Positions 1-64,000 of a DNA stretch of 64,000 nt are shown in pieces. The stretch is from Marchantia polymorpha subsp. ruderalis (Eukaryota; Streptophyta; Marchantiopsida; Marchantiales; Marchantiaceae): positions 2,438,001 to 2,502,000 of the forward strand of contig AP031357.1 in assembly GCA_037833965.1 (NCBI GenBank). The letters are read 5' to 3'. The position numbers were made by a program, and so were the translations under genes. How positions within the stretch are numbered: the stretch's first letter is position 1; each line of letters begins with the position of its first letter. A model generated the notes under the pieces. The model did not search any database. It was not told the DNA's origin and worked only from the letters and a program-made list of their open reading frames with translations.

Positions 1-361
1 GTCTCGAAGGCAAAGGCATGTCTACTCGAACAGAAAGTTTTCAATGTCCGAAGTCAGGTGAATGCAACACGACCGAAAGTTGTAGTCAATTGAACAAGTG
101 CTGAAACAAATTGCGAAGCTGGCACGAGCAAAATGGTCCATATTTCCGATTATATGTTTGTTGGATGAAAACGCCATGTCTGGAATTCTGGCTGTCCGGG
201 TTTCTAATGGGATTGGGTTTTGGCATTTCGATTACAATGCCGAGGTTCTGCTTGCGATTGGTATCGGCAGCTGGTACAAAATTTGCTGAATTCCTTCACG
301 AGTTTATGTATCGACTGTCTTTTCTAAACCAGGGACTGATGGTTTGCTGCCAAATGTGCAG

Positions 362-1252
362 AATCGATCCAAAAAGCCGTATATGAGCTGAGCAAGGCCG
401 GACAGGCGCTTGATTCCTCGGATTTCTCCACAGCATCTGCTGTATTGGGGTGTAATGCGTGGATCGTCGATGTTAAAGCTGCTCTGTCAACGGTGAGGCC
501 ACTCGGAATTCAGTCTCAGATTCGGGATATCGCTCGTTGTTCTCGTCAATGTTATCTGAAAGAACACTTGGATTCGGAAGAGTTTTAGACATCTTTTGGG
601 TTCTACTGTACGTGGAATAGTTCCTTTTGTTATTGTCAAAAAGGTCCAAATGGTTTGATAGTACGGATAATGTTATTCTGCAACTGCGAGGAGACTTCCG
701 ATTTGTGTTTTACATCTCTGGGAAAAGCTTCACTGCTACATGCACTTTTGGCCTACGGCAGCAATGTATGACTTCAATTCGCAGGTCGCTTAGTATGGAT
801 TGATGATTGAAATATGCTGAACAACCTCTTTTACTTCTCATTGGTTCTGCAGGTGAGCAAAAGCGCTGAAGAACAAAACGAAGCTGACTCCTTTGGCACC
901 GCTCTTGCCTCACTGCAAACAGCCGGTACGAAAATCTTCCAGTCACTTCCATGCTTTCCCGTGCTGGTCTGATGTACATCGTGTGCCCAATTTGTCTACC
1001 AACACATTCTTTAGCTGTAGCTTTCGAGATAGCTATTGTAGACATGTAAATTTGTTGTTTGTTCAGCTAAGTGTCGTTTGCTTAAGAAAACCCCGTCGTT
1101 ATTTGTTGACTTTTTTAGTTGAAAATTGTGTGCATCTTGCAGTGTCCGCAAAAGATACAGAGGGGTCGAAATCCGCATTCGTGGCATCAGCTAGTACTCT
1201 TGAGAAATGGTCATCCTTGACTGGTTTTTCAGAGCAAATCAAGGGCTTGTGA
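362..1252 (+). CDS. Thylakoid-lumen protein (MPH2/TL16-like), exons 2-4; exon 1 outside window
   Basis: Partial gene, a paralogue of the complete gene at 22300-24056. Exons read 362-492, 853-925 and 1143-1252, each bounded by AG and GT and equal in length to exons 2, 3 and 4 of the paralogue (131, 73 and 110 bp) in the same phases. They encode 104 C-terminal codons, including AVYELSKAGQALDSSDFSTA and the ending LEKWSSLTGFSEQIKGL, then TGA. The window opens inside intron 1, whose sequence aligns with the paralogue from 22813, so exon 1 with the transit peptide should lie just upstream, if it survives. Against the paralogue I count six exon substitutions: four change the residue and two are silent, a pattern of relaxed constraint. 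AATAAA follows at about 1351. Whether this copy is expressed cannot be judged without exon 1. Confidence 0.72.
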
Positions 1253-2642
1253 TTTCTAATTTGCCGATATTTTTCCTCTCAACATGGCACTGTTACGGTT
1301 TCCTTCAATTTTTTCTTCTGTTTCACAATCGGGCTCGATGCGTGTGAAGAAATAAAGAAAGAAAATTTTTAATCTCAGTGATCCTTTTTCTGGGTGGATT
1401 CGAGATGCGATTGAAATAAGAGAATCGCATAACAGATGAGACGTCCTTTTTCATCCTAAACACATGGATAAATCATAACCTCATGACACGAACAGTATCG
1501 ATGTACCGATGGGCTGATGTAATGGATGCTCAAAGAGTAGTGTTCGTGTTCTGTTGAGGAGAAAATGCCACGTATTTCATTAGAGGTTCCACATGCTCCT
1601 TCCTTCCTCGCGTCAATCATAAGTTTGTATGAGCCAGCATGTCCAGCGTGCTACCATGTCTCACCGATTAGAATCTATTCAACGAAAGGTTCTCCGTAGG
1701 AAGTGGCCACAAAGAGTGACTGGCTGTCCGAGAGAACAACTACTCACGCAGTCATCAATCCGTCGATACACGCTCACTTTCTTTCTACCTTGACAAAAGT
1801 CTCTAGAGTTCTATCCATCGTCGTAGAAACCAAGCTTGCGTCAAGACTAAATGATCATGAGATCACTGACAGTACTTAATGAATGATGTGATCGTAAACG
1901 AAATCTACAGCCAAGAGGATTGGGAGACCCCATCGAGCCGTAGATGGACGAAACCGAGGGAGTGAGATTGCTACTTATCAACCTTCATCTTCCATCTCTC
2001 AGTGCATTCCAGTTCTCAGACTTTCATTTGCATTTTCACGTCATCTGCACGTTTCTTTCACGCCCAGCTTGCTGTCGACTACGTCCAACTCCTATCGCAC
2101 TAGGATGCATCGATGTGATTGTCAGCAGGCTGGATCGAAGTAGCTTACAATGTGTTGACAGGTGTATGTGTTTGGTCACTATTTTGCCACCCTCCAGATC
2201 ACAAAGGAATGTTTTCAGCAGTCATGGGGTACTCTGAACACCTCATTTATTTTCTATCTGCCTTTTTAATATACAGTCATATTATAATCTCCATTGCTGA
2301 TACGAAACGTGTCATACGTCAAGCAGTAATGCATAACCGCATTTCGAGTGCAGAATTGTTCCATAACCGACAGTGATCTTGTCTTACAGAACAGGCGAGA
2401 ATGGACGACATCTCAAAGCCATTTTCTTCCGTCTTCGATAGTACATTTGATTTTTCGTTGACATCCGCTTGTGGACTTCGATCACTTACTGATGGAAGAT
2501 ACAGAACTGCACGACTCTATTGCAAGAGAAACATACAACCGAAAATTTATGAAAAAGCCATCGTTTATTGGTAAGAATGACTGCCAGAGCATTTAGCTTA
2601 TGGATGTACATACATATGAATCTATCATCGAATGAGTGTTGA
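1253..2642. other. Duplicated intergenic DNA between lumen-protein gene and dirigent remnant
   Basis: No gene is supported here. The stretch is colinear with 24057-25738 and differs by scattered substitutions and one large gap: about 265 bp at 24230-24494 is absent here and replaced by a few bases near 1426. It is the 3' flank of the lumen-protein gene and the downstream flank of the dirigent gene. The short open frames at 1944-2237 and 2119-2376 are not conserved in frame in the other copy, so I do not call them. Confidence 0.7.
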
Positions 2643-2650
2643 CTTATCAG

Positions 2651-2735
2651 CAGGCCTCCCTATTTACGGGAAAATATTACTTGTACCGTAAATAACCGTA
2701 AATAAGATCCGGGTTATCCCGTAAATAAGGGCCTT
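2651..2735. repeat. hAT left terminus with subterminal CCGTAAATA repeats
   Basis: The left 85 bp contain the terminal repeat and several copies, in both orientations, of the motif CCGTAAATA. Clustered short subterminal repeats are the known transposase-binding sites of hAT elements such as Ac. The assignment as binding sites here is inference from position and repetition. Confidence 0.75.
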
Positions 2736-2889
2736 AATAGAATGTTTTTTATTGGCGGCACCCTAATCTTTACGGGCGCTCTTGACTGTCTTCCCTCCTT
2801 CAACTCGCCCTCCCCACCTCCCTTCTCCTCGCACTCTGTCTCGAGCACGCCTTATTACCAGCTTCACACTCAACTCCCGTGCTCCCGCT

Positions 2890-5079
2890 ATGCCGCGCGC
2901 GACGCTGCGTACGCCCTTCAACCCAGACCACCAAGTCAACTACGGACTTTCCATCGCAAGTCGGGACGCAGCCACGTCGGAGGTCGTTTCAGTCAATTGT
3001 CTCTTCTGTATTCACTTTGGCCGAGAGGACACAGACACGAGCACCGCCCAGGAAGAACGGAAGCGGTGCAGAACCGAAAATATCAAGTCTTTCACTAGGC
3101 CATTTCGAACCGACAATTACGTACAGCACTTTAGCCGCCAGCACAAGGCTCGCTGGGACCAATTCAATATCCTGGCCAGGGACCAGAAGGCCACCTTTTT
3201 CCAAAGAAATGCACCAGTCAGGCACAGGAACACCATTCCATCGCACTTCGCTGGCAACCAGACGACAATGCAGCTTTACATCAACAAAGCGATTGTTGAC
3301 GTCATCATCGGGAACCTACTTCTCGACCAGGACGACGACGACGGGCTGCCGAACATGTGCAGGGAAAGAGCACTTAGAATCTTCGAAGATATCGATCCCA
3401 ACACCGTTGAAGACCCTAGATTGGCCACTACCAAATATCGAATCGACATCTCGAATCCAAAGCAATTCAATCTGGTGGCGGGATTCCTCAGCATTGGAGT
3501 TTCCTTTCGCCAAGTAGAAGCTCTGGTTACCATGACGAAAGAAGTCACCGGCGTTGCGGAGATCGGCACTGCCAAAGATGAAAGGGTCGCTCAGTACGCT
3601 CGCTTTATTTTGGCGTTGAATCTGCAACATATCCACGACATCTTGGACAATAGCTCGGCATTCTCAATTGCGTTGGATATGTTCACTCACATGTCGACTT
3701 CTTACCTAGATATCTGCATTCGGCTCTTCTGGCATGGTGAGATCCTCAACTTGCACTTGATTGGGATTCCGGTTTTCTGCAGGCATACGGCAGCAAAAGT
3801 GTACCGCCACGCTTCGGCAATGCTGGATGTACTCTGCACTGAATGGAAGACTATGCTGATTTCAATCTCAACGGACGGCGAACCGCGAATGACCGGCCAC
3901 ATTGGCGGGGTGGCCACGCAATTTGAACAAGCAGCATTACCTAGCTTTTACCGCATCTGGTGTGATTTACATCAATTGGACTTGAAGTTGCGATCTTTCT
4001 ACGAAGAATTGATGGACGAACAATTTGTGTCAATGCTAACGGCACTCATTGGATACCTGCGCCGTCAACAGAATCTGATTAACGATATGGGAACGAAATG
4101 TAGCACACTCGCAGAAACAATGTGGGAATCCATGTCAAAGGTCGCCAGCTAGTTCAAAACGCACCGTGTGGCCATTAGAGAGTACCTGGAGGCGAAGATC
4201 CCGTCATGCAAACCGCCGCATGAATGGTGTGTAGTCCTAATGTACGTCAAAGATGTGTCCGCAGCCGCCACCGCTACCTTCAAGCAACTTCAAAAGTATG
4301 ACACTCTGGTCTCGCGGCAGCGCCAAGTCATCGCCAATCTACGGACTTGCTACAAAGACTATATCAAAGCAAACGGCCCATTAGCTTCTGGACAGCGTGA
4401 AGACATCGACATCGAGAGAGACGCTGTGCCCAGCAACGATTTGTACTCAGCTCGTGTCACAGATATGACCACGTTTCTGGAAGACATGGGTGGTTTTGTA
4501 TCCGATCGCATGCAACATGCCGGGCAAGCCAGCATGGAAAACCTGGCAAGAAACTTGAGCATGGGCCTGTTGAATTTGATCGCTGGGCTGGACAAAGTCG
4601 TGGCCGAACGAAACTCCTTGAATGGCGTTTCCTTATACGTGTTGCCACCAGTGCTGCCGCACGAGCTGGTGACACTGAATGGACGTGACTTTACCGCTAT
4701 TGTACGCGCACAACGTGAACGTCTTGCTGCTCGTTGGGCCCCTATTTCTGCAGAAGCGACAATGGACTACATTGAAACGGAATTCCGTGATCTCAAAAAT
4801 GCTTACCGCAATGAAGAGCCCTTCCGTAATGCATTGGACGGGTGTACATACCAAACGCCCTTCAGCAAGGCCTGGAAACTCATAAGTGGTTGATTCAAGA
4901 AGCTGGAGATGTTTTGTGGTGGACTGGCAAGCACTTTTCCGAGAACGTCCTCTGTAGAGCGCGACTTCTCCATTCTAAAATGGGAAAAAGACATCCACCG
5001 GATGAGCTTGATAGACTTTTCCCTGGAAGACGTGATGCACGCAAGGCAGTTCAAGCTTCTGCAGAAACTTACGTTCTAA
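2890..5079 (+). pseudogene. hAT transposase, interrupted by two in-frame stop codons
   Basis: A single frame runs from ATG at 2890 (MPRATLRTPF) to TAA at 5077-5079. It is about 729 codons, a normal size for a hAT transposase, and is broken only by TAG at 4150-4152 and TGA at 4891-4893. The N-terminal part has a BED-like zinc finger with Cys-x2-Cys in VNCLFC and His-x4-His in QHFSRQH. The middle contains ISTDGEPRMTGH, which fits the RNase-H-like core, and a conserved-looking YRIWCDLHQLDLKL. The last 60 codons, after the second stop, contain SSVERDFSILKWEKDIHRMS, resembling the hAT C-terminal dimerisation region. Because the frame is otherwise clean, inactivation looks recent. An upstream open stretch from 2782 lacks an ATG and is probably leader. 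Family assignment rests on ends, target duplication and domain order. Confidence 0.85.
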
Positions 5080-5157
5080 GCGAAGACAATGAATACAAAC
5101 ACGGTCCTTTGATACTCAGCTATCCCAACTGCTTTCGCTCTTCGTAGTAGTTTAATT

Positions 5158-5251
5158 AAGGACCTGTAAATAACCGTATCTAAGGTCGGACCTCGTCCCG
5201 TAAATAGCTTATTTACGGTATTTATGGAAGACCCGTAAATAGGTAGGCCTG
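5158..5251. repeat. hAT right terminus with subterminal CCGTAAATA repeats
   Basis: This stretch mirrors the left terminus. CCGTAAATA and its complement recur several times before the terminal repeat ending in AGGCCTG at 5251. Confidence 0.75.
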
Positions 5252-5445
5252 CTTATCAGCCATGTCAAAAGAAAGTGGTGTCCTCAGATACAAGAATGAT
5301 CTGACTTTACTTTCAATCTTCGGCTGAAAGCAAAACGAATCCCCTGACGAGCATGAGAAATCATCGAAGAATGTGTTCAGAATCTCCAGGGAATGCATTC
5401 ACCAGGCAGGCAGGCAGGACTCGTGTCAACTATCGACATTTATCA

Positions 5446-5679
5446 TCAGATGGTCGCTTGAGTTACAGCGTGAGCGGTTTGGTCGATGTGCTTCTCATCC
5501 ACGGAGCGTTTGTAATTGAAGGAGTCCTTGTAGAGGATGAAGCTTTGCTCGATGATGGGATACGGAGTTGCTGTGTACAAGTGGAAAGTGGAGTGGCCCC
5601 GAGCGCCGCGGAAATCGCCCTCGCCACCGACAACAGAGATTTCACGGTCTCCGTGACCGATCTCCGTGCCCTGGACCTG
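5446..5679 (-). pseudogene. Dirigent protein, C-terminal 77 codons only
   Basis: This is the 3' end of a dirigent gene, paralogous to 25930-26163. The frame is intact from the breakpoint to the TGA at 5446-5448 and includes GTEIGHGDREISVVGGEGDF and the C-terminal AVTQATI. Identity with the complete paralogue stops abruptly at 5679, where Ty3-like element sequence begins. The remaining two thirds, including the membrane anchor and first half of the barrel, are absent. It cannot make a functional dirigent barrel. Confidence 0.85.
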
Positions 5680-6450
5680 AAGAGCTCGAAATTACTCGTT
5701 CTGATTCCATGCATAGATCATTGCAACGTGGGAGTGGCGGCGTGCTCTGCCTTGAATGAGAAGGATAGGCAATACCGAGACTTGGTTGAGCGTTACAAGT
5801 TCTTGGAGGACCAATTTGCGGAAATACGGAAGCAGCAGAAAGCAGCATTGAAGATCCAGGTTGACATGGCCGAGGCTGCGAAGAAGGAACTTGCTGAGTA
5901 TCGTGCCAAGGATCAAGTGAGTCTTGAATTCGAGAGAACACAACGTCGTATGCTGTTGGAGAAGCTTGCGCGTGCGAGGAAGGCGTTGGAAGAGAAGGAT
6001 GCCGCAATACAAGCGGACGACATCTTGTTGGAGAGGTTGCAGACACAATGTGAACACCTGAGATCACAGCGGGCGGCGGCGGAGGAGCTGTTGGCTGAAG
6101 AGGAAGATCGCAAGCGGTGCTTGATGGCACAGGCACGAACGGAATTAACTATCCGGGTCGGTCATTGCTTGCGGGGGTACGTTCAGTGAGAGGTTGCCGC
6201 TCTGGAGCGCATAGCGCTGAGGGGTTACGAGCTATGTGCGGCTGCTTTGATGGAGGGAGATGGGAGAAGCCGTCGTAGAGTAGCGAGGCGGCTGGAATCG
6301 TTCCTGTCCTGGTCACGAGACGTAATGGCAACTTTGGAGAAGGAGGTGACCCAGTTACTGAGACGGTTAGGATTGCGAAGTCGCGCGGACGAGTGGACGG
6401 GTAGAGATTTAGAGCGTCGCCGGCCGATTCGTAGGAGGCATAGTAGATGA
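5680..6450 (+). pseudogene. Coiled-coil ORF of a Ty3-like element, copy 1
   Basis: The frame is open from the junction with the dirigent remnant to TGA at 6448-6450 except for one in-frame TGA at 6187-6189. It is rich in Glu, Lys, Arg, Ala and Leu, with heptad-like stretches (for example EKLARARKALEEKDAAIQAD), predicting a long alpha-helical coiled coil. It parallels copy 2: ALNEKDRQYRDLVERYKFL here against ALNAKDRQYKDLDERYKFL there. The frame ends exactly where an LTR-like unit begins, which suits the extra ORF that Tat/Athila elements carry between pol and the 3' LTR. A Gag-like role is the alternative. Any protein predicted from the region upstream of 5680 would be an artificial fusion with the antisense strand of the dirigent remnant. 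Confidence 0.6.
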
Positions 6451-6996
6451 CAGTTAGGATTTTGAGTAGTATAAAAGAGTTCGAAGCTTTGGCTTGGGGG
6501 GATTCTCCAATTTAGGGAGTTCAATTTAGTGAGTCGTTTGCTCTGCGCATTTGTGTCTTTCGTTCTGTCATTGCGCGAGAGGAGCTACAGCTTTGTCGAA
6601 GTTACCACATGCTGTAGCAGAAGGCCTTCGTATGGATGTTCTATGCTAGCATATAGCATAGACAGGATTTAAGCAAATTCGAATCTTACGCCTTCATACA
6701 ATCCTCTCTGTTTGTACTCCTTCGGGATTTTCCCCCCTAATACCAAAGCGAAGTTCTCTTAACTTCTTAGTGAGTGTTGGATGGAGTTTAGGTCGTGTAG
6801 GAGTGTGTGTTAAGCTGCTTAAGGTTCCTTCGGGGTTAACCTTCGCAGTATTTTTGAGAGTGACAGTTGCCTGGGAATTCAAACTCTTCAATAGACTGTT
6901 AAAACGTGACACTTTGTACTCTGTGTGCTATTTCTGTCCCTGTGGGTTCGATCCTTTGCTATTATGCTTCAATTTTGGCAGTGGTTGGTTATCACA
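6448..6996 (+). repeat. LTR-like unit, plus orientation (549 bp)
   Basis: It begins TGACAG and ends ATCACA, giving the TG...CA termini of an LTR. It matches the inverted unit at 7927-8486 along its whole length with moderate divergence. It contains TATAAAAG at 6470-6477 as the likely promoter. Homology between the two units continues a few tens of bases beyond the proposed start (GTCGCCGGCCGATTC), as expected if both are 3' LTRs joined to the end of the internal region. Confidence 0.65.
6470..6477 (+). promoter_or_regulatory. TATA box of LTR-like unit
   Basis: TATAAAAG occurs 23 bp inside the proposed LTR start and is conserved in the inverted unit (8444-8451, minus strand). Confidence 0.5.
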
Positions 6997-7349
6997 TTGA
7001 AGGAGGTGGATACGGATACGGATCCCGACAAAATTCCTACCGTCACCCCGCCAGGCTGACCAAGAACACGAGACGAGCCACGAGACGAACGGCAACCAAG
7101 GAAGCGTAAACACGGAGACAGGGATGGAGTAAGAAGACGAGGAACGCTCGCCGTTCCCGTGAAGCAACGCTCGGTGAAGTCACACTTTCGACCCAAGTTG
7201 AAGGCTCGCAAGCTAATTGTGATAGCAAGCAGCAGTTCAGACACCTGACGCGCTGAAATCGCGGAAGTATCGCTAACATTGAGAAATGAAGACGGATGTA
7301 CCGAAGTTGAAGGGAGTCTCATTGGTCCAACTGCGGAGGAGACATGTTT

Positions 7350-7640
7350 TACTTCGGCGCAGACCCCTTCGGCGGAAGGGTTTAGGACAAAGATAATAAG
7401 GGAGATGTTTCCGGCAAGAGTTGGAATTCCTTCGGAGGGAGCACTAATTCCTTCGTAGGCAATTCCTTTGGAGCCCATTCCTTCGGGGTCATTTCCTTCG
7501 GCACCGAGACCAATAGTGAATAACTCTACCCCCGGAGGAAGAACAGATGAGATAGTGAGGGAGAAGACACCTATTCCTTCGGAGACTCAGCCTTCGGAGA
7601 TAGGTCTACATGGAATTCCTTCGGCGGAGGGAGAAACCCT
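7350..7640. repeat. Degenerate TTCCTTCGG repeat cluster
   Basis: The word ATTCCTTCGG, or one-base variants, recurs roughly ten times in irregular spacing. The same word recurs at 8620-8870 and singly in the LTR-like units (near 6718 and 6828). It lies in the leader-like part of the Ty3-like element. No function is known to me. Confidence 0.6.
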
Positions 7641-7926
7641 ACCACTCAGGCCGACCAGAAACGGCACGCTCACCTACTCCGCTAAAGAGGTTAGCAAAAC
7701 AAGGAGTGCGGGCCGGGATAGCAGAGACTGCGAGGGGTAATGTGGGTGAGTCACCAAGGACTTCGACCACGATAGAGATTCTTGAGTCAGAGTACACGTT
7801 TTAAGAGGAGGAGCCTTCAAAGTGAGAGGAAGTTCAGTCGGTGCAGGTGACGCCGACCGGAGTGTTGTGTAGGCAAATGGTAGCGCTGCTCCGGTACCTC
7901 GATCGTAAAGTGGCCAAGTACGGGGA

Positions 7927-8486
7927 TGTGATAACCAACCAATGCCAAATTGAAGTTTAATAGCAAAGGATCGAATCCATAGGGACAGAAACAGCACACA
8001 GAGCACAAAGTGTCACGTTTTAACAGTCTATTGAAGAGTTTGAATTCTCACGCAACTGTCACTCCCAGAAGTACTACGAAGGCTACCCCAAAGGCACCTT
8101 AAATAGCTTAACAAACACACACTCAATCCTGAACTCATCCAATTCTCACTCAGAAGCCGAAAGAACTTCACTTTGGTATTCAGGGGAGAAAATTCCGAAG
8201 GTGTACAAACAGGGAGGATCGTCCGAAGGCGTAAGACCCGAATTTGCTTAAAACCTGCATAGGCTACGCTAGCATAGAACATTCAGGCGAAGGCCTGCTG
8301 CTATAACATGCGGTAACTTCGACAAAGCTATAGCTCCTCTCGTGCAATGACAGAACGAAGGACACAAATGCGCAGAGTAAACGACTCATTGAACTGAACT
8401 CTCAAAACTGGAAAATCCCCCTGAAGCCAGAGCTTCGGACTCTTTTATACTACTGAAAATTCCTAATTGCATACTCCTAACTGTCA
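7927..8486 (-). repeat. LTR-like unit, minus orientation (560 bp)
   Basis: This is the inverted counterpart of 6448-6996, with TGACAG at its start (8486) and ATCACA at its end (7927) when read on the minus strand. The TATA box is at 8444-8451. It interrupts a piece of element internal sequence at about 7920. Confidence 0.65.
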
Positions 8487-9386
8487 TCGACTATGCATAC
8501 TATGAATCGGCCGGCGACTGTGGTAGGGCAATTTTTTGTTTTTTTGGAAATAAAAACATTTTTTGAATAATAAATATCGAAGCAGTGACTGTACAGGCAA
8601 AGTGGTAGAAGGAAAGAGGAAAAGGAGTTACTTCGGAAGTTCCTTCGCAAAGTTACTCCAGAAGCTAGTCCTTCGGCGAGTCACAGGGATTCCTTCGGGT
8701 AGTCACTCCGGAAGGTTTCCTACGGAGACTCGTTTCCTTCAGAGAGCCCACTTGTGTAGTAGCTCTTTGGTAACTAGTTACTCCGGAGGATATTCCGACG
8801 AGGGTGGTTCCTTTGGAGAGTCATTCCTTTGGCAACTCACAGAAGTAGGCTAACACCGAAGGAATGTCGAGTAGTTATGAGCGTCGCGATACGAGTGTGG
8901 GGAAACGAGCGTGACGGCGGGATGTCAACTCGCGCGTGAGAAACAGGCCGTTACCCATAAACGCTCGAGCATCATACCCAAGAACTGCACTCCCGACGGA
9001 ATGAAAGGGGCAACGCGACTCGACGATTAGTGTTCACGCGCACTTGTTCATTGTCAATGCCGCAAGAGTGCAAGCGAGAGACGCGCATCTTTGGCAAATG
9101 TCGGCTGCACCTCGTTCGGGTACGATGAAGAAGAGCACGGTATTGAACATGGCGTCCCTGCGGATGCCGCAAATCGGATTGAGCGCCTTCGAGAATGAAT
9201 TGCTAGCAGTAAAGCTCGATTTACTACTATGGGGATGGAATTGGGTAAGTCTGTCGATGGTGAAGGAATACTTGCACAAGAAGGTACGAGAAGCGAGAGG
9301 ATTTTGAGCGCACCCAGAGAGATGGGCCATCAGCGATTGGGAGCAGGTACTAGGGCGATGCGCGGGAAAGGAAGGCGACCTCTTGT
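8487..9386. other. Decayed internal sequence of Ty3-like element
   Basis: No intact gene is present. A short A/T-rich stretch at 8525-8580 is followed by a second cluster of TTCCTTCGG-type words (8620-8870), then GC-richer sequence with short, mutually overlapping open frames. I read it as retroelement interior without recognisable domains. Confidence 0.5.
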
Positions 9387-10157
9387 TTGACATTAAGAGT
9401 GTTCGCCTTACGAAGGAGGAAGCGGCGTCCGGCGGAAGTAGGTTTAAGTGGAGTCCCACCGGCGGAGGGAGAACGCGACCACACGTGTCGACTGGAAGAG
9501 TCACGCTCACATACTCCACAAGAAAAGTTAGGAGAAGCGGGAGTGCGGGCCGGAGTATCAGAGCCTGCAGTAGTGTACGAGGGCGAGTCACTTAGGACAT
9601 CGGCCAGGACAGAGATTCTCAAGTCGGAGGACACGCCTTCGGATGGGGAGTCTTCAGAGAGGGAGGAAGTTCAGTCGGTGCAAGGGACGCCGACCGGGGT
9701 GTTGTGTAGGCAAATGGTACCTCTACTTCGGTACCTTGATCGAAAAGTGGCCAAGACCTGGGATCTTGAACAGGGTGGGTCTTACGTAGAATTGGTGCGA
9801 AATTGGACGCGAGCCAAAGAGGCGGCGAACCCTGCCTTGAATGCGAAGGACAGGCAGTACAAGGACCTAGACGAGCGTTACAAGTTTTTGCATGATCAAT
9901 TGATAGAGTCACGGAGGATGCAGAAGGCAGCCTTGAAGATGCGGGACAGTGCAGTCCAGTGTACAAGGATAAAACTTAGCGCGCTTCGTACCCAGGTCCA
10001 AGCGAGCCTTGATTCTGAAAGGATTCAAAATCGTATACTGAAGGAAGAACTCGTGCCGGCGAGGAAGGCGTTGGAGGAGAAAGATGTCGCGAGACGGATG
10101 GATGAGGACTTGCTAAGGAGATTGCAATCGCAGTGTGACGAGTTGAGATCACAATGA
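9387..10157 (+). pseudogene. Coiled-coil ORF of a Ty3-like element, copy 2
   Basis: The frame is open for about 256 codons without an obvious ATG start and ends in TGA at 10155-10157. It contains a polar N-terminal half, TEILKSEDTPSDGESSEREE, then a helical half matching copy 1 (DRQYKDLDERYKFLHDQL, ARKALEEKD). Similarity to copy 1 fades a few bases after the stop, near 10172, close to the 21-bp repeat at 10178. Copy 1 reads through at the equivalent of this TGA (arginine codon), so this stop is probably a mutation. Confidence 0.55.
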
Positions 10158-10177
10158 GCAGCGTTAGTGGGAGTGAA

Positions 10178-10198
10178 ACTTCTAACTAGTTCGCATAA
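10178..10198. repeat. 21-bp direct repeat, left copy
   Basis: The 21 bases from ACTTCTAACTAG to TTCGCATAA are repeated exactly at 17368-17388. The left copy marks the switch from Ty3-like sequence to an A/T-rich block. Confidence 0.85.
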
Positions 10199-11340
10199 AC
10201 AACATATTAAAAATAAAAGTACACTTAAAAAATAAGACACATAGAAGAACTAATATTTGAAAACCTGTTGATATCCAAACTGTATCATATTAATTAAAAT
10301 ATATGCATAAATCCTCATTTTCATCATTTATCATAAATATGTCTAATTCATGGTACTTGGATAAAAATATATAAAAGTCATTTTATCATCAAAAACTCAT
10401 TGTTCAAATTTTTATTGATTTGTTCAATGATACCAGTAAAAAATAAAAATATCTATGTGATATATATGTATTTATTAAAGAAATGGTTTAATCAAACTAA
10501 AGCAGTAAATTTTTAATCAATATAATTATTTTTAAATGAATATTAAATAGTTTTAAAATTATAAATTGAAACTTCATAATTAAATTTCATAATTTACAAA
10601 AATTAAGAAGAGTTCAACATATAAAATTGATTAAAAATAATATTTTATTTAACTTAATTATTATATAAAAACACAGAAAAAATTAATTATAGTTATTTAA
10701 TAAGTTATTTAAAATTAAAAAATTATTTTTTGAATCCAATTTTTTAACTCCAATTTTTATTATGGGTTTAAAAAAACATAAAAAATTTAAGTAAAATTGA
10801 AATTTTTTGAATCCAAATTTTCTTAGGGGTTAAAAAGATTGTATATAAAATTTAATCAAACTTGAAATTTGAATAATATTTGAAAATTTCCGATTGTAAA
10901 GATATGATTTTAAAAATCAATGCAATGTCAAATAAAAATTTTGATTCTAGTTTTACACAAGAATTTAAAAAATATGTAGGAAAATTTATATAGTGTTTTA
11001 TACTTTAGTTTTTTTCATAGTTTGTGATGAATCATTTAGTTCCACAAGATGATGAATAAAAAAAGGCTTATCTAGTCTTGGCTTTTATAAATTGATAAAT
11101 TTTGGTTTTATATGATCTTAAGATCAAAATTATTGTTAATAGATTACAATGTATAAGCTATGTTTTGAATTAATATAGTCCAACTGTACATTTTTTTCAA
11201 ATATATAGTCTGAAAACTCATATCATTTGTAATATTTCATAATGTTATTAATAAGCAATGATAATTAGTGACTATATAATCTGAGAAAAAATATATTCTA
11301 TGTGACAACATTTAATTTAATGAAAGTAAAGCATGAAGTT
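10199..11340. other. A/T-rich block without genes
   Basis: The stretch is dominated by A and T, by eye about four fifths, with no open frame of note and no repeat structure that I can follow. It begins immediately after the 21-bp repeat and ends in ordinary composition near 11340. Confidence 0.7.
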
Positions 11341-11823
11341 ATAACATTAAGGAAGAGTTGACTTAGTTCATCTCTGGTTTCGTCTCGGAATCTTTTCAGG
11401 CTGCTGAGCATAAGATGAATAGCGTTGGCCTGGGCTCTGGATGCTTCGTCAGGGCCTGACTTGGAAAGAGTCTAAATATTTCCTCCTCTGGCATGAACTT
11501 TTCGAGTATGTCGGTTGCTTATTTAGAGATTCCATTGACGACTGCCCAACACAACCTCGCCATCGCCGGCATCGTTCTGTTTTCGATACCGTTTCCAGTC
11601 CGGATCTTTCATATCGCGAGAGGCGAATAGCCCAAAGGCCGTCGAGCACTCCGACTCTATCTCCTCGATCTCCTACTCCTCTTCTGTATAGGTGAGAAGA
11701 CCTCCAGAACTGCAGACTGCAAGCACCACATGCCTGGGGCATGGCACGTAAAGATGAAAAAGGACTGTTCATGCATCTAGGCCGCTCTGATCACAAAGGC
11801 AGATTCGCAGAGATAACCATGGA
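11341..11823. other. Unassigned sequence of ordinary composition
   Basis: No gene is supported. Short frames exist on both strands (11441-11695 plus, 11449-11772 minus) but neither resembles a protein that I know. Confidence 0.5.
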
Positions 11824-11932
11824 CAGGCCTATGCAGATGAGGCAGATGCTAAAAGTGTCTAATCCTAGCGCACAAATCCTAAATAAGATTAGATATCATG
11901 CCTACTCCTATTTAGGCATGATACCTAATCAT
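11824..11932. repeat. Extra copy of non-autonomous hAT left end
   Basis: The sequence starts CAGGCCTATGCAGATGAGGC and resembles the first 110 bp of the element that begins at 11933, including GCACAAATCCTAAATAAGAT against CAGCAAATCCTAAAGAAGAT and a following ATCATGCCTA. It is a partial tandem copy of that terminus. Confidence 0.55.
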
Positions 11933-13726
11933 CAGGCCTCTGTAGATTAGGCAGATGCCTAAAACTGCCTAAACTCAGCAAATCCTAAAGAAGATTAGGC
12001 ATAACTAGGTATCATGCCTAGATGAGGCTAAAAGCAACTAACCGTTACTTTGGTTTCATGGCTTCATGTTAAACAAAAGATCCTACATTTTGCATTGGAA
12101 ATTAATTCCAAAGTCAAATAAACTGAAAACATCATGAGAGTAATGTTTTATTGCTTCATGGAAAGCGGAAGTGAATATTTTTTGCATTCAAAAAATTCTT
12201 TCAAAGAAAAGAAGATGAAAATATTACGATGGGATTGTTTCATTGTGAACGACAAGTCATATTGTTTGCATTGGAGAAACACTTTCAATGAAAATTTAAT
12301 CAATCACTAAATAATTACAGAAATACGTCACTTCAGAATTTCAACATCAAGAATTTGCTCTGGGTACTTGCCATGATACTTTTGAGAGTGACTGATACTC
12401 ATTCCGAGGGAGTGTGTGCTCGCTCTTGATATAATTGAGATAGTTTTTGAGGCACATCTTTTTACTAAACATCTTATTCGTGGTAACTTTTGATTGTTTT
12501 CCCTCCACTTTCCACTCTTGACCAAATAATAAACATTGACACAACTGGTCTTGAGATTTCTTTCTGGAATCTGAAGTAGTTACTCCTTTTTATGCAATCT
12601 ATTGCTTTATGGGTAATAGGATTCTGAGAGACTTTGACACGGTGTAAGAGGCTTTTAAAATATTTATGTTCCGAAGATTTGCTACTTTGACACTATGAAC
12701 AGGTGAATAGTACTCCAAACACGTTAAGAATAGGATTCTTTGAAATTTGAGATTAGGTATATCAGCAAGCCTCTGTACATTAGGCATTCTAAAAATAGAT
12801 GCCTAATATCTCTAATTTCAAATCTATTGAGTGCCTAATCTCCAAATTATTTTTTGAATAGTTTCAAAAAGAAAAATTATTTCTCGAGTAGTTTGAGGCA
12901 GAAAAATTTCCAAATGGCTAAATAGCAAAATGATCTAACTTATTAGTAGATTTCGTAAGTAAACTGTGTTCATTGTTTCCATATACAACATGTTGAGAGT
13001 GACTTCTCAATGTTGATATTATAAAAAAACAATTTTAACAGGTCACTTTTTTATTTTTCTTTATAATTGTTTTTCCAATGTAAACAATATGATATGTTGT
13101 GCACCTTGAAGCAATAAAACAAGGAGTATGATATTTTGCGCACTTTGAAGCAATAAAATAGGGAAATAATGTTTTTTGAGAGAATTCCTGTTTAAGACAC
13201 ATGCAAGAATCATTCTGGTGATTATACGTAACCTCGTTGATATGCTGTCTGTTACCATAGGTCATAGAGACTGAGAAAATTAGAGTCATTCAGATAATGG
13301 TGATTGTATATGAGAAGATTTCATGTAGTGGATCAAGTTGAGGCCCCGAACTTGGAATTTGGACAAATAGGGAAAAAATAGATATACTCGCCTGAACAAC
13401 GGGTTGAGAGAAATTTAATTAGACAGAAAATTTTTTATGTTTTTTTTTTATGAGAAGTTTTGGTTAAATTTGATAAAATAAATTTCGTTTAAAATTATTA
13501 TTTTTATAAGATATTGTTAAAGATTGAATCATTACTATGTAAAATTTAACTCAAATCGATAAAATATTAATCTTGGATTTTTTTAAATTGATGCCAAACG
13601 GTGACTAATTTCATTACGAATATGTGACTAATATACTAAGATTAGGCAAAAATAGACATATGGCTAAACTACAGAGGCCTGTATATCAGACATTTATTTT
13701 TTGAATGCCTAATCTACAAAGGCCTG
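11933..13726 (-). mobile_element. Non-autonomous hAT-like element, left copy, carrying a nested element
   Basis: Its ends are CAGGCCTCTGTAGATTAGGC at 11933 and the inverted AATCTACAAAGGCCTG ending at 13726. After removing the nested insertion and one target duplication, its length is about 870 bp. It is an inverted, closely similar copy of 13996-14862. TGCCTAA-type words recur near both ends, as subterminal repeats. No coding frame is present; short frames at 12328-12544 occur identically in the other copy only because the DNA is repeated. The flanking 8-mers (CTAATCAT and CATACGAG) do not match, so the original insertion site has been rearranged. Confidence 0.75.
12766..13681. mobile_element. 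Nested non-autonomous hAT-like element, 916 bp
   Basis: It begins CAAGCCTCTGTACATTAGGC and ends GGCTAAACTACAGAGGCCTG. It is flanked by a perfect 8-bp duplication, TATATCAG (12758-12765 and 13682-13689). The inverted sister copy at 13996-14862 has the same locus without the insertion, so this is an independent younger event. The interior is A/T-rich with no transposase. Confidence 0.88.
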
Positions 13727-13892
13727 CATACGAGCGAGATACATCCATGCTTTGACCCGGCAAGTGATGACGATCGCGGCACGCGCGCAATCGAGGGCCC
13801 ACAGCCCTGCATACGAGCGAGATACATCCATGCTTTGACCCGGCAAGTGATGACGATCGCGGCACGCGCGCAACCGAGGGCCCACAGCCCTG
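13727..13892. repeat. 83-bp tandem duplication, two units
   Basis: Units 13727-13809 and 13810-13892 begin CATACGAGCGAGATACATCC and differ at one position (T or C in GCAAYCGAGGG). The unit is GC-rich, in contrast to its A/T-rich surroundings, and lies between the two inverted hAT-like copies. Confidence 0.95.
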
Positions 13893-13995
13893 TCTCGCAG
13901 ATCAAGCTCGTTTAATTATTTCAATATCTTATCATCTTATTATCTTCGACAGCGATATTTGTAGTGCTGTGGTTCGCCTAAATATCATCCATGGG

Positions 13996-14862
13996 CAGGC
14001 CTACGTAGTTTAGGCATTCAAAAAATAAATGCCTGATATACCTAATCTCAAATTTCAAAGAATCCTAGTCTCAATGTGTTTGGAGTACTATTCACCTTTT
14101 CATAGTGTCAAAGTAGCAAATCTTCGGAACATAAATATTTTAAAAGCCTCTTACACCGTGTCAAAGTCTCTGAGAATCCTACTACCTATAAAGCAATAGA
14201 TTGCAGAAAAAGGAGTAACTACTTCAGATTCCAAAAAGAAATCTCAAGACCAGTTGTGTCAATGTTTATTATTTGGTCAAGAGTGGAAAGTGGAGGGAAA
14301 ACAATCAAAAGTTACCACGAATAAGATGTTTAGTAAAAAGATGTGCCTCAAAAACTATCTCAATTATATCAAGAGCGAGCACACACTCCCTCGGAATGAG
14401 TATCAGTCACTCTCAAAAGTATCATGGCAAGTACCCAGAGCAAATTCTTGATGTTGAAATTCTGAAGTGACGTATTTCTGTAATTATTTAGTGATTGATT
14501 AAATTTTCATTGAAAGTGTTTCTCCAATGCAAACAATATGACTTGTCGTTCACAATGAAACAATCCCATCGTAATATTTTCATCTTCTTTTCTTTGAAAG
14601 AATTTTTTGAATGCAAAAAATATTCACTTCCGCTTTCCATGAAGCAATAAAACATTACTCTCATGATGTTTTCAGTTTATTTGACTTTGGATTTCTTTTG
14701 CAATAGAAAATGTAGGATCTTGTGTTTAACATGAAGCCATGTAACGGTTAGTTGCTCTTAGCCTTATTTAGTCATGATACCTAGTCATGCCTATTTATAT
14801 TTATGATTTGTGCCTAATTTGCTGACATATGAGCAGGCATCTGCCTTTTAGGCAGATGCCTG
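13996..14862 (+). mobile_element. Non-autonomous hAT-like element, right copy, 867 bp
   Basis: It starts CAGGCCTACGTAGTTTAGGC and ends in the inverted terminus GGCAGATGCCTG at 14862. It is the inverted sister of 11933-13726, with which it aligns nearly throughout. Its outer end is embedded in a perfect palindrome (14824-14872). No coding potential is seen. Confidence 0.72.
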
Positions 14863-14872
14863 CTCATATGTC
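14824..14872. repeat. Perfect 23-bp palindrome with 3-nt loop
   Basis: Arms 14824-14846 and 14850-14872 are exactly complementary around TTT. The arm reads GACATATGAGCAGGCATCTG then CCT. It contains the CAGGC end of the element plus ten flanking bases on each side. Confidence 0.95.
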
Positions 14873-14892
14873 ATATATATCGTGAACTTGAG

Positions 14893-14900
14893 TATATATA
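14893..14900 (+). promoter_or_regulatory. TATA-like box upstream of the decarboxylase gene
   Basis: TATATATA lies 108 bp before the ATG. The leader is pyrimidine-rich and ends TCTTTCAAAATG, with A at -3, a good eukaryotic start context also usual in filamentous fungi. Confidence 0.45.
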
Positions 14901-15007
14901 CCTGAAAAGTCATTGTTGTGGAAGAGCTAAGCATATCTCAATATCTATTCTGAATCCTTCAATACACCATCTTCCTGCAGTGTTCGACATATCATCAATC
15001 TTTCAAA

Positions 15008-15547
15008 ATGTCTCCCTCATTGCCCGCCTTCCTTACCAACTCTCCTCTCGACCCTTCATTCGACAAGGACATCCGCGATACTCACCTGGTTTATGACTAC
15101 GATGCCTCGAACCCCAAGACCGGCGAGCGCGAAAAGTGGCGTCACGAATTGTGGTTCTTCAACGAAAACCGTATACACTATGCTATCCACGGTGGTCCGA
15201 TGGCAGGCAGAATCAATTACCAGACCTGCAGCTACCAATGCATCCGCCCAGGCGAGCTCTGGCAATGCAACTGGGTTGAAGAGACGGGCACCATTTGCTC
15301 TCTCGTCTACGACATCAAGCTCAAGAAGATTTCGGCCCTTGTCGGATTCTCTCAGGGCCACTGGGAGAACGCGGAGGCCGCTCACGGCGACAAGCGTAAC
15401 CCTGAGGACTTTGCTAGATGGAGGAAGCTGGCAGACATTGGTAACCAGCGAGCTCGCTTCATGGTTTCCGCGCAAGCTCACCTTGTCGAGATCTTCAAGG
15501 GCAAGGGCGATCTTATCCCCATTGAGGCCGACGCCCAGACGATTTAG
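15008..15547 (+). CDS. PAD: Phenolic acid decarboxylase, intronless, probably of fungal origin
   Basis: Encodes 179 residues in one exon. The family removes CO2 from p-coumaric, ferulic and caffeic acids, without cofactor, to give vinylphenols. It occurs in bacteria and fungi. The sequence follows the family order: LVYDYD (Tyr29 and Tyr31, matching the catalytic tyrosine pair of the Bacillus enzyme), FFNENRIHYAIHGGPMAGRI (Arg68, the carboxylate-binding arginine), NWVEETGTICSL (Glu91, the catalytic glutamate), then KKISALVGFSQGHWENAEAA. No signal or transit peptide is visible, so it is likely cytosolic. Its C and G content is clearly above that of the surrounding DNA, and it ends 178 bp before the converging stop codon of a broken FAD monooxygenase. 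Lack of introns, family distribution and a transposon setting argue for horizontal acquisition; contamination must be excluded. Confidence 0.88.
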   Translation: MSPSLPAFLTNSPLDPSFDKDIRDTHLVYDYDASNPKTGEREKWRHELWFFNENRIHYAIHGGPMAGRINYQTCSYQCIRPGELWQCNWVEETGTICSLVYDIKLKKISALVGFSQGHWENAEAAHGDKRNPEDFARWRKLADIGNQRARFMVSAQAHLVEIFKGKGDLIPIEADAQTI

Positions 15548-15725
15548 AGGTAGGCGTTATTCGTTTTCCATTAGACCAATACAACGACTGATCATGCTAT
15601 AGCTTGCGGAGTGTTCTCCGCATCGTATCACCAGTGTTTGATATTTGCAGCATTTTACAGCCTCATAGACATAGACATAGACGGGTAATTAAAATGGATT
15701 TATCTTAGAGCTTTGGCGGAGTGTA

Positions 15726-16400
15726 TTATGTACTTTCCAATGCAGCCACCGCTTCTTCCCACGTGTCAGCGATGTTGTGCTTGTAGATCCAGACCATTGC
15801 TGCAACCCCATCTTTGATGATTTTGATTTTGCCTTGTCATCGTAAGTAGGATCGCTCATGCGTTTCAATGTGTCTGCCCGCTTCGAGCCCTCGCTGGCGA
15901 GATGGGCATACATCCGTGAGTAATAAGGTAGCCTTATTGCGTCGAACAAGGGTAGAGCCCTGGTCAGGTCACTGTTGAATTATTGCAGAGCTCGAGCAAG
16001 GACCCATCCGTCCTCCATCGCGAAACCAGCCCCCGAGCCAAAGGCGCCTGATAGAGTATCAGAGGCATCGCCTACAGGAACTATCTGATTATCCCATGCT
16101 GTCAGCTGTGACAACTCTGGCAAAAGCAGCGAATTCTCGCCAGTCACCATTTGTGACTGGCGAGAATCAATTGGTTCCTATCATCAAGCTCATCTACGAG
16201 CTTGATTTTCGGAACCCTGGCTCCGAAAATGACAGTGAGCGATCCAGGCTTGACTATTCGTGCGGCTGTGAGACATCGGCAAATTTGCGCATCTGGTAGT
16301 TTGTGGCAATACGAGGGTAGCCTCTCTGTATGAAGTCTTGACAAACTGCGACAATATCCATATCTGCGGTCGGGAGATACAAGCCTGAAGCAGACGAACC
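15726..16400 (-). pseudogene. FAD-dependent monooxygenase (salicylate-hydroxylase type), broken
   Basis: Read on the minus strand, the C-terminal part is recognisable. IVPVGDASDTLSGAFGSGAG corresponds to the second FAD-binding GD motif of class A flavoprotein monooxygenases and is followed by AMEDGWVLARAL and LPLFDAIRLPYYSRMYAHL. One in-frame TAA interrupts the frame shortly after ARALQ, and a frameshift follows at DDKAKSK, beyond which VWIYKHNIADTWEEAVAAL continues to TAA at 15726-15728. Further upstream, short pieces (VCQDFIQRGYPRIATNYQMR) occur in other frames to about 16400-16560. No N-terminal Rossmann fold is found. It converges with the decarboxylase gene. Salicylate-hydroxylase-like is a guess within the class. 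Confidence 0.62.
16133..16167. repeat. 15-bp inverted repeat inside the monooxygenase remnant
   Basis: ATTCTCGCCAGTCAC at 16133-16147 is exactly inverted at 16153-16167 with a 5-nt spacer. It probably arose by local fold-back duplication during decay of the gene. Confidence 0.8.
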
Positions 16401-16560
16401 GAATGACTTGATTTGAACCTGGGGGAACTTTCACTGTATGGCACGTTGCATGCGCTGAATCAGGTTCAAGCGGACCTGCTCCTCGAAGTCTCGCGGTCTG
16501 AAATAGTCGTAGAAGTCGAGGATTTCCTCTTGAAGACTCGGCCAGCCTGTTGCTTCCTAG

Positions 16561-17367
16561 TTAAACCATGGGGTGGGGTCCGAGTTTCCATCATTCATTC
16601 ATTCATTCATTCAATTCATGTATTTGTCCATCTTGGCATGTACATGGGTCCCAATTCTTCCAACTTATGATCTCCTGCATAACAATTGTCTTCATGAATG
16701 ATGAATTGAATGAATGAATTGTCTTTAAATGATTTAGCACATGTAGATATGAATGTTCATGCGCTCAAACACAAAGATAAATAAATGAGTTTAAAAGCAT
16801 TCAACTAGAACGAGTAGATAATTTCACTCTCTACACTGTTAAGGTCGTGCAGAGAATGAGCTTACTGGCCATATATATACACAAGAAATCTTTAATTTAT
16901 CTATATAAGCCAGGAAGTTGTAGTCCAAGACTGCTTGATCATCATGGCCTGTCGTGGCCAGGTTGAATACACAGTGGGGCGAATAACCTTGTCCTGTTTT
17001 TATAAGTTCTAATCGCAAAACAATCCTTTCGATTCCAATTCAACTACAGCCAATTGATTCATAAACCGACCAATAATGCAAGATGTACCTGTGTGCGCGA
17101 TTACAACGCGAGCATGCACAGTGGAAACCTTCTCGTGGCCACAATGCTTAACACTTTCTGCTTGTTTCTTCACAGAGATCCACCTTCACTTGTCGGATCT
17201 TCAGTGCTACTATTGTAAGATTGACATGTGCGCATCTTTATCGAAGTTTCCCTGGCATGACAGCGTGTAATAGTCATTCTTCACCAAGGATGATGTCACC
17301 GATGTCCTCCATGCTTCTCAAACAATACTGCTGCGCTTATCCACAACGTGATAAATGACATCTATTC
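16561..17367. other. Unassigned sequence with (TTCA)n microsatellite
   Basis: No gene is supported. A tetranucleotide run of CATT type occupies about 16591-16612, with related GAAT words near 16690-16720. Confidence 0.6.
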
Positions 17368-17388
17368 ACTTCTAACTAGTTCGCATAA
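17368..17388. repeat. 21-bp direct repeat, right copy
   Basis: Exact copy of 10178-10198. The sequence changes to GC-rich immediately after it. Confidence 0.85.
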
Positions 17389-17884
17389 CCCTCCCACGGC
17401 CGAAGTCCGGGTGCTCACTCTGGTGTACATGGTTCCTACCCGTGCGCAGTCCGCTCTTCGCCACCCCCCTTTGCTCCGCTTCCCTCGCCTTGGCGCAAGA
17501 ACGCTGGAGCTCGATTCGGTCCCTGCACTTCATGGAGAATCAACCCCACCTTGCTTTCCTTCCTCCCGCGCTCGCCCTCTTTCGCTCTCACACAGAAGAC
17601 CCGGCACACCGCTGACCTCTCCTCCACCTGCTCTCAGTAACACGCACCGAGAGTCACAAGGTGATATCTCTGTCCCTAGCTTCCTCCTCCAGGCCTGCTA
17701 GCCATTGCTTGAACTACAGATCTTGCCAACATGGTCAAAAACCCCAAGTCTAATTTTACAATAACTCAAATTCCAAATTTTAGCTCTCATAAGGTTATAA
17801 AGATATGCGACCTCATTTTTGTGCTCACATAAGTGACGACCATGACGGGAAGATCCCTAAATCTCTAGCTCTGTAGGGTGTACC
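17389..17884. other. GC-rich then A/T-rich spacer next to Ty3 remnant
   Basis: The first 310 bp is C-rich and holds an open frame (17348-17701) of low complexity that I do not recognise. The rest is the 3' flank of the integrase remnant. Confidence 0.5.
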
Positions 17885-19264
17885 TCAAATTCTATACTGC
17901 TTGCGCTTGCTTCCAGACATTCGTGTGGGAAATACTTCACCATTCAAGGTTTCCAACTGCACTGAGTTGTTTGGAAATGACTCACGAACCAGATAGGGCC
18001 CTAACCACATTGCATCGAATTTTCCTGGAAAATCAAGCTTTCTAGCATCTTGGAGCATCACCATAATACCAAGCCTCAACGTACTTTTCTTGTGCTTCTT
18101 GTCAAAGGTGATCTTTCTCCTCCGTTGAATAGCCTCAATATGTTGAGCGCTCATTCTTCTCCTCTCATCAAGCTCCTCTAATGTCGCCAGCCTGTTCTTT
18201 AATGACTGACTGGTTGTAAGTCGTGACTGCACTACAACTCAGAGTGATTTCACCTCAAATTCAATGGGTAGAGTAGCTTCCAATCCGTACACTAATGAGA
18301 ATGGCGTTGCCTGTGTCGTCACCTTGAAAGTTGTCCGGTAAGCCCATAATGCTGCTGTTAGTTTGGTGTCCCAATCCTTTTTTGAGTCTACCACCGATTT
18401 CCGAAGAATATTCACCAAAATCCCATTGACACGCTTTGTCTGACCATTGGTTTGTGGATGATAAGGAGTGGTTCTATCTGTGATCTATCTGGAATCTATC
18501 AGTCATTTCTTGAATTACATAATTCAAGAAATGCGTGTCTCTATCACTAACTAGAATCTTGGTACATCCAAATCAAGATATAATATTTTTATATATAAAG
18601 TTGGCAGCATGCACTGTATTAGTCTTGATTGCTTTGGCCTCCGCCCATTTGGTCAAGTACTCTGTGGCCATCACTATGTAGGCCATACCTTTAGAAGAGT
18701 GAGGGTGGATCTCCCCCACATAGTCGAGTCCCCATTTTTTGAAAGTAACAAGAGGCATTGAAACGTGCAAAGGCATCTTCATTCGAAGGTCATTTCTAGC
18801 ATACCTTTTACAGGCATCACAGTGCTTCACATATTCATAAGAGTCCATAAACAAACTAGACCAGAAGTATCCAACTCTAAGTACTTTCAGACTTGTAAGT
18901 TGACCAGAGAAATGTCCCCCTCGAGCACTATCGTGGCAAGACTCCAAAATCGCAAGAATCTTCACCTCTGACACCTTCTCAAAATACCATCAGCTCCCCT
19001 CCTAAACAATCTATGACCAATCACTGCAAAATGTCTACTCTTAACTCGCACCTTTCTTCTCTCCTCGTTAGTCCAATCGCTTGACAACCGCTGGGTTGTC
19101 AAAAACTCCACAATACCAGCATACCATTCTGGCTGAGCTGTGACTACAAAAAGGTTCATGCAATATGATGTACTTGAATGCCTTGCCTGCAGTGTCGGAT
19201 GCAAGTAGCTGGCTGAGCTGTCTAACTCTCTCTTAAGTTGGAGGAGGATAGTCTCTTCAAACAT
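17885..19264 (-). pseudogene. Ty3-type retrotransposon integrase, decayed
   Basis: On the minus strand the order is a short linker from the end of RNase H (19264 to about 18975), then an integrase zinc finger (His in LESCHDSARGGHF and Cys pair in CDACKRYA), the catalytic core with its first Asp in WGLDYVGEI, and, after a stop and frame change near 18573, the second Asp in KILVSDRDTHFLN. The third acidic position follows in YHPQTNGQT, but there the usual Glu is Lys. The C-terminal integrase part follows (FDAMWLGPYLVRESFPNNSV) and ends at 17885. At least two frameshifts separate the pieces, and reverse transcriptase is missing. The Tat/Athila-like style agrees with the LTR-like units at 6.4-8.5 kb. 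It is inactive. Confidence 0.85.
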
Positions 19265-21860
19265 TGTCCTTTTCTCGAGCGTAGATTACGGTAGTGTTGT
19301 GATCTTCACAGGACGACTTCTTTACGTGCTTCCGTTTGGGTCTCAGCGAAAAGAACTGGAGTTGTGATGAACGTGCTTTCCAGAGCTACTGAAGTCCAAC
19401 ATCATCTGAGAATTTCACTCTATGCTCCCAAGGATACGCACTTCACGCCCATGATCGTACCTCCCGCGAGACGATCTATGATCCAACCCGGAGCCCATCC
19501 CACAGGGTCAGTATGAAAATCATTTAGCGCGCACAGAAGAAGTTTGAAAGGTCGATACTGTCAGTCAACGTCTAAAGCCCGTGCAATCGAATTTGGAGCG
19601 ATGGCCATTTTCGATCCTCCCTCCATGCCTTGTGAGGAACATTCGGGAGGAAGCATGACCGCATTCTGTGCTCTGTAGCAAACGGGTCATGATGGTGAAA
19701 TCTGAGACTCCAAGTCGAGTGTGGCATCGCGTGTCAGTACAACCCAACCCCCTCTCTCTCTCTCTGTCTGCGTTTCGGCACGGGAAAGAATGACGGACTC
19801 GGTCGATCTAGTCTTTTCATACGATGTGGACTTCAGTCAGCAGATCCGATCACACAGCGGAGCAGAACCTGACGTGGTCGGTAAAGATGGATGTGAAGGC
19901 ACGCAGAGCAATGGCGACGTGGCGAAACAAGGCCGAATGTATTCGGGTCTCGGCCCATTCCGAGTCGAGATGGCTTGGAAGTCACTAGTGCTCCTCTTCG
20001 CCTGTTGTTTGGGAGCTGGACGGCGATAATTTTAACTGGGCTCAAGAGCGAGCAGACTTAGTGCGTTGTGTCGGGGTCAGATCTGGTCACGTTTCGTCAG
20101 ATGTTGAACATCATTACTCATTTCAAGTGAGTAGTGGGCTCCATTTTAATCACAAATGAGTCATTTGTTATAGATACGGGGACAGCCCCGATATCATTGG
20201 TGCAACCTTGTCACTGACATCCTCAGCAGCCTCCCTCTCCCCTACCTGCTCATCTCCAATTTCTACGTACTACTCTAGTTCTGCGAACAAGGTACATAAG
20301 TTTACACACATTCCATCCTCATGGATACACAGTTGACAATATAGGTGATCGAGATACGAATTTCAATCTTGAACTGCTCACAACTTACTTTGCACCCGGT
20401 AAATCTTATTAAGAACTCCAGGTATAAGTTACTAATTTGATTTTACAAAATTCAGTGTTTGACCGATTTCCTGGCCACAGAGCTCCATTCATGGATCAGC
20501 ACAAAACAAGACTTTAGGAGTTCTTTATCATTTTGTTGTTGTTCTTCGTAGAGCAAGCATTTCTTACCTGCTTGCCAAGTGTGTTGCGTTTCTTCTCGAG
20601 ATTACCTCATGCACACTTACCTGTACGGCTGGAGATGCACGAGTACCATATATTGGTATGTCTCCTAGCCTTCTCGCCTTGAATGGACGTGCTATCACGA
20701 ATTTCATGTTGGGTCACCGTACATGAGTCCATCTAGGGGTTGGGCACAGTCTCATGGCGTCCACACCTGCCCTTCCCTTCTCGTGAAGGAAAGAGCTTTC
20801 CAGGAGTTTGGAGATGTATTCACCGTCGGAAGCCCTCTCGTCAACCACATTGCTCACATCGTCGCAAAAGTCTCCTCTTCCTTCCATCCCCAAGCTAGAT
20901 GTGGTTGGACATGGATCTGTTATCGATTGTTGTCAATCCTTCGGATAATCACGATAAATCTTACTCGTGTCTGTCATTCCTCACATTCAAGATCCAGTCG
21001 AACATCTCTTAAAAGTGTTAAGTAAATAGAATCAATGCAGAGAATGACATCTTAGATCCCTACGACGGTTTTCTGTAATATTAACGTCATACCGCACCAA
21101 ATATATTCGATCCGGAAAGAGAAAATAATCCATTAATATTCGGAAAACATTCAATACAGCATCAACTTTTGGTTTCTGGAAGTCGGGAAACAAAGTGCCA
21201 TTCTTTCTCTTAAGTTGTTCTGGGTAGAAGTGAGAGGAGGGGGAGGATGGAAATGTGGACAATTTTTCAGAATGGAGGGGCTCCGATTTGAGTTCGAGGC
21301 AGCCTTGACACCCATTGGAAGACTTTCAGCCCTCATCATCGAGATATCATGTGGGATGTGTCGTAGTGGAGCCACGAGGGGATTTCCAAATAGCTGACCC
21401 AATTGTGAAACCTATGCCTGGCCCCATATCCTTCTTCTAACTGTGCTAATGGAGAGAGGAGCACATAATCCATGGGTTTATACTCCACTGGCCATTGAAG
21501 GTCATGGTCGCGTGAAATTGCCGGCATCCGCTGCCCTGCCCACGAAAACAGAAGACGGTCGTAGCATTAGCATCGTCCTAGAGAAGAGAAGAGAAGTGAA
21601 GTGAAGTGATGAGGGTCGTCCCGTCCCATCAAATGATCGGAATTACTCTCTAGATACTTAGCGTAGATCTCCTTAAGTGTCGCGTATGAGCATCGAGTGG
21701 TTTTTGAGAATTTGGAATCAGACTACGAATGCAGGACTTTAGAATTTCTAGGTCCTATCTTATCCAACATATGATTTAGGTTTCGCCTCGTCGCCATCTT
21801 CGCCTTATTCTATTCTTCTCGACACCTGTCAGACGAATCGACAGACTGCATCGAGAGGGA
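19265..21860. other. Intergenic sequence, no supported gene
   Basis: There are scattered short frames on both strands (for example 19721-20029, 20723-21025, 21151-21402) without recognisable motifs or intron-exon logic. A CT run lies near 19750. Confidence 0.55.
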
Positions 21861-22199
21861 ACATGGCGAGGGCCCGATGGAGAAGGAAGAGACGAACTTA
21901 CGAGTCGGACGGAGCAGGAACAAAATCGGAGATCGAGTGCAATCGGAAGTGTACCAGAACACCGTCGGGTGCTGTTATTCTTTGTTATCCGCAGGCTTGC
22001 TATGAATCGAGTGGATCAACCGTTTCTCAGGGCTCCGTCACACTTCTTCAGACAAGTTGTCCGCGACCAGAACGAGATGGAGTGTGGTGGGACCGGGCAG
22101 GAGTGGGACACGGGCTTGCGTGACTGCCACATGGCCGGCTAATAGCCTCGCGAGTACTGGAGGGAGGATTGCTTGCTTGAACTCACTCGAACTGACGAA

Positions 22200-22299
22200 T
22201 GAATTCAGCTCTCTCGGAGCGAAGGACAGTGAGCTGAGCTGAGTTGATCGAAAGGGGAGACAGAGACAGAGACACAGAGAAAGAGAGCGAGGAAAAGCC
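22200..22299 (+). promoter_or_regulatory. GA-rich leader of the thylakoid-lumen gene
   Basis: A purine-rich GACAGAGACAGAGACACAGA stretch precedes the ATG, whose context AAAAGCCATGG is strong. GA-rich leaders are usual in plant genes. No TATA box stands out. Confidence 0.45.
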
Positions 22300-24056
22300 A
22301 TGGCGTCTGCATTGTCCTCGCGGGTGGCTATCCCCTCTGTCTTCGTCGCCAAGAAATCAGCTCAATCGTCGACGAGCGCCAGGAGGAGTGTGGCAGTGTC
22401 TTGTGAGCAGCGTTCGTCCTCCGGCTGTGTCACCTGCCAAGTTTCCGAGGAGAAATGGGTGTCCACGAGACGAGACATCGTGGGAGGTGCAGCAGCGTTG
22501 CTGTCTGGTCTGCTCGCCGCGCCCGCATTCGCCCTTCTTGAAGCCGACGATGATGATTCTCTTCTGGAGAAAGTGAAGGAGGACAGGCAAAAGCGTCTCC
22601 AAAAGCGTGGCGCCGTTGTCTCGTACAAGAAAGAAGCAGGTACTCGACACCTCTAGCCAGATCATTAAAACTTTCCAATGTCCGAATCCTGCGCATCGAG
22701 CGATGCACACGAGGAAAGTCTCCTCTCGCAGCGGCCCTTGCGTTGTATCGTGTGTTGGCTTTCTTATATCCCGAATCCATTTGAAATTTCGAGAAAATGT
22801 GGCCACTGCCAGTGTCGAAGGCAAAGGCATGTCTACTCGAATGGAAAGCTTTCAATGTCCGAAGTCAGGTGTATGCAACATGACCGACTGTGGTAGTCAA
22901 TTGGACAAGTTCTGAAACAAACTGCGAAGCCGGCACGAGCAAAATGGTCCATAGTTCCGATTATATGTTTGTTGGATGAAAGCGCCATGTCTGGAATTCT
23001 GGCTGTCCGGATTTTTATGGGATTGGTTTCTGGCGTTTCGCTTACAATGCCGAGGTTCTGCTTTGGTATCGGCAGCTGGCACAAAACTTGCTGAATTCCT
23101 TCACCAGTTTATGTATCGACTGTCTTTTCTAAACCAGGGCCTGATGGTTTGCCGCCAAATGTGCAGAATCGATCCAAAAAGCCGTATATGAGCTGAGCAA
23201 GGCCGGACAGGCGCTTGACTCCTCGGATTTCTCCACAGCATCTGCTGTATTGGGGTCTAATACGTGGATCGTCGATGTTAAAGCTGCTCTGTCAACGGTG
23301 AGGCCTCTCGGAATTCAATCTCAGATTCGGGTTATCGCTCGTTGTTCTCGTCAAGGTTATCTGAAAAGAACACTTGGATTCGGAAGAGTTTTAGACATCT
23401 TGTACGTGGAATAGTTCATTCTGTTATTGTCAAAACGGGTCAAATGGTTTGATAGTACGGATAATGTTATTCTGCAACTGCGAGGACACTTCCGATTTGT
23501 GTTTTACATCGCTCGGAGAAGCTTCACTGCTATATGCACTTTTGGCCTACGGCAGCAATGTATGACTTCAATTCGCAGGGCGCTTAATTTGGACTGATGA
23601 TTGAAATATGCTGAACAACCTCTTTTACTTTTCATTGGTTCTGCAGGTGAGCAAAAGCGCTGAAGAACAAAGCGAAGCTGACTCCTTTGGCACCGCTCTT
23701 GCATCACTGCAAACAGCCGGTACGAAAATCTTACAATCACTCCCATGCAATCTACTGCTTTCCCGTGCAGGTCTGATGTACATCGTTTGCCCAATTTGTC
23801 TACCACCACATTCTTTAGCTGTAGCTTTCGAGATAGCGATTGTAGACATGTAAATTTGTTGTTTGTTCAGCTGAGTGTCGTTTGCTTAAGAAAACCCCGT
23901 CGTTATTTGTTGACTTTCTTAGTTGAAAAATGTGTGCATCTTGCAGTGTCCGCAAAAGATACAGAGGGGTCGAAATCCGCATTCGTGGCATCAGCTAGTG
24001 CTCTTGAGAAATGGTCATCCTTGACTGGTTTTTCAGAGCAAATCAAGGGCTTGTGA
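22300..24056 (+). CDS. MPH2: Thylakoid-lumen protein, MPH2/TL16-like
   Basis: Four exons, 22300-22639, 23167-23297, 23647-23719 and 23947-24056, join to 217 codons plus TGA with consistent phases and GT-AG borders. The N-terminus is a bipartite import signal: a Ser/Ala-rich stroma-targeting part, then a twin-arginine lumen signal STRRDIVGGAAALLSGLLAA with likely cleavage at APAFA. The mature part is helical: LLEKVKEDRQKRLQKRG, YELSKAGQALDSSDFSTASA, DSFGTALASL, then LEKWSSLTGFSEQIKGL. This matches my memory of the Arabidopsis lumen protein At4g02530 (TL16.5, MPH2), linked to photosystem II maintenance under high or fluctuating light, and the length is similar. Identification rests on the whole layout and the C-terminus. 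A partial paralogue lies at 362-1252; the dirigent gene converges downstream. Confidence 0.85.
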
Positions 24057-25929
24057 TTTCTTATTTGCCGATATTTTTCCTCTCAACATCGCACTGTTAT
24101 GGTTTCCTTCAATTTTTTCTTCTGTATCACAATCGGGCTCGATGCGTGTGAAGAAGTAAAGAAAGAAAATTTTTAATCTCAGTGATCCTTTTTCTGGGTG
24201 GATTCGAGATGCCATTGAAATAAGAGAATATTTGATTTTCATTTGACTCAAAGTGGTGCGAAGCCTTCAGGCGGATGGGGGCTATATGGTGTTTTCTCAT
24301 CCTTCTCTTTTATCTACTCTTTTCTCATCCACAATTATATATCACTCAAATGATGCCAATCGGAATAAGCAGTAAGTATCAACTGCGGGTGAGAAGTCTT
24401 GCGGCTAGGGCATACACTCCTCTGTGGTGTTTCAACAAGAAACTGCAGCCTCATTCTTTCTGTGTGCTCCCATCACGTCTCTCGTGGATGATTAAACAGA
24501 TGAGACGTCCTTTTTTCATCCTTAACACATGGATACATCACAACCTCATGCCACGAACAGTACCGAAGTACCGATGTACCGATGGGCTGATGTAATGGAT
24601 GCCCAAAGAATAGTGTTCGTGTTCTGTTCAGGAGAAAATGCCACGAATTTCATCGGAGGTTCCACATGCTCCATTCTTCCTCGCGTCAATCATGATTTTG
24701 TATGAGCCAGCACGTCCAGCGTGCTACCATGTCCGGCACCGATTACAATCTATTCAACGAAAGGTTCTCCGTAGGACGTTGCCTCAAAGAGTCACTGACT
24801 GTCCGAGAGAACAATTACTCACGAAGTCATCATTCCGTCGAGACACGCTCACTTTTTTTCTACCGATGGATGACGGATCTCTATCCACGACGATGGATCT
24901 CTATCTATCGTCGTAGAAACCAGGCTTGTGTCTAGACTAAATGATCAAGAGATCATTTACGGTCCGTAATGAATGATGTAATCGTAAATGAAATCTACAG
25001 CCAAGAGGATTGGGAGACCCCATCGAGGCCTAGAAGGACGAAACCGAGGGAGTGAGATTGGTACCTATCAACCTTCGTCTTCCATCTCTCAGTGCGTTCC
25101 AGTTCTCAGACTTTCTCTCACAATCTCACGTCATCTGCACGTTTCTTTCACGCTCAGCTTGCTGTCGACTACGTCCAACTCCTATCGCACTATGAGCATC
25201 GATGTGATTATCAGCAGACTGGATCCAAGTAGCTTACAATGTGTTGACAGGTCTAAATGTTTGGTCACTACTTTGCCAACCTTCAGATCACAAAGGAATG
25301 TTTTTAGCAGTCATGAGGTACTCTGAATACATTATTTATTTTCTATCTGCTTATTTCATACACAGTCATATCATAATCTCCATTGCTGATACGAAACGTG
25401 TCATATGTCAAGCAGTAATGCATGACCGCATTTCGAGTGCAGAATTGTTCCATAACCGACAGTGATCTTGTCTTACAGAACAGGCGAGAATGGACGACAT
25501 CTCAAAGCCATTTTCTTCCTTCTTCTGCATCGATAGTACATTTGATTTTTTGTTGACATCCGCTTGTGAACTTCGATCACTTTCTGCTGGAAGATACAGA
25601 ACTGCACGACTCTATTGCAAGAGAAATATACCACCGACAAATTTATGGAAAAGCCATCGTTCATCGGTAAGAAGGACTGCCAGAGTACTTAGATTATGGA
25701 TGTACATACATATGAATCTATCATCGAACGAGTGTTGACTTATCAGCCATGCGAAAAGAAAGTGGTGTCCTCAGATATAAGAATGATCTGACTCTACTTT
25801 CGATCTTCGGCCGAAAGCGAAACGAATCCCCTGAAGGAGCATGAGAAATCATCGAGGAATGCGTTTGGAATCGCCAGGAAATGCATTCACCAGGCAAGCA
25901 GGACTCGGGCCAGCGATCGAAATTCAGCT
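24057..25929. other. Duplicated intergenic DNA between lumen-protein and dirigent genes
   Basis: Colinear with 1253-2650 plus 5252-5445. It includes about 265 bp (24230-24494) missing from the other copy and the unoccupied hAT target CTTATCAG at 25739-25746. No gene is supported. Confidence 0.75.
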
Positions 25930-26547
25930 TCAGATGGTCGCTTGAGTGACAACGTGAGCGGTTTGGTCGATGTGTTTCTCGTCCACGGAGCGTTTGTAAT
26001 TGAAGGAGTCCTTGTAGAGGACGAAGCTTTGCTCGATGATGGGATATGGAGTTGCCGTGTACAAGTGGAAAGTGGAGTAGCCCCGAGCGCCGCGGAAATC
26101 GCCCGTGCCACCGACAACAGAGATTTCACGGTCTCCGTGACCGATTTCCGTGCCCTGGACCTGCAGGGTGCCCTGGTACTTGGGGTGATGCTCGAAGATG
26201 ACAGTGAACAGAAGATAGAAGTTCTCGCCTGCGAAATTGTCCATGATGGCCATGCCTTCGCGTCTTCCTATAAGCTTGGACGCCAAGTCAGGTCCCTCCG
26301 TGACATCGTTGTCGTAGATCAGCGTGCTTCCGAACGCCAGCTTGCTCATGTCGTGCGTGTCTTTGCCTGGCCCGGCGACGATTGCCACCTCGTTCGTGCA
26401 GTGGACGAAGAATGTCAGCGATTCTGTGTTGCCACCATCTTCTGAATGCTTACCCACGTTGTGGATTATGGCCCACATCAATAGCAATACTAGACCTATT
26501 CCTGAAACCCAAGAGATCCATTTGCGCCACGCCACATTTGGGATCAT
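25930..26547 (-). CDS. DIR: Dirigent protein with N-terminal membrane anchor
   Basis: Single exon of 205 codons. I place the start at the ATG at 26547 (MIPNVAWRKW); the open frame upstream has only GTG. Residues about 10-28 (ISWVSGIGLVLLLMWAII) form one hydrophobic segment, then a polar linker, then the dirigent barrel: FGSTLIYDNDVTEGPDLASK, REGMAIMDNFAGENFYLLFT, GTLQVQGTEIGHGDREISVV, GGTGDFRGARGYSTFHLYTA. The family guides coupling of phenoxy radicals, as in lignan formation, usually in the cell wall. The hydrophobic segment may be an uncleaved anchor or an atypical signal peptide, since no clear cleavage site follows. About 30 residues extend past the core. A truncated copy is at 5446-5679. 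Substrate is unknown. Confidence 0.88.
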   Translation of the reverse strand: MIPNVAWRKWISWVSGIGLVLLLMWAIIHNVGKHSEDGGNTESLTFFVHCTNEVAIVAGPGKDTHDMSKLAFGSTLIYDNDVTEGPDLASKLIGRREGMAIMDNFAGENFYLLFTVIFEHHPKYQGTLQVQGTEIGHGDREISVVGGTGDFRGARGYSTFHLYTATPYPIIEQSFVLYKDSFNYKRSVDEKHIDQTAHVVTQATI

Positions 26548-29500
26548 TTTGGCCCGGCCCCCTTCTCTCCCAGCCACGAAAGTTTATCGATCTATCGATC
26601 TGCCTGCCGACCCGAGTGGACTTTTTAATTTGGCTCCGCAAGCACTTGAGATAAAGCGATCGCAGGCTAAGATTCAATCACTGAGCTAGAATGTCGATGG
26701 ATGGAAGCCCGGACAGGCTGACAGATTGCCTGCGACGACCTCGATCTGTGTGAAGCTCGAGCTCCACAGATTGAGACCTTCGCGCCCACATCAGCTGTGG
26801 CATCGGACCGCGTTTCTTCAAACTTATAAGCCTGGGCTGGGCTGGGCTGGGCTGGGCTGGGCTGTTTCCTCGGGGCATGAGTCTGACCTCTGTACCAGGT
26901 CTCTATATCAGGCTTGTTTTCAATAGTATAAAAACTAACGACGGATTTCGTGAGTCTAAGAATCTGTACACTCGATTCTCGCTCAGCAGTCGATTCTATC
27001 GTGAATTACAGTATCTTACGATTGAAACTGCTGTACGAAACCTTCAGAACAGTGCTGAGCACGCTTTGCAGTTGCCATCTTTCCTGCGAGCTGAGAATCG
27101 AATTTCCTGAAGACTTGCTACTTCGTCGACGAATTGATGTCCAGTGTATGCACAATGTGTGAGAAGTAACTGAGAGGAGAAAGTCCACAGTTGGCACTTG
27201 GAGGGCCGATATCAACTCCAGATCTAAATTCATGACTTCAGCCAATCTTCGAAATCAGATTTTCAGCCTTCTCCAGAGAGAATTGTGGATAACACTCAGA
27301 AAGAAGACCAGCACTTTCATTCATTTAAAATAGATAGCAGAGCTTGATTCTCACAACTGCTTTGAAAGTGAACCAGAGTCATAGAGAAGTACAAGTCAGC
27401 GAACTGCAAACCACTTTGAACATGTTTCAACAGCTAGTTTCGACACAAATCAATTTAAAGCCATTTGATTCTATTAGAAATAATCATTTTAACTTGTCAG
27501 ATGTGTGCACAAGCGCGCAACTGTCATGATCAGTCTATGGCAAGTTGCATAGCGGAATCAAGTGATGAAGTGTGCCTATTCAACTCCAGTGGAAGCAGAA
27601 GAATCAGACCCCATTTACGTTTGTCCTTTAATAAGATGTACATTGCTCCACTTTACTTTACTATACGTTTAGGCAAAGTATGAGTGTACGGTATTTTTTG
27701 TAGTTGTGTGCAATTATTTGTTAAATCATTATTATTATTTATACATGTGAATTGATTATAATAAGAAAATCTTGAACTTGCATCGAGGAGAGTTTGCATG
27801 CATTAAGCTCTGAACAGATCGAGCACATATTTGCATGGTAAAATTCAACGGTGTACTTCGCATACCAGCCCATTGATACGTATGTATACAGCAAACCTGA
27901 TGTACTAGTTATTGAATGCAAAAACTATGATCCGAATTCAGCTGAACACCGATGGCATGATCTCCTTAAATTATGATCGCGAGCAGTTGATGTCGCAGGT
28001 TTGTTCTACATCTTGGTGTTGTCTTTGTACCTGGCTTGTCGCAAACAAATGATTTCCAATCATTTAGAACAAAAGAAGAGTTCAAAATAAGAAGAATGAA
28101 ATATTTAATATCTATTCAACGAAGAGAACTGAACTCACTGCGCAACATGCTCAGAATTGCATCCACTGTGCCGATTTGTGGGTCCAGGTTTGATCCACGT
28201 CACAGGGTCACACAAAAATGCATGTCCACGAGGGCTTATCCTATTCGAATGGCCCGCGCTGACTATTTCCAGCCATGTGTGAATCTTCTCGTTACCTGAT
28301 CACTGTGATCTCGAAGTGCTCGTCACAAGATTCTGTTTGATGTGGCCTTGCCATTTGGTCTCGGAAAACGAAGACGAAGGTAACGACATGAACTTGCAGT
28401 CAGTCAATTAGCCGTATTATTCCATGCCAATGTGCTTAACACTGCCTGCCGTCAACGAGTGCAATGTGACTCATAGTAGCTAAAGCCAAGGCTTTACTTC
28501 GATCAAGCTCTGTCGATCTGGATCCAGACTTTCCAAGGCACTCCTGGCTCACCGATAAGGCAGTGGCACCACCTACACTGATCATCATCTTGATACATAA
28601 ACTTTTTTCGTAGCCATGCACTGCAACAAACTCGATGTCATGTACCGTTGCTCTGGTTCTTGCTTCAATTTGCAGGAGGGTGATGGTTTTGTGTTTCTTC
28701 AGGGGCTGTTTCATTTTTACATCAATGACAGCGCGTACAAGATGGTGGGGCATGTATATAAAACACCACAAATTCTGACCCTGTGCGGCCACCTAAGCTC
28801 TTTGTCAATAGAGCTCGAAATGAATGAATGTTTGACGGGAAATCTCACATACCTGTCGCCGGCAGCTATCGTACTTGACATCGAGAAAGCTGCGGAACTT
28901 CTGCCTTGAAACGATATCATGTTCTGCTCTGACATGGACCTCAGAGCACGTGATTAACGCATGCAAACGTGTTTGAGAATCTCGGCCAGAAAATGCGACC
29001 CCAGGCTCGAATTTTGTTCTACTCGTCGGCTTTAGCTGGATCATCAGATGTGTGACTTCAAATGCAATATTACAAACATGTGGTCAGCATCCCTTCAGAT
29101 GTAGCTCACAATCTCTTATGACGGATACCCACAGTATTCTGTCAGCGACACCATTCTTCGACACTTCGGCAACGGCAGATGTCATTTGCACTCGGGGTTG
29201 GGATCGACGTCTACATCTGGACATTCTCCTGCTCGTCCGAATTTCCTAATAATTGGCTCTCGAAGCAATTTACTGGAGTCTGAGTACATGTATCTTCGAA
29301 ACAATATTCACGCGTCCGCCATGCCATCACAGATCTGTCTGCTAAACGGCACTCCAGTACAAACGGGCCAAACTGTAGATCCACGGATAATACCGTCAAC
29401 TCGAGCGTCCAATTCGCTGGACTCAAGTGACCACACCATTGTCAGTAGATCTGGAGTACACCGTGCAATTCGCGCGGACATGATTTGGAGTATGAGCTTT

Positions 29501-30283
29501 GTCCCGTGAGTAAGATGGCACAAAGGATGAGTTGGCTCCATGAGCCCACGTCCTCCATGGAAGACACAATCGGTAGGATGGTGTGGTTCTCCAACAGCAT
29601 CACAAATATACTATGACTCGTAAGATATTTCATCTATCTACATTTTATTAGGGTGTACTAAGAATCATCATGTGCCAGGATTGCATTATTTAGTTATCTA
29701 TCTGATGGTTTGAAGTTTTGTATCGAAGCATTTGCTATTCATGAAAACATGCATCGTCAAAGTATTATCCCTATCGTGGAATCTCATATCTCCTCCACTA
29801 CTCAAGCACTTCTGTCTTGGTAATAATCAGCAACAGATTTTCATTCAAAAATGTATCAAAGCAACATTGGAATGATTTTATGATTCTGATATTTTCACTC
29901 ACAAACTGCTCACACTACTTTTGAGAAAGATAAATCATTGTAATGAAAGTTGCTATTGACAGGAAAACTAAAACAGTTGATAGAACCCAACAAGTTTTAT
30001 TTTACCCAATGGTATCCCGTAGACCTACCTGCAGCCCAGAGTTAGTGATGTTACAATGCGATCTGGTGTTACTTCAGATAGGAAGATGAAGTATCGGCAA
30101 AACCACATCGGGAGTACTTCATACTCATGATGGTGGTCATCGCTTTCTAAAACATGCCTACTAAATACGAACTCATGCTGCAAGTGGCATTTGACCTAAT
30201 TGATCGGAGCCAGGATTCCACTCTTTGATTCATTCGGATTTTGAAAATAGAAAGCTAGACCTATCTAGGTTTCTAACCATGTC
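26548..30283. other. Upstream region of dirigent gene and gene-poor DNA
   Basis: Near 26833-26864 there is a (GGGCT)n microsatellite. A TTATAAG word at about 26825, read on the minus strand, could serve the dirigent promoter. Overlapping short frames at 28436-29541 on both strands do not resemble families that I know and show no consistent splice pattern, so I make no gene call. Confidence 0.5.
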
Positions 30284-30327
30284 CTTACTCGAGAATTTCG
30301 GTCACGGGACCGAAATTCTTGAGTAAG
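30284..30327. repeat. Hairpin, 20-bp arms
   Basis: CTTACTCGAGAATTTCGGTC at 30284-30303 pairs with 30308-30327 with one mismatch around a 4-nt loop. It stands about 400 bp before the A/T desert. No terminator function is expected in nuclear DNA; a small-RNA hairpin or transposon relic is possible. Confidence 0.8.
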
Positions 30328-30739
30328 AACACCTACGGGCTAATTGATCCATTAATAGAAACGAAGAATGAACAAAAGGAAGTCTATATGTATAATTCTT
30401 CTTTTGCATCTAGTCTTGTGTTTAAGCGGAGCTTGCAGTAGTATATGAATGTTCGATGGTTGCACCGGTGCTATAAATGACAGGCGAATGAACATGGTCA
30501 AAAGATTGCTACTACTCTCGTTGTTTAGAATAACTTTTATTGGAATAAGATTTACGGTGGGTTGTATGGCCGTCGAGTGGAGTAGAGTTACATCGGGTAA
30601 AATGAAAACTCTCGGGTCCCATCCCATCAGTTTTGAGTTTACCAAGGGGTCCCATCCAATAATTTCCTCGCCGAATTCCATAATATCATTGAAGATCAAT
30701 CCAATAAAAATTTGCATCATCTCCATATGAGCATAAGTT

Positions 30740-33700
30740 ACTGCAAAAATTGTATTTATCATCATGTATCTGTTTTACAATACATCGTATATCTATGTTT
30801 TATAATGTGAATAACAAGTCTCATTCAATTTGATTTGGCTGAAAAAGAATCATTACACATACCATTGGATTTTCATAGTTGAAGATTAAATTTTAACTTG
30901 GCGAGAAATACATTTTGTTGAAACATTAATGATCAGTTTACTTTTTCCACTGGAGTATTATATTTGGAGATGATATTTTCTACCAAACACACTCTTTTCA
31001 TATCCAGAATTGTGTTTGTAATCATTTTAGGCCATCAAATTATAAAAAAATGTAGTTGAAATGTAATTAAATAATCAAGATGATATATCTTTTAAAAGTA
31101 GAAATATCAAATCTTATCTTATCAAATCTTGCACAAATTTCATAAAAAATATTCAGAATACTAATTTCTTTGAAGCTTTAATGTAATCTAAAATCATGCT
31201 TACATATAATATATCATTAATTTCTTTTAACATTCATTAAAAAAATTGGCATTTATGTCTCCTTTAATTCTTAGCTTGTTTTGCAACTCAATCAATATTA
31301 TTCTTGTGATATCTTCATGCATCATGATGAATCATCATTTAGCTCATCAATGTAATCAAATGTTGTGTTGAAAAATTAAACAAGCTTAGTTATAAAAGAT
31401 TTTGAATTGTAAAATTAAAATTAGTTTAAATGAATCAAAGTGTTGAATATATTAATTTTAGCCATGGAAAAATTGGTTAAATTATAACTAAGTTTAGCAG
31501 ATTATTTCTTACTTAAAGAAATAAATCGTTATGAAAAATAAATTATTTTAATATTAAAAAATAAATTTTAAAGTTCATATTTTACATAGATTTTGTTCAA
31601 TTTGATATTTTATTGACTTAATGAAAGTTTATTCATTATTTTCTTTGATTTGATATATCAACTAAAAAATTGAAAATCTGAAATTCTTAATATTTTTAAC
31701 ATTAAAAATTTGAAATTAGGACTATATAGATTTTAGTATATCTTAATAAATATCATAATAGTATTTTGAAATAATTTTTTAACAAAAAAGTGTATTATTA
31801 AGATGAAACTTAATATAAAAAATTTCTGTAAAAATTTTATTTATTAAAAAAAATATTTTTTTAAAAAATGAAATAATAAATAAGTAGAATTTTAGTTTTT
31901 TATTTGAAAAAATTAATAAAAAATTATATATATAATTTCAATAAAAAATTAATCTTCAAATGGTTTTAAATTCCATTTGAAATATTTAAAAAAAAATTCA
32001 ACAAATATTTATAATAATATTTATTGAAAATTCTATGCAAATTCAATACCAAAATTTAAAAAAATTTAATCAAAAACTAGTTTTATGAATTTAGATGATA
32101 TGAAAAATCTGGAATTTTTCTTGTAAATGAATTTATTTTAAAAAAAACTATAAATAAAAATTATGTGCAATTGTTGATTCAAATCTAGATTATAAATCAA
32201 ACATTAGACATCGATTATAAACTAGTAGTTATTTCATGAGTAAAACTATAACAATATATGATATAATATTTGATCGTCTAGTTCAAAAAATCAATATATG
32301 AAATTTAAGATGATAATTGTAAAACATTTATCTTGAAAAAAAATCATATATATATATATATCAATAAATTTAATTGAGATTTTACTTCCTCGGAAAATGG
32401 TCCCTCCCTTGATGGGCGGATTAGAAATTTCTGATCGCACAAAGGGTTCGGAATCTTGGCGTTTGATTAGTACTCCTGCCGTCCAAGCAACTTTCATGAA
32501 TTAATTTTGACTCAAATCTTTTACGGTATATATCCATCAAATTTTGATTGACAATTGAAATTTTAATGCTTTGCACATTATATTATTTAAGATTTTCAAA
32601 ATCACACAAAGATGCACATGGACACAATTAAAATATTTTACACGAATGATAGATATTGGATGACAGAATTCGGACCCAGTTTGTCATCCGGTCTGGGCGC
32701 ATCGTGTGAACCATGGTCGTCAACCATCATCATACTACTAACAACTACTCATTTGTTGATTTTTACTCTCTCTTACTACTCTAAACAATTCCTGAACTAT
32801 TAATCTTCTTCCGCAATCATTGTGTATCATTACATCGTTAGCCATATGACTTGATGAATAATCATCTTTAAATTCAACACTATTCGAAGATTGGACACAA
32901 CAATGCTCAAAGCACTAACACGTGGCGTGTATTGGACGTGTAGTGCTGTGGTATTGAATCTCGAGTTCATAACTAACAGAGTCACAAGTGCAAGACGTCA
33001 CATAGGCGCGGGTAGCATGCTTGGGCAATACATGCAAACAGTTGTATCATGATGATGTATTATTGATATTGACTTTATCTAACCCTTTTGGAGATATTGA
33101 GTTGCAGAGATTTGCATAACAGTAGTTTTGATAGAATCTTGAGTTGACATATTAAATGAACCTCAAATGCACAACGTCACGTAGGCGCGGGTAGCATGTT
33201 AGGTTACATTGCGCAAGCTGGCAACAGTATGTTAAACTATAAGCAAAACTAATTTTTCATAAAATTTATTACTACATTAAAAAAATGAAATAAAAGTAAT
33301 TTGATATACAAATCTTGAAGATGAATTATATTTATCATAAATAGATATATATATATATAAGTAAATTATTACATTATTAATCAATTCCAACTATCAAACA
33401 CATATTTTTTTAACATATCAAACATAATCAAATCACTATAAGTCAATTATATTTTTTTCTTAAAAATCCAAAATTTTAGTTCTAATCTACTAAAGATTAT
33501 TAAATTTGCTTCATGAAATTGATTCATATTTTAATTATGCTAATATATTATGGTAATGTGTATATTTTTGTTAATTTTAAAAAATTTAATAATAAAAAAT
33601 CATTTGGCAATTTAAATATTTTGTTTTTTTATTTAGTCTTTAAGTTATATTTATTCACAAAATAATGATAAATATTATCTGGTATTATAAACAATGTGAT

Positions 33701-35440
33701 GTTCTTGTTCAAAGAATTGAGAGCTAATTTTTAAATTTGAAAAATCTACAAAAAATTTAAACCTTTAGGTTACATATACATTGATTTTTTTTAATTAATT
33801 TAATTATCTTGGGATCAGATTTTTTTTTCTTTTTTATCAACAAAAATGTTCTAGGTAGTTGATAATTTTAGTCTATATTTATTAAAAAAATATTTGGAAA
33901 TATTTGGAAAAAATCATATGTATGTTTGATTAAATTTGCTCTCACTAAATATTCATAACTTAAAATTTTAAATATTTGCTCATTTTATCATAACTTTGTA
34001 ATATGTTAAAAATCAACGTATTAAAAATATTGAAATTTCCTTAAAGTAAAGTAATGATTTTTTCATAAAAAGATTTCATCAAATTATACTATGTGTATTA
34101 TATATGATGCTTATAAATATATACAAGGAAAAAAAACATTTTTTTTAATTTGTCTGTATTTTGTATTTAGTTTATGTCTTTATTTTGTATCATGTTCATT
34201 ATCTATATTGTTATAACAATAACAGTGCTAATCATGATGTGCAAATTTTAGTATTTAAGCTTGTTAATATTTATTTATAAATAAAAAATTTTTATTACAT
34301 TCATGATTATCAATATCTAATGTATGTTATTGTCTTTGTTTTATTTTATTTTGCTATTTATTATATAAATATCTAACTCCTACACGATTACTAATGCAAA
34401 AATCATACGATTTAATATAAAAATAATTTTTTAATGGATAATTTTTAGATCATCAATCAATTTTTGATATAAAAAATTATTGAAGAAAATTATTTTTCAT
34501 TATTATTTGATGTTGTAATAAATTTTTCATTTCCATCTTTGATCCAAAATCAATGTTATATCAATAAATCTAGATTACGAGTTAAATCAATGAAGATATA
34601 TTTCATCATATATGATTCTTGCCATTAATATTTGTATCATAACATCTTATTTTACAAATTTTCCAATCTTTATTCAATAAATATCTTCAAATTCATTCAA
34701 ATTTACTTTGCAAAATAATTATAAGTTAGATAATTACATGATGATTACACATTACATTTTTTATGTTCATGATTATGTGATCATTTGTAATTGTTCAAAA
34801 AATCAGGGCTGCATGACTTTTGATGTTTAGTGATGTTTAATTAATATTTTGGAAACTTATTCAAAAAGTGTTTGATAAAAATTCATAAATTTTCTTAAAT
34901 TTCAAAAATTGAAATTTTTTTATATTCCAGATAAATTTAGCATGAAAAATGATTGATTACATTTTATTATATTTTCAAATTACAATCAGTATCAAATTTG
35001 TGAATTTTTTCAAATATTCATTTTCTCTTTGAATATTTCCCATTTTTATATAATTATTAGGATAAAATTAAATTTTTTATATTTTGTCCATAAATTTAAT
35101 AAAAATTTACTTACGGCTAATAATGTGAATTAAAACACAAGTAAATTTTGATTATTTGAAATTTCAATCAAGCATAAATAATTTTTTTAAAATTTATGGT
35201 TATAAATTTTGTTTAAAAAATTATATTAAGTATTATATATATATATATATACTTACTATTTTTGAATTATATAATTAGAGCTCAAACACTTTGAATCCAT
35301 AAGTAAAAGTTTGAAATAACTAATAACGTTTATAGAAACTTGTTAAGTAATCATATCATACTAAGCAATCAACATAAAACAAATCTCTAACTGCAACTTC
35401 GTATGTACGTTTGCTGCAAATAATAGTCACATGAAACCAT
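30740..35440. other. A/T-rich desert, about 4.7 kb
   Basis: Nearly all of it is A/T-dominated with no gene. Islands of ordinary composition lie at about 32385-32510 and 32640-33240; they contain short frames (for example 32291-32497 minus) that I do not recognise. Dinucleotide TA runs occur near 32345, 33345 and 35235. Confidence 0.7.
32995..33198. repeat. Two copies of a 25-bp GC-rich word 179 bp apart
   Basis: The copies (32995-33019 and 33174-33198) share the core TAGGCGCGGGTAGCATG, preceded by ACGTCAC with one mismatch between copies. Weak similarity (GAATCTYGAGTT) extends upstream of both, so they are probably diverged tandem units. Confidence 0.75.
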
Positions 35441-35560
35441 AAAGAATGATGGGATGCAAGTAGTACCGGCCTACGTGGAACGCAAGAAGGAGCGAACTTG
35501 GCACATAATCAACCAGCAACTACGTGTACGAGCCCCGGTCAGTATCGCACGAAACATACG

Positions 35561-36387
35561 CAGGCCTCTCTATATAGGGCGGATTCCGTATGTTCCGTAT
35601 CTCAACAAAATAAGGATAATTTTCAAATCGAAATACGGAACATAAGGAACTCTACAGTTTTCGGCCGAATTTTGACCTAAAATTCCAAGTTTTCGGCCGA
35701 ATTTTTCGGCAATGTAATACAACCTCGAGAGAAATGGGTGTTATCTTTGATCTCTAAATATATTTTCCCATTTTAGCAAGGAGAAATCACTCTTCACACC
35801 GTTGAAGTGTTTGGATATGGTGAAACTAATACTACGAAAAACTCCATGTTGAAGGAATCTATTTTTAAAACCTGGAATCAAACTTTTCAGTCAATAGCTA
35901 GAACATCGACTTCGTGATGTTCTGGGTTCACTATTTTATCTTTGTATTTTTTTTTTCGAGAAATTTTGAGACTTATTTGATATTTTAGAATAATTGAATA
36001 AATTTTTGTGTTTTCAAAATTACAAGTGAATGAGATAACCAAGGAAACAAAATATGAGAACTTGGTTGAGCTCATCAGGTGTCACCGCAAAATTTTAGTC
36101 AAGTACTCAATTAGTTTCTCTAGTAAAGTAACGGTAATGAACAAAGAAATTGCCAGAAACGATCACGGCAAAGATTTAGCTGAATATTTGCGTAAGTTTC
36201 TCTAGTAAAACTACCTACATCAACAAAGATTTGTCAAAAATTACCACCCCAAATTTTAGTTACGTGACTCTGGTAGGTTCTACAGCTAGACAACAAATAC
36301 TTTTGGTTGGAAATAAGGAACTTTCTGAAAACGAAATACGGCACTTTGGCCCTCAAGTTCCGTATATGCCGTATTTAGAGAGGCCTG
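35561..36387. mobile_element. Non-autonomous hAT element, 827 bp
   Basis: Ends are CAGGCCTCTCTATATAGGGC at 35561 and the inverted GCCGTATTTAGAGAGGCCTG ending at 36387, flanked by a perfect 8-bp duplication, AACATACG (35553-35560 and 36388-36395). CCGTAT words recur close to both ends and the interior repeats TTTTCGGCCGAATTTT. There is no transposase frame. The terminal CAGGCCT is shared with the autonomous element at 2651-5251 and with the family at 11.9-14.9 kb. Confidence 0.93.
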
Positions 36388-36395
36388 AACATACG

Positions 36396-37779
36396 TGGCT
36401 TGGAACTCCAACAGAATTGGGATCACAACTCGCACACGAAGATGCAAGTCGAGGGAATGCGTGCGAGTGTTGTCAAATGGCGATGAAGCCCCAAGTGGAG
36501 ATTGTGCATAACCCATTCATTTATGTCCATCACGCGAACCTGTCAGATTCGGACGACGTGATTTTACTTTTCTCCGACAACCGGGAAATTTGTCCGAGAA
36601 TCCGTGGTAAAATGTAAAGGCCCTCTTGGCTGATGCCACCCATCATCGACTGCATTGGATTTGGAATCACGCAGATTTGGGATCCGTCTATACGGTGTCA
36701 TGATGCAGTTCGATGCCTCCCACAATAGACGGGATAAAAATCTCACATTGCTTCTACGGCAAAGATGGAGACTACATGTACACTCCGCCGCATACTAAGA
36801 GGCTCGCAGGGAGACACAAAGATGATTATGTGCGGCCTGGATAAGGAGAGCTTGCTCTGGAGGGGAGGGGAGAGGAGAGGGGAGGGGAGAGTCAACGCAA
36901 AATCTGCGGGTGTGAAGTTTGAAGGGAGGCGAGCAAGCAAAGAAGACAACTGTACAAATAGATCTCTCGCGGGGTACTGTTTGTTCAGAGCAGCACCTTC
37001 ATCCACCTCTGGCTCACAATCTGCGCAAGCCTGCTTGCTCGCAGCTTGCCCTTGACTGCCAGCCTGCCAGCCTGCCTACCACATACATGCACCTCATTCG
37101 TCTTTAACGGTGAGGGTGGAGCACAAGTGGCTAGCAAGGAAGGCATTTATTAGGGCTGGGGGTTTAATTATCGGAGCAAGGAGGTCACGGAAAGCGCTGA
37201 CCTTTAAGTACTAAAAGGAGAAAATGGGAGAATTATGGGTTCGGATTGGTGCAGGTTTGCAATATGTGGGGGGAACGGAGTAGGAAAAGGGGTTTGCCGA
37301 TGGGAATCAATGGCGGAATCTTTTGTGAACAGGAATATTGCAGAGATGGAGAGCTTTTGTCCGTCTCTGAGCAGAGCAGAGATGGTGGCCAAGGGAGGGG
37401 AGGTGGGATGAGGGGAGAACTACTGAAAGAGGCTGGTCGCTATTGCTATTCGAATGTTGGGTGTGCAATTTGTCGCTCAGGGATAAGGAACCGGACACCT
37501 GGCCCTGCGAGCTGCCGAGCTTCACCGTTCGAAGCGAGGGACCGCAAGAGACAGACGGGCCGGGCAACTGGATTGGATTGCAATTTCTCGTCTCCGTGCC
37601 CTCTCCGGATCCTCTGCCTTTCCTCATTCTTGTCTTGCGGTTTGTTTAGCTGCTCCACAGAGAGTCGTCTAGGCAGATAGCGAGCAGGGCAGGGCTCCTC
37701 TATGCTGAATCGTAAACCCTAAGGTCTTCTCCAGAGCGGTGCTGCTGCTCAGCACGGTTCTTTTGCGTCCGTAGCATCG
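36396..37779 (+). promoter_or_regulatory. Upstream region and probable leader of the Phox-like gene
   Basis: It contains a G-rich run of GGGGA units (36860-36889), many short open frames of no merit, and AAACCCTAA at 37714-37722, a telo-box typical of promoters or leaders of housekeeping plant genes. A GTAAGA donor at 37780 suggests a non-coding first exon ending at 37779. Confidence 0.4.
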
Positions 37780-38897
37780 GTAAGAATAACGAACATTTTA
37801 CGAATGACTTCTCTAGAATGAAATTGCTTTCAAATGAAATAATAATTCCTGCAATGCCAGGGAGAGGAGGGATGCGCCGAGTGTACGACGGATTGAGTTC
37901 AGTGTGAGCGTAGTGGCGGTGTCACATTTGACCTTTTACTTCAGTGAGTCGGTCCGGAACACTTGTGGTGCATGGTTTGGGAGTTAGGAGAAATGATGGG
38001 GCCAAGTACTGTAAATAGGACACAACAGAACGTTTTGTTAGAGACGTCGAGGGTGTGCGAGGACGGTCGAGGGAGTGATGCTGCATCCAGCACGACTCAC
38101 AGATGAGAGTTGAAAAAAAATCCCACAATGTGGGTCGGTTTTCGTTCTGGTGCTTGCTGTCCGCAGCGAGCTCACGCCTTTGCAACAGTGATACCACTCG
38201 CTTCTTGCACGCAAGAGTGGAAATTGTCCGGAGTGGAAATTCTTCAATGTCACTTGCAGAGCTGCTCAACTCTCGACAGCATATCGTTGGCTGCGTGGGA
38301 CAGTTCTCCACGCTCGAGTGGTTTCATATTATCTTGCTTTGCAGCAGTGTGTTTTTTTACCTCACTGTGCATAAGAGCAAGTCCGAATGAGTGGTCGAAT
38401 TCGAAGAATTTGTCCTGAGTCCTTATTTTTCCGGAGCATTGTCTTTTGCACTTGTTGCTCGGAGGTTTGCAAATGAGCCTTGTACCTCCTCACTAGTAGG
38501 TGCAAGCTCGTGATTCCTACCCATGTAATTTAACCCGTCCACTCGATCAGGCAGTACAGTTGGGCAGGAGGGAGGGGTTGGGTCTGGATGTTTGAATTTC
38601 ACCCTGATTCTGATTCGGTGCATTGTATCAATCTGCTAATCTTGATGCTGGCAATGTTGCCTCCCCAACGTACATATCATAACAAAGTCGAGAGTGGCCT
38701 TTTCGTCAAATGCTTAATTCGATAGAAGTTCGATGGTATTACATTTTAGGGATTGAGTGTCTTGGCTTGGTTATTAAACCCATTGTCGGACATTTGGTTC
38801 ATCTCCACGTGGACTTTGACCAAGACCACTGGGCTTTTAGCCTGCATTGACATTGAATTGACAATTCAGTGCATTCTTGTGTGATTTTTTGTGGCAG
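37780..38897 (+). other. Probable leader intron of the Phox-like gene
   Basis: A donor (ATCG then GTAAGA) at 37780 and an acceptor (TTTTGTGGCAG) ending at 38897, directly before the ATG, could define an 1118-bp intron in the 5' untranslated region. No gene is seen within it. Transcript data would be needed to confirm the pairing. Confidence 0.4.
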
Positions 38898-41800
38898 ATG
38901 GGTAAGTCAAGTGGTAAGAAGAAGAAGGCGAATTCGGCCTCTGGCGAAGGGGCGACAAAAGTTGACCCTGATGATGCGGTACAATTTCTTTTCCAGTCAG
39001 GAACTACCTTGCGTTTTTTGTCAACAGCTAATGTTTCCCAGTCGCCTGAACCGGTTCTGTTTTCCTCAGGTCTTTCTCAAGAGAGCTCACGAACTTAAGG
39101 ATGAAGGAAACAGGCGTTTCCAAGCGAAGGACTACATGGGGGCTCTCGACAATTATGATCAAGCCCTCAAATTGACTCCAGAAGGTCATCCAGACAGAGC
39201 CGTATTCCACAGGTTTGATTTCCTCTTTACAAACGTTTAGTCGTGTTTGAGGATCTTCTCTCTCTTAACAGTTTTTTACAGCACATTTCAGACTTTGATC
39301 CCCTATGATCATATATTCTGCCTACGCTGTGTCACCTCATGTCTAACAGGAATTTTGTAGTAGCCTTGTAGAGTAAGATGCTTAGGTTTTACTTGACTAA
39401 GCTGCTCAACAGCAAAGGAGATGTCGCCCTAAGTGTCAACTGATCAAATCAACTCAGCAATCATCTAAATTAGGAGATATATTGCGCAACGTATCCCCAA
39501 TATATCCTAAAATGGACAAAAGACCGAATGCAGTGTCGTACGGAGGGTATAAAATACTGTCTACAAATAATGTAGTCTACGCACACAGAAAACAGATTAT
39601 GTAGATCTCCAGCTAGAAAAGTTAAGTAGAGACCTCATTCTATATTTCTGAGGACTAGCGTTTTTAGACCTGTTTACCTCCGGTGAGCTATCTTCAGGCA
39701 GATAGCCAATCATTACCGAACTGAAGAATGACTAATCTAATATCTGACTGACGAATGACCGTTTTCCAAGTAAGCAGGAAACTCCCATCTAAAATTTGTT
39801 GTCTTTGAGAAACTTGGACGGTCGTAGCTTGGCACAGTTCAATAGCTGAGTTGACAGTTTCGCCAGTTGAAGGATATTCTTCTGTGTTCAGTTTGAGGTG
39901 CAGATTTGTCTTCTAGGGTTTAGTAAATTAAGGATTATATTCCGAAAATCTCGTTTGAAAGGTTGACATGTGTGTTTATGAAATGGATAAAACTCGATGT
40001 TCAAACGTACCAATGTTACTAAAATTTGATCTGCGCAACATGTTCCAGCAATCGAGCTGCCTGTCTTCTTCAAGTAAAGCCCGTCATATATGATAATGTT
40101 ATTATGGAATGCACGCTCGCGCTTGAAGCGCATCCCAAGTTCGGAAAGGCTCTATATCGACGAGCACGTGCTTATGAAGCCATGGGCAAGTTGCAGTTGG
40201 CACTTGCCGACGTTCAGTTCCTACTCCAGGTACAGCAACTGTTTCGAATAACGCATATGAACTCGAGGATGGTGGAGAAACTTGACGCTGTTGTTTCACT
40301 TTGCTCATTTCGAGGTTTACTTAGTGTTCTTGTCGTTCTTGGAAAGCCTGTTTGTCAGAGCAGATGCTTTGAGCACACCTCCTTCACGAAGAGAGCCGCT
40401 ACATTAGTTGTATTACAATGCAGGTGTTATTGTCGAGTGTTCCTTACAGCTGTCTCAAGTTCATGTTTATCTTTGCAGTCGGAGTCCAGTAATCAAGAAG
40501 CATTGGAACTTGGAAAGCGCCTGAGAGCGGCACTCGGAAACATTGAAGGAGCTCAACAAGACACCCAATGGCGATCTTCAGTTTCTCTTCATGCATCTCC
40601 TCCAGATACTGCCACTTCACCTGCAACTCCAGGAGCTGATGGTGCCCCTGGTCAAAGTGGCCGAGGGCCAACTCTTCCTGCCAGGCCTCCGGGTAAGAAA
40701 AAAGGACGCACAACCACCGATTCAGAAGCTACGTTGCGCACCGCAGGAGAGACTGGAACTTCTGTTCCATCTGTCACCCATAACACACCTCAACCAGAAA
40801 TGTCTAAAAGTGGTGGATCTAAAGTTGCCTCAAACAACCCTGTAAACCGGGATGAGAAGAAGCTGTCAAATAGAAGCATTTCACGTGAAGAAGCCGCGAA
40901 GCACACACCAAGGCTCCTGAAGCTAGTTTTTGGTCACGATATTAGACGTGCGGAAGTATTTGGAAACTGCGGGTGAGTCCCTGTCCTGACGATCTGGCTT
41001 TACGAGATTTTCTATTTTTATAGAGTCGAGCACCAACAATTACCTGTGATATCATTAACAGTTCGTACTTCATGTTACTGTCTTATTTTGTGAAGGTTTG
41101 GTGATCTGCGTGAGGTCGTGAGGAAGCGGTTCCCTGGACTCAAGACGGTGCTGATCAAGTACCAAGATCCAGATGTAATTTTCCCCTCATTGCCAAGTAT
41201 TAGAAAAGTAGAGCAATGCAAGAATGGGTCGACACATGTTCTGATTTCTGAGGAAGGATCATCGTAAGAGTTGTTGATAAAACACAGGTCCCCGGATTGG
41301 CTTTAAATACCCAATCCGAGTGACAAGGGATGTGCTCTGATATAAGGGAACACACCCGTATAGTGGGTCGCAGTCACATCACAGTCCTAACTATAAGGAC
41401 ACTAACTGCACTAATCCGCACAGACAGGAAGTAATAGGGAGTATAACAGTATTCTAACACCAAGGTCTTGAGCATGTGCGCAAATTAGCCAGGCCCATGA
41501 TGTTGAAAACTGATATTTTGCATGGTTTGAAAATTTGGCCTGGACAGGGCGATCTAGTCACGATAACCAGTAGAGAGGAACTACGGCTTGCAGAAGCAGC
41601 CGCCGATGAAGCAGGTAGGAGCAAGAAGCTAGATGCAGGGGACACGCCGGTACCAGACGCCAGTGAAAAGCAAGTGCCATTGCCCATTCCAACCAGCGTA
41701 CCTGAGCTCGTGAGGTTGTACTTAGTCGAATGCACTCCGGAGCAGGAGCCACCTATTCCTGAGGATGATGAAATTGTGATTCTTGAAGAGGACGACGTGG

Positions 41801-44771
41801 TTGAGTCTCTTGGAGAAGATATGGTCACCGAGTCACTGGAAGTACTGCCGGATTCTGAGAAGGATGTCACTTTGCCAGAGGATGGGCAAGTTGCGGAGGC
41901 CAAGACAAGTAAGTCTGCTAAGAAGGAAGATGGACAGCCTGCTGGGGAGGAGATGGAGATCGATGATTGGCTGTTTGATTTTGCCCAACTCTTCCGCAGT
42001 CATGTGGGTAAGTACATCTGTCTAATCTCTAACGTGGAAATTAAGTACGGACGTCAAGTTCAGATCTGTTATCTTTATATTGTAGCCTACTTCCAGATAC
42101 CCTTATGAAATTGAAGACACCATCATACGTTGAACAACGGACACAAGGCTTGGTCTAGCTGTCCAATAGAGTGGACTGTAAGTTTTGGACAAGAAGCTTT
42201 GTATACGTAAGGATACGAAAGTAGGAAGTAGTTTCTAAACGTTATTGTTCCCTTTGTTGCCAGGAATTGACCCCGATGGGCACGTAGATTTCCATGAATT
42301 GGGCATGGAGCTTTGTTCGGAGGCACTAGAGGCAGCTGTTACCAGTGATGAAGCACAGCCTCTTTTTGAAGCTGCCGCAGCCAAGTTCCAGGAAGTGGTA
42401 TATTTCTAAGCATCAGTTAGAACTGCTTGCCCAATTTTCTTGAGCTGAGTTCTCGTCCGTCAAGCTTAGGAAGTACATGTCTTCAAAATTGGAAGATAGA
42501 AATTTTATATTCTTTCCTTTGTCTTCTGGTCCATGTCTTGCTTTACTTACTTCCTTCCAATGCTTTTTCTCAGGCCGCGTTGGCCCTTTTCAATTGGGGA
42601 AATGTGTACATGTGTGCTGCACGGAAGAGAATGCCCATGGAAGAGGCAGGAGGCAAACCGGAATCTAAGGACCAGTTACAGGCCGCGTTTGAGTGGGCAG
42701 AGAGTCATTACAAGCTTGCCGGTCAGAAATACGAGGAAGCCTTGAGAATCAAACCAGATTTCTACGAGGTGTGTTTTCTTGAACGACCACTTTCCTGTTC
42801 CATACGATATTTATAAGGAAAAAAGCTGTTGCGTGCATGTACGGATCCAATTCATTGTGGCGTGTTGATGAGGACCATCCCCCAACCAACCAACCAACGA
42901 ACTAGACACCAGATTGGCTGTAGGGTTCCTGATATGATTCTCCTCTCCACCATGAGATCGTATTGATTGACAGGTGTACAAACAAATACAGATTTTGACG
43001 TTATGATCTGTACTTTTTCCAGGGTGTTCTAGCCCTTGGACAGGAGAAGTTTGAGAGCGCCAAGCTGCAGTGGGCCGCTGCCGTTGCAGGAGGCGTAGAC
43101 CTGAAGAGCTGGGACTCATCAGAAACTTTGAGTCTATATCGCTTCGCCGAAGAGAGGATGCAGACTGCTGCTGAGGTACTACAATGTTCTCACCACGAAA
43201 ACGAGTGACTTTGTTCTAGATTATGTTCTCTAATGTTGCTGTGTGAGCCTTCAATTTGCACAGGTTGAGTTTATATCCCCTTTTCTTTAATGGTCTGAGT
43301 CAGTCTCACCGCTGTACGCTATGTACGCTCGAAACTAAGGGCTGTAAGGCTCTTGTCTACATGCATGGCGGAAGCGTACGAAATAGAAGGGCAGATCTAT
43401 TAGATCTACTTCCAGATCTTCTACCTTTTAATACTAACTCTGCAGCTCTGGTTGATGCGGGACCTTAATCAAGTGTTTGTAGCAGTGAAGGTGATGCTTG
43501 AGTCCGGCATGCATGCATGTCTTTAGAGCAAAGTGAAAGTATGTGTGGTTACGGTCTGATCTTTGACGTCCTGGGGTTTCTATGAAATTGTTTCGAAGGT
43601 AAATCCTTTTCGTGAGCTAAGTTTTTAGAGTTCATTACGCTCACCTCATCGAAGCATTGAAGTCTCACTATATGTTTTCCCATCTTTCGGTTGCTTGAGA
43701 AGATGTGGGAGCAACTGGAGGCACAGCAACAAGGAGCCGAGGCCACTTCTAAAGTAAGAAAGGAACAGGTGAAACCTGAGACCTCCAACGACGATGGTGC
43801 TAGTGCGTCGGAAGCTGCAGATCAGGGAGCAGCCATGAGGTCTCAGATCAATCTTTTTTGGGGAAATGTTCTTTTTGAGCATTCTCAAGTGGAGGTAAAT
43901 TTCCAGTAGGCCACTTTTGAGATCAGTCATTGTTGATTGGGCTGGTTGTTCAAGAAATCTGTAGACGTCAATCGTGACTGTTTGTTGGTCTCTCATTCTG
44001 TTTAGTTTCGAAGTGTATCGTTGTCTATCCACGTAGTTTCATGGTTTATTGGAGCGTTAAATTGGGCGCCGTCCCATGAATAGTATGGGGTCATGTGTCT
44101 GACTCAGTTGTGCTTTGACAGTCGTCTCAGAGTGTGATTCCTGAGAAGTATGCTGATGTTGCAATTTGTGCATATGACAGTATCGCCTGGGGCTGAACAC
44201 TTGGAGAAGTCTGCTGGACGTGGCGGTGGAAAAGTTTGTTGCTGCAGGAGCCTCGGCTGAGGAAATTGAGGGTGCTTTAAAGAACCATCCAGCAAACCTT
44301 GCGAAGGAGAAAACGGAAAATAGCTTGCCATTAGATGAGCCGAGTACATCAGTTGTAGACAAGAACGGGAATTCTCCGGATCCTGTCAACGAGAATGGTC
44401 TCCTAAAGGCTGATGAGGATCCGAAAGCTAACAAAAGCACAGTAACTAGTAGTGCTGTACAGATTGAACCTAAGATTATTGGTGGAGATGCTCCCGGTAT
44501 AGTGGCTAAGGATACGGAAAATCAGACGAAAGAAGACCTGCCCGAGACTGCGAGCGTAGACAGAGAAGATGGTCAGGGCAATGGCAGAGATGGACCATCT
44601 TCCAAGGCCATTTGTGATGACGGATTAGTTGACACACCTTTAGAAGACTCTACCACTAAGAGCAGCAAGAAAGGAGCTAATTCTTCAGCGGCATCAGGTT
44701 CTCATAAAGCGTCTACAGAGGACAAGCCTCGTCCTAAAAGAGCAGAGAAGAAAAGGTCACAAGGTAGTTGA
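38898..44771 (+). CDS. Phox: Phox-like protein: TPR co-chaperone with PB1 domain
   Basis: Eleven exons: 38898-38978, 39070-39212, 40049-40229, 40479-40972, 41096-41174, 41548-42007, 42264-42397, 42574-42768, 43023-43175, 43703-43894, 44181-44771. They join in phase to 900 codons. A basic N-terminus (MGKSSGKKKK) leads into TPRs at about 28-135 that keep carboxylate-clamp residues (KDEGNRRF, HSNRAACL, KALYRRARAY), so Hsp90/Hsp70 tail binding is expected. A Ser/Pro/Gly-rich linker precedes a PB1 domain (about 281-388) with the acidic motif KYQDPDGDLVTITS. An acidic stretch, MEIDDWLFDFAQLFRSHVG, and a second TPR-like region (about 480-700) follow, with WGNVYMCAARKRMPMEE. The last exon adds a long Ser/Glu/Lys-rich tail. 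The layout matches Arabidopsis Phox1-4 (Phox1 is CLMP1, a chloroplast-partitioning factor). Paralogue identity is open. Confidence 0.93.
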
Positions 44772-47353
44772 AACAGGAGAGTTTGTTTTGTGCTGCAGTT
44801 GGAATATAAACAACTGGGGCCAGTCGGCTATACTTCCCCGAGTGACCTGTGTTTGAAAAACTCAGCACAGGATATGGGGAGTGTTTTTGTACACTCTGTG
44901 TTCCTTTATGAACACAGATTCCACTGAGTCGAAATAGTTGAGAAAGGGTGCTCATTCCCAAGTTTTTGGGGTCACCCGGGAATAGCGAAGGTTTTGAGTC
45001 AATAGTGATTCATTCCCCTGGGTGAATTTCTCGTCACATGCCTGAGAACACTAGAACAAGCACCAATAACATGGTTAGTGGCATTCGGCAGCGCTCCAGC
45101 TTTCGTTAAGAATTATTTGGCTATAGCAAGTAGTTGCCAGAAACCATCAGATTGTTTTCCACTGGTGAGTACTTCGGCAAATTGTTCGTTATGGTTCACA
45201 CGAGGAGTATGGAAGTAGACTCATACCTTCGGGTTCCTGCCGAGACCAGATCCTAGGCACTTGGCCTTTATGGTCCATCGTCAGGTTCTAATTGTGCGGG
45301 GGAGACTCTTGTGCTGGTAAGCGGGTGCCGAAGGAGGAACATGCTGATAAAGAGTTCACCATCGGACTCATAACGATTAGTTTTGTGTCCGTTTCATTCA
45401 TTAGTCCTCGGCAACAATTAAATTGGTTCTTATATTGGATTCAGAAGACAACTTAGGCTTCAGTTTAGTCCTGTGTATGCCGATAGAGGTTTTATCCTCT
45501 GCTTCAATCTCACGCAGCTTGGGCATTTTGAGGTCGAAGCAACCGTCCGTTGAGGCTCACGCTGTAGTGCGAAGCTATGAGTATTATCCGAGGCTTCTGA
45601 AGCTAGGTTGATGGGCAGATGTTGGTATCTGACATCGTTACCGGTCAGTTTCGAACATTCATTGTTTAGTGGATTGCAACAGTTCAATTTTCCTTGTTTC
45701 AGGAATGACAGACATTGGCTGGATTTGATTGTTTTGCATCCACTTCCCAGCATAAAGGAGATTTTTTGTCCAGTTCTCGCAATTGTCGATGACTATGCAA
45801 TTTCTCTGATATTCGTCTTTAAAATCTGGAACATGTGTCGAACCTAGTGTTTAATTCCAGATGGGTGGGAAAACCAGCGAGCATGGAATGTTCCTCTAAG
45901 GGTTCTCGATGAAGACTTCTGAAGACACATATTTAACGCACATTATTTTGGACACAGTAGTGTTTAAATTTTGTGTTCAGTTGACGCTACCAGATAAGAG
46001 AGGAAAATTGTTCAACGTTTCTGGAAACAACAACGTGCTTCCGAGCTTTCGCGTCCGACAGACCTCGCTATCTGTTCAGGAGCAGTTGACTTCGAATTGG
46101 ACCGTATTGAGATAGAACAAACTAAACCCTAGACCGAAGGTCTTCGGGTCTGGGGTTAGCCTGAGGCGAAGCGGTGGGGTTGTGTTTAGCCCTGATCACT
46201 GTTCTCGAACTATGGTAACAATTTAGATATTGTACGAAATATAAGGCAAGGTTCCGACGTATAGAAGCCCCGATGATTATTCGAAATAGAAACCTTGACT
46301 GTATCATTCCTCACATCTGCTAACAGCAATATGCAAATTCGCTGAATGGAAGAGTATTGGATAATCGTAGGAACAGCTCGTAGGACAATGCTGGACAGTT
46401 CGTACTAAGGACTTCACAGGACTTTTTCAACTCGGAAAGCTGCGGGACCCTGGATACTCTTACCGACTGCCCGAGTTGTAGCTTGTAGAAAGGTGCGAGG
46501 TTTGGTGACCTTGGTACGTATAACCGCCAACGCATGCAATACTTAGGGCTCGTGTAGTCCAGCTCGTATGTGTAGTCGACATAAGGTCAAGTACATATCT
46601 GGCAGATGCATGTGCACTTTCCTAAACGCACGAACAATCCTCGCAAGCTCAATGACGATGAGATAATATGGTACAACAAAACTCTCTTTATATGTGAGCG
46701 TGCAGACCTGACTGCCGAATGAAGGGAAGTGTTCTTATGAGCTTTTCAAAAATTTTAGTTGGCTCTATCCACAAGGAGGGAGTGTCACTCTTAGTAACCT
46801 GAGTTGCAAAACCCCGAAATCGTTCCGTCTCGAGTCCGGACACTTCAATTTTGGACTGCGATTAACATACATCGTTGGTCTATGACGACACCTGGTTGAA
46901 TCTACAAGAGACTTCAAGAGGAGAATACTTTTGTCTAAGTATTAGGGATGTACATCGGACGGACAACCGAAAAAGGAGTAACAAATTCTCATGTTCATGT
47001 GCGAGTGACTCTTGAAGATATTCCAGGGACTATTCAAGGACCGTAGCAACTTTAAGCTCGATCTACATTGCTTGGATCATGTGAATGGCATTGGTACGAA
47101 TTTCACTTTAAAATACTAGATAGTGTTCCAACAGTGGCCACGATCTCTGTCTCGAACTTCCACGATTAATGCATGTATTCAATCAAATTGTAACAGGATA
47201 TTGGACTTCAGAAATGCAAAGAGATTAGATGAATAGCGAGACAGACCTATCATAGATTGAAGGAATAGAGAAAAATCCTGAATAAGAGAAGAAGTGCTAG
47301 AGAAGTGAACTGAAAGGAATAATACGCTACGCATGATTGTAGGTTTAGTAACT
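44772..47353. other. 3' flank of Phox-like gene and intergenic DNA
   Basis: No gene is supported. Small inverted repeats occur: TCACCCGGGAAT at about 44971 is inverted imperfectly near 45015, and a fold-back around AGACCGAAGGTCTTCGGGTCT lies at about 46130-46155. Short frames at 45423-45611 and 45608-45847 show no recognisable domain. Confidence 0.55.
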
Positions 47354-47421
47354 ACAATCGACAAAAATTGCGCAATAATATCTGCTTTTGCAGATATTAT
47401 TTCGCATTTTTTGTCGATTGT
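47354..47421. repeat. Hairpin, about 32-bp arms
   Basis: The arm beginning ACAATCGACAAAAATTGCGC (47354-47385) pairs with 47390-47421 with two mismatches around TTTT. TTGTCGAT repeats follow to about 47450. It lies at the left edge of an A/T-rich block and may be a small fold-back transposon or a small-RNA precursor. Confidence 0.85.
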
Positions 47422-47429
47422 CGATTGTA

Positions 47430-49000
47430 TTTTTGTCGATTTTTGTCGATAGATGTGGAAGTATTTTATTTTTGGTAGCTCAAAACCTAGTCGGATAGTT
47501 GAATGTTTAGCTCGAACAACTTGCTTGGAATGATTAAAGACAGTTTCAGTATTTTTTCTGGGATTGATATATGCAACGAAAATAAAATACATTAATATTT
47601 TCATTTTCAACTTTTAGATTTTAGATTTACATTAATTACAACTCTCCACAAGAGAATATTATTTTTTGAGTGGTTTGTGAATGGCATGTCAAATTTCTTA
47701 TCTGATGATCTCACTGTCCCAAACTGTAACTGTAGTTATGGTGTTATTCAATGATATTTTTCATTATTATGAAAATTAAAAATTATTTTAACTCTTTCGA
47801 TGAAATTTATCTTAGCTACAAAAGTTAAAAGATACGGAATTTTTTTTCAACATTCAACATACTTATACAATATAAAATTTTATTTTTTGTTATTTTTTAT
47901 TTCTTTCAATAAATAAAAGTATTATTATAATAAATTAAAATTTGAATATCGTATTGTTAAATTCGGATTATAAGATCGTGTTTGATTTCACATATCAATA
48001 TCCGTTGAGAAAATTTGAAAATATCAAAAACTGAAGATTGATATTGATTTAAGTTATAAAATCAATAAAAAATTTATTTTTGCAAACTATATTTTATTTT
48101 AGAAAAGAATAAAGTTTGATAATTTATGAATAAAATTTATGTAACAGAAAAATTGGTATTTTCCAAATTTATTTCATTAAGAAAGTTGAATATTAACATG
48201 GCTACAAATATTTTACAAAAAATTTGATTTTTTTATTTATGAATCTTAAATTTAATGAAATAGATTGAAAATAAATTTGAAATATCCATTCATGAAAAAT
48301 TTATAAGAGCAAATTTTTTTAATAAGACATGTAATTGAAAATAATTTTTTAATTTGAAATGTGTATTTAAGATATATTTTTCTAATTATTCAAGATAATT
48401 CAATTGAAATATGACTTAACAAAATACAGTCTTGCTTTTTTTTCAATTGAGATTTGAAATTCAATAGAAAAATATTTGATAATAAGCATATTTATTCATA
48501 ATTAAAAAAATTATTTGAATCTAAAAAATTTCAAAATAAGGACAAGGGATGAGGAGTATGATGCATGTGTTAAATATCTGATATCAATGTAATATTTTTT
48601 AAATGATAAGTTAAAACAAGTTAGAAATGTTAATCTTTAAGAGCAATGTGTGATAGATGACTAATGTTGCAAATATGATTTTTGGTATCAAGTGATGATT
48701 GTGATCAATATCACGAAATCTATTGTTATACGTACAAAAATTTAAAATGAAAATTTAATTTTCATTATTAGAAGATATAAATAGCTCTAAAAAATTTCAA
48801 GAAATCGATACAGTTATTTTTGAGCTTTTGTGAGATTCTACATCAGCCAGATTATCTTGACCATCAACATACTTCTATTGACCATAATCCTTCTACTTAT
48901 TCTTGACACAATAGATCAATCAATAAATCATCAATAATCTGCAAGGAATTTCTTTTCCTTCAAATATACACGCAGCACGAAATATTAATGGTTCATGTAG
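47430..49000. other. A/T-rich block without genes
   Basis: Composition and texture match the blocks at 10.2-11.3 and 30.7-35.4 kb. No open frame of note is present. Confidence 0.7.
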
Positions 49001-52000
49001 ATTCACGCATCCAGTTTACAAATCAATTAGCCTTGCTGCTGGCTAAGCCCTCTCCCACTTTGCATTTCCTAGCCGCCTCTAGTTTTCCTTCAAACTTGTT
49101 ATTCAACGCTCTAATTCCTTTTTACGTTTGCTCTTGACCTTGTTGATGGATGGCGAGGGCTCTTGATGGCCAAGTGATGGCTCCTCGGAAAACTTAGTTC
49201 ACATTATGGTGTCAATGTCCGTGGTCCAATTGCCTACTTGCTCTAGACAGTTACTTCAAAAAACTTCAGCTGCATGTGAAGGGGTGGAGAGCTCAAGAAC
49301 CTTAATCTCGTAATACCTTCGGACGATGTTTGAACGTAGGCTTTTAGACATTGTCAACCTGCAGTCCTTCTAATTTGACGGCCATGGTCTACAATGATCC
49401 AAGTGGTCATCCTCAAGCCTGAATCAAACTTCCTTGTCCGTTTCCGGGGCATCGTTTCCGGGATCCCATTTTACCATGGCTAGAAATGAAATTTAGTGGA
49501 TTTTAGAGGATAGATGGTCGACTATTTCTACATCATTCAATTAATCTCCTTCAACAACATATTTACGTGCTTCTAGACCTGATCTATAAACTGTATACAT
49601 TGAGAAATGATAACCACTGGAGGATCAAGTCTTCAACTTACGTGGTACTCTTGCAAGCTTGAAGAACTAAGATATCACCTGACCAAAAAGCGACTTGAGT
49701 AATAGTGTTAGAGTTGATGTCTTTTCTCTTGAATATTCGATACTCAGTGAAGCTATTTTTATATAAGACTTTGTAAGAAAGGTACACAATGGGAGGACTT
49801 CCTCAATTCAAGCAAGAAAACATCTAGTAGTCTCGTGTTCGAAGACAGGAATGGATGAGAGCAAGAACTTTGAACCACTCCTTAAAGTCTTGTATGAACA
49901 GGATCAGCAATGTACAGTTAACGACATTGAGCTTTGAATGTAAACAACTACCCAGTCTACCACCTTGAGCTTCAAAACGGTGATCGGATAGATGTAAGAA
50001 ATTACATACATTACTTATAACCCGGCTGTGGTAATAATGGATAGAAGGAGAGCATCAGTATTTGAAAACCCAACAGAAGATGCATTCATTTTCCAGTAGT
50101 ACCCATAGTACCCACAAAGCCTCAGTACTTCCACCCAGATGCTATATCTTCATTGCTTCAGGCTAAAAATATGCAAAAAATAATATAAAATTCTCTTTGA
50201 AGACACGACAGGCTTTCATTATGACCACATTATTCGCTTTCAATTTTCAGAGCTACAGCATGACTGCCTTTGAAAGTCTTCCCAACACCATTATTACTGG
50301 AAATATCGCACGTAAGAAAACAAAACTGGAGTGGATAATTTATTGGGGGAATCGAATTCTTTGCATCGTCTTTAGTGTAGGCTTGGGGGTATCTTACTGT
50401 TTGGGTATCTTCGGTATGAGCATACTACCGAGTCATAAGTCAATGACTAGTGTAACGAACATCAAAATCTACTAACAAGAAGAAGACCACGACATCGGTA
50501 GAAACGAGGACATGTTTCCCTTTGTGATACTATTGGGGCCTAGCGCCTTCATCCTTGTACGGCTTGATGGGATCTTTCAATTTTCTGTTATCTACTTGGC
50601 CCCCCTTCCTCAAGGAAACAAGACCAAATCCACTCGATCATGCCGTCATTCACCGTCTGTTTCTGCCTACAGGAGGAGGACTTTGACACAATGAGAGAGT
50701 GAGCGGACAAATGACCAACGGACACAACAGACAGTGCTCTGTGTCCATCTCTCCATGCTTGGAAAGATGGAGAAATGAAGTGGAAATGGAAGAGAAGGCA
50801 TTGTACTGCATCCGAAGGGACGCGGGGAGGTGGGGTTGGATGATGGGACCACGGAAGTGAAGACTGTTTCCTTGGTGGCTCTGTCTGGCTTGCTTGGATA
50901 TTCTCTCAGCTCACTAGGAAAGTGTGTAGGGCGAGAACTCCACTCGCTCGCTCGCCGGTGTCATGAATTTCTCGTGCCAGCCCCTTGAATCCAGCACGGA
51001 TGGGAGTTGTCTTCACGTCTTCGACTTGGCTTGACTGCCTCGAGAGACTGGGTTATGGTGGGGGTGGCCTGGCATTCGCCACTGTGAAATCTGGTAGGTT
51101 GGTAGGAAGTCTTGTAAGTACATACAGGGTCCAGATTCCAGAAGAATAGACTGCAGGTCTTTCTTGTCGTTGTCTTTGTTCGAGTACAGTAGTTATGATG
51201 AACAGCATCCCACCATCCTCTTTTCTTCCCTGCTTGCCCGCGGATCTTCAGCAATCCCAGACACAATCGAGATCCGAAGATGATCGCCACAGTAATAAGC
51301 TCATGGGTCGCAGATGCCGCGGGTAAACCCGTGAATATCGTCTTCCGATTCGAGATGTCGACAAATCATGCAAGTTGAGCTTTTCGCATGCTCGCTGCCT
51401 TTACGAACACAATGACGACGTTGTCAACAGGGTCGCCAAAGATCGGTATCTATGTTTGTACGTTGTCGCCAGTGCTACCGAGATTTCACATTTTGCTGAT
51501 GGCTGATGGCTGGTGTGCATGTACAGCATTCTTCCAGTACGGACGAATGAAGGACCTTCGTCCTCTTTTCACCGCTGGCCATCGTGGAGGCATGACGGCA
51601 GGACAAGGTCGAGGCAGGGTGCATCCATCTTCAGGATAGTTGAAGTCAACTATGGCTGTCGTGAGAAAACGATCGAGATATTCGAACTCGTTCGGGCATT
51701 CATTTGTCGAACCTCGAGAGTGGCTCTACCGTGCACTGTTTGCCTTCTCGATGTTCGCGGCCTTTGCTTTAAGGAACAGCCACTGGGAACGAGAGAGAAA
51801 GTGAGGGAGAAGAAGAAATTGATAAATGCATGACAATGTGGGGAAAATACGGGGCTCGGTGCTGCAGACAAGCAGAATACGATATGGCGACTACAGTACA
51901 CTGTTCAGAGTCCAGGTTCATGTGCAAATGGAATGATGAGCTTATCGACTCCGATTGAGTTGCACAGTTGTGTACTCGTCGTCGTCCGTCCATGGAAAAA

Positions 52001-52330
52001 AATAAGAATGTCGCCGGACGACAGCACTGACTGCGAACGAGTGACGGACATTCAAAGTCCACGGGCTCTGAGACAAGGGCGACGAGACGAGAGCTGAAGT
52101 GCGCCCCTCCGGATGAATACGGACCGGGTGGCTTCTCGCCATCGCCATCGACTGTACGTGGTCCTTTCCAGAGGAGGAGGAAGTGGCTCGCACACACAAG
52201 TTGGTGCAATGCTAGATAGAAGCAGCGGCGGCCGAGAGACATGGCAGCGAGGCAGAGGCAGAGGCAGGCAGAGTCTGACTCCGGAGAGAAAGTTGCGAGA
52301 AGCGACAAGCGAGGGAGAAGGTGCACGAAG
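49001..52330. other. Intergenic sequence, no supported gene
   Basis: Composition is ordinary. One frame at 50197-50475 has a hydrophobic segment (RILCIVFSVGLGVSYCLGIF) but no known family and no convincing splice partners. The remainder shows only short overlapping frames. Confidence 0.5.
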
Positions 52331-53539
52331 AGGGGAGGGGAGGGGAGGGGAGGCGATGGAAGGTGGTGCTACCGAGGAGCTGCGTCAATGTGGTTTGCTG
52401 CTGGTGGTTGGGGTCAAGAGTAGACTAGAGTAGAGTGCAGAGTGCAGAGAGCAGAGGCAGCAGAGGCAGCAATAGAGTCTCCAGTCTGGGTCATAGTCTA
52501 GAGAACGGGACCGTACGCTGTGACGCTTTGTTTCTTATGGGGCTCGCTCGCGGGCGGGGCTACCAACTTTCTGAGCTTGTCGACGAGAAGAGGAGAGGGC
52601 CTAGGTGCTCGAGAGGATCGAAGCAATCCGGCAAGCTAGCGAGAGCTAGGCAGAGGCAGAGGCTAGAGGAGGCTAGAGGAGGCTAGCGGGGCTACAACCA
52701 ACAACTACGCCGCCCATGCAAAAGACGCGAGAGAGCGCGTGATGGAGTGGGCTCGGGAGCGCCTCTCGCAACACAAGCGGCCGGGGCGGAGGAATTGTTT
52801 ATGCGCTTGTTTGCGGAGACGACACATGTGGCGCAGGGGTGTCGATCGGTTTCCCAGATTCGAGCGAAGGCACGCGAGGGTGCGCAAAAGGTGACCGGAG
52901 GGGAGGGGAGGGGAGGGGAGGGGGTGCAGAGCCAAGGCGAGGGCAACGCCGCCAACAACAGGAGCCAGGTGCAAGCGGCATGGGGCCATGGGGGCCTGGG
53001 ATCGGCTGCAGCAGCGGGCCAGACCACTTGGCGAGGGAGGAGTCATGACGACGACGACCGCTCTTTAGTTCGAGGCCAGTGGTGGGACGAGGCACTCGAG
53101 CGCCGTTCGTTCGCTGCCTGGCGCTGTGTCTGTCTCGAGCCATCCGCCCTGCCCTGCGCAGAGCCGAGAGAGTGAGGCTGCCATTAAAAGAGCAGTCGCT
53201 CGCTTCGAGAGATTTGACATCAGCCTCTAGAGCTCGTCATAAGTCGCTCTGCGCTGCGCTGCATCCATCGCCTTTCACCACCACCCCTCCCCTCCCCTCC
53301 CGTGCCCATACAGTTCACGCCGAGCCGGTCGTGAGCCCAGCCCATCGCATCGCATCCATCTCTCATGCCTCCATCCTTGCTTCCGATCGATTCTCGCACA
53401 CGCCGTGCCGACTGGCGGTAAATCCTGATTAATTGCGCAAGAAGACGCCGCAGAAGAACAAGAAGAATAGAAAGAACACCAGATGGATAGACATCCCGGC
53501 CCCACCAAATCCCACCGACCGCTTCATTTGGTTACTCCC

Positions 53540-53577
<38 letters not shown>

Positions 53578-55854
53578 CCTCCCTCCCTCATCCATTCATG
53601 ACGCTGCTGGTGAGAAGACTTACCGTGTAGGCGAGACAAACCGGCAGACAGATAGGCAGGCAGGCAGCAAGCAAGCAGGCGGGCAGGCAGGCAGACAGCG
53701 ACGGGCGATCAGAAACACACTTTCTGTGAGCATGAGGGACGAGGGACGAGGGACGAGGGATCGAGCGAGCGAGAGCTTGAGAGAGGGAGAATTCGCAGAA
53801 TCGGCCACACGCTTTCGAAAAGGGGGAGAAGAGGGTAGACGAAGACGAAGACGAAGAAGAAGGGGGATGAGGAGGAGGGGGGGGGGGGGGGGACGAATGG
53901 GGAGAAGAAACAAGAGCACGGGATCTGGAAAAGAAAGCGCGCAACGGCGCATCGGCACTTGGGGAACGAGGCCTGACCGGCGCGGACCTGCCCGGGCATG
54001 TCCTGCCCGCGGTCGATGCAGACAGCGGGCGTACGGCGGGGCGGGGGAGGGGCCGTCGCTAGGACAGACGGCCGGCAAGGGCCGAGAAAAGCGACCGTCG
54101 CCGTCGGGCTGGAAATCCGATTGACAAAGATTTCGGGAGGGTGGCACCTACAAAGGGGGATCTCCTCGGTCGTAGGTGGATGCGTGCGCGCGACATCGCG
54201 AGCACGAGCGCGAGCACGGGCACGAGCATTTGCTCTTGATTCTGCGCTGCTCCGTCGCTCGCTCGTCGCTTCTTCTTTTGTCCCTTCGGACAGCATCTCC
54301 GCTCGTCGTCGTCGTCCGCGCATTTACTGCGCCCGCAACCACGGGCCTCGGGCGACTGCGTAAGAGTAGCTGGCTCCTCCGACTTCATCGGAGATTTGGA
54401 CCTTCCTCGTACTATCCAGTACAGAGGACAGCGCGAATATTGATCGCATCAACAACCTTCTCGGTCATGAGAATTCAGTGCGACTCCCTTCCTTTATCAC
54501 GCACCCTCGCTTGCCTGATGCTGGCGTGCGCTCGAGCAGGGATGGGAATCATGGGACTCGGCATTAATGCTAAGGTTGCATCGGTGGGCCGGGCCGGGGA
54601 TGAGCATCCGCCTGCGGCTCCAGTCCACGCGGATCCTGAAGGTTTCATGGGGCTGATGAGATCTGGTCACACAGGAAACAAGGTGGCCTCGGTCGGCCGG
54701 CGCGCGCGCTGCTGCTGCTGAAATGCTGCTGGAAGGTTTGCCGGAACACGGCCGCGAAGAGAGAGCAGGGACGCTCGATGCTTCTGTAACGGAATGGTCG
54801 TACGAGAAACGGGAAGAATTGTTGTGTCTCCTCGAGGCGTGATCCGCCATGCTCTTACTCGGTGTCAGAGTTAGAGGATAAGAGGGACGAGCGTCGCACA
54901 AGCGGCAAAAGGCTGTGCTCGCAGCACGACAGGGCGGCCGTCAGGCCGGACCAGGCCAGGTTTGCCCATCAAGACTGGAGCCTTGGGTTTCTGATCGGCT
55001 GGATAACAATCATGTTTAAGACAGCGGGGACATCGTGTGCCGGAATGGAGCCGCTCATTGGCGAGCGTGGAATTCACAGATGAACACAGCGAGAGTGAGA
55101 GCGAGAGAGAGCACGTGTACACAGAGACTTTTCACACCATGGGACATTTCGACAATTTGGCCATTTTGACATTTTGACATTTCGACACTCGAATCTCCAC
55201 ACTCTGCGTTGATCCCGACTGCAACTCCACCCCTCAAGGACGGCACGGCCCCGTATGCACACATGAATGTGCAATCCATCAACCATGCAGCGGAGTGTGT
55301 ACGTCGAACGTGAATCGGATAAGACGTCGAACAGAGGTTACGCTCGACAGTGTCTGTCATGGATATATTGCAGTGCAGACACCGTAGACGACAGACGGGG
55401 CAGGGCAGCGGGGGCTCGAGAGATGGGGAATCGAAACCGCAGCTGAGGACGAGACAGACAGACAGACAGACAGACAGATGGGACGAGAGAGGGGGAGTGC
55501 ATTGATGAGGAGAATCATGGAACCAGGTCGAAATTTTCAATCTCGCACAAATTTACTACTACTAAAATTAGAAAAAGCACATCAGTACATATAGACTTAG
55601 TCGACCTGGCAACATTGATTGAATGGGCCCACCTTTCCCTTGTGAAGGGCAGGCTGGTAATGGCGAATGGGCCTCTTGACCCACCATCTACTCCTACTGC
55701 TGTCACTCGCAGCTTTAAAACCAACACAATGACATGGTACAAAGTGATTCTCTAAAGTTCACACTGATCATCCCTCTCCACCTTACGAGGGGCCACTACA
55801 ATGTTACACAGAAATTAATCTACACACGCAATTCAGAAGTTACCGAGCTAAAAT
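52331..55854. other. GC-rich low-complexity region
   Basis: Simple repeats are dense here: GGGGA runs (52332-52353 and 52897-52924), CCCCT runs near 53285, a 34-nt C tract, a 16-nt G tract, AGGC/CAGG runs (53650-53700) and (GACA)n at 55452-55478. Long open frames on both strands (53483-54124 plus, 53620-54323 minus) consist of repeat-coded Pro, Arg, Ser and Gly and are not credible genes. The last 100 bp before 55855 would be the 3' untranslated region of the invertase gene. Confidence 0.65.
53541..53574. repeat. 34-nt poly-C tract
   Basis: An uninterrupted run of 34 C, followed about 300 bp downstream by 16 G (53877-53892). Length in the assembly may be unreliable. Confidence 0.9.
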
Positions 55855-58800
55855 CTAGAAGCGATGTGGAGGCCATGATGCAGATCTTGTGAGGGAAGGC
55901 TTCATCTTTTTGTCCTCCTCCAAACTGATCATTCCCAGATGCGATGGATCCTCCAACATCATTTTCGCCACCAGATAGCCGGCGATGGACCACGTCTGGT
56001 ACTTCCTGGCTTGCTTTCCGATGTAGCGCCCCAGCTTTCCGTCGTAGTACTCGGGCCAGCCGTCCTTCGACAGTCTTTCTTCCACTAAACCTATTGCTCG
56101 ACGAGCAATCTGCGGTCGGCCTGTCTTGATGCAGGCTGCTGTCAGCATCCAGAGAAGAACTGCACGCGGGCGACAAGAGTGCGGCAAAAACCACGCATCA
56201 GAAAGAGCCTCAGTCTCTGGGGTGAGCAAGCTGTTGGACTTTGTGACCTACGACGACAAATCTGCTCGGATTCCCCATTCCCTCGAGGGCATCAACGCCC
56301 GCCCACTTAGCGCGAAATTTCTTCGGGCTTATGCCAAAAGAATAAGTTTCTTAATGCTGTAAACCCTCCACCACATGTACCGAATGTTGCGGGGGTGCCA
56401 TGCCCTCCTGCTGCAGGGCAGGCATCTAGGAGTGAGGTGGAATACTGCACCGAGGCGCAAAGCACTGCGCCTCGCAGGATTCCACCCTCCACAAACATCG
56501 GCATTTATGGGATCACAGTGGCTTTCACGTTCCCAAAGTTAATCGAGACGATCCCTAGAACCAGAGCCTCACATGCCGAGCGAGGCCTACAGCAATCATG
56601 CGCAGCTGCACCAGGCTTTTTCGCATTTTCTCGCCGGGGCAGCAACCCTAAAGGTGCAGCCCTAGGCAAATGCACCCCAGCGAATTCGCCCCCTATTCGT
56701 GGCCTACGGTGATGATCAGAAGTAGAGCGTGAAGCCCATGCGGCGAGCGCACGATGCTTGTCCGAATGGTCACGAGCACTGACATAAAATCTCGAGAGAA
56801 TCCACGACCCTGACTGAATTCGGTCTGGACGGGATCCGAGTTTCTACTCCGACTGAACCTCGCAAAGCTAAACATGCCCAAATGCATCGAATCCGACCGA
56901 ATTCTTACCTGGCCAGGATCCACCGTTGTGGTAACTCCATCTCGTGTTCTTCGGGTCGCACCCGGTAACAATTCGCCATTCATGACCTTCTAAGGCCGGA
57001 TACGACACCTTGAGGGGCATGTCCCCGACCAGCTCCTGCCATCTTTCTTCGAAAAGATCCATGATAGCTGATGATTGCTCCGGTGTAGCCAAAGCTGACA
57101 GTATGGCGCAGCAATTTCCTATGGCGAACCAACGGAAATCCAGCCGGGCAGGGCTCACGTTTCCGATGAAGTACCCTCCCTTCATCGGCATGAAATCGAA
57201 GACCCAGTCCGGGATGGACTCGGGAATGACATTGAATTTATTTACAGCTGTGTGGGAGTACTCCTCTGTTTTGAATCGGTAGATGTTGTTGAGCTGATTG
57301 TGGTCGAGCCAAAAGTATTCGCGCATGTGAAAGCTCAAAGCTGTTAACCTCTTGTCTATGCGCTCGAGGAATTCCTTGCCGCCGTTCTCAGGCTTCAGCA
57401 ATGTCCTCGCGCACCTCAGCGCCATGAAGAACAACGACTGGATTTCTATGGGGTATCCATAAATCCCCTGACAGAAACAACGAGACGAAACAACAATGCT
57501 GTCAGCAGGGCTTCCAAATCAGTCGCTTTTCACGACCTAATCAGACAACATGAGGCCAAGAATGAGCACAAGCCGCTAGAGCTGCCCGTGACAGAGCCAG
57601 AGACCGAATCTGACTCGACCGAAAGCGATCGATGATAATACAGTAAGCCCGAGCGAACCTACCATTCTCCTATCGATCATCGCACATCCATCTGCGCAGA
57701 GGAGTGTCGGGAAGGTGTCAAATCCATCTGAGAGACAGAGGTTTAGAATAAGCCTCATGCCCCGCTGGCAGTCGGGCGTGTCGGCAAGACTGTGATCTCC
57801 GGTAGATCTGGTGTAGGCTCGCAGTAAAATTATCCACCAAAATCCTGAGTCTACCGGTGCAACTCTTCCGATAGCACTCTCGCCGAAATCTGCTATCATT
57901 GTATCACTATTCCGCACCGGATCGTGCAGCACTTTGAAACTGGCGGGCATCACGCCTTCACCCAAAGTGAAGCAGTCAATACGCTTCTCCCATGCCTGGA
58001 GACGGAGCGCTTTGTTCAAAAAATTCCTCACAATCTCGGGCTCACCATTCATGAGAAAGGCCAGCCCGCTCGGAACGAAGTCCCTCACGAACACCTGCAA
58101 GCAAATTCACACACGTATCAGTGCCATTACATCGAAACGAATTTACCTACTGCGCCTTTCCGCAGCTAAATTTCCCAGGTACCCCAATTCCTCGACAGAA
58201 AGAAGTGCCCGAAGAAAAGCCGGCTCAAAAGCCAGCGATGAAATCCTACGGCGATTGGGGTAGGCGTCCACCCTGGGCAGAGCATCATGATAGCCGCCAG
58301 TGACCGGCGAAAATTCGAATGCCTCGGACCCTCATCCCCCAAATCGGGAACATTCTCGATGGACGTCGAGACAAGGAGACAAACGTACTGGACATGAGGT
58401 GGACGGGGACAGAGAGAATTGGACGAGAGTGTGTCCAGCCGTAAGGTAACCAAATCAGCATTGTACAGCACACAAACTTGATGTAGACTCGGCCGTCTAC
58501 CAGAATCGGCAGAGCGTCACTGTAATTCAGACAAATCTAGCACCTGGTCAACCGTACTCGTCAGAAGCCAGCCTCCCAGGTGCGGGGAGGCTGAGGCTGT
58601 CCCACCTCAGAAATCCGCACATCCACGTCTCTAGTACGAATGCTTTGGATGCAGAGCGTCAAATCACAAGCAAATCCACAGCTGCAACATACCTGATTGT
58701 AATTGAGGGAGTCTTCGGTGGGATCCATCGCCGCAATGGTTCCCACGGGCTTGCCGCGGAAGTAGACCAGCGATCTTCGCAATGCATCCCACGCATCGCC

Positions 58801-59160
58801 AATCATGGGATGCGGCTCGAAGGGATGCCGGGGAGTGTTGAAGCCCCTCGGTGTGCTGCCCCGAGGGGTGTTGGCCGCCGATCGTGAAGAAGGTGTCACC
58901 ATCCCATCCAAGCAATCGGAGCTTTTCACGGTCTCCAAAGTTTGCCGATGTCGGGGAGACCGGAGCTGCTCGCTGAAGGATCTCTCATCGAGCGACCTCT
59001 GAGTTTCAATTGTCGGATGGGATCGTGGCTTGACCTCCAGAAGCTTGGAAAAATCGAATCCATTGTCTGTAGTTGGACGGTACCCGTCTACATTCTTCCC
59101 GTGAGACTCAGTGTTGGCTTCCATGGACAGAGGGCTCACTGACAGCATATCTACAGGCAT
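55855..59160 (-). CDS. CINV: Alkaline/neutral invertase (GH100), cytosolic type
   Basis: Four exons in transcription order, 59160-58693, 58094-57663, 57467-56909 and 56159-55855, join to 587 codons in phase. The enzyme hydrolyses sucrose to glucose and fructose near neutral pH. The N-terminal 120 residues are Ser/Arg-rich ([11 protein letters not shown]) with no clear transit peptide. The (alpha/alpha)6 barrel follows: [66 protein letters not shown] (Asp238, expected catalytic acid), [20 protein letters not shown] (Glu463, expected second catalytic residue), and [20 protein letters not shown]. The C-terminus ends [10 protein letters not shown]; in Arabidopsis CINV1 the matching serine is phosphorylated in light and binds 14-3-3, so similar control is plausible. 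The N-terminus is longer than that of CINV1 (551 residues). Confidence 0.95.
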
Positions 59161-61500
59161 GAGACGAGTTCCGCAACCGCTCTATACGAGCTTGAGCAAG
59201 CTCCCCAGGGGCACCAGCAGCACCACCTCGTCCTCCGAGTGCCTCACGACCTTCGGTCTTCGTCAGCCCCGATCTAACCCTAGCCTTTTGAGGGTCCAAT
59301 CAGCGATCCACAATCAACTACCGGTCAAGCTTCCTGGAGATGCATGCAGCAACCTCGTGTGCGTGCTGACGGAGGACGTGCAGTATTGGAACCGCTGATG
59401 CCGGACGCAGGGACAGGTGTTGAGTACTTGGGCCGGTTATCAACTTCTCTCGTTTATATGTGCTTGTCGAGTTGGGAAAAAGATTCCCCCAAAAAAATTT
59501 CAAGAAATTTCTACAGCTCTCGTATTATATGAATATCATCAATCGCCGGACCGATCTCCGAGGAAAAGATACGCGAGTGGCACGCACAAGCGGGTGGAAT
59601 GATCAAAGGCTGTGTGCCAACAACTTCCTCGACCTCACGCAATGTCCACGTGCCAGAGGTCGAATTCGCTGCGACAATCTTCGAGTGACAGGGTACAGAG
59701 GGGCGGCGGAAACGAACGAAGGAACGAACGATGGAATGAATGGTCGGAGCTGTGAAAATTGGGATCGAAGCCTGAGCTCGAAGATGCGAGGAAACTCACC
59801 CCGCACTGGTGAGAGGAGCAGAAACAGAGGCGACTGCGATCTTATAAGACATCCACCGAGAATAGAAAGTGGTGCTGTCCAGAGACTTGCTTCTACGAGC
59901 GGCGGCAGCAGCTGTATCCGAAACAGAGTCCGAGCGACAGAACATTCACAAAACGGACACCTCTCTCTCGCCCGCACTCTCGAAGTCCTGTCGACGAGTC
60001 GAGCTACAACAACACCTCATATGCCTCCCTCTCCGCGCAACCCGAATCTCCTCTCCTCTCCTCTCGCTCTCTCTGTGAGTGCTCTCTGAACCGTGTCCCA
60101 CGAAAGGAAAAAGAGCACCGAATGCTCCTCCTCCGAGCGCGAAAGAAGTTTATGTGTGGTCGGTCGGTCAGTCCAATTTCCTCACTCCCGTCTCTCGTTC
60201 TCTTCTCCTCTCTCTCTCTCTCTCTACCGGCACCGTGTGACGAAACCCCGTGGGCAGCAACGCACAACCTCGTGAGAGAGGCAATGCACTGCCGGTAGTT
60301 CCGGGTCCACGGGGAGGGCGGTAAGAGAAGGAGTAGTAGTAGTAGTAGAGTAGGCAGCAGTCGTAGGTTGGAATCAAGAGGTGAAACCTCGCGTGGTAAG
60401 TGTAATAAATCCACCGAGTAGTGAGTGACTCGCGAGCGAGAGCTGTAGATTGCCCGATTGGTCGTCGGAGGAAGATCGCCGTGCGGTCGGTCAGGTGGTG
60501 GCGAAGGCGATTGTGATGGTGATATTGATAGTGAGAGTCGGGGTAAGAGCTCGTAGTAGTAGTAGTAGCAGTAGCAGTAGAAAGTGGTAGTGTCACTCAC
60601 TCACTCACTTCTTCCCTTCCTCACTCACTCGCTCACTCACTGCTCGCCTGCTGGTGGAAGTAGTAGCGGTGATGGTGTATGACAGGCGCGGTCCAGCCCG
60701 GCTCAGCCTCGCGGGAGTCAGTAAGGCCCCGGGCACGCAGTAATAGAAGAAGAGGCGACGGGACGGAATGGGTGGTGGCAAGGGCTGCGGGGCGGGAATG
60801 AGGGACGGAGAGTGATCGTGTACCACCACCACCACCACAACTACGACCTGAAGGAGAGAAATCACTGTCCGCGTATTTGTTTGTCCACCGCCACCAACCC
60901 CCACAACTCACGACAACAACGAAGACGACGACGACGACAACAACAACGCGTGGGCGGTCGAGCGAGCGAGCGAGCGATCGAGGCGGCCTGCACTCGACTC
61001 GCACTCGCACTCGCACTCTCTTCACTCTCCCTCACTCACAATTGCCCCAGCAAGCGAGCGATTCGAGCTATCGCAATTGGGGGCACGACTGTGGGCCAGC
61101 CGCAGAGCGCACAGCGCAGAGTGAAGAGCGTGTGTGAGAGAGAGAGAAATAGAGAGGAAGGAAGGAAGGAAGGACCGGGGTGTGCGAGGAGAAAAAGAAA
61201 CGCCGATCCTCTCCCGGGAGGAAAATGAAATGGCGAAGAGAGAGAGAGAGAGAGAGAGGAGGAGGAGGAGAGTGTGCGAGTATGTGTGTGTGTGTGCTGG
61301 CAGCGGAGGCTCGAGCGGATGCAGAAAAGGAGACACGCAAGGGAATAGAAGAGCTTGTGAGAGAGAGAATATAAAGGGGAGAGGTCTGGTGCGTGACAGC
61401 TAGATGCTGGCAGGGGTACAAGAGCATGGGTAAGGTCGGTAGAACCGGATATGATGCGATTGATGAGAGAGAAGGGCTTCTTCCTTCGCGGTGGGCCCCA
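59161..61500 (-). promoter_or_regulatory. Invertase leader and promoter region, CT/GA-rich
   Basis: Read on the minus strand this is the upstream side of the invertase gene. It is dense in GA/CT runs (60045-60075, 60200-60230, 61134-61260), TAG/TAC trinucleotide runs (60330-60350, 60551-60585), (CAC)n at 60822-60838, (GAC)n near 60925 and (TG)n at 61282. Long GA/CT-rich leaders are common in plant genes and bind BPC-type factors. The open frames on both strands are repeat artefacts. A transcription start cannot be placed. Confidence 0.4.
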
Positions 61501-64000
61501 TCGCCATCCCCCTGCTAACCCTCGACTCCTGCCAGAGAGAGAAACTAACGACGGAGCAGGAGAAGGAGAAGAACCCTAACCAAACCCGCAGAGCCCCAGC
61601 TTAACCCATGTCATGGGCATCGCTCACTCCCTCCTCCATCGCATGCATGATTGACCCGACCTACTCATCCATCCACCGTCGATCGCCTGTCATCTGCGCC
61701 ACATGAATGGCCCCGTACACCGCTCGCTCGGACGGGGGACTTTAGTGCTGCTGCTGCTGCTTCTTCTTTCTGCTGTGTTCTTCGTCTGCCCTCTGCTGCT
61801 TTGTTTCCCGTCCGCTTAACAGGCGCCCCGCCCCGCCCCACCCCACCCTCACGCCATGGATTTGATTCGCTCACTCAGCCAGCCACCCAAGCCCCTTTCC
61901 GTCACGGACTCGGGGCCGATCGCATTTCATCAGCCGCGCCTTCGGCCGTCGTCAGATTCGGACTACAGTCGCCCCGGCCACTGACTACGACGAGCGACAT
62001 GCATTTGCCTCTCTGGGCCGCCGCCGGCCGGCCGGCAAACTGGGTGCACAAAGTCAGTCAGGTCCACGATAATCCCTCTCATGCTCGCAAGCACGGTCGC
62101 GCTCTTCAATGCCCGCGGGCCGGCGGGCGGGCGGGCGGGCGGGCTGGCTGGCTGGCTGGCTGGCTGGCAGACAAGACGCAGCTTTTGGCCTCGCCTACCG
62201 CGCATTGTAGGTCCTTCCCTACCTGACCTGAACGACAGACACAGAGAGAGAGAGAGGGAGAGAGATTCAGAGAGAGGCGAGAGACTTCGCGGTGCCTGGG
62301 TGCCTGCTGCCGCCGCCGGCGAGTGAGCCGAGCTGATCTCAGCTGACCTTCGCTGATTCTGATCTGAGCTCACGCTCCGCGTCCCTGCCCTGGCTGTGGC
62401 CGGGAGGGGGGATGTCGACCCGTTTCGCCGGGCGCGGGCAGCTTCAACTGCTCGAATGTACTGCCCCGGCCCATCCGGCCATCCGACCCGTCCGCCCGCC
62501 GGGCCCGAACATGCTCCTCGAGGTTGAGCGGCCCGGCGGTCGTCCCCGTCCGGTGAGATGCGTGCATGCAAGTGAGGGCCGAGGCGGGAATTCGCGACGC
62601 TCTGGAGGAGGAATGTGCTCTCGCTAGTTTGATTGCCGGACGCAGGACGGAGGAGGAAGAGGTCCACTGCCACTATTCTGTTTCTTGAGTGCGAAGGTGT
62701 CGCATGTTCTCCGAATTGCATGTCCGAAAGTCTCGCATGCGGGCGAGCTCGTCGAGCGTTTGCGCTCACATGTGCAGGATGTGCATAATTCTGCGACCTC
62801 GGAAGACGAGGATTGTAGGATCATACAGTGCGCGCTGGTGGTCAGCCAAAGTGGACACCTTTGGGCGTGTCTTATGGCTAACCCTACCACAGCCTGAATC
62901 CTAAACGATTGCACGCCCTCGCTTGGTATACCGCATCACCTCGCGTCGCATGAGTCGGATGAATCTATGCAAGTCTTCGGGTGTAATGTACTGGTGCGAT
63001 GTGGGGAAGAAGAATCTAGAGGTGAGTCAAAGTAGCGACACTTCACATCAGCCAGGAGGGTGATTAAGATTCTATTAGTACACGTACCCACAACCCCCAG
63101 GCTACAAGCAGAATAAGTGCAGGAAGGACTCGTACCGCTCACTCGTAGGCCTGGCTCGACGGGGAGGGGCGGGGAGGGGAGGGGAGGGGAGGGAGGCAAG
63201 GCCCACGGTGCCCAAGGAGGGCACCACATGGCGGGCATCGATTGGGGGGCGAATCTATTTTGGGTGAGGGGAATCGAATGGGGCGAGCGAGGGACGGATT
63301 TCGGATTGCAATCACACACATCCATCGCAAGAGGATGGATGGAGATTATTGATTAGGGCGACGCGCAGGTGCGGCTGCCTGAAGGAAACCCCCAGAGTTT
63401 CCACATCACGCTCTTGTCAGAATCACGCGAGACTTTACTGGAGCGCTGCTAAAAAAGATGTCACCGCTGTCCATCGATCAGCTCACACGCTCACATCGAC
63501 ATAGAGAGTAGGCTTGCTTCCCCTCCAAATGAAAGCGCTCGCAGGGTACCTCCACCATCTCCCGTGCTGCCAGCCTCTCGACGTCCCCTGCTTCTGTCCC
63601 TGCGGGTGGGTTGTGGGTTGTGGGTTACCTCTGGCTGGCCCTTTGCGGCTCCCGCTGCTAACCAGCTGTACCATGCTCCCACTCTTTTGACTCTTCATCT
63701 GTCTGTCTCTTCGCCACAACATCTGTCTGACTGTCTGTCTGTTCTGCGTGGCGAACTATGCGCTTCAAGATCCGTCGTGTTAGCAGAAGCAGCGATCACA
63801 GCATTAGGGATTTCGGCCCTCCCGCCCTCCACTTTCCGCTGCCTGGTTCAGTTCCCGGAAGCCCTACCCACTGTGTCCAACCATCGTACAGTGTACATCG
63901 AAGTTAGGTAAGAGCTCGGCTGCCGAGAGCGTCCTCACAAGACTACTATTTACAGCTCTCGAGCGCTTGCTTCTTTTCCCTCGTCACTCGTTTCGGCGGT
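61501..64000. other. Intergenic GC-rich region to window end, no supported gene
   Basis: It holds a (GGGC)n-(TGGC)n microsatellite at about 62113-62169 and a G-rich GGGGA run at 63161-63196. Frames such as 62081-62326 and 63564-63911 are partly repeat-coded and unrecognised. AACCCTAACC-like words near 61572 resemble telo-boxes. The promoter of a gene beyond the window may lie here. Confidence 0.5.

Follow-up and report, generated by a model that had tools for sequence, protein, structure and literature searches.

A phenolic acid decarboxylase gene of probable fungal origin beside broken genes in the liverwort Marchantia polymorpha

In the liverwort Conocephalum japonicum, a phenolic acid decarboxylase (PAD) related to microbial PADs, CjPAD, has been described with a temperature optimum of 25 degrees C (Gao et al. 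2016, cited in PMC6099575), and the fern Ceratopteris carries 26 PAD genes that were ascribed to bacterial transfer (PMC9477723); the accessible text of the latter source states that plant PADs are found solely in leptosporangiate ferns. Fungal genes, e.g., terpene synthases and lectins, are documented in Marchantia (PMC12890914). Among fungal PADs, two peptides of CgPAD obtained by Edman sequencing are printed in PMC3402150, and the active-site set Tyr/Tyr/Arg/Glu is given in the available portions of that source and of PMC10886158.

A preliminary description of the DNA analyzed here held that PAD is not a normal land-plant gene, a view that the published CjPAD and Ceratopteris genes render outdated. 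In the literature searched, for the most part open-access papers, no PAD of Marchantia was found by name. A 2026 PNAS study of genes that M. polymorpha acquired horizontally has, in its available main text, no word starting with "phenolic", and its single "decarboxylase" is the orotidine 5' decarboxylase; a literature search with peptide strings returned 0 papers.

The decarboxylase reading frame and its active site

The window, by which we mean the whole 64-kb stretch of DNA that was analyzed, spans C8:2438001-2502000 in a genome of 241,466,482 bases and nine contigs. The features on which the argument depends are as follows, in window coordinates.

14033..14810, no strand: right half of a long inverted repeat whose left half, 95-96% alike, is at 11979-12765
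14823..14873, no strand: perfect palindrome with 24-base arms and a 3-base loop, at the left edge of the PAD stretch
14874..15007, plus strand: leader of 134 bases (GC 0.34) reaching from the left palindrome to the ATG
15008..15547, plus strand: PAD open reading frame (ORF), intact, 179 amino acids, ATG start, TAG stop
15732..16150, minus strand: C-terminal piece of a flavin (FAD) monooxygenase, broken; homology supports 15836-16150
16133..16167, no strand: short perfect palindrome with 15-base arms and a 5-base loop, where the two broken pieces meet
16174..16556, minus strand: start of the palm domain of a Trf4-type nucleotidyltransferase, broken; homology for 16257-16556
16900..17340, no strand: host repeat of dispersed type, also present on contigs C4 and C7
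18573..18974, minus strand: integrase zinc-binding domain, retrotransposon-like (PF17921, E 3.8e-9)

The PAD ORF reads through with 0 internal stops, and an open stretch of 179 codons in a given frame has a probability of about 0.001 at this base composition. Its protein matches Pfam PF05870 over residues 25-116 (E 3.4e-7; 30.5 bits, above the curated cut-off of 24.6 bits) and, in a phmmer search with E up to 1, 15 PDB entries (best 3.2e-9), all of which are named PAD or ferulate/p-coumarate decarboxylase; NCBIfam gave 0 family matches with E up to 1, and Rfam gave 0 matches at the gathering threshold. At the level of sequence comparison, the microbial-type PAD ORF that had been proposed is thus confirmed as real. 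The leader, with a TATA-like tatatata at 14893-14900, is a candidate promoter, and an A occupies position -3 of the start ATG.

The catalytic Tyr pair, Arg and Glu had been said to be kept, and all are indeed present as Tyr29, Tyr31, Arg68 and Glu91, positions that are invariant across 12 bacterial PADs in an alignment. The predicted structure is a PAD-like beta-barrel by Foldseek and by VIA, in which non-PAD barrels score as high as PADs. We regard it as very improbable that the protein is a MoaF-like lipocalin-fold protein and not a PAD: a MoaF_like Pfam match exists (PF22036), and the MoaF structure 4q51 appears in Foldseek with a VIA score similar to those of PADs, but that structure ranks after the PADs, the Pfam match is weak (15 bits, below the cut-off of 27) where the PAD match exceeds its own, and the PAD active-site residues are complete.

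By the mechanism of the PAD family, the enzyme would be a cofactor-free beta-barrel in which two tyrosines would hold p-coumarate, ferulate or caffeate by its carboxylate and the Arg/Glu pair would work at the opposite end of the substrate; a quinone-methide intermediate would form, and loss of CO2 would then yield a 4-vinylphenol. The PAD of the window probably lets the liverwort convert its own phenolic acids to vinylphenols, its activity, expression and role in the plant being predictions from sequence. Relative to CgPAD and bacterial PADs, it is lengthened by 9 residues behind the Tyr pair, and the longer loop that these would form at the active-site entrance may change the substrate range.

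Fungal and bacterial signature residues

The CgPAD peptide AFSQGHWEHPEQAHGDKRED is identical to the window PAD at 14/20 positions, and its best ungapped match in 25 bacterial PADs is 4-6/20. Neither GHW nor HGDK occurs in any of the 25 (one, L057, ends before that region), which form a narrow, mostly enterobacterial sample with 23 gammaproteobacterial and 2 lactobacillar members by title. With the second, N-terminal CgPAD peptide, the ungapped match is 4/20 for the window PAD and 11-12/20 for bacterial PADs, and the low value of the former is partly explained by the extra residues that follow its Tyr pair. The HGGPMAGRI of the window PAD parallels the CgPAD mutagenesis primers, HGGP(Met57 changed)AGRH, and its His118 lies 27 residues after Glu91, which is the spacing of E73 and H100 in NlePAD. 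In the available text of PMC10886158, a His near the Arg/Glu pair is reported as conserved in all fungal PADs analyzed, the underlying alignment of the NlePAD paper comprising five, and as Val in B. subtilis. By these signature residues, the window PAD is fungal in type as judged from its sequence, yet it is not close to CgPAD.

A bacterial origin was considered and, on a narrow set of comparisons, appears less likely. An alignment-based scan of genome contigs recovered 25 PAD loci from 67 candidate stretches, and these are 29-35% identical to the window PAD, with GHW or HGDK in 0/25 of this narrow sample. A scan of plasmids returned 59 records, all below 60% identity (Pantoea 55, Duffyella 3, Enterobacter 1). 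When the window protein alone was compared with genome contigs through exact peptide patterns, which detect close relatives only, 0 relatives emerged among 52 candidate stretches; in viral contigs, the window protein, the degenerate GHWE..E.AHGDK pattern and part of the Trf4 piece gave 0 matches, which says nothing about origin because fungal chromosomes are not expected there.

A stretch with broken genes between host repeats

The PAD gene is single in the 241-Mb genome, where searches with the Pfam model and with the window protein both lead to this place alone, and the stretch 14880-16580 is likewise single copy as DNA, its second match being the palindrome 16133-16167 on itself. Tail-to-tail with PAD lies the flavin monooxygenase piece, whose alignment with kynurenine 3-monooxygenase (phmmer E 1.5e-4 for the whole sequence) spans an internal stop; this TAA, at 15980-15982, is within the homologous stretch, and two apparent frame changes, judged from frames alone, lie near 15827 and 16090. 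The piece matched 0 Pfam families with E up to 0.1, and in its own genome, with E up to 1, it matched only itself. The Trf4-type piece matches PF22600 (E 9.9e-16) with a TGA at 16431-16433 inside the match, and, in PDB, terminal uridylyltransferase 7 (E 1.4e-6) and 3nyb, "Poly(A) RNA polymerase protein 2" (E 5.5e-6), which we take to be yeast Trf4; an apparent frame change, again judged from frames alone, lies near 16261. Its matches in its own genome are weak (28-58% over 24-47 amino acids, E >= 0.003). Given these weak or absent matches, neither piece is a close copy of a host gene.

Broken, foreign-looking neighbors that lack a second copy in the genome suggest that a multi-gene piece of DNA probably entered from a fungus, and the position of these broken pieces beside an intact PAD, between an inverted-repeat element and a host repeat, fits an insertion of foreign DNA. 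We therefore consider it probable that a fungal-type PAD gene entered the liverwort within such a piece, the passengers of which decayed while the PAD frame stayed intact. The incoming DNA would have measured about 1.7 kb or more and would have carried PAD together with pieces of the flavin monooxygenase and the Trf4-type nucleotidyltransferase; decay of the passenger genes would have followed entry, with the PAD frame remaining whole. From the residues and the neighbors we infer a fungal donor and a single transfer event, although the monooxygenase and Trf4-type passengers could have arrived separately or already broken.

The transposon-like surroundings that the preliminary description had reported are borne out by the inverted repeat on the left, which is probably a host repeat element, and on the right by the host repeat from about 16900 and the integrase zinc-binding domain; on this side, the foreign stretch ends somewhere between about 16556 and 16900. 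Within the AT-rich inverted-repeat element, 13717-13892 holds two GC-rich tandem units of 83 bases that are 96-98% alike.

A contaminating fungus, or a contig of fungal DNA joined in error, could account for a fungal-type gene of GC 0.55 beside sequence of GC 0.34. Such an artifact is nevertheless extremely unlikely, and the preliminary description had also argued against simple contamination. The stretch of about 1.7 kb belongs to one of nine contigs of chromosome scale and has host repeats to its left and right; the genes beside PAD are broken, where a living fungus would hardly carry a broken Trf4-type gene. According to the accessible text of PMC13078153, the v7.1 assemblies use about 100x HiFi reads with a mean of 14 kb, which bears on this point if the present assembly is v7.1.

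The claim that the ORF is GC-richer than its immediate flanks holds (0.55, against 0.34 in the left flank 14000-14873 and 0.34 in 16574-16900; further right, 0.44 and 0.51), but the contrast is weak evidence of origin. It partly reflects coding versus non-coding sequence, and the GC3 of PAD (0.69) slightly exceeds that of three host ORFs in the window (0.58-0.68), i.e., a dirigent ORF (0.68) and two neutral invertase exons (0.62 and 0.58); we gave GC little weight as a sign of foreign origin.

Elsewhere in the window, a segmental duplication of 90-93% flanks the PAD region (1-2651/22812-25747 and 5252-5679/25739-26163). A dirigent-domain ORF at 25930-26583 on the minus strand recurs in part at 5252-5679; products of phenylpropanoid metabolism are likewise acted on by dirigent proteins. 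About 2.6 kb at 2651-5252 is present in one copy of the duplication and absent from the other; its ORFs 2767-4152 and 4153-4893 gave 0 matches in Pfam with E up to 0.1, and the insert is perhaps a transposon. Blocks of 17-31% GC, up to about 5 kb long, occur at 10000-11500, 30500-36000 and 47000-49000. They are mostly not tandem arrays, since a tandem-repeat finder located nothing at 30.5-36 kb and only short arrays elsewhere in them, at 10.5-10.9 and 48.3 kb. An alkaline/neutral invertase gene of family GH100 is represented at 56868-58106 by two exon-like minus-strand ORFs, with E 1.5e-92 and 3.4e-65, which support a plant context.

Age of the insertion and comparison with known decarboxylases

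Over about 275 codons, the passengers carry 2 stops in homologous stretches and 3 apparent frame changes. If all five lesions fell at random, PAD would be free of them by chance with P 0.08, and with P 0.37 if the two stops alone are counted; selection on PAD, for which we considered these counts as evidence, is not significant by either. A recent insertion devoid of function, in which PAD is intact for lack of time and is unexpressed, agrees with the decaying passengers and with lesion counts that do not show constraint on PAD. The four active-site residues, the full frame, the TATA-like leader and the A at -3 of the ATG speak against it, and we hold this explanation to be possible but unlikely.

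With plant (flowering-plant) neutral rates as the yardstick, the passenger lesions would suggest, as a rough guess, that the insertion is a few million years old. So few lesions would argue for an insertion younger than the split from Conocephalum, and hence perhaps independent of CjPAD. The opposite scenario is that the gene has long been part of liverwort genomes: a PAD from a fungus would have been acquired before Conocephalum and Marchantia split and passed down since, the window PAD would be the orthologue of CjPAD, and the broken pieces would have come separately. In its favor, CjPAD, akin to microbial PADs, was found in another liverwort of the Marchantiales (PMC6099575, in its available part), and with one PAD per genome here, any orthologue of CjPAD must be the window PAD. 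Against it, the passengers are still recognizable and have few lesions, which roughly fits millions and not a hundred million years at plant neutral rates. We consider the old-gene scenario a minority possibility. The transfer of a multi-gene fungal piece remains our preferred reading; its most elaborate form, in which a recent transfer of at least three fungal gene parts was caught part-way, PAD alone was selected, a new vinylphenol branch arose and the event was independent of CjPAD and the fern PADs, is doubtful when taken as a whole.

If the transfer was separate, recent and multi-gene, Marchantia would offer a datable case in which the passengers serve as a neutral clock beside a kept gene; as a genetic model, the plant would also allow a knock-out test of the role of a vinylphenol-forming enzyme. 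If the gene is the CjPAD orthologue, a published case is merely extended to a model species.

Among the fungal enzymes, as described in the accessible portions of the sources, CgPAD of Candida guilliermondii (PMC3402150) shares with the window PAD the GHWE..E.AHGDKR stretch (14/20), HGGPMAGR and Tyr/Tyr/Arg/Glu, and differs in its length of 168 amino acids, in lacking the 9-residue insertion and in its dissimilar N-terminal peptide. NlePAD, ScoFAD, IfaPAD and AlPAD (PMC10886158, PMC7751879) resemble the window PAD in the His, which follows the catalytic Glu at a distance of 27 residues. Eight residues after that Glu, the window PAD has Leu, where Met is reported, among filamentous fungal PADs, for NlePAD only; from Tyr23 to Arg51 of NlePAD there are 28 residues, compared with 37 from Tyr31 to Arg68 of the window PAD. 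Bacterial PADs (Pantoea, Kluyvera, Weissella and others) agree with the window PAD in active site and fold at 26-35% identity, but carry HxGLVGGRW or HGGMV(A/K)GRW and not GHW/HGDK (n=25).

PADs of microbial kind are thus already known in one liverwort and in ferns, and what may be new here is the visible multi-gene scar. To the extent that the available text of PMC6099575 describes it, CjPAD is, like the window PAD, a microbial-related PAD in a liverwort of the Marchantiales. The PADs of leptosporangiate ferns, as presented in the accessible part of PMC9477723, likewise represent a PAD acquired by a land plant, but they are sister to bacteria and number 26 in Ceratopteris, whereas the PAD of the window is of fungal type and single copy.
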